Shown here one piece after another: positions 1 to 39,677 of a DNA stretch of 39,677 nucleotides. Each line of letters begins with the position of its first letter. The stretch's first letter is position 1. The stretch comes from a bacterium. Lineage in GTDB: Bacteria > Bacteroidota > Bacteroidia > B-17B0 > Aurantibacillaceae. Made by a program: the position numbers and the translations under genes. Where the stretch lies: the NCBI GenBank assembly GCA_029945625.1, contig JAQSCW010000011.1:1-39677 (forward strand), in the 5' to 3' direction. The notes beneath the pieces are model-generated. The model was given only the letters and a program-made list of their open reading frames with translations, was not told where the DNA came from and made no database searches.

Positions 1-32
1 AGTGGGGTCAGTTTGAAGTGATGAAGTGGGGC
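1..32. mobile_element. Possible insertion-sequence end cutting a gene at the window edge
   Basis: The first 32 bases carry AGTGGGG twice (positions 1-7 and 25-31) around a TCAGTTTGAAGTGATGA spacer. They abut the point where a small open frame on the minus strand stops abruptly. Closely spaced repeats of this kind occur at the ends of some insertion sequences, for example IS21-type elements. No transposase is visible because the window begins here, so this is only a suggestion. Confidence 0.2.
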
Positions 33-104
33 CTATTTAAGCGGAATTTCCACATCAGTAATGCCCTCTTTTAGTTTGAATTTTACTATTTCTATGAATT
101 CCAT
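33..104 (-). pseudogene. Truncated N-terminus of a small protein (possibly ABM/NIPSNAP-like), third gene of the DoxX operon
   Basis: The ATG at 104 follows the stop codon of the DoxX-like gene after one base (TAAAATG), typical of translational coupling. The frame reads MEFIEIVKFKLKEGITDVE and then hits a stop after 23 codons. A first strand of the form IEIVKFKLKEGIT resembles the start of dimeric alpha/beta-barrel proteins (antibiotic-biosynthesis-monooxygenase or NIPSNAP type), which are normally about 100 aa. The break coincides with the repeat-like sequence at positions 1-32, so insertion or deletion probably cut the gene. The family call rests on one short stretch and is weak; the truncation is better supported. 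Confidence 0.45.
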
Positions 105-105
105 T

Positions 106-510
106 TTATTTTTTTTGATTTAATTCCGCCGCTAACTCTTCAGCTAATTGTTCTACTCTATGTTTAAAAACAAGCATGCATAATACCAATACAACTGCGC
201 AAACAATCACATTGCCAATTTGCCCAGAAATGATTGTAGTCACAATTGCTCCTATCATAATTAAAGCCATTGCTAACGATGCAGGCATTCTCAACTGACG
301 AGTAATAAGACCTATTCCGCCTAGTACTTGCGCCACACCTACGAAATACATAAACCATAATGGGAAATGCCAAACTTCAGTAAATTCTTTGGTTAAATCA
401 GCCTGACCAATTAATTTGGTAATTCCAAAAATCAAGTTTGCTGCTGCTAAGACATAGGCAATGATTTTGAATTTTTTATCTGCTGGTTTCGGTTCTAATG
501 CTTTGCTCAT
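106..510 (-). CDS. DoxX-like small integral membrane protein
   Basis: A 134-aa protein with four hydrophobic segments (about residues 15-35, 50-67, 75-92 and 97-115) and short charged ends. It has the pattern of DoxX/DoxX_2 family proteins, including a glycine-rich second helix (FVGVAQVLGGIGLI) and a third starting after RQLRMPASL. Family members are four-helix membrane proteins, some linked to quinone or thiol redox chemistry, and most have no known substrate. It lies 4 bp after the SnoaL-like gene and is followed at once by the truncated frame at 33-104, so the three look like one transcript. Specific function unknown. Confidence 0.75.
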   Translation of the reverse strand: MSKALEPKPADKKFKIIAYVLAAANLIFGITKLIGQADLTKEFTEVWHFPLWFMYFVGVAQVLGGIGLITRQLRMPASLAMALIMIGAIVTTIISGQIGNVIVCAVVLVLCMLVFKHRVEQLAEELAAELNQKK

Positions 511-514
511 ATTT

Positions 515-922
515 TTAAGATTTTAATTGTTTCATTGCTGTTCCCCAATCTTCTAAATGATGCACTGTTGTGAGTTTTCCATTTTCAATTTGATGAAAGT
601 CGATTGTCATTATTTTGAAGGATTTTGTTCCGTCTGTTGGTAAACCCATATAGTCGCCATTAGGTGTTCCGCTAGCAATGCTGCGCACGACCATCTTGTT
701 GCCTTCTGAAATCATATCCTGAGGCTCCCATTTGAGATCCGGAATAAGTTTCCAAAAGAAACCAATTTGTGCAATCAATTGATCTTTTGTTTTGCTTTCT
801 ACCGAACCATTTGAAACGAAATTGTCTGCTAAAATTTGACCTAACACTTCGTTCGTATTTGTGTCGGGGTTAACTGTTAAGCATTTTCTGTAAAATGCAG
901 TTAATAATTCTCTATTTTCCAT
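515..922 (-). CDS. SnoaL-like ester cyclase / NTF2-fold protein
   Basis: A 135-aa protein reading MENRELLTAFYRKCLTVNP from the ATG at 922. A longer in-frame extension to 949 is possible, but it would overlap the probable promoter, so the shorter start is preferred. The order of elements (N-terminal helix, 'LADNFVSNG', 'FWKLIPDLKWEPQDMISEGNK' and a final 'ENGKLTTVHHLEDWGTAMKQL') fits the SnoaL-like polyketide-cyclase group of the NTF2 fold. Related proteins appear next to small redox or detoxification genes in many bacteria, usually without assigned substrates. It leads a small operon with the DoxX-like gene and lies 100 bp downstream of an AraC-type regulator on the same strand. Confidence 0.72.
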   Translation of the reverse strand: MENRELLTAFYRKCLTVNPDTNTNEVLGQILADNFVSNGSVESKTKDQLIAQIGFFWKLIPDLKWEPQDMISEGNKMVVRSIASGTPNGDYMGLPTDGTKSFKIMTIDFHQIENGKLTTVHHLEDWGTAMKQLKS

Positions 923-946
923 AATTTTTAATTTAAAATGATGGTA

Positions 947-954
947 CAAAGATG
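947..954 (-). promoter_or_regulatory. Probable -7 element of the SnoaL/DoxX operon
   Basis: On the minus strand the sequence reads CATCTTTG, close to the Bacteroidota -7 consensus TAnnTTTG, and lies 24 bp upstream of the ATG at 922. No TGTAA direct repeat of the kind described elsewhere in this window lies upstream of it. Confidence 0.35.
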
Positions 955-1021
955 ATGTGAAGAAGCCTTAAATGCGAGATACATTTCAGCCTTTAGATGA
1001 TACTTTTACTCCAAACCTAAG

Positions 1022-1894
1022 TTATTTTTTAAATAGGTGGAGCTCCCTAAATTCTACGGGCGTCTTCAATGTATGTTTACGGAAATACTTAATGAAATTA
1101 GTAGGCTCTTCGAATCCGAGCATAAAACCAACTTCTTTAATGGTTTTATTTCCATGAACTAATAATCTTTTTGCTTCTAATATTACCCTTTCATCAATAA
1201 GCTCCTTAGGCATTTTGCCCAGAATTTTTGCAGTTGATTGACCGAGTTTTTTTTCAGAAACATTAATTTTATTTGCGTAATAAGAAACGCTTTTGGCTGT
1301 TTTAAAGTGCTTATCTAATAAATCTTTAAATAAAATAGCATAGTCAAGGTCAACTCCTTTATTATTTTCGTTTGATTTGTTTTTCAACTTTTCGCGCTCT
1401 GCTAGAAGCAAAAAATTATGGAGTAAATTTTTAAGTATAATTTGTTTTGAAGTATCAGGTGGTAGTTTCCCTTCTTCATAAATGTCATCAGCAATACTTG
1501 AATATTTTTGAAATGAATTTTTATCAATGTTAAGCTGTGGGTTATTATTGATATCGTTAAAAAGTGTTGTACTCCTTAGGAATTTCAAATCATTTTCAGT
1601 TGTACAAAAAAAATCTTCCGTAAATATTAATACTCGTCCTTCGTAGTTTAATAGTTGATCGAACTGATGAACCTTATCCTTATCTATAAATAGTAACGAA
1701 TATGGCTTTACTTTGTAAGAAATAAAATCTATTACATGTTTAGGCTGACAATTTTCAAACAAAAATACATGATAAAAGTTCGTTCTATGGGGAGTTACTA
1801 AATGGCCTTTATTACTTGATAATAAAGTTTTAAGATTTACCACTTCTACTTTTAGAATTGAATCTACCTTGAATTTATAATTTTTAATTTCCAT
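1022..1894 (-). CDS. AraC-family transcriptional regulator
   Basis: A 290-aa protein. The last ~100 residues form an AraC/XylS double helix-turn-helix: first HTH in 'AKSVSYYANKINVSEKKLGQ', second in 'TIKEVGFMLGFEEPTNFIKYF', followed by 'RKHTLKTPVEFR' (the usual family form is FKK..G.TP..YR). The N-terminal ~170 residues resemble the cupin-like sensing half of Bacteroidota AraC proteins, with 'FIDKDKVHQFDQL' as part of the beta-barrel. It lies upstream of the SnoaL/DoxX operon on the same strand and is the obvious candidate regulator, although no operator can be identified. The ligand is unknown. Confidence 0.9.
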   Translation of the reverse strand: MEIKNYKFKVDSILKVEVVNLKTLLSSNKGHLVTPHRTNFYHVFLFENCQPKHVIDFISYKVKPYSLLFIDKDKVHQFDQLLNYEGRVLIFTEDFFCTTENDLKFLRSTTLFNDINNNPQLNIDKNSFQKYSSIADDIYEEGKLPPDTSKQIILKNLLHNFLLLAEREKLKNKSNENNKGVDLDYAILFKDLLDKHFKTAKSVSYYANKINVSEKKLGQSTAKILGKMPKELIDERVILEAKRLLVHGNKTIKEVGFMLGFEEPTNFIKYFRKHTLKTPVEFRELHLFKK

Positions 1895-1975
1895 TAAGAC
1901 TTTACTAAAAGCAGAAAACTGTTTGCCGTTTATAATGTAGATTAAATATATAATTAATTATTTAAGGGATTCCAG

Positions 1976-2091
1976 ACTCGAATAAGTAACTGATTGAAAA
2001 TAAACGTTTCTGAATCTTGAGAGAAGATTATCGAACCAACGAACCCCTGATAAATAAGTCTTTATCAGGGGTTTTCCGGTTAAGTACTCCC
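1976..2091. repeat. Direct repeat A (distal att-like copy, tRNA-Leu 3' tail plus terminator)
   Basis: This 116-bp segment aligns without gaps to positions 5599-5714, with about 11 mismatches by eye (about 90% identity). The 63 bp nearest the tRNA end contain only one mismatch. It includes the last seven bases of the tRNA-Leu gene (GGGAGTA on the minus strand) and the terminator hairpin, then diverges inside the tRNA acceptor stem. This is the layout of the second attachment site left by an element integrated at a tRNA 3' end. Confidence 0.75.
2042..2073 (-). terminator. Terminator hairpin in repeat A
   Basis: A 13-bp perfect stem (AACCCCTGATAAA / TTTATCAGGGGTT) with a 6-nt loop. It is 105 bp after the stop of the minus-strand gene at 2179-2901. 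The plus-strand side is followed by TTTT, so it may work in both directions. It is a copy of the hairpin behind tRNA-Leu. Confidence 0.6.
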
Positions 2092-2178
2092 TGTCATACC
2101 AAATATGAACGAAATCCTTGAAGATACAAGGGACTTTGCTCGAATTTGGGACTTGTATGGACATCATTTAAAATAACA

Positions 2179-2901
2179 TTACTTTTTTTTCATAAACATA
2201 AAATTCCATACAAAAGCATCATTCATGCCGATGCGATCGGGTTTTGCAGGAAGCTTTAGTTGAGATATCCAGTTTTGTCCGGTACTGTTTATTTTTATGG
2301 ATTCAATATTAATGGGTATGTATGATTCGGGACCTGTAAAAATGTTGTTAGGATTTCCGGTTGCGCTAACAACCGTTGACTCAATGGTTTTTAATTCGCC
2401 AGGTTTATTGGGAAAAATCGCATCCAATTCTATTTTGCCCTTTAAAGTTATGATGTGAGCTTTTAATGAAATGGAATCGTTCTTATAATTTAAATTCATA
2501 TCCACTTTACCAATCTCGAGTTTAAAATTATTACGTTTTAAAACCTCATTTAAATTTTGTTTTTCTACTCCGATACTTAAGGGTGCGTTAAGGGCATTTT
2601 TTCCCTCAGTCAGAACAAGAATGTGAGCCATTTTTAAATTATCATAACCCACGCTATCTAAATAATATTTTTTGGCGGTAGTAATAAACAGCATTAAAAC
2701 TCCTTTGCCATCTTTTACAAACGGTTTAAATTTATCGCCAATAATACTCTGAAGTTGTACTTCAGGTAAAGACCAAACTAAAGTGAGGCCTATGGCCGGA
2801 TTGTCTTTTCTTATTTCGAAACGGACTTTTTTTTCGTCTTTTATGAATCCTAAACTTATAAATAAAAGAGCTATAACAATTGGTTGTATTCTACTTTTCA
2901 T
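2179..2901 (-). CDS. Secreted protein of unknown function (island cargo)
   Basis: A 240-aa protein from the ATG at 2901. A TTG at 2916 would add five residues and overlap the preceding gene, so ATG is preferred. Residues 1-20 (MKSRIQPIVIALLFISLGF) form a signal or anchor sequence. The rest is predicted soluble beta-rich sequence with no motif I recognise; notable stretches are 'NPAIGLTLVWSLPEVQLQSI' near the start and 'FVWNFMFMKKK' at the end. It starts 7 bp after the amidohydrolase stop, so the two are probably co-transcribed. A 29-codon relic of a paralogue lies upstream of the amidohydrolase (4350-4439), which shows past duplication. Function unknown. Confidence 0.7.
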   Translation of the reverse strand: MKSRIQPIVIALLFISLGFIKDEKKVRFEIRKDNPAIGLTLVWSLPEVQLQSIIGDKFKPFVKDGKGVLMLFITTAKKYYLDSVGYDNLKMAHILVLTEGKNALNAPLSIGVEKQNLNEVLKRNNFKLEIGKVDMNLNYKNDSISLKAHIITLKGKIELDAIFPNKPGELKTIESTVVSATGNPNNIFTGPESYIPINIESIKINSTGQNWISQLKLPAKPDRIGMNDAFVWNFMFMKKK

Positions 2902-2908
2902 AATTTTT

Positions 2909-4330
2909 TTAATCAAGTCCGACTTTCCCTTTTACCGAATCAAATATTTTTTTAGAACTAAAACCAACACCTTCTTTAAACACAATTTCCATTTTTCGGA
3001 TATTGGAAATGTCTTTTTCAAGATCGCCATCAATTAAAACTAAATCTGCAGTCTTTCCTACTTCAACAGTTCCAGTTTCTTTTTCAATTTCCAAATATTT
3101 GGCGCCATTGAGTGTTGAAAGCTTTATAGCTTCTGTTAAGGTAAAACTTGTTTCAATTAATAACTCTATTAAATGTTGATTAGCATATCCGGCAATGGTT
3201 CTTCCTGGGCCTGTTGGATCTGTGCCAACTATTAGTTTCCCACCCATATTATAAAATTGTTTTACCCGTTTCATTTCGGCCTTAAAAAATTGTATACTTA
3301 ACGAATCCTTATTTATTCGCGAATTATAAATACCCTGAATTTGTTCTTTTAAGAAAGGTGCAAGTGCGTCAATACCTCCACCGGGTATTACTTCTCTATT
3401 GGTAAAAGGTTCAAAAACAACAGGCGTATAAGTAAGTGTGATTTTCTTTTTAATAAGGTACTGCATCAATTCTTTTAATTCAACACTATTTTCATTAAGG
3501 CTAAGCAAAGATTGCCTTAGTTTTCCATTGTCGCATTGATCTTCTTTTTTATCTTTCATAAAATCTGAACAAGCAGTAAAAGTATGTTCTAAATTATCCA
3601 TCCCTAGGTCAGCTGCTTCGCGATAAGTAATGGAACATAAGTGCCCAGTAACTTTTATTTTTCGTGCGTGTGCAGCTTTAATTACTCTAGTCATATCATC
3701 CTTGGTAATATTATTGTATAATTTTACTGATGTAACTCCTTTATCTACCCAATAGTCAACCATACGTTCAGGACTTTCGTTTCCATATAAAGATTGTATC
3801 TGCGGAATAAAGCCTTCTCTTTCGATATGCGGAGTTGATACATCCATTTTTGGGCCCGTCATTTTACCTTGCACAATAAGGTTCTTTACATTTAAATCAG
3901 CATTTGCTTCAATGCTTCCTGCGGTTCGCATAGTAGTAACACCTCCTGCGAGATACATTTTAGGAAACATATAAGTCATGTGTACCGCTTTGTAATCGCC
4001 TTCAAAAGGTTTAGCATAAAACAAGTGTTCGTGCAACATTATTAATCCCGGTATAAGGGTTTTACCTGTCCCATCAATTACTTTTGCATCTTTAGGAATA
4101 GCTATTTTACCTGTCGCCCCAATAGAGTGAATTTTATTTTTTACAAACAATACATCCCGATTATTTTGTACCGGACCACCAGTTCCATCTATAATTTTGA
4201 CATTACTAATAACAACAACAGAATCATTAATCTCAATAAATTGTTTCACGGCTGGGGCAAAAATCTGCGCATTTACTTTATTATCAATAGATGCAAAAAC
4301 AATAAAGACAATAACTATCGCCTTAATCAT
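2909..4330 (-). CDS. Secreted metal-dependent amidohydrolase
   Basis: The start at 4330 gives 473 aa with a clean signal peptide (MIKAIVIVFIVFASIDNKVNAQ). A start at 4375 would add 15 polar residues that derive from a duplicated neighbour (see 4350-4439), so it is less likely. The protein has the imidazolonepropionase/prolidase-like amidohydrolase layout: a short beta domain ('NVKIIDGTGG'), 'GKTLIPGLIMLHEHLF' with the HxH metal ligands, 'VTSVKLYNN' with the likely bridging Lys, 'GHLC' and 'LEHTF' with two more metal His, 'GTDPTGPG' with the catalytic Asp, and the closing 'GTVEVGKTADLVLIDGD'. All core ligands appear intact. The substrate cannot be read from sequence; relatives cleave cyclic amides or dipeptides. 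Confidence 0.88.
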   Translation of the reverse strand: MIKAIVIVFIVFASIDNKVNAQIFAPAVKQFIEINDSVVVISNVKIIDGTGGPVQNNRDVLFVKNKIHSIGATGKIAIPKDAKVIDGTGKTLIPGLIMLHEHLFYAKPFEGDYKAVHMTYMFPKMYLAGGVTTMRTAGSIEANADLNVKNLIVQGKMTGPKMDVSTPHIEREGFIPQIQSLYGNESPERMVDYWVDKGVTSVKLYNNITKDDMTRVIKAAHARKIKVTGHLCSITYREAADLGMDNLEHTFTACSDFMKDKKEDQCDNGKLRQSLLSLNENSVELKELMQYLIKKKITLTYTPVVFEPFTNREVIPGGGIDALAPFLKEQIQGIYNSRINKDSLSIQFFKAEMKRVKQFYNMGGKLIVGTDPTGPGRTIAGYANQHLIELLIETSFTLTEAIKLSTLNGAKYLEIEKETGTVEVGKTADLVLIDGDLEKDISNIRKMEIVFKEGVGFSSKKIFDSVKGKVGLD

Positions 4331-4349
4331 TTTAATCTTGATTACATTA

Positions 4350-4439
4350 TTAATTTTTGAAGTCTTTCTTTTCATCTTTTATAAGTGCTAAACATATAAA
4401 TAATAGTCCTAAAATAATTGGTTGCATTTTACTTTTCAT
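4350..4439 (-). pseudogene. Relic: duplicated N-terminus of the 2179-2901 secreted protein
   Basis: Reading from the ATG at 4439, this frame gives MKSKMQPIILGLLFICLALI followed by KDEKK and a stop after 29 codons. The intact gene at 2901 starts MKSRIQPIVIALLFISLGFI then KDEKK. DNA similarity is roughly 80% across about 75 bp and stops where the amidohydrolase begins. This is a leftover copy of the neighbouring gene's 5' end, so the amidohydrolase was probably placed by a duplication or insertion event. The relic also supplies the region that would otherwise be read as an amidohydrolase N-terminal extension. Confidence 0.7.
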
Positions 4440-4505
4440 AATTTTTAACTTGTACTCACTTGCCAATGCTGCTTACTCGGTGATAAGAGGATGTCTTATC
4501 TGAAT

Positions 4506-5516
4506 CTAAATTTCCGTATGCTCAACATGATTATTTTTTACTTTTTTCTCTAAATAATTCATAATCTTATGATGAAGCGGACTAAACGTCAATACAAATA
4601 TTCCTGATAATAATGAAGTTAATATTACATCAGATATTTTGAGTTCGTGTGAAAGCCAATGTAAAAAATAATGTTCTACGGTATTATATATGAGCACAAT
4701 GATGATAAATATAAAACCATCTGCAATCGTCCTCCTAATAAGGATCCCTGTATCAAAAGTATTTGAAAAAAATAGACTCATCACTAGTGATAGTATGAAT
4801 GCAAACATCATAAAAACATTAAATAGCAGTCTAACAGTGAGAGAAATTTCCGTTGAGCTGTAATACAAAATAGTTTGAATAATCGCTAGAAAAGTAAAAG
4901 AAATTAACCCCCAGAAGAGCCACAAGATTTTATTCTTTTCTATTGTGGATGACTTTTTATAATTGATATACATGCATAGCAATCCAGTAAGTAGTACGAA
5001 TAAATCACTCAACCTTTCATTAATATTTAACAATGAAAATCCTAGCAATAGTATAGGGAATATTAACCAGGTATAATCCATTATTGCCCAGCTTATGTAT
5101 CCAGAGGCTATTTTGTTTTTTGGAAATACTGAGATTATATCTTGTTTTGAAATTTGCCTAGGAAAACTTTGTAATGCTTTAATATATATCGTTCCTGTTA
5201 AAGCATTGGCGATTAACAACCAATAAAAAGGTATCCATTCTGTATTCATCAATCGCAAGAATAGAATTAGCCAGACCATTGAAATTAAAGTGAGGAATAA
5301 TGCAAACAGCATAACACCTTTCTGCTGATGTGTTTTTACTGAAATTATAGTGGAGAAAATAACCAATAATGGTATTGAAATAAGGTATGGTATCCTTGTA
5401 AAAAAGCGACCGTCATTACTATATAAAGGGTTGCCAAATAGATTAACAAAAAAGATTATTATTAATACAATTGCAACTGTGATTGCTAAATAATTTATTC
5501 CTTTTAGTAGTTTCAT
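4506..5516 (-). CDS. Multi-helix membrane protein resembling the sensor half of a histidine kinase
   Basis: A 336-aa protein from the ATG at 5516 (a GTG at 5525 is possible). It has eight or more hydrophobic helices. Near the C-terminus 'FDTGILIRRTIADGFIFIIIV' is followed by two helices and 'FSPLHHKIMNYLEKKVK'. That segment matches the layout seen just before the kinase domain of many membrane sensor kinases (a '..IRRTL..G' helix, a short loop, then a '.F.PLR..IQ..VDR.F' connector). No kinase, PAS or phosphatase domain follows: the protein ends 13 residues after the connector. It could be a truncated sensor, a stand-alone receptor, or an unrelated membrane protein. It is the last gene before the tRNA-proximal repeat. 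Confidence 0.6.
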   Translation of the reverse strand: MKLLKGINYLAITVAIVLIIIFFVNLFGNPLYSNDGRFFTRIPYLISIPLLVIFSTIISVKTHQQKGVMLFALFLTLISMVWLILFLRLMNTEWIPFYWLLIANALTGTIYIKALQSFPRQISKQDIISVFPKNKIASGYISWAIMDYTWLIFPILLLGFSLLNINERLSDLFVLLTGLLCMYINYKKSSTIEKNKILWLFWGLISFTFLAIIQTILYYSSTEISLTVRLLFNVFMMFAFILSLVMSLFFSNTFDTGILIRRTIADGFIFIIIVLIYNTVEHYFLHWLSHELKISDVILTSLLSGIFVLTFSPLHHKIMNYLEKKVKNNHVEHTEI

Positions 5517-5598
5517 TAAGTTCACTTCTTCATTAGTTGTCTGTTAACCTATATTCGTAGGGTAACGAATATAAGAATTTTATCGAATGGCTTATCAA

Positions 5599-5714
5599 AC
5601 TCGAACAAGTAACTACTTGAAAATAAACGCTTCTGAATTTAGAGATTATCTTATCGAACCAACGAACCCCTGATAAATAAGTTTTTATCAGGGGTTTTCC
5701 GGTTAAGTACTCCC
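5599..5714. repeat. Direct repeat B (tRNA-proximal att-like copy)
   Basis: The partner of 1976-2091: same length, no gaps, about 90% identical. It overlaps the 3' end of the tRNA-Leu gene and its terminator. Between the two copies lie the amidohydrolase, its secreted neighbour and the membrane protein; no integrase gene is present. Confidence 0.75.
5665..5696 (-). terminator. tRNA-Leu terminator
   Basis: A hairpin AACCCCTGATAAA / TTTATCAGGGGTT with a 6-nt loop, starting 11 bp after the tRNA-Leu 3' end on the minus strand. The minus-strand tail is TTCG rather than a long T-run, so it may act as a processing or weak termination structure. Confidence 0.6.
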
Positions 5715-5791
5715 GACCGGAATTGAACCGGTACGGCCGTGAAGCCACAGGATTTTAAGTCCTGCGTGTCTACCAATTCCACCACGGGAGC
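5708..5791 (-). tRNA. tRNA-Leu (anticodon UAA)
   Basis: An 84-nt class II tRNA. The acceptor stem pairs GCTCCCG with CGGGAGT (one G-U). The anticodon arm is CAGGACTTAAAATCCTG with TAA in the loop, a long variable arm follows (TGGCTTCACGGCC), and the T-loop is GGTTCAATTCC. The discriminator is A and CCA is not encoded. Its last seven bases are duplicated at 2085-2091, making this the attachment target of the flanked segment. No TAnnTTTG promoter is visible in the 40 bp upstream, so it may depend on read-through from tRNA-Gly. Confidence 0.95.
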
Positions 5792-5830
5792 ATTTTGGAA
5801 GACTTTCCCAACCCCCTACAGGGATGGATT

Positions 5831-5853
5831 AAAAAAAAGAGCCAAAAGGCTCT
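5831..5853 (-). terminator. Terminator between tRNA-Gly and tRNA-Leu
   Basis: On the minus strand AGAGCC-TTTT-GGCTCT is followed by a run of T, a classic intrinsic terminator 39 bp past the tRNA-Gly 3' end. Read-through would be needed to express tRNA-Leu from the same promoter. Confidence 0.8.
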
Positions 5854-5892
5854 CTTACTCTGCTCGCATTTGCCGAACCTCGGCGAGCGAAG

Positions 5893-5965
5893 AGCGAAAG
5901 ACGGGTCTCGAACCCGCGACCTTAACCTTGGCAAGGTTACGCTCTACCAACTGAGCTACTTTCGC
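5893..5965 (-). tRNA. tRNA-Gly (anticodon GCC)
   Basis: A 73-nt tRNA. The acceptor stem pairs GCGAAAG with CTTTCGC, the D-arm is GCTCAGTTGGTAGAGC, the anticodon arm is AACCTTGCCAAGGTT with GCC, and the T-arm is GCGGGTTCGAGACCCGT. The discriminator is T and no CCA is encoded. It lies 46 bp downstream of a good Bacteroidota promoter. Confidence 0.95.
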
Positions 5966-6018
5966 TTATCCATCCTAAACCAACGACCCAAAGGGTTTGT
6001 GTTTTAGGATGGGGATGG

Positions 6019-6048
6019 CAAATGTACTCATTTTTTCTGTTTGACAAA
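6019..6048 (-). promoter_or_regulatory. Promoter of the tRNA-Gly (and perhaps tRNA-Leu) transcript
   Basis: On the minus strand TTTG (6045-6048) is separated by 18 nt from TACATTTG (6019-6026). This is a full match to the Bacteroidota housekeeping consensus TTTG...TAnnTTTG. Transcription should start near 6012. Confidence 0.7.
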
Positions 6049-6379
6049 AGTTTTTTTCAGAAAAAAATCTACATTTTTGCGAGTCAAACAGCGAAGAGGA
6101 TCGCCTCAAAATGCGCGCCAATACCTACATATAAAGGATTTTCTAAAGTTCAGGCTGAGATGTCGTTATTTTGGAGAGCGTTCTTACCAACCTACTAATT
6201 TTTTCAAATCTTTAGAAAGTTCACTGGAAAAGAGGCATTCCGGACCTCCTATTCAGCATAGAAATACAAAAATTTGGACCGGAGATCGCACCCTTACGAT
6301 TCATTCATTTGCAACTCTCGACGCTCTGCCTTAAATTTAGAGTTTTTTCCCTTTTAAATTTTTCATTAAGCCTCTCCTT
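6049..6379. other. Intergenic region between the tRNA promoter and the EF-hand gene
   Basis: An open frame (6041-6334, plus) exists here, but its composition and Lys/Arg-rich translation look random, and it overlaps the divergent tRNA promoter. I see no gene, RNA or repeat and no convincing -7 element for the gene at 6380. Confidence 0.5.
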
Positions 6380-8533
6380 ATGCAAGACCATCAACATATC
6401 TGGAATTTCTCTACCGTAGGGGGAGTTAAACGCGTGAATCTGGAATCGGGAGCCGATCTCCGAAACTTAGCAAGTCTTGATCCTAAATTATGGACTGCCC
6501 TCAGTTGCCCGGTTGAAGGATTGGAGATCGACAAAAAAACGCTTGAAATTATTGATCAGGATCATGACGGAAAAATTCGTGTGCCTGAAATCATAACAGC
6601 GGTGGATTGGATCACGGGCATTCTCAAAAATCCCGATGTGCTGCTGAAACAAGAACCGGTTTTTCAACTTTCCTATATCAATGAAACAACTGAATTGGGC
6701 AAAACATTGTTGGAATCGGCGCATACCATCCTCAAAAATTTGGGAAAAGAAAATGCCGGAACTCTTACCGTGGAGGAAACGTCTGATACAGTAAAAATAT
6801 TTGCCGGTACAAAATTTAACGGCGATGGCGTCATCACCGAAGATTCGACCGATGCACCGGAACTGATTTTACTGATTAATGAAATTAAACAATGTATTGG
6901 CTCCGTGGCCGATAGAGGCGGGAAGCAGGGTGTGACCGAAGAACTGGTAAACACCTTCTTTGAAGACGGAAAAAAATATAGTGCCTGGTTGGCGAAAAAA
7001 AATGCCAACACCAAGCAGATCCTTCCATTAGGCGATCGCACCGAAGAGGCATTTCTTAATTATTCTTTTATAAAATCGAAAGTTGATGACTTTTTTATTC
7101 GTTGTCGTTTAGCGGCATTTGATGTTCAGTCTACTCAGGTACTTAATTTGCAAATGGCCCGTGTAGAATCCATCACCGCCAAAGATCTGTCCTTGTGTAT
7201 GGACGACATCGCTACTTATCCATTGGCAAAAATAGAAGCCAATAAACTTCTGCCACTGTCTACAGGCATCAATCCTGCCTGGGAATATGCCATCAGCGAT
7301 TTTAAAAAATTAACCGGACAAGTTTTATTTCCGGGTAAGGAAACGCTATCTGAAATGGAATGGAAGGAAATCGCCTACGTATTTGCGCCCTATGCACAAT
7401 GGCGATCAGAAAAGGAAGGAGATAAAGTGGAAGTGCTCGGAATGGATCGCCTCCAAACAATTCTATCGGGAACCTTTTTGCAAGATATCAGGGTACTGAT
7501 CGAAAAAGATATCGACATGGAAGATGAAGCCAACAATATTATTTCAGTGGATAAGTTGTTGCGCTACCACCGCGATATTTTTACCCTGCTAAAAAACTTT
7601 GTCACGTTTTTTGATTTTTATACGCCCGGCGTTAAAGCTATTTTTCAAGTGGGGACCTTATACATCGATCAACGTAGTTGTGATTTGTGTATTAAAGTGG
7701 CCGACATGGGCCGACACGCCAGCATGGTGTCATTTAGCGGCATGTATCTGATTTATTGCGACTGCACTTCAAGAAGTACTAATGAACGTATGACCATTGT
7801 GGCTGCATTAACCAACGGCGATATTGATAATTTGGTGGTGGGAAAAAACGCCTTGTTTTATGACAGACAGGGTCTCGACTGGGATGCTACCGTGATAAAG
7901 ATCATCGATAATCCGATCAGTATCCGTCAGGCATTTTTTTCACCCTATCGTAAGGTATCGCGGTTCATTGAGACACAGATTCACAAATTTGCCTCCACTG
8001 AAGATGAAAAGGTGAACGCAGGTATGACCAAGAGCATTGAAAATGTTCCCGTAAAAATGGAAGAAGTAAAGGTCAAAAAGGATCCACCTCCTCCATTTGA
8101 TATTGGCAAGTTTGTGGGGATCTTTGCCGCCATTGGTTTGGCCCTCGGAGCCATTGGATCAGCGCTTGCTTCGGTGGTGGCCGGATTTTTTGGACTGGTT
8201 TGGTGGAAAATGCCCATTGCTTTTGCAGGAATATTACTTCTAATTTCGGGTCCTGCCATGATCATGGCCTTTCTTAAATTGCGCAAACGCAACTTGGCTC
8301 CTATTTTAGATGCTAACGGTTGGGCTATTAACGCAAGTGCTGTAGTGAACATTCAGTTTGGAAATACACTCACACATTTGGCGGAATTACCAAAAGGGGC
8401 AAAAATTAATTTAAACGATCCTTTCACAAAAAAGAAGAGACCTATTTTACCGGCTATTTTTGTATTGTCGTTGCTTTTGGGTGTACTGTTTTTTATTCTC
8501 TGGAAAATGGGATACCTGCATTTGCCTCTTTAA
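6380..8533 (+). CDS. Large EF-hand-containing membrane protein of unknown function
   Basis: A 717-aa protein. Residues 59-70 (DQDHDGKIRVPE) form a canonical 12-residue EF-hand loop with Asp at positions 1, 3 and 5, Gly at 6, Ile at 8 and Glu at 12. A second, imperfect loop (FNGDGVITEDS) occurs near residue 148. There is no signal peptide. The C-terminus carries three hydrophobic segments (about 575-600, 610-640 and 690-712), so most of the protein is probably cytoplasmic and tethered to the inner membrane. The central part contains 'QVGTLYIDQRSCDLCIKVAD' and 'MYLIYCDCTSRS' with several Cys. I do not recognise the family; calcium-binding tail-anchored protein is a description, not a function. 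It appears monocistronic. Confidence 0.8.
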   Translation: MQDHQHIWNFSTVGGVKRVNLESGADLRNLASLDPKLWTALSCPVEGLEIDKKTLEIIDQDHDGKIRVPEIITAVDWITGILKNPDVLLKQEPVFQLSYINETTELGKTLLESAHTILKNLGKENAGTLTVEETSDTVKIFAGTKFNGDGVITEDSTDAPELILLINEIKQCIGSVADRGGKQGVTEELVNTFFEDGKKYSAWLAKKNANTKQILPLGDRTEEAFLNYSFIKSKVDDFFIRCRLAAFDVQSTQVLNLQMARVESITAKDLSLCMDDIATYPLAKIEANKLLPLSTGINPAWEYAISDFKKLTGQVLFPGKETLSEMEWKEIAYVFAPYAQWRSEKEGDKVEVLGMDRLQTILSGTFLQDIRVLIEKDIDMEDEANNIISVDKLLRYHRDIFTLLKNFVTFFDFYTPGVKAIFQVGTLYIDQRSCDLCIKVADMGRHASMVSFSGMYLIYCDCTSRSTNERMTIVAALTNGDIDNLVVGKNALFYDRQGLDWDATVIKIIDNPISIRQAFFSPYRKVSRFIETQIHKFASTEDEKVNAGMTKSIENVPVKMEEVKVKKDPPPPFDIGKFVGIFAAIGLALGAIGSALASVVAGFFGLVWWKMPIAFAGILLLISGPAMIMAFLKLRKRNLAPILDANGWAINASAVVNIQFGNTLTHLAELPKGAKINLNDPFTKKKRPILPAIFVLSLLLGVLFFILWKMGYLHLPL

Positions 8534-8894
8534 ATAGATAAAAAACCTGCTAGCAGGAAATAAATTAAGGGTGTATCGCCATCTTGCAACCCCAGATTTT
8601 CTTATCTACCCCATATCGTAGATGTGATTATCGCATTTAATATAAAGTTTCGTCCCCACCTGCCCCTGTTCTCAAGTCTGCTAACATCGGCCCTTTTATA
8701 TTTAGGGATTCATTATATATATCCATCGATGCGGAGTTCAGAAATTTTAATTGCCATATCTGCTCTATGGTGCAACAATTATTCTTAAGCCTTGCCTACT
8801 CAAAAAGGAAACACGCCTAATCACAAGAGGTTGAAAGTGTTGTCAGTTGAGTCTTTTTATTGTATTTCAAAAACCGAGCAAATTAAATCCGATC
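8534..8894. other. Convergent intergenic region
   Basis: 361 bp between the stop of the EF-hand gene (plus) and the stop of mutS (minus). It contains a 12-bp palindrome CCTGCTAGCAGG at 8549-8560, followed on the minus strand by TTTTTT. This could end mutS transcription, but the usable stem is only about 4 bp. No reading frame with gene-like composition was seen. Confidence 0.5.
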
Positions 8895-11531
8895 TCAACC
8901 CCCTACTAATTTTTTGATCTCAGCCAGTTTTAATAAGGCCTCTACGGGAGTGAGTGTATTAATGTCGGTTTGCAAAATATCGTCCTTGATTTGCTGCAGT
9001 AAAGGATCATTCAGTTGAAAGAAACTCAATTGCATTTCATTTTTATCGGCGGCCGGAACTCGTGCCGAACCATTGATCACCAGACTATCGCTGCTCTCCA
9101 ACTCAAATTCATGTTCTTTTTCAAGTTTTTTTAAAATGATGTTGGCTCTCTCAATCACATAGTTTGGCATGCCGGCCATACGGGCCACATGAATTCCAAA
9201 ACTATGCTCACTGCCTCCCTCCGCCAGCTTGCGTAAAAAAATCACTTTATTGCCGCTTTCTTTCACCGATACATTAAAATTTTTGATGCGGGGAAATAAA
9301 TTACTCATGTCGTTGAGCTCATGATAATGTGTGGCAAACAAGGTCTTGGCCCGGTTCTTAGGTTGGTTGTGCATATACTCGGCAATGCTCCAGGCAATGG
9401 AAATACCGTCGTACGTTGAAGTGCCCCGTCCGATTTCATCCAATAAAACCAGACTGCGATCACTCAGGTTATTTAAAATGCTGGCCGTTTCATTCATCTC
9501 CACCATAAAGGTGGATTCGCCGGCACTCATATTATCGGTAGCGCCTACTCGGGTAAAGATTTTATCTGTGATGCCTAACTTAGCAGACGTGGCCGGCACA
9601 TAACACCCAATTTGCGCAAGCAATACGATTAAGGCTGTTTGGCGCAGTAAGGCAGACTTACCGCTCATGTTCGGACCGGTAATCATCATAATTTGCGTGT
9701 TTTCGGTATCGAGAAAAACAGAATTGCTCACATAGTCAGTGCCGGTGGGTAATTGTTTTTCAATCACGGGGTGCCGGCCTTCTTCAATGTCGATGGCATA
9801 CCCTTCGTTGAACTGCGGTTTGTGATAATTATTTAAAGAAGCCAACACAGCAAACCCACTCAACACATCGAGTCGCGCCAATAAATTTGCATTTAGTTGT
9901 ATGGGGGCAATGTATTCGGCCAAATCACGAATAAGTTCTTCAAACAAACGGTGCTCAATGGCCATAATCTTTTCTTCGGCACCCAGAATTTTTTCTTCGT
10001 AAGTTTTTAATTCAGGCGTGATATATCGTTCGGCATTGGTAAGAGTTTGTTTACGGATCCAATCCTGAGGTACTTTTTCTTTATGCAAATGCGTTACTTC
10101 GAGGTAATACCCAAACACATTGTTGAAAGAGACCTTCAACGAAGAAATGCCTGTTTTTTCTACTTCGCGCTGCTGAATTTGCAATAAAAAATCTTTGCCG
10201 TTGAATGCAATGTTGCGCAATTCATCCAGCTCGGCGTTGATGCCCGTACTAATCACATTGCCTTTGAGCACACTCACCGGTGCATCGTCATTGAGCTCGT
10301 TTTCAAGCCTGGCAATCATCACCTGACAGGGATTGAGCTGATCGGCAATTTTTTGAAGGGTGGGATTCGCTGAACTGCTAATTTGTACTTTGATCTTGCC
10401 AATAATCTTCAACGAGCGTTTTAAATGCACCAATTCACGTGGGTTCACCCGCAGTGCCGCAACTTTAGAAATGAGTCGCTCAAGGTCGCCCACCTCTTTT
10501 AGTAAACCAATAAGTTCATCACGGTTCTCGGATTGGTGTAAAAAATAGTCAACCGCGTCCAAGCGTTCATTAATCTCTTTCGCATTTTTGAGAGGCAGAG
10601 CCAGCCAGCGTTTCAATAAGCGGGAGCCCATCGGACTCACCGTTTTGTCGATCACATCTATTAAACTTTTTCCGTTTTCGTGGTTGCTGCCATATAATTC
10701 CAGATTACGAATGGTAAATTTATCCAGCCACACATAATGATCTTCTTCAATGCGACTCACTTTAGCGATATGTTGCAGTTTGTCGTGTTTGGTATCACTC
10801 AAATAATGTAGCAATGCACCCGACGCATGAATAGCCAAACGCTGGTCTTCAATACCAAAACCTTTTAGTGAAGTGGTGCCAAATTGTTTGATCAAACTTT
10901 CGTACCCGTAATCGTAACCAAAAGCCCAGTCGTCAAGTCCGAATGAATAAAAACGGTCGCCCACTAATTCATTTAATTGATCGCGTTTCGATTTTTCAAA
11001 CAGGAGTTCGTTGGGTTTAAAATTCTGAATCAGTTTTTCAACATAAGAGATGGATCCCTGCGCCACCAGAAATTCTCCGGTGCTCACATCACACAGTGCC
11101 AAACCGGCTTGTTCGCTTTCAAAATGCACGGAAGCCAAAAAATTATTTTGATGATGATCTAAAATTTTATCGTTAAAACTCACGCCGGGTGTCACCAGTT
11201 CGGTAATGCCGCGCTTTACGATGCCCTTTACCATTTTGGGATCTTCCAGTTGATCGCAAATGGCCACACGGTAACCAGCCCGTACTAATTTTGGCAAATA
11301 CGAATCGAGCGAGTGATGCGGAAAGCCCGCCAATTCAATATGTGAGGCAGAACCATTGGCACGTTTGGTCAACACAATTCCCAAAATCTTCGATGCCTTA
11401 ATCGCATCTTCTCCAAATGTTTCATAAAAATCGCCCACTCTAAACAACAGAATCGCATCAGGATATTTCGCCTTAATGGTATTGTATTGCTTCATCAAAG
11501 GGGTTTCTTTGGCTTCGCTCACTTTAGTCAT
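8895..11531 (-). CDS. mutS: DNA mismatch repair protein MutS
   Basis: 878 aa from the ATG at 11531; an upstream TTG at 11540 would add three residues. The mismatch-reading domain starts with TPLMKQY and contains the Phe-x-Glu mismatch motif in '[13 protein letters not shown]'. The C-terminal ATPase has Walker A '[13 protein letters not shown]', Walker B '[16 protein letters not shown]' and the following 'FATHYHEL' switch, all intact. Length is normal for bacterial MutS1 (about 850-880 aa). MutS dimers recognise mispairs and small loops and recruit MutL. It stands alone, with no mutL or recombination gene beside it. Confidence 0.98.
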
Positions 11532-11659
11532 ACGCAACAACTAAAATACTGGTTTTCCTTGGGCATTTAAGCCCTAACTTTTTAACACCCCATGAGTTTT
11601 TGTTAATAGGAAACCGGTTTTTCGCAGCTCGTCCGCCAAAAGATGTTTCTTAATTTTTT

Positions 11660-11860
11660 CGTGAAGCAGGGCGTGCCCCCTGCAACGGGGTATTGAAAGT
11701 GAGAGATCATACGATTTTAAGGCTGTGCTGCAGGGGTCGCGCTCTCGGCTGTAGCTTGCTGGCAAACTAAAATGCCTGTGTTGCGGCTGCGCTTCCTCCG
11801 GTCGCAAGCCGCTGCCACGGCATTATTTAGTTTGCTGCGCAAGGCTGCCGCCTCCATCGC
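11660..11860. repeat. GC-rich structured repeat upstream of mutS
   Basis: This GC-rich block lies in AT-rich intergenic DNA between mutS and the divergent gene at 12068. It begins GGGCGTGCCCCCTG and later has CAGGGGTCGCGCT; both words recur at the right edge of the window (39569-39582, 39656-39669). It then forms nested inverted repeats: GCAAACTAAA (11762-11771) pairs with TTTAGTTTGC (11826-11835), and GCGGCT (11783-11788) pairs with AGCCGC (11807-11812). A 77-codon frame on the minus strand across it (11574-11807) is probably spurious. Dispersed elements of this style are common in Bacteroidota chromosomes. Confidence 0.55.
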
Positions 11861-12038
11861 TCACGCGAAATCCGTCTTAATTTGCAGAATTCAAAGGTGA
11901 TAATGTTGATTAAATGATGCGCATGTAATTTTTTTTATTACTCCTAAATGAAATACCGGACTATTATTAAATAATAGCAATTAGGATTTAGCGCGAAAAA
12001 ATTCACAACAATTTTCCTTAAATTGCATAATTATATTA

Positions 12039-12046
12039 TAAATTTG
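12039..12046 (+). promoter_or_regulatory. -7 element of the DNRLRE/T9SS gene
   Basis: TAAATTTG matches TAnnTTTG. A transcription start would fall near 12053, between the two possible ATG codons (12023 and 12068), which favours the second. No clear TTTG is present at the -33 position. Confidence 0.5.
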
Positions 12047-12067
12047 ACAAATAAGCGACCCCAAATC

Positions 12068-13690
12068 ATGAAACAGTCAATACTTGTATTTTCGGCAATT
12101 TTTTTAATATTGTCCTGCTCACTACTGGGCCAAACTACCGTTACCTTGCAAGCGTCGATGGATGCAGCGATTGGTTTTCACGATGGAGCCGGTACCGCTA
12201 ATAATAACTATGGGGGAGCCATTCAAAATGCCGCTTTTACAATTCCGGCCACTGCTTCCCTTGGAGGAGTCAACACCAACCGTGCTTTAATTGATTTTAA
12301 CTTAAGCATTATTCCGGCAAATGCCACACTCATTTCTGCCAATATAAATCTCTATGCCTTAGGACCATATGGAAGTCTTTCAGGACATGTAGGCGCCAAT
12401 AGCAGTTACTTGCAGAGAATAAACCAGAGTTGGAGCGAATACGTAGCAACTTGGAACAACCAGCCAACATCTCTCACTCTAAATCAGGTGATTTTAAATC
12501 AATCCACCTCTTCCACGCAAGACTATCTTAATATTAATGTCACTCCTTTGGTACAGGATATGTTGAACAACCCGGCAACCAGCTTCGGATTTAAATTGGG
12601 TTTGGTAAACGAATCAGTTACCAATGTTTTACTCTTTGCCTCCAGAGACCATTCTAATCCTGCACTTCGCCCCAATTTGGTGGTAACCTACAGTATTTGT
12701 TCTGCAATTACGGTAAGTGTTAGTCCGCCCCAGACTATTTGTTCAGGTAATCAGGCAAATATTCAAGCTTCGGGATCGGGCACCAACGTTCTGTGGTATG
12801 CAAGTCCAACTGCCAGCACTTCTATAGCCGGCGGTTCGGTTTATTCTACTGCAGTGCTCACCGCTACCACTAGCCCGCAAGTCTATACGTATTATGCATC
12901 AGCTGTTGGATGCACAGTTAATCCACGTGTCCCCGTTAATGTGACGGTAAATCCTCCTCCAAACGTAACGGCGGTGAGTTCACCAAGCGCTATTTGTGTG
13001 GGGAGCAGCATAACCTTAACGGGCACGGGGGCACAAACGTATACATGGACTCAAAATCAAGTCGTGATTGGCACGTCTAGTATAGTGGTTTTAGCGCCGC
13101 CTTCCAATGGCACATTTGTGTTAAATGGAAAGGATGCAAACAATTGTACTGGGAGCTCAACGCTCACGGTGAAAGTGCTAATTCCCAATATTACTGCTGT
13201 GAGTACGCGCAGTTCTGTTTGTTTGGGTGAGAGTATTACTTTAGCGGGCACCGGGGCCCTAACGTATACATGGACCCGAAATCAAGTGGTGATTGGTACC
13301 TCCAGTACAATGACTTTTGTACCTCCAACAACCAGCACAATTGTTTTAAATGGAAAGGATGCAAACAATTGTGTTGGGAACTCAACGCTCACCGTTAATG
13401 TGATGGAATGTACCGGAATAAGGGAATTAGTAGGAGAGGTGCCACTATTTGTAGCATTTCCCAATCCGGTTAATGATGTTTTGACGTTGAAATTTTCCGA
13501 AACCGTTCGTGCGGGAGATGTTATACTATTTTCTGATCTGTCGGGAAAGGTCCTTCAAAAATATACTCTTTTTGATGCGGCCGACAATACGGTGAACGTA
13601 AAAATTGATCTTGAAGAGGGGATGTATTTTTGCACCCTCATGTCAGATGGCACCGCTATTGATTCGCATAAAATTAGTGTAAAGCGATAA
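12068..13690 (+). CDS. Secreted DNRLRE-domain protein with Ig-like repeats and T9SS sorting tail
   Basis: 540 aa from the ATG at 12068; the upstream ATG at 12023 lies before the probable transcription start. The signal peptide is MKQSILVFSAIFLILSCSLL. Residues ~20-210 form a DNRLRE-type beta domain ('NRALIDFNL', 'INQSWSEYVATWNNQP', 'FASRDHSNPALRPNLVVTY'). Three Ig-like/SprB-like modules follow; the last two are near copies ('GSSITLTGTGAQTYTWTQNQ' versus 'GESITLAGTGALTYTWTRNQ'). A C-terminal ~75-residue T9SS type A sorting domain ('VAFPNPVNDVLTLKF' ... 'KISVKR') predicts export through the type IX system and attachment to the cell surface. The role is probably adhesive or structural. Confidence 0.85.
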   Translation: MKQSILVFSAIFLILSCSLLGQTTVTLQASMDAAIGFHDGAGTANNNYGGAIQNAAFTIPATASLGGVNTNRALIDFNLSIIPANATLISANINLYALGPYGSLSGHVGANSSYLQRINQSWSEYVATWNNQPTSLTLNQVILNQSTSSTQDYLNINVTPLVQDMLNNPATSFGFKLGLVNESVTNVLLFASRDHSNPALRPNLVVTYSICSAITVSVSPPQTICSGNQANIQASGSGTNVLWYASPTASTSIAGGSVYSTAVLTATTSPQVYTYYASAVGCTVNPRVPVNVTVNPPPNVTAVSSPSAICVGSSITLTGTGAQTYTWTQNQVVIGTSSIVVLAPPSNGTFVLNGKDANNCTGSSTLTVKVLIPNITAVSTRSSVCLGESITLAGTGALTYTWTRNQVVIGTSSTMTFVPPTTSTIVLNGKDANNCVGNSTLTVNVMECTGIRELVGEVPLFVAFPNPVNDVLTLKFSETVRAGDVILFSDLSGKVLQKYTLFDAADNTVNVKIDLEEGMYFCTLMSDGTAIDSHKISVKR

Positions 13691-13694
13691 GATT

Positions 13695-14147
13695 TTGTTT
13701 GATCGCAAAAAGTTTGTTCTCAGAAGTTGTATCCTGGAGTTGGATGGGAAAATTGCATCTTTGAATGCGCTTTTGTCTGATATCCTCGCCTCCATGGAGA
13801 ACGAAACAAAAAGTTCGGTAGGCGACAAACACGAAACCGCCCGTGCCCGCATGCAATTCGAACAAGGTAAACTCGAAAAACAGTTATCGGAAATCAAACA
13901 ACAGGAAACAGAATTGCGCCGTATCGACCTTTCCAATGTTCATTCTCACGTAGCTTTTGGGTCTTTGGTGGAAACAAACAGAGGAAACTTTTTTATTGCC
14001 ATACCACTTGGGAAATTAGCTTTTGGCAAAGATTTTATTCAGGTTATTTCGGCACTTTCACCCTTAGCTATATGTATGAAAGGCAAAAGCGCTGAACAAT
14101 CTTTCCTATTCAATGGGATGGAGTACAGAATAGAAGAGATTCTCTGA
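13695..14147 (+). CDS. Short GreA/GreB-like protein (transcription elongation factor family)
   Basis: 150 aa from a TTG at 13695. The frame is closed upstream at 13680 and offers no ATG before residue 34, so TTG is the best start. An N-terminal coiled coil contains 'NETKSSVGDKHETARARMQFEQ', the conserved acidic/basic stretch of the GreA/GreB coiled-coil domain as found in short Bacteroidota homologues. The C-terminal FKBP-like domain reads 'FGSLVETNRGNFFIAIPLGKL' ... 'SPLAICMKGKSAEQSFLFNG'. Homologues are sometimes labelled 3-oxoacyl-ACP synthase in databases, which does not fit this sequence. It begins 4 bp after the T9SS gene and may be co-transcribed with it. Confidence 0.75.
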   Translation: MFDRKKFVLRSCILELDGKIASLNALLSDILASMENETKSSVGDKHETARARMQFEQGKLEKQLSEIKQQETELRRIDLSNVHSHVAFGSLVETNRGNFFIAIPLGKLAFGKDFIQVISALSPLAICMKGKSAEQSFLFNGMEYRIEEIL

Positions 14148-14171
14148 GATTCATCAGGGTAAATTTCCTAC

Positions 14172-14190
14172 CTCCTATAATTATTAGGAG
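14172..14190. other. Small hairpin downstream of the GreA-like gene
   Basis: CTCCTA-TAATTAT-TAGGAG forms a 6-bp stem 25 bp past the stop codon at 14147. No T-run follows on the plus strand, so intrinsic termination is doubtful. The remaining 270 bp to the next gene hold the promoter described at 14319-14374. Confidence 0.35.
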
Positions 14191-14318
14191 CAATTATACA
14201 CGAAAGCGCAATCTCAGGTGTAAATTGGCTACTGAGTTCAATTTTTTTTCAAGCTTTTAACCTTTAGTTGCGTTTTTTTTGTTTGTGGGAGCGTAACAAG
14301 CTAATTATATGTAATATG

Positions 14319-14374
14319 TGCAACATAATCGAAAATGCGTGTAAATATTGTTCGAGCCTGTTTACCGACCTTTG
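14319..14374 (+). promoter_or_regulatory. TGTAA-repeat promoter module of the lipoprotein pair
   Basis: TGCAA (14319-14323) and TGTAA (14340-14344) are 21 bp apart. After 25 nt comes CTTTG (14370-14374) within GACCTTTG, a degenerate TAnnTTTG. The bases after it (TTGCGT) match those after CTTTG at the 38741 gene. The leader to the ATG at 14460 would be about 80 nt. Confidence 0.6.
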
Positions 14375-14459
14375 TTGCGTTAATTGCAATTGAAGTAGAA
14401 ACACTCAACAAAACGCGGCAGATCCCGAATGCCATCATAAAAAAATAAATTTAATAAAA

Positions 14460-14714
14460 ATGAAACAGTTTACAATTATAACCATTTGTGTGTGCTTGTT
14501 CAGTCTTGTGGCTTGCAAAAAAGACCGAGAGTGTAATTGTGTCAGAACGCATACAAGTAGTTCGGGTGAGGTAAAAATAACCTCAGGGATTCAGACCACC
14601 TATACAGAGATTTCAAAAAGCGACGCGAAATCACTTTGTCAAAAATCAACTCTGGTGGAAGTGGATGAAAAAGGGGGAGTGAGCAGCACTATTAATGATT
14701 GCAAATTACAATAA
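14460..14714 (+). CDS. Small lipoprotein, first of a tandem pair
   Basis: An 84-aa protein. The signal peptide MKQFTIITICVCLFSLVAC ends in a lipobox (LVAC); the mature protein starts Cys-Lys-Lys-Asp, followed by 'RECNC'. The next gene's mature start has the same C-[KR]-K-x-R-x-C-N-C pattern, and both end in a 'xCKLQ' / 'KCELK' sequence with a final Cys. The two are therefore diverged duplicates, each probably with a disulfide. A short Ser/Thr-rich domain follows. Surface or periplasmic lipoprotein; function unknown. Confidence 0.8.
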   Translation: MKQFTIITICVCLFSLVACKKDRECNCVRTHTSSSGEVKITSGIQTTYTEISKSDAKSLCQKSTLVEVDEKGGVSSTINDCKLQ

Positions 14715-14722
14715 CAAAGAAG

Positions 14723-15019
14723 ATGAAAAATCTATTATTTATCACCATGATTTCTGCGACTTTGATCAGCAGCTCTTGCCGCAAAACACGTACCTGCAAC
14801 TGCACCACTCTTTTTACGGATATTCGTTCAGGCAACAATCCCGAGACCACTCAAAATAGCACTTCTCTCACTTTTACAGAAGCGAAACAAAAAGCAAATG
14901 AATTTAAATATGGCAGTAATTGTTTCTCGCACACCGGTACCGACACCAGATATGGCGGCAGCGGAACTTCTTCGTATACTGTTGTGAGTATTTATGAAAC
15001 AAAATGTGAATTAAAGTAG
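14723..15019 (+). CDS. Small lipoprotein, second of a tandem pair
   Basis: 98 aa from the ATG at 14723. A longer start at 14699 would overlap the preceding gene by 16 bp and spoil the signal peptide. MKNLLFITMISATLISSSC is a lipoprotein signal; the mature end reads CRKTRTCNC, matching the upstream paralogue. 'TSLTFTEAKQKANEFKYGSNC' parallels 'TTYTEISKSDAKSLCQ' in its partner. The genes are 8 bp apart and surely share the promoter at 14319-14374. Confidence 0.8.
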   Translation: MKNLLFITMISATLISSSCRKTRTCNCTTLFTDIRSGNNPETTQNSTSLTFTEAKQKANEFKYGSNCFSHTGTDTRYGGSGTSSYTVVSIYETKCELK

Positions 15020-15409
15020 TTTTAAGTTCAAATTGGGATCAGATGTTTTCTGATTTATCACAATTTTAAGACCCTGTTCCAAATTTGCGTAACACTAAAT
15101 TTAAAGCGGCTTTAGGTTTTCTACCATCTTTTGCTGCTGATACCGAATTTTCAGTTTTCATTAGTCTCAATCGTTCGTTGAAACTAGGCTCTTTCAAGGT
15201 AAGAATTCTTTCCTGTAAAAATTAAACACAGAGGCGCAACGGAGACAGTTTGTGCAGAGCATAATAATACAAAACTGTGAATCTCTGTCACTGCGGGTTC
15301 TCCATCTATAGTAACAAGAATTTCATTCTTTTGTCCTTCGAACCTCTCCACTTTCAGAAGATAATGGCTTAGTTTCGGGCGAACTTTTTGCGATGCTAGC
15401 TGGGAATTA
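15020..15409. other. Intergenic region without a recognised gene
   Basis: 390 bp after the lipoprotein pair. I find no reading frame with gene-like composition and no strong hairpin with a T-tail. The regulatory sites of the next gene begin at 15410. Confidence 0.5.
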
Positions 15410-15463
15410 TGTAAACAAGTTCACGCGAGGTGTAAAATCTTCCCTTATATTGATTCTACCTTG
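15410..15463 (+). promoter_or_regulatory. TGTAA-repeat promoter module of the 95-aa small protein
   Basis: TGTAA at 15410-15414 and again at 15431-15435 (21 bp apart), then TACCTTG at 15457-15463, which resembles TAnnTTTG. The -7 element is about 2 bp closer than in the other copies, and the leader to the ATG at 15479 is very short. Confidence 0.6.
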
Positions 15464-15478
15464 TAAAAAAATAATCAC

Positions 15479-15766
15479 ATGAATTACGGACAAGGAATTA
15501 CCACCGCAGGATTTAAGAATGCCGAAGAAGACCGCCTCAGAACAGAGGGCGAATCGGAGGAAAATTCGAAAAGTATCGACAATCACATTAAGGCCGCAGA
15601 GCATTTTGCCGCTGCTTCAAAATTGCATTACGAAGCCGCTAAATACCACCAGGAAGGGGCGAACGAAAAAGCCAATCAAAGTGCACTATTCGCAAATGGC
15701 CATGCTTTATTAGGCACTCACTATCAAATGGCTGATGCGCAGAATCACGCCGTAAGCGGAAAATAG
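15479..15766 (+). CDS. Small Ala/His-rich helical protein, paralogue of the 85-aa protein at 38975-39232
   Basis: A 95-aa soluble protein with no signal peptide. Its core follows the pattern HIKAAEHFAAASKLHYEAAK then YHQEGANEKANQS, with His and Ala regularly spaced as in two amphipathic helices. The 85-aa protein at the far end of the window has the same core ('NHKKIATHLQEAAKYHLEAA' ... 'HHEAGEHDKAAKS' ... 'GHHDLATEAQ'), which shows common descent. The His clusters could bind metal, but this is a guess. The promoter type it shares with YtxH/Dps-type genes suggests a stress-response role. Confidence 0.75.
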   Translation: MNYGQGITTAGFKNAEEDRLRTEGESEENSKSIDNHIKAAEHFAAASKLHYEAAKYHQEGANEKANQSALFANGHALLGTHYQMADAQNHAVSGK

Positions 15767-15982
15767 AACCTACAAGTTGTATTTCACATATCGTGTGCTG
15801 TAAAAGCGAGCGCTTAAAAGCAGCTTTGGGTTTTATGGAAATATGAGGCGGGTGAAGTTCAGTCATTGGGGTTTTCGTGGGCTGTGTTCAAAAAAAATGC
15901 AGCTCGCAATAAGAGAATCTCCACTCTGTGATTTTCTCATAGATTATTATATTGCAACCGTTATGGAGGGGCAAAATTGTAG
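15767..15982. other. Intergenic region
   Basis: The only structure seen is a near-perfect inverted repeat AAGCGAGCGCTT around 15804-15815 without a T-tail. No gene was identified. Confidence 0.4.
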
Positions 15983-16234
15983 ATAGGAACTACTAAACCT
16001 AAGCGAAGGGAAACAGCAGATTGCGTTTCTAATTTTAGTTTCTCTGTTTTTTGTCAGGGAGCCATTCTGGAACTCGAAGAGATTTTTGAGGAAGCACCAA
16101 ACGCCTTTGTAGCTCCGCAGAACATTTATTTGGATGGGGACCAGATGCGAACGTTACATGAGATGCTGTTAAAGTTTGCATTTTTCAAAACTCACGTTCG
16201 CAAACACCTCAAATCAATAAGCGAATTCACCTAA
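15983..16234 (+). pseudogene. Open frame without a start codon, possible gene remnant
   Basis: From the stop at 15980 the frame stays open for 83 codons to a TAA at 16232. The first ATG is only 29 codons from the end. The translation looks protein-like: 'GAILELEEIFEEAPNAFVAP' then 'QNIYLDGDQMRTLHEMLLK'. I cannot assign a family. It may be the 3' part of a decayed gene, a gene with a non-standard start, or chance. Confidence 0.3.
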
Positions 16235-16327
16235 GATTAATCGGCTTTTTCACGCGCTTGCCTTCACCATTTCAAATTTATCGTTCAATAATTTTTCAAG
16301 TGGTTATTCCCCGAATGATCCCGTGGA

Positions 16328-16483
16328 TCAAAGTACTTTTTTGCCGCTGATAATTCGTAGTAGCACCGCAATGAGTGCAATCACAAGCAAAACGTGTATG
16401 ATGCCCCCGGCATTAAAGGAAAAGAAGGCCAAAGCCCATAAAATGACCAGTACTACTGCTATAAGGTAAAGTATATTGCTCAT
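16328..16483 (-). CDS. Lmo0937-like two-helix membrane peptide
   Basis: A 51-aa protein from the ATG at 16483. It reads MSNILYLIAVVLVILWALAF, then a short turn (FSFNAGGIIH), then a second helix (VLLVIALIAVLLRII) and the basic tail SGKKVL. This is the layout of the Lmo0937 family of tiny membrane proteins: two transmembrane segments with a Gly-Gly-x-x-H turn. Members are widespread and often found with general-stress genes, but their function is unknown. It has its own promoter module with a 75-nt leader. Confidence 0.8.
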   Translation of the reverse strand: MSNILYLIAVVLVILWALAFFSFNAGGIIHVLLVIALIAVLLRIISGKKVL

Positions 16484-16563
16484 AAGTTTTTGTTTTTAAT
16501 GTTTTTATAATCAATGATGGTGACAATTTTAATGCGCTGGTGTTGCGACATCCCGTCCCGGAG

Positions 16564-16618
16564 CAAATTTGAGAAGATTTTCGCCGTAATCTTTACGTGC
16601 CGTTGTGAAAATCTTACA
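16564..16618 (-). promoter_or_regulatory. TGTAA-repeat promoter module of the Lmo0937-like gene
   Basis: Read on the minus strand: TGTAA (16614-16618), CGTAA (16593-16597) exactly 21 bp on, then after 24 nt ATTTG (16564-16568) within CAAATTTG. It departs from the consensus by one base in the second half-site and one in the -7 element. Confidence 0.55.
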
Positions 16619-16681
16619 GATCTTACGTTTTTCAAAAAAAATATCCAGTGACTTGTATATATTTCTGATTTGACATGTAAA

Positions 16682-17353
16682 TCAATCTTTTTTCTTGTCT
16701 TTTAGGAATCGTTTTAGAATAAAGCTGTGCTTCGCGGCATCCATGTTTTGTTTGAAGCCACCCGCACCTTGTTTGAGATTAATGAGTGTTTGATCCATAT
16801 TAGAAGCAAAGACCGTATCCATAAACAGTTTGCCAATGGTGCCATGGCCCTGATGAATATTACTCATAATGGCGGCAAGATCGGTGGTAATGGTGGAGGC
16901 ATTATCGGCGGTAACTTTTAATTTAATAAAAATATCTTCCAAATTTACCGGAGAAATGGACATTAAATAGCCGTTGTCTAATACTGCAGTTTCTCCGGGA
17001 CTTCCTGCAGTGATGCTGATAATTTTATTTCCCATCAGACCTTCAGAACCTACGGAGGCTCTGGCATCTTTTTTAATAAATTTTCTGGCGCTTTCATCCA
17101 GAATCATATCCACCCTTACGGAAGTGTCGCTTAACATTTCAATGGCATCGATGGTGCCCAGATTAATGCCCGAAAATCGTACATTGTTCCCAACCTGCAA
17201 ACCACTCACATCTTTGAAGACACTGCTTAAATTGAACGTTCGGCTAAACAAGCGTTGTTTTTTTCCCACAAAATAAATGGCGCTCATAAAAAGCAGTATG
17301 CCAATACTAACAAAAATACCCAGTTTGATGGTATTACCTATATTTTTTTTCAT
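16682..17353 (-). CDS. mlaD: MlaD/MCE-domain protein of a lipid ABC transporter
   Basis: 223 aa from the ATG at 17353; another ATG lies two codons earlier. A single N-terminal membrane anchor (residues 8-28, 'IKLGIFVSIGILLFMSAIYF') is followed by an MCE domain: 'LSSVFKDVSGLQVGNNVRFS', 'GINLGTIDAIEM', 'ARASVGSEGLMGNKIISIT'. It ends with a helical tail. MlaD proteins form a hexameric periplasmic ring on the MlaE permease and move phospholipids between membranes. It is the third gene of mlaE-mlaF-mlaD, 42 bp after mlaF. No mlaA, mlaB or mlaC lies nearby, as is common in this phylum. Confidence 0.92.
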   Translation of the reverse strand: MKKNIGNTIKLGIFVSIGILLFMSAIYFVGKKQRLFSRTFNLSSVFKDVSGLQVGNNVRFSGINLGTIDAIEMLSDTSVRVDMILDESARKFIKKDARASVGSEGLMGNKIISITAGSPGETAVLDNGYLMSISPVNLEDIFIKLKVTADNASTITTDLAAIMSNIHQGHGTIGKLFMDTVFASNMDQTLINLKQGAGGFKQNMDAAKHSFILKRFLKDKKKD

Positions 17354-17395
17354 GTGCATTTATTTTTGCGAATATTATTTTTAAGTGTACTTAAT

Positions 17396-18175
17396 TTACT
17401 CTTGAAAGTAGGTGCTAATCCATTCTTCTTTTGAATTTTTTATTTCTTCATAGGTTCCTTCTGCTGCAATAATGCCGTCCTTTAAAATCAAGACTCTATT
17501 ACCGGTTATTCTGGCGCATTCGAGATCGTGTGTAATGATGATGGAGGAGGTGTTGTATTTTTTTTGCATTTCCAAAATTAAGTGACTAATTTCTCTGGAA
17601 GTGATACTGTCTAATCCGGTGGTGGGTTCGTCGTAGAACATAATCTCCGGTTTTGAGATTAGGGTTCGAGCAAGTCCAATGCGTTTCCGCATGCCACCCG
17701 AAAGTTCAGAAGGCATTTTATCAATCGCGTCCAATAACCCAACGTTGCCTAAAGCTTCTTCCACCAAGGCGTTAATTTCTTGTTCTTTTAGCTTAATTTT
17801 TCCCATCAACGGAAATTCCAGATTTTCGCGAATGGTCATAGAATCATACAGGGCAGAACCCTGAAAAAGAAAACCAATTTTTTGTCTGGCCAGTTCCAGG
17901 TCCTGATCTTTTAATGTTGAAACATCCTTGCCCTGAAGTGTGATCTTTCCTTCATCGGGTTCGTTCAATCCAACCAAGCACTTTATTAAAACTGATTTCC
18001 CGCTCCCTGATCTCCCCAACACTACTAAATTCTCACCCTTTTTCAGTTTTAAATTAATATCCTTTAGAACCTGAAGTGGGCCAAACGCAATTTGGAGGTG
18101 TTCAACTTCTAAAGCATTTTCTGTGTTTGCAGTAGGGTTGATAGGCTTAGCTTTTAAGGGTGCTGCGTGAGTCAT
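17396..18175 (-). CDS. mlaF: MlaF-type ABC transporter ATP-binding protein
   Basis: 259 aa from the ATG at 18175, 1 bp after the permease stop; a TTG at 18208 would overlap the permease. All ABC motifs are present: Walker A 'GRSGSGKSVLIKCLVGL', Q-loop 'FLFQGSALYDSMT', signature 'LSGGMRKRIGLARTL', Walker B 'EIMFYDEPTTGLD' and H-loop 'SSIIITHDLECA'. The 'SGGMRKR' form of the signature is typical of MlaF/MkL proteins. It powers the MlaE permease. Residues 1-20 form a charged extension ('PLKAKPINPTANTENALEVE'). Confidence 0.95.
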   Translation of the reverse strand: MTHAAPLKAKPINPTANTENALEVEHLQIAFGPLQVLKDINLKLKKGENLVVLGRSGSGKSVLIKCLVGLNEPDEGKITLQGKDVSTLKDQDLELARQKIGFLFQGSALYDSMTIRENLEFPLMGKIKLKEQEINALVEEALGNVGLLDAIDKMPSELSGGMRKRIGLARTLISKPEIMFYDEPTTGLDSITSREISHLILEMQKKYNTSSIIITHDLECARITGNRVLILKDGIIAAEGTYEEIKNSKEEWISTYFQE

Positions 18176-18176
18176 C

Positions 18177-19019
18177 TTAATAGAACAAGCTGGTGATTTG
18201 TACCGCAATCATATCTATGATAAAAACAAGCAGTGAAGCTGTAACTACCGAAGAATTAGCAGATCTTCCCACTCCCTCGGTTCCCTTTTCGGCGTTAAAT
18301 CCTTTATACGTTGAAATGAGTCCGATAGCAAATCCAAAAAATATGGTCTTAATAAAGGCCGGGATAAGATCTATAAAATTTACCTTTTCAAATACGTGGT
18401 AGAAAAAAAGTGTAAAACTGACTTCGCCCTGCAAATTGCACGCAATAAAGGATCCCATTAAAGAAATGATGTCTGAAAAAATAACAAGAATAGGAATCAT
18501 GAGAGTAGTGGCTATAATTCGGGTTACGGCAAGGTATTTAAACGGTTTTCGAGCCGATACGCGCATGGCATCAATTTGTTCGGTTACTTTCATGGAAGCC
18601 AATTCGGCACCAATGCTCGAGCCAATCTTACCGGCGCAAATAATTGCTGTTATCACCGGACCTATTTCGCGGATGATGGAAATAGCAACCATTGCCGGCA
18701 ACCACGACTCCGCGCCAAATTCTTTTAAGGTGGGACGCGACTGAATGGTAAGAACGAGGCCCATAATAAAACCGGTGATGCCTACCAGTGGCAAGGTACG
18801 GTACCCGATGATGTAACATTGCCTTATGGTCTCGCCAAATTCATAAGGTCTGCGAACTAATTCTTTAAAAAATTTAACTGTGAAACGAAAAATCTGCGCC
18901 ATTTCAACAAAAAAGGCTGAAACGGATGATTGAACGCGATCCCATGAGCGGGGGGCTTGAGAGCTCACTTCTTTCTTTACAGAAGGAGGCACACTAGCTT
19001 GTTTGATCATGTTTTCCAT
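18177..19019 (-). CDS. mlaE: MlaE-type lipid ABC transporter permease
   Basis: A 280-aa protein with five to six transmembrane helices. It contains the MlaE hallmarks 'GYRTLPLVGITGFIMGLVLT', 'REIGPVITAIICAGKIGSSI', 'GAELASMKVTEQIDAMRVSA' and 'YKGFNAEKGTEGVGRSANSS'. The first 45 residues form a polar cytoplasmic extension longer than in the E. coli protein. It is the first gene of the mlaEFD operon. I see neither a TGTAA module nor a clear TAnnTTTG in the 65 bp upstream. Confidence 0.95.
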   Translation of the reverse strand: MENMIKQASVPPSVKKEVSSQAPRSWDRVQSSVSAFFVEMAQIFRFTVKFFKELVRRPYEFGETIRQCYIIGYRTLPLVGITGFIMGLVLTIQSRPTLKEFGAESWLPAMVAISIIREIGPVITAIICAGKIGSSIGAELASMKVTEQIDAMRVSARKPFKYLAVTRIIATTLMIPILVIFSDIISLMGSFIACNLQGEVSFTLFFYHVFEKVNFIDLIPAFIKTIFFGFAIGLISTYKGFNAEKGTEGVGRSANSSVVTASLLVFIIDMIAVQITSLFY

Positions 19020-19084
19020 TTGTTCAACTAATTAGAATTATAGGAAGATATAAATTAGCAAGTCGACTCAGCGATACGCTAAAA

Positions 19085-19657
19085 CTATAGTCTGAAGGAT
19101 AAACCAAAGGTGGAGAAGGTGGTGGAAAGATCTAGGTATAGGCCAAATTTGGTAGTGAACAAATATCTAGCGCCCACGTGAGCCGACGCGTAAAATGGAC
19201 TTTCTGCGTGAACAATTGTTTTGTCACCATAATAGCCTTCATCCCACACCCGTTTATGGAAAGCAAGTCCAAGAGATGCACCGGCATAGAAATTCCATTT
19301 CGGATTAGCGTGCAGTAACTCATCAAAATAGTAAACACCTTTTACACCCAATGGTACACCTGTCTCTCTGTAGGAATAATACCGGTATGGGTAGTTAGGA
19401 TTTCCCCAGTAATAGGTATTTGAATAGGTGTAGAATCCAATAAATGGCGCTAAGGTTACATTTCTGGCAATATCAAATTCCATGTTCAGCATAATAATGG
19501 GAGCAGCATAGCCAACATAGTCACCATAGCCTAAACCTGCACCAAGATTCAGTGTTTTTCCAAATTTAAGGGCAGGTGTACTGCCGTATTTTTGGGCGCT
19601 CATCGTAAAGCCAAAACCGATGACAAAGAGCAAAATAAATAGATAATTGATTTTCAT
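19085..19657 (-). CDS. Outer-membrane beta-barrel protein
   Basis: A 190-aa protein with signal peptide MKINYLFILLFVIGFGFTMSAQ. The rest alternates aromatic/aliphatic and polar residues in short strands ('LNLGAGLGYGDYVGYAAPII', 'VTLAPFIGFYTYSNTYYWGN', 'KWNFYAGASLGLAFHKRV') and ends in FRL, with a near-terminal aromatic residue as in many barrels. An eight-stranded OmpW/OmpX-like barrel is likely. It lies 65 bp beyond the mlaE start on the same strand, so co-transcription with the Mla operon is possible. Function unknown. Confidence 0.72.
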   Translation of the reverse strand: MKINYLFILLFVIGFGFTMSAQKYGSTPALKFGKTLNLGAGLGYGDYVGYAAPIIMLNMEFDIARNVTLAPFIGFYTYSNTYYWGNPNYPYRYYSYRETGVPLGVKGVYYFDELLHANPKWNFYAGASLGLAFHKRVWDEGYYGDKTIVHAESPFYASAHVGARYLFTTKFGLYLDLSTTFSTFGLSFRL

Positions 19658-19773
19658 GATGTTTTTTTTTAAAGGTGTATGTTTTAAAATTTAAATTTGG
19701 TTCAATGTGTAGGTATACTTATTCAACTGGCAAACCCGATGAGCTAATTTCGAAAGGCACAGCGCAATCATTT

Positions 19774-20523
19774 TTAGAATAGAAAAGTTAGACCGGCATA
19801 AAAACCGAAGTTTTTTCTTGAAGGATCAACATTCACGTTATAGGTGCCGTTTGCAATGGTCATCGAATGAGTATCTACCAGTCCGTAAAACGCCCTGTAA
19901 CCACCATCGAAGCGAAAAGTGTGTGCAGTGTTAAGTGCCAGTTCGAGTCCAATTCCATAAGCGATGCCAATATCCGACTGTTTAACTGCTACAACAGCAC
20001 GAAGGGTGTCGGTGCTTTCGTGACCGGTAGTATTTAAATTTGATCCAACATTATAACCGAATTGCGGTCCGGCCACAACATTTAAATTGACCACGCCTTT
20101 TTTATTCGTATTTAAGGACAGTAAAACCGGAATATTAATATACTTAACCTTTAGTGAATTGCTTAAATTTCTATCTACATAGTTCTGAGAAACCTGCAGG
20201 TAATCCAATTCCCCAACTATGCCAACATGTTTTGACAAATTAAAACCCAGCATAAGTCCGAAACCGTGACTAAGTGTGGCGGTACCATGAATAACAGAAC
20301 CATCATAAGCAGTTAAATTGAGTGTTGAAAAAGTTGGCATATAACGAACACCAAACTCAAACCCGCGCAATGGAATATCATCATCTGCGCTTTGTGATTT
20401 TATAATCGCCGAATGAGTGAGTTGTGGTTCTTCAGCTCTAAATGCGCTTTGTGCAGAGTTTGTATTCACAATAAGTAAAGTTGTACAAATTGTGAGCAAA
20501 TTCTTGATAGTGTGTGTTTTCAT
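19774..20523 (-). CDS. Porin-like outer-membrane beta-barrel protein
   Basis: A 249-aa protein with signal peptide MKTHTIKNLLTICTTLLIVN and a cleavage region around 'TNSAQS'. It is beta-rich, with strands typical of the Bacteroidota outer-membrane barrel family PF13568: 'FEFGVRYMPTFSTLNL', 'GFGLMLGFNLSKHVGIVGEL', 'YINIPVLLSLNTNKKGVVNL' and 'NVVAGPQFGYNVGSNL', ending in 'FGFYAGLTFLF' with a terminal Phe. Its promoter module lies about 170 bp upstream, giving a long leader. Members of this family are usually uncharacterised. Confidence 0.85.
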   Translation of the reverse strand: MKTHTIKNLLTICTTLLIVNTNSAQSAFRAEEPQLTHSAIIKSQSADDDIPLRGFEFGVRYMPTFSTLNLTAYDGSVIHGTATLSHGFGLMLGFNLSKHVGIVGELDYLQVSQNYVDRNLSNSLKVKYINIPVLLSLNTNKKGVVNLNVVAGPQFGYNVGSNLNTTGHESTDTLRAVVAVKQSDIGIAYGIGLELALNTAHTFRFDGGYRAFYGLVDTHSMTIANGTYNVNVDPSRKNFGFYAGLTFLF

Positions 20524-20691
20524 AATTGTTGTTTTAATGTTTTTGTTTTTAAGTGGTTTTTATGCTTTTTTTAGTACAATGACGCTGCAAGGGCAGGGCT
20601 GTTGGTTAGTTTGTTGCCATTGTATCTCATTCAAGATTTTCATCATCATCGTGCGGTTAATCCTATAAAGGACTTTTACCATTATATGGGA

Positions 20692-20747
20692 CAAAGGTTC
20701 ATCATTGGGGGTCAAAAAGCATTACATTCTTCGAAAGGAAACTTATA
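20692..20747 (-). promoter_or_regulatory. TGTAA-repeat promoter module of the porin-like gene
   Basis: Minus strand: TATAA (20743-20747), TGTAA (20722-20726) 21 bp on, then after 25 nt CTTTG (20692-20696) within AACCTTTG. A transcript starting near 20686 would have a leader of about 160 nt. Confidence 0.55.
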
Positions 20748-20799
20748 GATTTCGCTGTTTTGAAATTTGCATCTCATGGAATGGCATCTGAATGAAGGA

Positions 20800-20824
20800 G
20801 TGTGAATGATTAAATCATTCACAC
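20800..20824 (-). terminator. Terminator-like hairpin after dps
   Basis: A perfect 11-bp stem GTGTGAATGAT / ATCATTCACAC with a 3-nt loop, 38 bp after the dps stop codon. Neither side has a long T-run, so it may protect the 3' end rather than terminate intrinsically. Confidence 0.55.
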
Positions 20825-20861
20825 CCTTGAGAACCAAACCGTAACCCTTAATTTTATTTTC

Positions 20862-21335
20862 CTAGTTCAAATATCGTCTTAAAGTCCAGGCAGTAGTTTC
20901 ATGTTCTTCCATTAATCCTGTAAGAAAATCAGCGGTGCCGGAATCGTGATGTTTATCGCTGCATTTTGTGACTGAATCTCTTAGTTGGATAATCACTGTT
21001 TCATGATCTGACAATAGTTCAGAAAGCATCTCCTTACTCTTTAGGTATTTGGCCGGATGTTCTTTTAGTGTGGCCAATTTTCCAAATTCCTGCATGGTTC
21101 CAATGGTATGGCCACCTAATTTACCTATCCGTTCTGCGAGTTGATCTATAGAAGCTTCAAGGTTTTTATAATGACTTTCGAATAGTTTATGTAATTCCAT
21201 AAAACTTTCACCTGCAATATTCCAGTGTGACTTTCTTGTTTTGGTGTACAACGTGACTTCGTTTGCTAACAATTCTGAAAGCAAGCATGTTACAGCGTCG
21301 AGTTTTTTTTGAGGGATTCCGATATGTGGTTTCAT
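20862..21335 (-). CDS. dps: Dps-type DNA-protecting ferritin
   Basis: A 157-aa protein, the usual Dps length. The ferroxidase residues characteristic of Dps are present in 'KSHWNIAGESFMELHKLFES' (His and first acidic position) and in the following 'YKNLEASIDQLAERIGKLGG' (Asp and Glu ligands). A four-helix bundle with 'FLTGLMEEHETTAWTLRRYL' as the last helix completes the fold. Dps dodecamers oxidise iron with peroxide and shield DNA in stress or stationary phase. It is the last gene of a same-strand run (YtxH, holin-like, helical protein, lipoprotein, Dps), 107 bp after the lipoprotein. Confidence 0.95.
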   Translation of the reverse strand: MKPHIGIPQKKLDAVTCLLSELLANEVTLYTKTRKSHWNIAGESFMELHKLFESHYKNLEASIDQLAERIGKLGGHTIGTMQEFGKLATLKEHPAKYLKSKEMLSELLSDHETVIIQLRDSVTKCSDKHHDSGTADFLTGLMEEHETTAWTLRRYLN

Positions 21336-21442
21336 GGTATATATTGTTTTTTTGTTTCTTTTTAAGAATGAGGTTATTGATTAATTCATGAGTGGTAATA
21401 ATCTGCAGGTTGAATGACTAAAACGACTAATTGAACAAGATC

Positions 21443-21895
21443 CTATTTCATGTTTTTTTGTGCAGTTTTTGAAATTGATTTTCCCAAATCGTCCATTTCT
21501 TGATTAAATTCCATTTTGAAAGTTTCCCACTTCTCGGCACTTTCTTCCTGATACTGCGCAACGCGATCTTTTAGGTCGGAGTTTTTCTTATCAAGCGCAT
21601 CCACTTGCTTTTGGTAATTGGCGCGAAGGTCTTTGTTTTCCTCTTTTAGTTTGTTTTTGAGTTCAGCAATCTTCTGATCATTTTCTCTTAATTTTATTTC
21701 TAGCTCAACTTTGTACTTTCTGTGTGCGTTTACTGAGTCCACCCTGGCATCTTGTAATTCTTTATTAGCCTTATTGAGTTCTGTGGTGGCTGATTCAACT
21801 TTTTCTGTTTTTGCCTGCGTGCCGGAACTACAACCTGACAGTACAAGCAATGAAGTGCTTAGAAACAAGCATCCTTTGATTAGTGTATTTTTCAT
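21443..21895 (-). CDS. Coiled-coil lipoprotein
   Basis: A 150-aa protein. The signal peptide MKNTLIKGCLFLSTSLLVLSGC ends in a lipobox (LSGC). From about residue 30 to 140 it is almost entirely heptad-like coiled coil rich in Lys/Glu ('ELEIKLRENDQKIAELKNKL' and following). This architecture resembles Lpp-like or YtxH-associated periplasmic spacers, but there is no sequence-level match I can claim. It lies 15 bp after the preceding gene in the stress cluster. Confidence 0.8.
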   Translation of the reverse strand: MKNTLIKGCLFLSTSLLVLSGCSSGTQAKTEKVESATTELNKANKELQDARVDSVNAHRKYKVELEIKLRENDQKIAELKNKLKEENKDLRANYQKQVDALDKKNSDLKDRVAQYQEESAEKWETFKMEFNQEMDDLGKSISKTAQKNMK

Positions 21896-21910
21896 TTCGT
21901 TTTATTTATT

Positions 21911-22312
21911 TTATGATTCGTTAGTGTTATTGATATTTGGTGTTAATCGTTTTTTTAGATATGCTCCTAGGAGTCCTATTAAGCCGGGTGCATTAGTATT
22001 GACGAATTTTTCAGAAATACTCTCTGCCTGAATTGCGCTTAGATATCCTTTGATGCTTCGATGTTTCCCAAGCAACTGGTCAATCAGAAAATTAAGACCT
22101 GCGTTTAAACCCAACTTTGCCAGTTCAATTGGAGCTGAAGGTTGTTCTGCCATCGAGTGAAGTTTTTGCAAAGCTGCATTTACCGGCTGAAACGATATGG
22201 CCAGTTCATTTACCAAACGGTTTATTGTTTCGGATTGCCGAAGGTTGTCTTCTTGTAACTGCTTTATCCGCAGTGAAAGGGCAAGATGGGGGGAAAGAAG
22301 GTCGTTTTCCAT
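21911..22312 (-). CDS. Uncharacterised helical protein in the stress cluster
   Basis: 133 aa from the ATG at 22312, 7 bp after the stop of the holin-like gene; a start at 22342 would overlap that gene. The N-terminal third is a short coiled coil ('LRIKQLQEDNLRQSETINRL'). The middle has a modest hydrophobic stretch ('LAKLGLNAGLNFLIDQLLG') and the end reads 'GLIGLLGAYLKKRLTPNINN'. No signal peptide. It could attach peripherally to the inner membrane with its holin-like neighbour. Family unknown. Confidence 0.65.
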   Translation of the reverse strand: MENDLLSPHLALSLRIKQLQEDNLRQSETINRLVNELAISFQPVNAALQKLHSMAEQPSAPIELAKLGLNAGLNFLIDQLLGKHRSIKGYLSAIQAESISEKFVNTNAPGLIGLLGAYLKKRLTPNINNTNES

Positions 22313-22319
22313 AATTTCT

Positions 22320-22679
22320 TTAGTTATCAGAGTCGGAAACACTGTTGAGCATTTTTGTGATAAAGATGTTTCTCAACGGTTGAATAATAAGCGCATTTCT
22401 TGTCAGGTATAGAACCAGAACCAAGACTAGATAAAAAGATCCTACAATGACAAAGCCGCTATAGGGATCGTTTAAACGAAAGCTGAGGTAAAAACATAAT
22501 CCCATACTGAAGAAGAAAAGAGATAGGAATAGGACCATGCTCATCACGATTAGACCAACGATTTCAGAACCAATTTGTGCGACTTTACTAATTAGCTGCA
22601 GCTTAATCAACTTGATGTTTGTTTGAATGTAGGCGCTGAGATTCGAGAAAAGTACTTCTATTTTACCGGGTTCTGTCAT
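22320..22679 (-). CDS. Phage-holin-like membrane protein (Phage_holin_3_6 type)
   Basis: A 119-aa protein. An amphipathic N-terminus ('NLSAYIQTNIKLIKLQLISK') is followed by two transmembrane helices (about 41-66 and 73-95) and a basic tail. This fits the widespread family PF07332, named for holins but usually chromosomal and next to YtxH genes, as here. There is no evidence of phage genes nearby, so a lytic role is not implied. Probably helps organise a YtxH-linked membrane complex. Confidence 0.75.
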   Translation of the reverse strand: MTEPGKIEVLFSNLSAYIQTNIKLIKLQLISKVAQIGSEIVGLIVMSMVLFLSLFFFSMGLCFYLSFRLNDPYSGFVIVGSFYLVLVLVLYLTRNALIIQPLRNIFITKMLNSVSDSDN

Positions 22680-22750
22680 AATTTATAGTTTAACAGGTAA
22701 TTATTTTTTCTTTTTCAATACTGGGACTATGTTAATTAGTGCCCTTATAA

Positions 22751-23038
22751 TTAGCTGAGGTGATTAAGTGAATCAATTTTTTGTTTTGCTTTTGTTGCAA
22801 CTCCTTCTAATTTTGATTCAATCAGTGCTTCCAGCTCTTCCGCTCTTGTTCTAAATGCGTTTGCTTCCTCTTTCAATTGTCGGGTCATGTCATTGGCAAG
22901 ATCTTTTGCGTTTCCAAGAATTTTGCCGCGTGTAGTGCTTCCTTTATCCGGTGCGAATAATACTCCAACTGCCGCTCCTACTAATGTTCCAATTAGCAAT
23001 GCGCCGATCATTTTTTCCGTGTGATGTGAATTTTCCAT
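22751..23038 (-). CDS. YtxH-domain protein
   Basis: A 95-aa protein with one N-terminal transmembrane helix carrying the YtxH signature ('IGALLIGTLVGAAVGVLFAP' then 'DKGSTTRGKI'). An amphipathic helical tail extends to the end. YtxH proteins are general-stress proteins in Bacillus and are common in Bacteroidota, with unclear molecular function. It is the first gene of the YtxH/holin-like/helical/lipoprotein/Dps run and has a TGTAA promoter module about 100 bp upstream. Confidence 0.85.
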   Translation of the reverse strand: MENSHHTEKMIGALLIGTLVGAAVGVLFAPDKGSTTRGKILGNAKDLANDMTRQLKEEANAFRTRAEELEALIESKLEGVATKAKQKIDSLNHLS

Positions 23039-23141
23039 TTTTGTTTTATTTTATTTTATTAGCTTGGTGATGTTAAACGGGGTAAACCTTTTTAGTAGTC
23101 CGCAGAATAGTTTTAGATGGTCTCTCGTTTTTTTATCGCTA

Positions 23142-23197
23142 CAAAGGTGGGCATTGGCAGTAGCCATTTCATTACAAAGAAGGTAGAAATACTTGCA
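23142..23197 (-). promoter_or_regulatory. TGTAA-repeat promoter module of the YtxH-Dps cluster
   Basis: Minus strand: TGCAA (23193-23197), TGTAA (23172-23176) 21 bp on, then after 25 nt CTTTG (23142-23146) within CACCTTTG. The leader to the ATG at 23038 is about 100 nt. Confidence 0.6.
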
Positions 23198-23222
23198 AGA
23201 ATCACGGGTCTGTTAAAAGAAG

Positions 23223-23252
23223 AAAGAGGTTGCTTTATGGGCAACCTCTTTT
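23223..23252 (-). terminator. Terminator of the 1081-aa DUF3494 gene
   Basis: AAAGAGGTTGC / GCAACCTCTTT forms an 11-bp stem with a 7-nt loop, 84 bp after the stop codon at 23336. The minus strand continues with a pyrimidine-rich stretch (CTTCTTTT). Confidence 0.7.
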
Positions 23253-23335
23253 CGTGAATGCTGATGGTAAGCTCCTCAAGGGAGGGGATACTAAAAGATA
23301 TTCTGCAAGTGAATCCTAAAACACCTGCAAAAAAA

Positions 23336-26300
23336 TTAGTTTCCGCTTACAATCATTTTTGCTTTCACGTTGTTTGTCGATCCAGCACTAATGTAATAGA
23401 TACCGGCTTGAAGATTCAACTGTTCAAAGTTTGTTACACCAGGCAGCACTACTTGCACCAATACAATTTGACCCAGGCTGTTGAAAAGTGTCACTGTTGT
23501 TTCAGCACTAACTTCTACATTAAAACTGCCATTGTTTGGATTAGGGAAGAATTTTAATTCGGAAGAATTTACTGCCAGTTCAGTAATATTAGTACAGGCA
23601 ATGACTGTTTGCACGTAAACAGCTTTTCCAAGACAACCCAAGTTATCTTTACCCGTAACAGTATAGGACACGGTAAGTGTAGGAGTAATGGTATTGGTGG
23701 ATGAACTCTGACCATTGCTCCAGGCGTACACCGCTGCACCAGATGCAATGAGCACCACAGCTTGTCCTGCACATGAAGTAGGAGTGGAAGATACAACGTT
23801 TACAACCGGACTAGGGTTTACAGTAACAGTTGATATTGCTGCAAGCGCTGAAACACACCCTTGTGCGCTTGTTCCGGTAACTGAGTAACTTGTTTTAGTA
23901 ATTGGCGTAACCACATTCGAGCCGCTTGAATACGTATAAGTAAAAGCACCGGTAGGAATCATCGTAAATGAGTTTCCTGAACAAACCTGACCGCTATTAA
24001 CTGAAATTATCGGCAAGCTGAAAACAGTAACATTGGAAACTGCGCCAGCTGAAGAAACACATCCAGCGCTATTTGTACCTGATACGGTGTAGGAGGTATT
24101 TACCAAGGGACTTACCGTGGCAGAGCCACTTGAATAGGTGTATGAAATAGCTCCGGTAGGAGTCATTATAAATGATTTTCCTGAACAAATGGTACCATTG
24201 TTTACTGCAATAATTGGCAATGCAATTACAGTTACTGTGGATACAGCAGGTATTGCCGATACACATCCAAGTGAATTTGTTCCTGTAATGGAATAATTGC
24301 TGGTTATGGAAGGACTTACTGTATTTGTACCACTCGAATAGCTATAGGTAAGTGCGCCGGCCGGGATCATGGTAAAGACCTGGTTAGCACAAATTGAGCC
24401 GCTATTTACAGTTAGAAGTGGTAACGCATTTACCGTTACACTAGAGATTGCTGATCCCGTTCCAATGCATCCTAAAGAGTTGGTTCCGGTAACAGAATAA
24501 GTAGTGGTAACTGTTGGAATTACCGTATTAGATCCGCTGGAAAAGGTGTAGGTAGAGGCGCCACCTGGAATCATCGTAAACGTAGTTCCTAAACATACAG
24601 CGCCGCTGTTTACAGTGATAATAGGAACAGAGTTAATATTTACTGAAGAAACCGCAGGCAGTAATGATACGCAACCCGCTGAACTGGTTCCAGTAACGGA
24701 GTAGGAGCTATTTACAATCGGACTCACAGTGGCTGAACCACCGGTTATCGTATAAGTAGAGGCTCCACCGGGAGTGATGGTAAAGATTGATCCGGCACAA
24801 ATGGTACCGCTATTTACACTAATTACCGGAATGGCATTAACGGTTACAGTTGCTATAGCAGCAAGTGCACTAATACAGCCTAACGAATTGGTTCCTGTTA
24901 TTGAATAGGAAGTACTACTTATAGGTAGTATCGTTGAAGTCCCGCTCGAAAACGTGTAAGTCACAGCTCCCGTAGGAACAAGCGTGAATACAGTTCCTGC
25001 ACACAGCGATCCGCTGTTTACAGAGATAGTTGGACCCTGAGATACTGAAATGGTACGAATGGCAGAGTTAGAACACATAGCTGAGGTGGAAGTTCCTACG
25101 GCTGAATAAGTACTCGTTACAGTTGGACTAACTACAATACTATTTGAAATGACACTAGTACTCCATGTGTAGGTTAATGCTCCGCTTGCAGTAAGGGTAG
25201 TACTTCTACCGGCACAAAGTGTATTACTTAAAGCAGCAATACTGATACTGCCTCCTGCTCCTAAAGGAAGGGAAGCTGTCATGGCACTTGTTCCAAAAGA
25301 ACCGTTAGTGGTAAGGGCGCGACCATCAAGGTTCACATTCGGATTCAATAATACCGCTCCATTATTAACAATAAAAGTACCCTTCATGTTTGAATAATTA
25401 TTGATGTTAATAGCACCTTCTATTTTCCAAAACACATTTTTTGATTGGGTGCCATTCATAAGTACCACATTTGCATAAGTTCCGGTACTAAATGCACCAT
25501 TCACTTTAATTACAAAAACGGCATTGGGATTAGTTTGTCCGTCTAAAAACAACGTATCAACAAACGTAACAGCTCCTCCTAAAAGGTAAGTGTGCGGTGT
25601 TAACACGAGTTGGTTTCCGAATTGCGCCGGATATAAAAGTTCAATGTCGTATGGAAGTGTATTTAAATAACCGTAGGCTGTAAGAAGATCTGCAGCTGCC
25701 GCTGAAGTAACTCCATCCGGAATTGGATGGATGGCACCGGTTACATTGAGGGCATTAAATCCTGTTGTTAATCCAACGTTGGTACCAATATCGCCAACTA
25801 CAGTAGTAACACCACTATTTGTAACAGCACCGTTAGAAGAAAATAATTCAAAACATGCAATTGATCCGAGAGTAGGTGTAGCTGGTCCTGTTAAAAAGGG
25901 ACTTCCACAGCCAATTGGCGTATAAGCCAGCACATTATTTACTGTTACGCCTCCCGTTGTTGAAAGTGCGCGCCCCTCAAGTTTTACACCCGAGCTCAGA
26001 TTAATAGCGGCATTATTGGCAATTACAGTTCCTTTCATAATAGTTCCTGCTGCCATGCTTACAAGACCTTCTACTTTCCAAAATACATTACAGGCTTTTG
26101 CGCTGTTTTGTAAAATTACGAGGGCACCGGCTCCTGTTGAAAGTGAACCCGATATTTGAAAGATAAACACCGCATTGGCATTTCCTTGAGCATTTAATGT
26201 TAATGTACCGTTTAATACTGAAGCTGCAGAAATTGAGTAGACACCGGCAGTAAGCGTTCCTCCCAAGGTTGAGGAAGGAAAGAAAGCAGGGACTGTTGCA

Positions 26301-26581
26301 TTTAATTGATTATAAGCCGTAAGTAAATCGGTGGCACAAACCGAACTGGTGACATTATTATCACTCATTACACCGTTTACATTACCAAATCCGGTGCTTG
26401 AACCACTATTGGTTCCAACATTGCCGGTAATGTGCGATGGACCTACATTGGTCACCGCTCCGTTACTTGAGAATAACACAAAATTGGCAGCGGTGCCCAG
26501 GGTAGGAGCCTGCGCGAAAGTCATGTTGGGACCGGAGAGCAGAGCCACCACTGTCGCAATTTTTAGTAATTTAGTTTTCAT
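23336..26581 (-). CDS. Giant surface protein: two DUF3494 domains, eight Ig-like repeats, T9SS tail
   Basis: A 1081-aa protein. The signal peptide ends near residue 24 (TFAQ). Two DUF3494 (ice-binding-like) domains follow at about 28-222 and 237-437. Each has 'NAVFI..' and '..NVFWK.EG' strands and a closing segment such as 'LEGRALSTTGGVTVNN'. Residues ~444-995 are eight Ig-like modules; modules 2-7 are near-identical in layout at 68 aa each ('ISVNSGSLCAGTVFTLVPTG' ... 'SYSITGTNSLGC'). The last ~75 residues are a T9SS type A sorting domain ('FFPNPNNGSFNVEV'). This is a stalked adhesin design: two beta-solenoid heads on a repetitive arm. DUF3494 can bind ice, but many members act as adhesins, and sequence alone does not decide. 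It is a close paralogue of the next gene. Confidence 0.88.
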   Translation of the reverse strand: MKTKLLKIATVVALLSGPNMTFAQAPTLGTAANFVLFSSNGAVTNVGPSHITGNVGTNSGSSTGFGNVNGVMSDNNVTSSVCATDLLTAYNQLNATVPAFFPSSTLGGTLTAGVYSISAASVLNGTLTLNAQGNANAVFIFQISGSLSTGAGALVILQNSAKACNVFWKVEGLVSMAAGTIMKGTVIANNAAINLSSGVKLEGRALSTTGGVTVNNVLAYTPIGCGSPFLTGPATPTLGSIACFELFSSNGAVTNSGVTTVVGDIGTNVGLTTGFNALNVTGAIHPIPDGVTSAAAADLLTAYGYLNTLPYDIELLYPAQFGNQLVLTPHTYLLGGAVTFVDTLFLDGQTNPNAVFVIKVNGAFSTGTYANVVLMNGTQSKNVFWKIEGAININNYSNMKGTFIVNNGAVLLNPNVNLDGRALTTNGSFGTSAMTASLPLGAGGSISIAALSNTLCAGRSTTLTASGALTYTWSTSVISNSIVVSPTVTSTYSAVGTSTSAMCSNSAIRTISVSQGPTISVNSGSLCAGTVFTLVPTGAVTYTFSSGTSTILPISSTSYSITGTNSLGCISALAAIATVTVNAIPVISVNSGTICAGSIFTITPGGASTYTITGGSATVSPIVNSSYSVTGTSSAGCVSLLPAVSSVNINSVPIITVNSGAVCLGTTFTMIPGGASTYTFSSGSNTVIPTVTTTYSVTGTNSLGCIGTGSAISSVTVNALPLLTVNSGSICANQVFTMIPAGALTYSYSSGTNTVSPSITSNYSITGTNSLGCVSAIPAVSTVTVIALPIIAVNNGTICSGKSFIMTPTGAISYTYSSGSATVSPLVNTSYTVSGTNSAGCVSSAGAVSNVTVFSLPIISVNSGQVCSGNSFTMIPTGAFTYTYSSGSNVVTPITKTSYSVTGTSAQGCVSALAAISTVTVNPSPVVNVVSSTPTSCAGQAVVLIASGAAVYAWSNGQSSSTNTITPTLTVSYTVTGKDNLGCLGKAVYVQTVIACTNITELAVNSSELKFFPNPNNGSFNVEVSAETTVTLFNSLGQIVLVQVVLPGVTNFEQLNLQAGIYYISAGSTNNVKAKMIVSGN
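23813..25036 (-). repeat. Tandem 204-bp repeats encoding Ig-like modules
   Basis: Six in-frame units of 68 codons (residues 516-923 of the 1081-aa protein) share a fixed pattern: V-N-S/N-G, a Cys, F, the P-x-G-A-x-[ST]-Y-[ST] segment and 'GCxS' near the end. Flanking units of the same family are more diverged. Such arrays expand and contract by recombination and can vary between strains. Confidence 0.8.
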
Positions 26582-26597
26582 AATATTGTTTTTTATC

Positions 26598-26613
26598 GTG
26601 AATTAATTTTCAC
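26598..26613 (-). promoter_or_regulatory. 16-bp palindrome near the transcription start
   Basis: Minus strand GTGAAAATTAATTCAC, 4 nt after CTTTG and exactly 16 nt before the ATG at 26581. The same element in the same position precedes the genes at 28703 and 38741. It is either an operator over the start site or a 5' leader hairpin. Confidence 0.6.
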
Positions 26614-26617
26614 GTGA

Positions 26618-26673
26618 CAAAGATGAGAAAGATGAGAAGCTAATCTGTTACATCAGCCATCTGATTTGTTACA
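26618..26673 (-). promoter_or_regulatory. TGTAA-repeat promoter module of the 1081-aa DUF3494 gene
   Basis: Minus strand: TGATGTAACA occurs twice as an exact 10-bp direct repeat 21 bp apart (TGTAA cores 26669-26673 and 26648-26652). After 25 nt comes CTTTG (26618-26622) within CATCTTTG. This is the most perfect pair of half-sites in the window. Confidence 0.7.
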
Positions 26674-26735
26674 TCAATCACTGCTGTTAGAGCAAATAGT
26701 GATCAAAGGTTAAAGATTCACAATGTTTGTGCGAT

Positions 26736-26773
26736 ATAAAAAAATCCCCGCCTACTTTCGCAAACGGGGATTT
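26736..26773 (-). terminator. Terminator of the 637-aa DUF3494 gene
   Basis: AAATCCCCG / CGGGGATTT form a 9-bp stem 17 bp after the stop at 26790. The minus-strand 3' side runs into TTTTTTT, a classic intrinsic terminator. Confidence 0.85.
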
Positions 26774-26789
26774 AAATACTTAAAAATGT

Positions 26790-28703
26790 TTATTTAGTGG
26801 AGATGATTCTGCCCGACTGTAAAATACCGGTTTCATTTGATATGTCATAAAAATACACACCGGCAGGAAAATTGGCTTCCAGTGTGGTTGATTTATCTTT
26901 GATTCGCATAACCAACACCTGCACGCCTATCACGTTGTAAATCCGTAATTCAGAATTGTTGACCTGTGAAACATCCACCATCTTCAAAGTTATTGAGTTT
27001 GAAAAGGGATTTGGAAAAAGACTGGCAGTTTTGTTTCCATTCACAGCAGAAAACACTTCTATGCCTACAGTGCTGCAGTTATTCACTACCAATGAAACAC
27101 TTGAAGAAGTGCTGCTGGGTGCTGCCGACCCACTAACAATAACATTATATAAAGCTGAGGCATCTGCAATAGCTACGGGGCTAATTTTTAATGAAGCACT
27201 TGTGGCTCCCGTTACCGATCCTCCGTTAACGAGGTTTGTACTTCCCTTGCGCCATTGATAAGTAAGCCCGGAACCTGTTGCGACAACTGAAAAAACAGCT
27301 GAACTGTCCTTACAAACTGTTTTGTCAACTGGCTGGGTTACAATAGTTGGAGCGGTGGTTGTGCCGGTATTACATCCTACAGGCATAGTCACATTAATGG
27401 AGTCGGTTGCAAATGCACCGTTTGTGGTAAATGCCCTTCCGTCGAGTTTCATACCCTTATTTAAACTCACAGCGCCATTATTACAAACTATAGTGCCTTT
27501 GAATTTGGAGAAATTATTAATATTCACTGCACCGTCTATTTTCCAAAATACATTTTTAGATTGTGTTCCATTGGTGAGTACAACTTGTGCATAAGTACTG
27601 GTAGAGAGCGCACCGTTTATGGCGATCACAAACACGCCGTTGGGATTATTACCGCCATCAAGAAACAGGGTATCCGTTAAGATTGTTCCTCCATTTAAGC
27701 TATAAGTATGTGGTGTCAGTACTAAACTGTTTCCAAATTGCACGGGATACAGCAGTTCAATATCCATTGGAAGCGTATTTAAATAGGTATATACATTGAG
27801 TAAATCAGCAGCACATGCGCCAGTCGATCCATCAGGAATGGGATGAATAGTACCAGTAATGTTTAAGGGATTAAAACCTGTGGTTAATCCCACATTGGTT
27901 CCCACATCTCCGGTAGCATAGGTGTTACCCGTATTGGTAAGCGCACCATTTCCTGAAAATAAAGCGTAACAAACGGTTGAGGCCAAGTTAGGCGCTGCAG
28001 GTCCTGTAAGCACCGGACTTCCACATCCAATAGGAGTATAAGCAAGTATATTATTAATTGTGATGGCACCGGTTGTTGAAAGGGCTCTGCCTTCTAACTC
28101 AGCACCCGAGCTTATATTGATCGCAGCATTGTTGGCCACAATTGTTCCCTTCATTTTGGTTCCGGCTGCAAGACTTACTAAACCTTCAACTTTCCAGAAA
28201 ACATTACAAGCCTTTGCTCCATTTAGAAGCACCACTTGCGATGCGGCATTAGCTGAGAATGAGCCCTGAATCTTAATAATAAACACTGCATTTGCATTTG
28301 TTTGAGCGTCAAGATTCAAAATTAGATTCATAGTGGAATTACCCGAGATGGAATAAATTCCGGCATTTAGTGTTTGGCCATTACCCAATAATGGAGCCGG
28401 GAAAAAGGTAGCTATAGTGGCGTTGAGCTGGCCATATGCCGTAAGAAGATCGCCCGAACAAAGTGCGCTGGCACCGTTGTTGTTGTTCATCACGCCGTTC
28501 ACGTTGCCGAAACCGGTACTGGAACCGCTGTTTGAGCCAACATGACCGGTAAGATGTGAAAGTCCGGTATTAGTTAGCGCTCCGTTTGAGGTAAACAACA
28601 CAAACCCGGCCGCTGAGCCAAGATTTGGTGCTTGCGCTGATAATGATCCCGCGCAAAGTAGCAATGCTGCGGTACCTATAGAAAAAAGTAGTTTATTTTT
28701 CAT
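26790..28703 (-). CDS. Surface protein: two DUF3494 domains, one Ig-like module, T9SS tail
   Basis: A 637-aa protein. The signal peptide is MKNKLLFSIGTAALLLCAGS plus LSAQA. Two DUF3494 domains (about 28-223 and 236-440) closely follow those of the 1081-aa neighbour, including 'ACNVFWKVEGLVSLAAGTKM' and 'KNVFWKIDGAVNINNFSKFK'. A single Ig-like module ('PVDKTVCKDSSAVFSVVATG') and a T9SS type A domain ('SLFPNPFSNSITLKMV' ... 'GRIISTK') complete it. It looks like the short-armed version of the same adhesin, produced by tandem duplication; the neighbour then expanded its stalk. The two are separately transcribed, with a terminator and a promoter module between them. Confidence 0.88.
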   Translation of the reverse strand: MKNKLLFSIGTAALLLCAGSLSAQAPNLGSAAGFVLFTSNGALTNTGLSHLTGHVGSNSGSSTGFGNVNGVMNNNNGASALCSGDLLTAYGQLNATIATFFPAPLLGNGQTLNAGIYSISGNSTMNLILNLDAQTNANAVFIIKIQGSFSANAASQVVLLNGAKACNVFWKVEGLVSLAAGTKMKGTIVANNAAINISSGAELEGRALSTTGAITINNILAYTPIGCGSPVLTGPAAPNLASTVCYALFSGNGALTNTGNTYATGDVGTNVGLTTGFNPLNITGTIHPIPDGSTGACAADLLNVYTYLNTLPMDIELLYPVQFGNSLVLTPHTYSLNGGTILTDTLFLDGGNNPNGVFVIAINGALSTSTYAQVVLTNGTQSKNVFWKIDGAVNINNFSKFKGTIVCNNGAVSLNKGMKLDGRAFTTNGAFATDSINVTMPVGCNTGTTTAPTIVTQPVDKTVCKDSSAVFSVVATGSGLTYQWRKGSTNLVNGGSVTGATSASLKISPVAIADASALYNVIVSGSAAPSSTSSSVSLVVNNCSTVGIEVFSAVNGNKTASLFPNPFSNSITLKMVDVSQVNNSELRIYNVIGVQVLVMRIKDKSTTLEANFPAGVYFYDISNETGILQSGRIISTK

Positions 28704-28719
28704 TTTTATTTATTTAATG

Positions 28720-28735
28720 GTGAATGAATTTTCAC
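28720..28735 (-). promoter_or_regulatory. 16-bp palindrome near the transcription start
   Basis: Minus strand GTGAAAATTCATTCAC, 4 nt after CTTTG and exactly 16 nt before the ATG at 28703. It matches the 26598-26613 element with one central change. Confidence 0.6.
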
Positions 28736-28739
28736 TAAG

Positions 28740-28795
28740 CAAAGTTGATCTGATAACTTCAAAAAAGTATTACAGAAATTCCGGAAAATATTACA
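28740..28795 (-). promoter_or_regulatory. TGTAA-repeat promoter module of the 637-aa DUF3494 gene
   Basis: Minus strand: TGTAA at 28791-28795 and 28770-28774 (21 bp apart, both extended as TGTAATA), then after 25 nt CTTTG (28740-28744) within CAACTTTG. The spacer holds CCGGA, as at the 38741 promoter. Confidence 0.7.
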
Positions 28796-28876
28796 CTTTT
28801 CACACTTACCGCATGGTGTCTAACTGCTTTGAAAACTAGAATCCATCGCAAAAGAATTGAGGGCCTAAAGACTGTG

Positions 28877-29398
28877 TCAAAGCGAACCCGACATCAGGCG
28901 CGGGAAGAAAACGGCCAAAAGAAAAATACTCAAAATCGACAATCCAATCAGAGACAAGACGATAATGGAGGTGGTTTTGTAAAATGATAATTCTTTCTCA
29001 AGTCTGTTTCGGTAAAACAAATCACCTATGGTTTTTTTCGCCCGTATAAAAGCACCCTCACTCTTGATTATATAATCAAGTGCTTGATGCTTCATGCAGT
29101 TCACTGCCACCTCTAATTCACTTTGCGACGATAACATGACAACTTCTATTAAGGGATTTTTTGCTTTTATGCTGTCCAAAACACGGAGTCCGTTATTGGC
29201 TGCTTCTTTATCGTCACTTAAGTGGTAATCGAGAAAAATGAGTCTGGGATTTTGCCAAAGATTGCTCAGGCATTCATCTCCGGTGGAAAATGATTTTATT
29301 TCAAACTCTGTTTGTTCCTTAAACTGGGTTTCAAGCACCTTTAAAAACAAAGGATCGTCGTCTACCAGAAAAATGGTAATTGGCTTTGAATATTTCAT
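28877..29398 (-). CDS. Membrane-anchored single-domain response regulator
   Basis: A 173-aa protein. Residues 1-135 are a complete receiver domain: acidic pair in 'FLVDDDP', phospho-acceptor Asp57 in 'LIFLDYHL', switch Ser in 'VVMLSSQ' and Lys112 in 'YIIKSE'. Residues 144-166 form one hydrophobic helix ('SIIVLSLIGLSILSIFLLAV') followed by a short tail. There is no DNA-binding or enzymatic output. The receiver is a close duplicate of the one in the adjacent REC-PP2C protein. It may act as a membrane phosphate sink or a docking partner. It lies 72 bp after that gene on the same strand. Confidence 0.88.
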   Translation of the reverse strand: MKYSKPITIFLVDDDPLFLKVLETQFKEQTEFEIKSFSTGDECLSNLWQNPRLIFLDYHLSDDKEAANNGLRVLDSIKAKNPLIEVVMLSSQSELEVAVNCMKHQALDYIIKSEGAFIRAKKTIGDLFYRNRLEKELSFYKTTSIIVLSLIGLSILSIFLLAVFFPRLMSGSL

Positions 29399-29470
29399 GT
29401 GATAATTATTATGTGTTTGTTTTTGTTTTCAATTTGCTAAGTACATGTATAAGCTTTGATTCAAAAGGTG

Positions 29471-30724
29471 TCAAATTCTAATCCCCACAACCGTTACATC
29501 ATCTACCTGCTCCAAATTGGCTTTCCATTTGTTGAAAATGAGACTTAATTTTTCCTTTTGTTTTGCCATGGATAAATGTGCCATGGATACCAACAATTTT
29601 TTCAGTTGTTTTTTCATAAATTTCTTTCCCTTGGGTCCTCCAAACTGGTCCGGCATCCCATCGGTTGTGGCGTAAACAACATCGTTCTTCTGCAGACCAA
29701 TTGTTTTTTGAGTAAACTGAACCTTATCATTATCGTGTTTCCCCACCGGCATTTTATTTGGCAGTAATTCAATGAGTACTTTGTCTCGCACAATCCATAC
29801 CGGATTATTTGCTGCTGCATAGGTGAGACTTTTATTGGCGAAATCAAATGCAATCAAACTGCAATCCATGCCATCACGACCGCCATCACGACTACCGTCG
29901 TGCTTTAGAGTCTCAATAATTTTTAAACGCGCATGATTGAGTATGTCACTGGGTTCGGTTAGCTTTTCAGCCTCAATGGCTTTTTCTACACAGGAAATAT
30001 TTAAGATGCTCATGATGGCACCCGGAACACCATGCCCGGTACTATCTGCAGTAAGGAACATAAACTGATCGTTTAGCATCTTACTGGCCCAATAAAAATC
30101 TCCGCTTACAACGTCTTTGGGCTGATAGAACACAAAGTGCTCTTTTAAATTGTCATCCAAAAGTTTGTTGCTGGGTAGAAAGCTGCGCTGGATATGTTCG
30201 GCATAATTAATACTATCGGTAATCTCTTTATGTTTCTGATCAATTATCTGGCGCTGCTCATCAATTACCTGAATGCGTTCTTCCACCATTTTTTCAAGAA
30301 GGCTGGACGAGGTTTTGTAATAGACAAGTTCGTCTTCTAGTGTTTGTTGGTTAAAAAGAAGCGTGATGGCTTTCTGGATTCTCATAAAAGCGGCTTCACT
30401 TTTGATGATATAATCAAAGGCATCGTGACGCATGCAATTCACGGCCACTTCAATGCGATCCTGTGACGACAACATTAAAACATGAATCTCAGGGTGTGTG
30501 GCCTTTATCTTTTTAAGGATTTTAAGTCCTGTGTAAGCAGGTTGGGCGGGGTTGAGATAATAGTCCAGTACAACGATCCCCGGTTTTTGCCATAGGTTGT
30601 CGAGACATTCTTTACCGGAAGTGAACGTTTTTATCTGGTAGAGGGTGCGATCTTTAAATTGTGTTTCAAGAACTTTTAATTGGAGAGGATCGTCGTCGAC
30701 TAAAAAAATCAAAAAGCTGCGCAT
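29471..30724 (-). CDS. Response regulator with SpoIIE-type PP2C phosphatase output
   Basis: 417 aa from the ATG at 30724, 2 bp after the kinase stop; the TTG at 30730 is less likely. The receiver domain covers residues 1-125 (phospho-Asp54 in 'VVLDYYLN', 'MLSSQ', 'YIIKSE'). A coiled-coil linker follows ('MVEERIQVIDEQRQIIDQKH'). The C-terminal ~230 residues form a SpoIIE/RsbU-type PP2C domain: 'DVVSGDFYWAS', 'DSTGHGVPGAIMS', 'YATTDGMPDQFGG' and 'DDVTVVGI', with the metal-binding Asp present. Such proteins dephosphorylate anti-anti-sigma (STAS) proteins in partner-switching stress pathways. No STAS or anti-sigma gene is in this window. Confidence 0.92.
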   Translation of the reverse strand: MRSFLIFLVDDDPLQLKVLETQFKDRTLYQIKTFTSGKECLDNLWQKPGIVVLDYYLNPAQPAYTGLKILKKIKATHPEIHVLMLSSQDRIEVAVNCMRHDAFDYIIKSEAAFMRIQKAITLLFNQQTLEDELVYYKTSSSLLEKMVEERIQVIDEQRQIIDQKHKEITDSINYAEHIQRSFLPSNKLLDDNLKEHFVFYQPKDVVSGDFYWASKMLNDQFMFLTADSTGHGVPGAIMSILNISCVEKAIEAEKLTEPSDILNHARLKIIETLKHDGSRDGGRDGMDCSLIAFDFANKSLTYAAANNPVWIVRDKVLIELLPNKMPVGKHDNDKVQFTQKTIGLQKNDVVYATTDGMPDQFGGPKGKKFMKKQLKKLLVSMAHLSMAKQKEKLSLIFNKWKANLEQVDDVTVVGIRI

Positions 30725-30726
30725 AA

Positions 30727-32514
30727 TCAAATAGGGTTGGGCCGGCCCGTATCCGGTTCCATGGTTAATAATTCGTGTTGAATAGCGGCATAAGCCAACT
30801 CAAAAGAGTTTTCTAGCTCGATAAACAGGGCGGGCACTCGGTCAATATGCTCTAATTCCCTGCAATATTCTTCTATTTTCTGGGCAGCTAAACCCACTTC
30901 TTTTGGCATTCCCATCAATGCGATCGAGGGTCTCACTTTGTGGCTCCCTGCCTGAAGGCCATGCCAGTCGCAAGCCATCATACAGCGCTTCATTTCCAAA
31001 ACATAGCCCGGGGTTTGTTTCAAAAACATTTGTAATATTTCACTCACAAATTTTGGGTTGTTGGGAGAATGACTTTTTAGGTAGTCGAAATTGCATATGC
31101 TATTATGTTGAGGCACTTCAATTTCGTTTAGTAAAAGTCTGTCTTTCTTTATGAGAGAAGAAATTTTGTTTAAGAGATCAGTTTCATTGATGGGTTTTGA
31201 AACGTATTCGTTCATACCCACTTTTGTGCACTTATCGAGGTCAGCTTTGGTTACATCAGCGGTTAATGCAATGATAGGGATTTTCGATTTCGGCCCGGTC
31301 ATCTGAGTGCGAATAAAACGTGTTGCCTCAAAACCATTCATTTCAGGCATCATCAAGTCCATTAATACAATGTCGTAGTCATTTTTTTGCAATAGTTCTA
31401 TGGCAATTTTTCCATTTTCGGCTGTGTCGGTAGTAAATCCAAAATCATGCAAAATGGTTTGTGCTAAAAATTGGTTAATAGGGATATCCTCCACTAAGAG
31501 AATAGTTAGTTTCCCTAAACTTTGTATTTCTGTAGTATTCACTTTTGATGTCATTTCACTGCTAATTGCTGTTGCACTGGTTTTTTGTAGAGGAAGAGTA
31601 ATTGTAAATACACTGCCCTCATCTAATTTGCTTTGAACCGCTACTGTTCCATTCATAAGTTCAACCAATCGTTTTACTATGCTCAAACCTAAGCCTGTTC
31701 CGCCGAAACGCCGTGCCGTGTCGCTACTGCTTTGTGTGAAGGATTCGAAAATCGTACTTAACTTTTCAGTAGGAATGCCAATACCGGTATCAGAGACAAT
31801 AAATTTTACCGTTGTTTTTTTGTCATCCTCCGATTCAAGTATCACTTTGATGCCAATATTTCCGCCGCTTTCGGTAAATTTGACCGAGTTACTAATGAGA
31901 TTCAAGAGAATCTGATTAATCCTCACGGGATCACCAATTACAATCTCGGGGATCTTGCCATCAAATGATTTGTTTATTTTTAATTCTTTTTCCTGGAATC
32001 GTAATTCAAAGCTCCCCAAAATAGAATTTACCAATTCCGAAAGTTTCAGTTCAGTGGTTTCAATGTTCATTTTCCCGGCCTCTATTTTAGCGAGATCGAG
32101 GATATCGTTGATGAGTACTAGTAGGATGTCACTGGATGTTTTGATGGCATCCAATTGAGGTTTCTGTTTTTCAGTCATCTCATTTCTCAAAAGTATTTTT
32201 GTGAATCCAATAATACCGTTAAGAGGAGTTCTGATTTCGTGACTCATGCTTGCTAAGAATTGTTCTTTCGCCTTTTGCGATTGTTCTGCTTTTTCCTTGG
32301 CATCCTGATAGTCATCCAAAATATTCATAAGAGCGCTCTGATGCGCTTGCTGAGTCATTTTCTCGCGGTCATAGTCATCCAAAATGTTCAAAAGGGCTTT
32401 TTGGGTTTCGGCCTGGTTCTCTTTCTCTTGACGGTATCCTTCAAACAACTTCATTAAATCGTTTTGAATAGTATCTAATTCGATGCCTTCTGCTATGTTC
32501 TTTTGCATGTTCAT
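30727..32514 (-). CDS. Soluble hybrid histidine kinase (HisKA-HATPase-REC-Hpt)
   Basis: A 595-aa protein with no transmembrane segment or sensor domain. Residues 1-80 are a coiled coil with the repeated motif 'LLNILDDY' / 'LMNILDDY'. Then come HisKA with His92 ('SMSHEIRTPLNGIIGF'), HATPase_c ('NLISNSVKFTE', 'DTGIGIP', 'RRFGGTGLGLSIVKRL'), a receiver with Asp386 ('DIVLMDLMMPEMNGFEATRF') and Lys440, and an Hpt domain with His525 ('GSHKVRPSIALMG'). All phosphorelay residues appear present. The adjacent PAS-only protein is the probable sensor, and the downstream receivers are the likely phosphate acceptors. Confidence 0.95.
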   Translation of the reverse strand: MNMQKNIAEGIELDTIQNDLMKLFEGYRQEKENQAETQKALLNILDDYDREKMTQQAHQSALMNILDDYQDAKEKAEQSQKAKEQFLASMSHEIRTPLNGIIGFTKILLRNEMTEKQKPQLDAIKTSSDILLVLINDILDLAKIEAGKMNIETTELKLSELVNSILGSFELRFQEKELKINKSFDGKIPEIVIGDPVRINQILLNLISNSVKFTESGGNIGIKVILESEDDKKTTVKFIVSDTGIGIPTEKLSTIFESFTQSSSDTARRFGGTGLGLSIVKRLVELMNGTVAVQSKLDEGSVFTITLPLQKTSATAISSEMTSKVNTTEIQSLGKLTILLVEDIPINQFLAQTILHDFGFTTDTAENGKIAIELLQKNDYDIVLMDLMMPEMNGFEATRFIRTQMTGPKSKIPIIALTADVTKADLDKCTKVGMNEYVSKPINETDLLNKISSLIKKDRLLLNEIEVPQHNSICNFDYLKSHSPNNPKFVSEILQMFLKQTPGYVLEMKRCMMACDWHGLQAGSHKVRPSIALMGMPKEVGLAAQKIEEYCRELEHIDRVPALFIELENSFELAYAAIQHELLTMEPDTGRPNPI

Positions 32515-32526
32515 GACATCATGTTT

Positions 32527-34506
32527 TTACTCGAGCGTTATGCCAATATGCTTTTTTAACTCTTCGATTTCTTTTTTTAATTCAATCATCTTAATTTCTC
32601 GCCCAACCGTTAACTTTTGAAATTTTTCTAGTTCCGCAATCCGCATAAATTCTTTTTCACGTTCTACTACTTCACGTTCTGCCAGTTTTTTCTGTGCAGT
32701 GACGTCGCGCGCAGCAGCAAACACACCCAATACGTTTCCATTTGTGTCTTTATAAACCGAGGCATTATAAAACACATCGGTGAGTTTTCCATTACTGCTT
32801 CTAATCGTTAGAGAATAGTCTTTTACAAATCCTTGTTTCAACACTTGCTGATAAGCTTCCCGCTCTTTTGGCGGGTCAGTGAAATAGTTTGAAAAGTCGG
32901 TACCTATCAATTGTTCGCGGGGAATTCCCGTTGCAATGACGGATGCTTCGTTCACGTCGGTTATTTTTCCATCCGGACTTATAAATACCAGTGGATCGAG
33001 ATTGGCTTCAATCAAATTACGGGCGTATTGAGAAGCCTGCTTCTGAGCGGTAATATCCCGCGCTACAATTACTACACCCAAAACATTTCCGCGGTCGTCT
33101 TTGTACACCGATCCGTTAAAAAGCACATCGGTTAACTTGCCATTTTTATGTCGCAACGTTAGCGGAGAATCGGCTACTGATCCTTTCGCAAAAACCTCCT
33201 GATACACCTCTCCGGCTTTTTGGGGATTCGTGAAATAGTCGAAGAAGTCAGTGCCAATTAGTTTTTCGCGCGTCATGCCTGTAATATTGGCTAAGGCTTC
33301 GTTCATGTCGGTAATCTTGCCTTCGGTACTTATCGTTACAAGCGGATCGAGACTGGCTTCAATCAAACTCAATGAGTATTTTGAAAGTAGTTTTTGTGCA
33401 GTTACATCTCTCGCTACAATTACAACACCCAAAACGTTTCCGCGGTCATCTTTATAAACCGATCCATTAAATAAGACATCAGTGAGTTTGCCATTTTTAT
33501 GTCGTAATGTAAGAGGAGAGTCTGCCACCGAACCTTTTGCGAAAACTTCCTGATAAACTTCTCTGGCTTTTTGCGGCTCTGTGAAATAGTCGAAGAAATC
33601 GGTTCCGGTTAATTTTTCACGAGGCATACCGGTAATATTGGCGAGCGCTTCATTCATGTCGGTAATCTTGCCCTCGGTACTGATAGTGACGAGTGGATCA
33701 AGACTAGCTTCAATTAAACTCAACGAATATTTTGAAAGTAATTTTTGAGCAGTTACATCACGTGCTACAATAACAACTCCTAAAACACGACCACCGTCAT
33801 CTTTGTACACGGAGCCGTTGAAGAGCACATCGGTAAGTTTTCCATTTTTATGGCGCAAGGTGAGTGGTGAGTCGGCTACTGAGCCTTTTGCAAATACTTC
33901 CTCATATACCTGACGGGCCTTTTGGGGCTCGGTAAAATAGTCAAAGAAGTCAGTATCAGTCATCTTCTCTCTTGTAATGCCGGTAATATTTACGGTGGCA
34001 TTATTCATGTCGGTAATTTTTCCTTCAGTACTAATTGTCATCAGCGGATCTAAGCTGGCCTCGATTAAACTTCTTGCATATTGTGATTCCTGAGTACTTC
34101 CTGTAATATCCCTGGAGATGGTGGCAATTCCTATTACTTTTCCTTGTTCATCGTGTATGGCTGAGAGGGCTAATGAAACGTCTGTTAGTTGTCCATCTTT
34201 CCGAATTCGTTTGGTTTCGTAGTGCGGCACTGTTTGATTCTCACGAATTTGTTGAGCATGCTCAATGAGCTCATTTGGCTGATCTGGAGAAAGTAGAATT
34301 GAACTGTTTTTCCCCAGAATCTCTCCCGCTTTGTAGCCGTATATTTTTTCGGCCCCTTTATTCCAAGATGTGATTATTCCATCAAGCGATTGTGTGTCAA
34401 TGGCGTCATCCGACGAATCAATAATAAGTTTTGAAAGACTACCTTTCTTTGAAAATTCCATCAATTGGTCGAAACCGGAGTGGGAAAGTACTTTTTTTGA
34501 TGCCAT
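32527..34506 (-). CDS. Five-PAS sensor protein without a catalytic domain
   Basis: A 659-aa soluble protein. PAS1 (about 25-140) differs from the rest ('SWNKGAEKIYGYKAGEILGK'). PAS2-PAS5 occupy residues 146-613 as four units of exactly 117 aa. Units 2-4 are nearly identical ('SLIEASLDPLVTISTEGKIT' ... 'GTDFFDYFT' ... 'LRHKNGKLTDVLFNGSVYKD'); unit 5 is more diverged. The C-terminus is a coiled coil (about 605-655). It lacks kinase, cyclase or phosphatase domains, so it must signal through a partner, most simply the kinase encoded 12 bp downstream, which itself has no sensor. Ligand unknown. Confidence 0.92.
   Translation of the reverse strand: MASKKVLSHSGFDQLMEFSKKGSLSKLIIDSSDDAIDTQSLDGIITSWNKGAEKIYGYKAGEILGKNSSILLSPDQPNELIEHAQQIRENQTVPHYETKRIRKDGQLTDVSLALSAIHDEQGKVIGIATISRDITGSTQESQYARSLIEASLDPLMTISTEGKITDMNNATVNITGITREKMTDTDFFDYFTEPQKARQVYEEVFAKGSVADSPLTLRHKNGKLTDVLFNGSVYKDDGGRVLGVVIVARDVTAQKLLSKYSLSLIEASLDPLVTISTEGKITDMNEALANITGMPREKLTGTDFFDYFTEPQKAREVYQEVFAKGSVADSPLTLRHKNGKLTDVLFNGSVYKDDRGNVLGVVIVARDVTAQKLLSKYSLSLIEASLDPLVTISTEGKITDMNEALANITGMTREKLIGTDFFDYFTNPQKAGEVYQEVFAKGSVADSPLTLRHKNGKLTDVLFNGSVYKDDRGNVLGVVIVARDITAQKQASQYARNLIEANLDPLVFISPDGKITDVNEASVIATGIPREQLIGTDFSNYFTDPPKEREAYQQVLKQGFVKDYSLTIRSSNGKLTDVFYNASVYKDTNGNVLGVFAAARDVTAQKKLAEREVVEREKEFMRIAELEKFQKLTVGREIKMIELKKEIEELKKHIGITLE
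32668..34071 (-). repeat. Four tandem 351-bp repeats encoding PAS domains
   Basis: The units begin at residues 146, 263, 380 and 497 of the PAS protein, exactly 117 codons apart. The second and third units are almost identical at the protein level and visibly similar in DNA, which points to recent amplification or gene conversion. Confidence 0.85.
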
Positions 34507-34662
34507 AGCTAAAGTTTGAAAAGATGTATGTACATTAATTTCGGAAGACTCTTATTTTCATTGTGGCTTTACTCATTTGACTAAATACCGGATTTTCATC
34601 TACACTAATATTGCTTTCAAATTTTTACTGATTCAGTGTTTCAAGTTCAAAAACAACTCTTA

Positions 34663-34717
34663 CAAAGTTGCTCATTCGTTAATAGTTGAGATTACACAAG
34701 AGCCTTTAAGTATTACA
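34663..34717 (-). promoter_or_regulatory. TGTAA-repeat promoter module of the PAS/kinase/PP2C operon
   Basis: Minus strand: TGTAA at 34713-34717 and 34692-34696 (21 bp apart), then after 24 nt CTTTG (34663-34667) within CAACTTTG. Transcription would start near 34656, about 150 nt before the PAS-protein ATG. The 16-bp palindrome of the DUF3494 genes is absent. Confidence 0.6.
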
Positions 34718-34879
34718 TTATTCACTTATTTCCAAGGATAGTTGAGGTGATTCAACTACATCAAATGGTGTGGAGAATCAATAACAATTGTTTGAAGTCT
34801 TGAAGGTACTATTGACCGAAATTTGGTGGCGCGGCTTCTTGATTTGCGTTTGCAGAAAAAGTAGGAGCAGGGTATCTGG

Positions 34880-34916
34880 AAAAAAGAAAGGCCCACCGCT
34901 GTTTGAGGTGGGCCTT
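34880..34916 (-). terminator. Terminator of the OmpA-family gene
   Basis: AAGGCCCACC / GGTGGGCCTT form a 10-bp stem 24 bp after the stop codon at 34940, followed on the minus strand by TTCTTTTTT. Strong intrinsic terminator. Confidence 0.85.
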
Positions 34917-34939
34917 CGCTGAGTTGTTGAATAGTTATG

Positions 34940-37015
34940 TTACTCTTTAGGAACAATATCCATCACTACTGTGCGGTTATAGAAACGTTCTTCAGGGAGT
35001 CTGTTTTCAAAAGGAGAGAGTTTTTCATCTTCCCCCATGCCTCTTACAACAAAGGTTACCTCTTTCGTTCCCGCTTTCATCAAACTTTGATAAAGTATAT
35101 CTTTTACTTCCTGTGCCCTGGTTAAGGAGAGTTTCAGGTTGTAGTCGGCTGATCCTACAATGTCGGTATAGCCATGGATAGTAACGGTGGCACCTTTTGG
35201 AATTTTGGGTGTAACTATTTCCGAAAGATATTTTTCATAGGTTGGTGAGAGGTTGGATTCGTTGTATTCAAAAATAACGCTAAACCGCATACCTTGTTCT
35301 CGGGTTGGTGGGGTCCACAGTACGATATGCGCTGTAGTTTCCTGTTTAGAGATCTTCCCTTTTTTGTTTTTGGCATACATCACAATCTTGTAATTACCTT
35401 CCGCCTTTGTTCCAAGAATACTTTTTCCCGGCAAACTCAAAGAGCTTTGTGTATAAGGACCAAATTTTTGAACTTTTCCTTTATCGTCGGTGAGTTCCAT
35501 TGTCCACGACGACACAACGTTTTCCGGAGCATTTACTTTAAAGGTCACATAACTATCCAGTGGAGCTGTTTGAGTAACGGAGAGTTCAACCGGCTTAAGT
35601 GGCGCATCGGGCCCACTTTGAAATTCCATTAAAAGGGGAGATGAGCTTGATTCAATGGAGACCCTGTGATTTCCTTCACTCATTAAAAATAAATCTTTTG
35701 TTCCCCCTGTCGCTTCAGAAGGAATCTGTGGTTTTAGCCTTCCTTCTGTAGAAATACGGGAGGCATCAATTCCAAATACAGTAACCAAGTATTTTTTTAC
35801 ACTTTCACTCATCGCTTTTCCCTCCGCAATACTGTATTCGGATGAGCCAACGAGATTAATGGTGCTGGCAGGATATTTGCCCATACGATCACCCAAAATA
35901 TTCAACACATTATAATAGGCAATCATCTGCCTGTCTGATCGGCCCGATAATCTTTTCGGCTTAAATACTTCTAGTTGATCTTCTTTAAAATCCTTTACTT
36001 GATCCTTTTTTAGCAACACGTAACGCGAAGGAATTTCGGAGGACCCTAAGTCAAAAAAGACATAATTTCGGATGGGGAAGGTTTCACGCACACGTCGTTC
36101 TGTGGGAAGGTTTTTTGGAGAATACACTGAAAAGTGAACGCTGGTATCCACAACAAGAACAACCGGAACGATGGCCGGTGCAAGTGCTTCCTTTTGCACA
36201 TTTTTTGCAAGGGCGGTATCTTTCGGATCGTATACATGGGTTTTGCCAAACTTAAATACAATCCCAACTCTCACCGTACTGATGTTCCAAGTCTCAATGG
36301 AGCGGGGAGATTGACCAAAGTAGGGATGATAGGCAGCGAATGGCGAAATCATGAATTGCGTTTTATTTTGTTTCGATGTCATGGCAATATCATAACCCAT
36401 GCCAATTTGCATCGACACAAGTGTGCTTTTCACATCACTAAAATCGCCGGTAACTTCCGGACTCTTCACCTGTTCGGGATAGTCGGGATTAGGTGACTGC
36501 TGAAAAACGAATGACTTGCCGATATTATACGCAAATCGTGGACCACCATAAATATAAAAAGAGGAACCGAATGGAGCGATTCGTAAACTGGGTTCAAGGG
36601 TAACATAACTTACATGTGCGGTTAAATCGGCCGGACAATTGCAGGGAGTGACTATTTGATTGAACTTACCGCTGCGCCCGTCATAACCCGCTTGTATAAT
36701 CACGCCCAACTTTAAATCGGGACGATGAAATTCAACCGAGGGGGCCAGGAATAACCCTATTCCATTACCCTTATGAAACACGCTGGGTACCGTTAGATCA
36801 GAGTTGAGTTTTTGTGTACTGCCATCATAAAAGTTAAAATTGGCACCTGCCGCCACACCAAACCACCACGATGGTTGGACAATGGAATCTTTTTGTACCT
36901 GAGCGAAAGATGAGGCGCAGAGTAAAATGAGAATTCCGGATGCCAATTTTTTGATCTTGAGAATAGAAGATCCTGCTTTGCGGGATTCTTCGTAACATTT
37001 AAATTGAGTTTTCAT
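34940..37015 (-). CDS. OmpA-family outer-membrane protein with large periplasmic region
   Basis: A 691-aa protein. The signal helix is at residues 23-38 ('LASGILILLCASSFAQ') after a polar start. Residues ~45-265 look like an outer-membrane beta-barrel ('WWFGVAAGANFNFYDGSTQK', 'FYIYGGPRFAYNIGKSFVF', 'FMISPFAAYHPYFGQ'). A middle region follows that resembles a degenerate OmpA-like fold ('YNVLNILGDRMGKYPASTIN'), then a beta segment, and a C-terminal OmpA/MotB peptidoglycan-binding domain (about 575-685: 'ATVTIHGYTDIVGSADYNLK' then 'LSLTRAQEVKDIL'). It starts 4 bp after the DUF3494 lipoprotein gene, so the pair is an operon and may form one envelope complex. Confidence 0.88.
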   Translation of the reverse strand: MKTQFKCYEESRKAGSSILKIKKLASGILILLCASSFAQVQKDSIVQPSWWFGVAAGANFNFYDGSTQKLNSDLTVPSVFHKGNGIGLFLAPSVEFHRPDLKLGVIIQAGYDGRSGKFNQIVTPCNCPADLTAHVSYVTLEPSLRIAPFGSSFYIYGGPRFAYNIGKSFVFQQSPNPDYPEQVKSPEVTGDFSDVKSTLVSMQIGMGYDIAMTSKQNKTQFMISPFAAYHPYFGQSPRSIETWNISTVRVGIVFKFGKTHVYDPKDTALAKNVQKEALAPAIVPVVLVVDTSVHFSVYSPKNLPTERRVRETFPIRNYVFFDLGSSEIPSRYVLLKKDQVKDFKEDQLEVFKPKRLSGRSDRQMIAYYNVLNILGDRMGKYPASTINLVGSSEYSIAEGKAMSESVKKYLVTVFGIDASRISTEGRLKPQIPSEATGGTKDLFLMSEGNHRVSIESSSSPLLMEFQSGPDAPLKPVELSVTQTAPLDSYVTFKVNAPENVVSSWTMELTDDKGKVQKFGPYTQSSLSLPGKSILGTKAEGNYKIVMYAKNKKGKISKQETTAHIVLWTPPTREQGMRFSVIFEYNESNLSPTYEKYLSEIVTPKIPKGATVTIHGYTDIVGSADYNLKLSLTRAQEVKDILYQSLMKAGTKEVTFVVRGMGEDEKLSPFENRLPEERFYNRTVVMDIVPKE

Positions 37016-37019
37016 GTTG

Positions 37020-38741
37020 TTAAGGCTTATAAATTTTGTTTGTACTTGTCATAACTACCGCGCCGTTAATGGCCAGCATTCTGCCTACTGCAACAGCACC
37101 TGAATTCATGGTAATGGAAGTAAGGGCCAATACATTTCCTTTAAAGGAAGTAAAGCCACCTATTGTTGCCGAACTTCCGGTTTGCCAGAAAATATTTTGA
37201 GCCTGAGCACCTCCTGCCAGTATAATGTTTCCGCCGGCGCCACCAACTGTAGTGAAAGCAGAGGCAACTTGAAAGATCCAATACGCGTTAGGATTTCCCT
37301 GTGCATCCAAGGTGAGATCACCCGATTGAATCAGTAGGGAGGACGTCGATTTATATATTCCGGGAGCTAAAGTAGTTCCACCAAGATCGCCATTTACAGA
37401 TACCGGAGCAGGGGAAGTAGCTCCTTCAGCAGCGAGATAGGCATTGGTTAAATCTTGTTTAGCGGCAATTAACATGGCGGCCACTCCGGGTGGATTAATA
37501 TCGTCGGAGGCATAAATGGCCCCATTAATAATAATGGCGGGTGGGAAGCCGGTAACAGAAGAACGAACACCGGGACTGATACCCACATCAAGATCGTGAA
37601 TCTCACTGAAGCCGGCATTATTACTGATCCCAACTCCTGCCAATATACCAAAACGGAGCGCTGAATTTAAATTGATAGGAGGTGGTGATAAGGTTTGAGT
37701 TCCTGTACTGAAACTCCAGGAATAATCAGCCGCTAAAGGAATGCCCAATGGATTTTTAGCACCTGTGGTAATAGTTGCCACGTAGGTGGTGCCACTTGTT
37801 AGTGGGCCACTAGGGGTAAAGAAAGCAGTTGTTCCGGCATAGGTAACGATTCCGGTAATTGAAGTGCTTCCGTTTTTAAGCAGGAACGTAGCGTTAGAAA
37901 GCGTTGTTCCATCCATGAACTGACTGAAGTTCGCACTAATCACTTTGTTAAGCACCACATTGGTTTCGTTAGTTATTGGACTTGTAGAAATTACTGTAGG
38001 CGCAATATTTGTGGAATCGGTTGTGAACACCCAGTTGTAATTTGTTGCAAGTGTATTTCCTGTGGGGTCTTTTGCTGCGGTAGTAATGGTGGCACTGTAG
38101 GTTTTACCGGCAATTAAATTAGCTGAAGGTGCAAATGAAGCGGTAACTCCTGAATAGTTTACCAGGCCTGCAATAGACGTGGAGCCCTGTTTGATTAGAA
38201 AACTGCCGGCATTAATGCTGGTGGAATCCATTTTTTCACTAAAGGTAGCAGTCACAATTTTTCCTACTGCTACTTTAATCGCATTGTTGATAGGATCAGT
38301 AGAAATAACAGTGGGACGAATCGAATCTACAAATCCGGTGGTAAACGACCATACATAATCGGTTTGAAGCGCGTTACCGTTAGGATCTTTAACTGAACTT
38401 GAAACGCGACCGGTATAAGTGGTGCTAGCAGTTAATTTCTTGGTGGGAGTGAAATTCATGGTGACACCAGCTGGGTCGTAAACAAGTGTTCCTTGAACTG
38501 TTATATCACCAATAAGGGAAAATGCTGCGGGCACAATCGTGGCCGGATTCATTTTTTCATTAAAAGTAACACTGATCATTTTATTTAGAGGCACTCCCGT
38601 TTCATTTCTAACAGGATTGGTGGATACCACGAGGGGACATACCCCCGCAATGGCTACATAGGTATCTTTCTTACAGGAATCTGTAAAAATTGCCAGAAGC
38701 AGTGCTATCGCTACTGTGATCCGGGAGGTTTTTGTTTTCAT
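37020..38741 (-). CDS. Lipoprotein with three Big_5 domains and a DUF3494 domain
   Basis: A 573-aa protein. The signal MKTKTSRITVAIALLLAIFT ends at a lipobox-like 'TDSC' followed by KKD, so it is probably a surface-exposed lipoprotein. Three Ig-like Big_5 domains (about 35-140, 143-245 and 250-355) each have 'P.NNA..V....I...FSEKMD' and '...Y.WSFTT' elements. Residues ~360-573 are one DUF3494 domain ('GDLTLDAQGNPNAYWIFQVA', 'QNIFWQTGSSATIGGFTSFK', 'GAVAVGRMLAINGAVVM'), closer to classic ice-binding proteins than those in the two T9SS paralogues. Unlike those, it is lipid-anchored with no T9SS tail. It shares their promoter layout and is co-transcribed with the OmpA-family gene. Confidence 0.9.
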   Translation of the reverse strand: MKTKTSRITVAIALLLAIFTDSCKKDTYVAIAGVCPLVVSTNPVRNETGVPLNKMISVTFNEKMNPATIVPAAFSLIGDITVQGTLVYDPAGVTMNFTPTKKLTASTTYTGRVSSSVKDPNGNALQTDYVWSFTTGFVDSIRPTVISTDPINNAIKVAVGKIVTATFSEKMDSTSINAGSFLIKQGSTSIAGLVNYSGVTASFAPSANLIAGKTYSATITTAAKDPTGNTLATNYNWVFTTDSTNIAPTVISTSPITNETNVVLNKVISANFSQFMDGTTLSNATFLLKNGSTSITGIVTYAGTTAFFTPSGPLTSGTTYVATITTGAKNPLGIPLAADYSWSFSTGTQTLSPPPINLNSALRFGILAGVGISNNAGFSEIHDLDVGISPGVRSSVTGFPPAIIINGAIYASDDINPPGVAAMLIAAKQDLTNAYLAAEGATSPAPVSVNGDLGGTTLAPGIYKSTSSLLIQSGDLTLDAQGNPNAYWIFQVASAFTTVGGAGGNIILAGGAQAQNIFWQTGSSATIGGFTSFKGNVLALTSITMNSGAVAVGRMLAINGAVVMTSTNKIYKP

Positions 38742-38757
38742 TATGTGTTATTTTTGA

Positions 38758-38773
38758 GTGATTGAATTATCAC
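38758..38773 (-). promoter_or_regulatory. 16-bp palindrome with compensatory change
   Basis: Minus strand GTGATAATTCAATCAC, 4 nt after CTTTG and exactly 16 nt before the ATG at 38741. Compared with the other two copies, both arms have changed (GTGAA/TTCAC to GTGAT/ATCAC), so pairing or symmetry is kept. Confidence 0.6.
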
Positions 38774-38777
38774 GCAA

Positions 38778-38832
38778 CAAAGAGAAGACTTTCAACAGGC
38801 TTCTTCTTACATAAAATCCGGTATAAGTTACA
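38778..38832 (-). promoter_or_regulatory. TGTAA-repeat promoter module of the Big_5/DUF3494-OmpA operon
   Basis: Minus strand: ATGTAA at 38828-38833 and 38807-38812 (21 bp apart), then after 24 nt CTTTG (38778-38782). The spacer between the half-sites contains CCGGA, as at 28770-28795. Confidence 0.7.
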
Positions 38833-38905
38833 TTTGTTCCACATCTGTGAGATGAAAAAAGGAATTTGGCTTGGTTTTTTTGTGAGGAGGAGCTCCATGG
38901 GCCTT

Positions 38906-38938
38906 ATAAAAAAAGCACCGCCTAAAAAGACAGTGCTT
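38906..38938 (-). terminator. Terminator of the 85-aa protein gene
   Basis: AAGCACTGTC / GGCGGTGCTT (with G-U pairs) form a 10-bp stem 37 bp after the stop codon, followed on the minus strand by TTTTTTTAT. Confidence 0.8.
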
Positions 38939-38974
38939 CATTTATAACAATCTAATAATTCTTACTGTGCAACC

Positions 38975-39232
38975 TTAACTTTGATGGGTATGATGTTTTA
39001 CATCTTCACGTTGCGCCTCTGTTGCCAAGTCGTGGTGACCTTGAGCAGTGATAGTACTTTTAGCTGCCTTGTCATGTTCACCAGCCTCGTGGTGCTTTGC
39101 AGCTTCAAGATGGTATTTTGCCGCCTCTTGTAAATGCGTAGCGATCTTTTTGTGATTTTCAATGCCTTTTTGATTGTCGGCATGCGATACCGGTGCCTTT
39201 TCAGTTTTGATAGGCGTGATGCTGTTTGTCAT
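38975..39232 (-). CDS. Small Ala/His-rich helical protein, paralogue of the 95-aa protein at 15479-15766
   Basis: An 85-aa soluble protein. After a polar N-terminus ('MTNSITPIKTEKAPVSHADN') the core has regularly spaced His and Ala ('IATHLQEAAKYHLEAAKHHE', then 'AGEHDKAAKS' and 'GHHDLATEAQ'), with 13 His in 85 residues. It matches the 95-aa protein motif for motif. Two amphipathic helices are likely, and metal binding is conceivable from the His content. It has its own terminator and a promoter module with one degenerate half-site. Confidence 0.78.
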   Translation of the reverse strand: MTNSITPIKTEKAPVSHADNQKGIENHKKIATHLQEAAKYHLEAAKHHEAGEHDKAAKSTITAQGHHDLATEAQREDVKHHTHQS

Positions 39233-39265
39233 GATTTCTTTTTTTTAAGTGAAATTATAATTAGG

Positions 39266-39320
39266 CAAAGTTGAGTAAATCTGGAGTGGGATTTTTGTAC
39301 TCCCTCATCTAAATCTTACA
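39266..39320 (-). promoter_or_regulatory. Degenerate TGTAA-repeat promoter module of the 85-aa protein gene
   Basis: Minus strand: TGTAA at 39316-39320, TACAA at 39295-39299 (expected second half-site, two mismatches, 21 bp away), then after 24 nt CTTTG (39266-39270) within CAACTTTG. One arm of the DUF3494-type palindrome (TTTCAC) lies exactly 16 nt before the ATG. Confidence 0.4.
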
Positions 39321-39360
39321 TACTTCACACCTAAAGTTTACGATCAAGTTGATTGAACAT

Positions 39361-39677
39361 CAAATGGGGTCAAGCGGAAAAGCCGGGGAGAAAGTTTTTG
39401 GGCCTGCCCCTCATGAAGCAGAAGCCTGTCAAAAAACGGAAGAACTTCGCTTCATGAGCAGGCCAATGAAGCGAAAAACTTACCAAGAAAACTTCCCGGT
39501 TTTTCTGATTTGGGCCTGCCCCCTGAAGCGAAAAACTTACCAAAACAATTCCTGGTTTTTCTGTTTAGGGCGTGCCCCCTGAAGCAGGGCAGCAAGCCAG
39601 TGGCTTGATGAGCCAGTCTGTACGGTGGCTGGTGATTCTTACCAAGTCCTTAGCTTCAGGGGTCGCGCTTTCCGTTC
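39361..39677. repeat. GC-rich repeat block at the right edge
   Basis: There is no gene here; the block is made of repeats. GGGCCTGCCCCTCATGAAGC (39409-39428) pairs with GCTTCATGAGCAGGCC (39449-39464), a long hairpin. Then TGAAGCGAAAAACTTACCAA recurs at 39467 and 39524 as a tandem of about 57 bp, each unit ending in a GGGC(C/G)TGCCCCC word; a third, shorter start occurs at 39580. GGGCGTGCCCCCTG and CAGGGGTCGCGCT also occur at 11669-11743. A plus-strand frame at 39349-39582 reads through the repeats and is not a credible gene. The block continues beyond the window. Confidence 0.7.

Follow-up and report, generated by a model that had tools for sequence, protein, structure and literature searches.

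The window analyzed here is a stretch of 39,677 nucleotides from a Bacteroidota contig (JAQSCW010000011.1, referred to as C11). A four-gene signalling operon lies on its minus strand at 28877–34506. The first gene (32527–34506) codes for a PAS-only protein of 659 aa, with five PAS stretches in the domain search and a C-terminal tail that reads as coiled-coil-like. After a gap of 12 bp it is followed by genes for a hybrid histidine kinase without a sensor domain (30727–32514; HisKA, HATPase_c, and Response_reg), a REC-PP2C phosphatase (29471–30730; Response_reg and SpoIIE), and a REC-TM protein (28877–29398; Response_reg in the domain search and a hydrophobic C-terminal segment by reading), all on the minus strand. 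The REC domain of the kinase is followed by a probable Hpt, which scored below threshold (18.3 bits versus a Pfam cut-off of 24.6) and has an SHKVRP motif beginning at residue 524. Separate Hpt proteins in two related loci, L112 and L105, score above the Pfam cut-off. Judged by motif positions, the His-Asp-His-Asp residues of a multistep phosphorelay are all present, and phosphotransfer is predicted. Reading of the REC-PP2C sequence located both the phospho-acceptor Asp and the metal-site motifs. The domain search agrees with the operon composition given in an original prediction made from this DNA (a PAS-only sensor, a hybrid kinase with Hpt, a REC-PP2C, and a REC-TM protein), with the Hpt sub-threshold. 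It identified no DNA-binding domain in the four proteins, and no PhyR-type REC with a sigma-like domain, NepR, or EcfG among them.

The second PAS repeat of the PAS-only protein, 117 aa long, shares 97% identity with PAS domains of another family, in L112, and the third codon positions are just 41% identical despite this protein identity. Its median identity across 86 loci is 78%, and it is far better conserved than the window kinase, which is 46% identical to the L112 kinase. No solved structure close to this repeat was found (best E = 5e-4).

The promoter of the operon is present at 34717–34663 on the minus strand, where the original prediction had placed it, with paired TGTAA sites (34717 and 34696) and CTTTG (34667–34663). 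The layout is TGTAA-N16-TGTAA-N25-TTTG, with TTTG at 34666–34663. Genome comparison added a GTGA located 8 bp upstream of the first TGTAA as an independent element. A first scan of the window used ten half-site letters and a TTTG 20–39 bp past the start of the second half-site, and it yielded 11 matches compared to none in the reversed window (0–1 mismatch in half-sites and TTTG). In that scan, weaker matches carry no weight because they are about as numerous in the reversed control (13 versus 12 with two mismatches, 83 versus 85 with three). A GTGA-anchored scan (at most two mismatches of 14, TTTG at 29–32) identified nine sites in the window and none in its reverse. Three of the nine match perfectly (14/14): the signalling-operon site and those at 28795 and 26673. 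Genome-wide, an exact TGTAA-N15–17-TGTAA alone is barely enriched (63 versus 48 in the control), and the signal of the module comes from the downstream TTTG, the GTGA, and local clustering.

Six minus-strand sites precede genes with matches or recognizable families. These genes code for an 85-aa protein matching seven targets elsewhere (site 39266–39320, gene 38975–39232), a DUF3494/Big_5 protein followed by an OmpA protein (site 38778–38832, genes 37020–38741 and 34940–37015), two DUF3494 proteins (site 28740–28795, gene 26790–28703; site 26618–26673, gene 23336–26581; both with 0 mismatches of 14), a YtxH protein (site 23142–23197, gene 22751–23038), and a small membrane protein that is 63% identical to a DUF5670/lmo0937 target of locus L250 (site 16564–16618, gene 16328–16483). 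Behind YtxH, the putative transcript may extend over four further genes: a holin-X-like gene (22320–22679), gene 21911–22342, a lipoprotein gene (21443–21895), and a ferritin/Dps-like gene (20862–21335). Two sites stand before genes with no blastp match among target proteins elsewhere, namely an OMP beta-barrel gene (site 20692–20747, gene 19774–20523, minus strand) and a small gene on the plus strand (site 14319–14374, gene 14460–14714). By reading, a tenth, variant site on the plus strand (15410–15463) has CTTG in place of TTTG and precedes gene 15479–15766, which matches seven targets elsewhere. A promoter module common to the operon and to stress and surface genes, as had been proposed, is thus borne out by nine sites versus none in the reversed control, and by the tenth with CTTG.

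Hairpins like GTGAAAATTAATTCAC were seen by reading right behind the presumed start site, downstream of TTTG, at 26673, 28795, and 38832. A hairpin at that place occurs at 20 of 228 sites elsewhere; a control region gave 7 of 228, and shuffling gave 19 of 4,560.

A REC-domain search of relatives (E = 1e-18) led to L112, where the motif directly precedes the gene of a 188-aa AraC-type protein; genes for a PAS-HK-REC-Hpt kinase and a REC of 144 aa come next. An anchored motif was derived from the window, L105, and L112. Across 228 unique sites, with the window left out, the motif is longer and reads GTGAATnATGTAAC-N15-TGTAAC, then cAnCTTTG, with TTTG 30 or 31 bp past the start of the second TGTAA. 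The half-sites and TTTG are conserved at these sites, and the intervening stretch is much less so. The sites of the window are less conserved than those elsewhere. Nineteen further stretches from genomes with an orthologue of the AraC gene (339,646 b) contain 65 sites versus one in the reversed control, and 13 loci from genomes without an orthologue, picked by REC homologues (218,824 b), contain none. No convincing site was found in L104, L111, and L116, three of the first stretches taken from orthologue genomes, the last of them on contig C41 of the genome of the window.

The AraC-type protein is ~190 aa long. Its N-terminal part has an HMA-like fold that lacks the CxxC metal site, and its C-terminal part a double HTH. 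The two-HTH AraC DNA-binding domain was confirmed by a match to HTH_18 (60.6 bits, cut-off 33.6, E = 1.8e-16). A profile search of the species collection identified at least 581 relatives of this protein, and the best 80 were kept. Labels among the matches listed include Flavobacterium, Bacteroidales, Chitinophagaceae, Cytophagales, and others, with one Ignavibacteria MAG. A structure model was based on 41 of the 80 loci; of the 45 selected for it, L243, L276, L277, and L216 were left out for stops in the chosen range. The model (pLDDT 86) matches AraC/MarA-type structures (MarA, AraC, and Rob) at E values of 3e-5 to 1e-3, and its HMA part has an Atx1-like match (E = 0.04). Among 42 loci, the AraC gene presumably starts with TTG in 30 and with ATG in 10, and the TTG starts may represent deliberately weak translation. 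Paralogues of the AraC gene directly adjoin CsbD genes at G042:C19:57403-58204 and G082:C6:45617-46952.

The best 80 of the at least 581 AraC loci, found by the AraC protein alone, contain 170 sites in 1,290,743 b versus 0 in the reversed control, with at least one site in 64 loci; the 80 include four or more contigs already covered above. The TTTG offset is 31 in 141 of the 170 sites, 30 in 27, and 32 in two. A site stands in front of 32 of 78 AraC genes (0 in the control), and 29 of these 32 lie 96–110 bp before the conserved Met. At this stringency the other 46 AraC genes have no site in front. Sixteen of the 80 loci, including Arcticibacter L277, have no site in reach, and the motif there has therefore drifted or sits elsewhere. 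Six site-less loci are labelled Flavobacterium (L206, L214, L222, L232, L248, and L273), and all of these except L273 are records other than MAGs. The gene order AraC, PAS-HK-REC-Hpt, single REC is found in 64 of the 68 loci whose downstream sequence reaches 4.8 kb or more. Of the four exceptions, L275 has no kinase, and the kinase and REC are both missing from L252, L276, and L277. AraC, kinase, and REC fall on separate stretches in the 64 loci, and they were read as separate genes in L112 and L116.

The genome of the window has the same operon on contig C41, with two tandem AraC genes, the kinase, and the REC. Its closest AraC orthologue (C41:3964–4509, 68% identity) contains an in-frame TAG, so either the intact tandem paralogue on C41 (59%) or the gene at C7:32218 (55%) would have to act. 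A degenerate site (TACAAC, TATAAC, CTTCG; by reading) precedes the stop-bearing gene. No end overlap was found between C41 and the window contig, which neither proves nor excludes that they are adjacent.

One hundred genomes (relatives plus that of the window) were sorted by AraC match into 23 with an orthologue (>270 bits), 34 with weaker homologues only, and 43 with none (no match at E = 1e-25). In group comparisons that, apart from one split within the genus, ignore kinship, the 13-base motif GTGAAYNATGTAA versus its control was counted 160 versus 62 times in the orthologue genomes, 66 versus 61 times in those with weaker homologues, and 57 versus 81 times in those without a match, and the excess is confined to the orthologue group. 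The within-genus split gave mean counts of 5.3 with an orthologue (control 3.0, n = 13) versus 1.9 (control 2.1, n = 27; P = 2e-5, uncorrected for kinship). CsbD is present in 20 of 23 orthologue genomes versus 13 of 77 others (P = 1e-9), the latter comprising 10 of 34 with a weaker homologue and 3 of 43 with none. Of the 26 CsbD genes in orthologue genomes, 18 have a site upstream and eight have none, versus 3 of 16 with a site elsewhere. Two of these three belong to the 13 CsbD genes of the weaker-homologue group; they lie in G082, next to an AraC gene with 56% identity. The third belongs to the three CsbD genes of the group with no AraC match (G009) and is weak, with two mismatches. The genome of the window has a CsbD gene with an upstream site on contig C2.

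Because the AraC, HK, and REC genes co-occur as one block, co-occurrence alone cannot single out AraC. The paired sites could be read by another DNA-binding protein, LytTR or other, with the AraC gene being only a target. LytTR proteins bind direct repeats ~21 bp apart, and the genome of the window has ten LytTR genes, but a kinase gene stands beside nine of the ten (by reading) and none is in the window. Within the conserved three-gene operon, only the AraC gene codes for a DNA-binding protein, and across genomes it is accompanied by CsbD and the motif. LytTR, a first candidate on account of the 21-bp repeats, was displaced by this link, and a reader of the sites other than AraC appears improbable. 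The original prediction had reasoned that the regulator must be encoded elsewhere and had suggested a LytTR or other protein co-occurring with the motif; the co-occurring gene is of the AraC type. On sequence grounds, the missing regulator is very probably the ~190-aa AraC-type protein, whose gene lies outside the window next to that of its own sensor kinase.

An ORF is located downstream of 225 of the 228 sites. The target was taken as the ORF with the best-scoring downstream start, which gave 48 blastp clusters, of which 24 have at least two sites, and some one-member clusters are therefore doubtful. One representative per cluster was scanned for families. The largest clusters are the DUF3494/Big_5 type (48 sites), the AraC gene (39), CsbD (17), and OmpA (15), followed by a lipoprotein (11), an unknown 123-aa type (10), REC proteins (8), and the 85-aa protein (7). 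Small clusters include Thivi_2564 (4), YceI (3), DUF5670/lmo0937 (3), YtxH (2), BON (2), MlaE-like (2), Dps-like (1), and a universal stress protein, Usp (1); Dps, YceI, and Usp were assigned by NCBIfam similarity below equivalog cut-offs, and MlaE by similarity to a gene of the window. The CsbD, YtxH, and Dps families are linked to SigB. Within 12023–39232 of the window, 17 of 25 genes match target proteins elsewhere (blastp, some at domain level only), or 13 of 21 without the four operon genes, and none of the eight listed genes before 12023 does. Families common to the window and elsewhere are DUF3494, OmpA, YtxH, Dps-like, and lmo0937-like. At the REC level, with about 30% identity, the REC-TM protein of the operon matches eight REC proteins whose genes are motif targets at other loci.

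The distribution of these targets bears on whether a regulon exists at all. Duplication of mobile DUF3494/PAS genes could have spread copies of the promoter that share no regulator, as DUF3494/Ig-type genes stand behind 48 of the 225 sites with an ORF and the genes cluster. Such a spread is hardly conceivable given sites before 48 gene clusters, half of them with at least two sites, and half-sites and TTTG that are conserved when the stretch between them is much less so.

Arrangements like the window operon were found in relatives. The operon in G042 (L183) codes for PAS-only, HK-REC, Hpt, REC-TM, and REC-PP2C proteins, with the order kept. Its REC-PP2C is 33% identical to that of the window. 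The site at L183:11472 carries TTTA instead of TTTG and a single mismatch in the half-sites, and the operon adjoins DUF3494 targets. The predicted split of sensor and kinase over two proteins, encoded 12 bp apart in the window, holds and recurs in G042. G053 (L105) has the kinase, Hpt, REC-TM, and REC-PP2C genes at a contig start, with the promoter region off the contig. G078 has a PAS-kinase, an Hpt, and a REC-TM-like gene with a site (L112:-11460, two half-site mismatches) and no PP2C there. These arrangements indicate an old origin for the split sensor and for the REC-PP2C/REC-TM pair, and the window operon looks like a conserved accessory branch that is present in two further genomes. The feedback arrangement that had been proposed is supported, as the signalling operon is itself a member of the regulon, with sites also at the kinase operons of G042 and G078.

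Most fetched loci have the motif and lack the split sensor and the REC-PP2C/REC-TM pair nearby. The original prediction had counted the motif in relatives without the operon as evidence against itself, and as far as the fetched stretches extend, such relatives exist. Loci of this kind would also suit an operon that is a passive target only (for example, a photo- or redox-sensing output) and exerts no feedback on the regulon. However, the kinase and REC of the operon are homologous to those of the AraC operon, with ~44–51% identity to AraC-operon kinases among the matches listed and 50% identity of the window REC to the REC on C41, and a purely passive role is unlikely. We consider it likely that the window operon belongs to a widespread Bacteroidota regulon run by the AraC protein and a PAS phosphorelay, in which it forms a second branch. 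The operon would share the promoter of the module because all module genes appear to belong to one Bacteroidota stress regulon.

RsbU-type partner switching, which the original prediction had put forward from the PP2C output as control of the module, fared less well. By this account, the REC-PP2C would dephosphorylate a STAS antagonist and free an alternative sigma factor that recognizes the module. The PP2C motifs are intact, and of the STAS and anti-sigma candidates that the prediction had suggested looking for, the genome has one each: a small RsbW-like ATPase of 140 aa on contig C18 and a stand-alone STAS protein of 116 aa on contig C2, with neither gene on the window's contig. A full-length REC-PP2C occurs in only 2 of 101 loci compared, though sites abound, and paired repeats at 21 bp plus a TTTG box of the housekeeping type give the promoters an activator-type look. 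When compared with an alternative-sigma reading, the sequences of the module promoters combine a primary-sigma-like TTTG -7 element with activator-type repeats. The presence of a PP2C says little because its relatives are greatly expanded in this genome (at least 17 matches, 18 of 32 candidates scored). Control of the module by partner switching is therefore very unlikely. A PP2C partner switch may be present as an accessory, since the RsbW-like ATPase and the STAS protein exist in the genome. The expansion also made the whole REC-PP2C useless as an orthologue query; the REC part was used instead, and that search missed the REC-PP2C of G042, which turned up later.

The repeats keep an exact 21-bp period across sites, and binding of the AraC protein to them is predicted. 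A 21-bp direct repeat beside a TTTG -7 box fits an AraC-type activator over the -33 region. TAnnTTTG is described as the -7 box of the primary sigma factor of the phylum in two papers (PMC7366714, PMC12632263), and another gives predicted direct-repeat motifs 21 bp apart on average for Bacteroides HTCS regulators with AraC-type domains (PMC3878776). The AraC protein would bind the paired GTGAATnATGTAAC-N15-TGTAAC sites head to tail, at a distance of two helical turns. The proximal one would overlap the -33 region, and at the -7 box, which is weak (cAnCTTTG), the protein would activate the housekeeping sigma factor; the position of the sites favors activation rather than repression. From architecture and target identity, we infer binding, activation, and the stress label.

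The PAS-HK-REC-Hpt kinase and the single-domain REC probably switch the AraC protein on when the PAS domains sense stress, with phosphate putatively flowing in that direction. The single REC is the obvious candidate for the link to AraC, and in Sphingomonas a single-domain REC takes part in the phosphorelay to the general stress response, according to PMC5898713. Besides genes for general stress and the envelope, the signalling genes would themselves be targets, and the circuit would therefore be self-amplifying. The window operon would be a second, duplicated phosphorelay branch and also a target, and its split PAS sensor, kinase, REC-PP2C, and REC-TM protein may tune the response through gain, shut-off, or membrane tethering.

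The proposed regulon resembles several known systems in part. Bacteroides HTCS regulators share the kinase, receiver, and AraC-type DNA-binding functions and direct repeats ~21 bp apart (PMC3878776). Unlike the regulon described here, an HTCS is one protein with a periplasmic sensor that controls polysaccharide loci, whereas here at least three proteins share the functions, Hpt and PAS domains take part, AraC carries an HMA-like domain, and the genes controlled are dispersed stress and envelope genes. The double HTH and a site overlapping the -33 region are like those of AraC/MarA/SoxS-type activators, which differ in having neither an N-terminal HMA/Atx1-like fold without CxxC nor conserved phosphorelay neighbors. 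In the alphaproteobacterial Pak-SdrG-PhyT-PhyR-EcfG system, several kinases, a single-domain REC, and a phosphorelay likewise lead to one general stress regulon (PMC5898713), but the output there is the sigma factor EcfG and here an AraC protein. A SpoIIE-family PP2C and the CsbD, YtxH, and Dps target families are shared with Firmicutes SigB/RsbU, from which this regulon differs in having promoters of another type and a PP2C that is not conserved with the motif.

Among the papers listed by literature searches, none describes in title or abstract the regulon, the AraC protein, its targets, DUF3494 regulation, or a stress master regulator in Bacteroidota. To our knowledge, the phylum has no established counterpart of RpoS, SigB, or EcfG as a master regulator of general stress. 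The gene family, the operator letter by letter, the signalling operon, and the target list are now described, also in named non-MAG records. Environmental species with the AraC operon and sites in a named record include Flavobacterium aquariorum (L220), F. fluvii (L228), Sunxiuqinia indica (L241), and Emticicia aquatica (L282). DUF3494 ice-binding-like proteins and unknown small stress proteins gain a regulatory context, and the expansion of PP2C relatives alongside one RsbW-like ATPase and one STAS protein raises the question of PP2C substrates. We tentatively propose, at somewhat less than even confidence, that the general stress response of Bacteroidota is a widespread self-amplifying regulon with one HMA-AraC activator and a conserved PAS phosphorelay, and that the window operon is a second control branch. 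If true, the AraC protein would do in Bacteroidota what SigB, RpoS, or EcfG do elsewhere.
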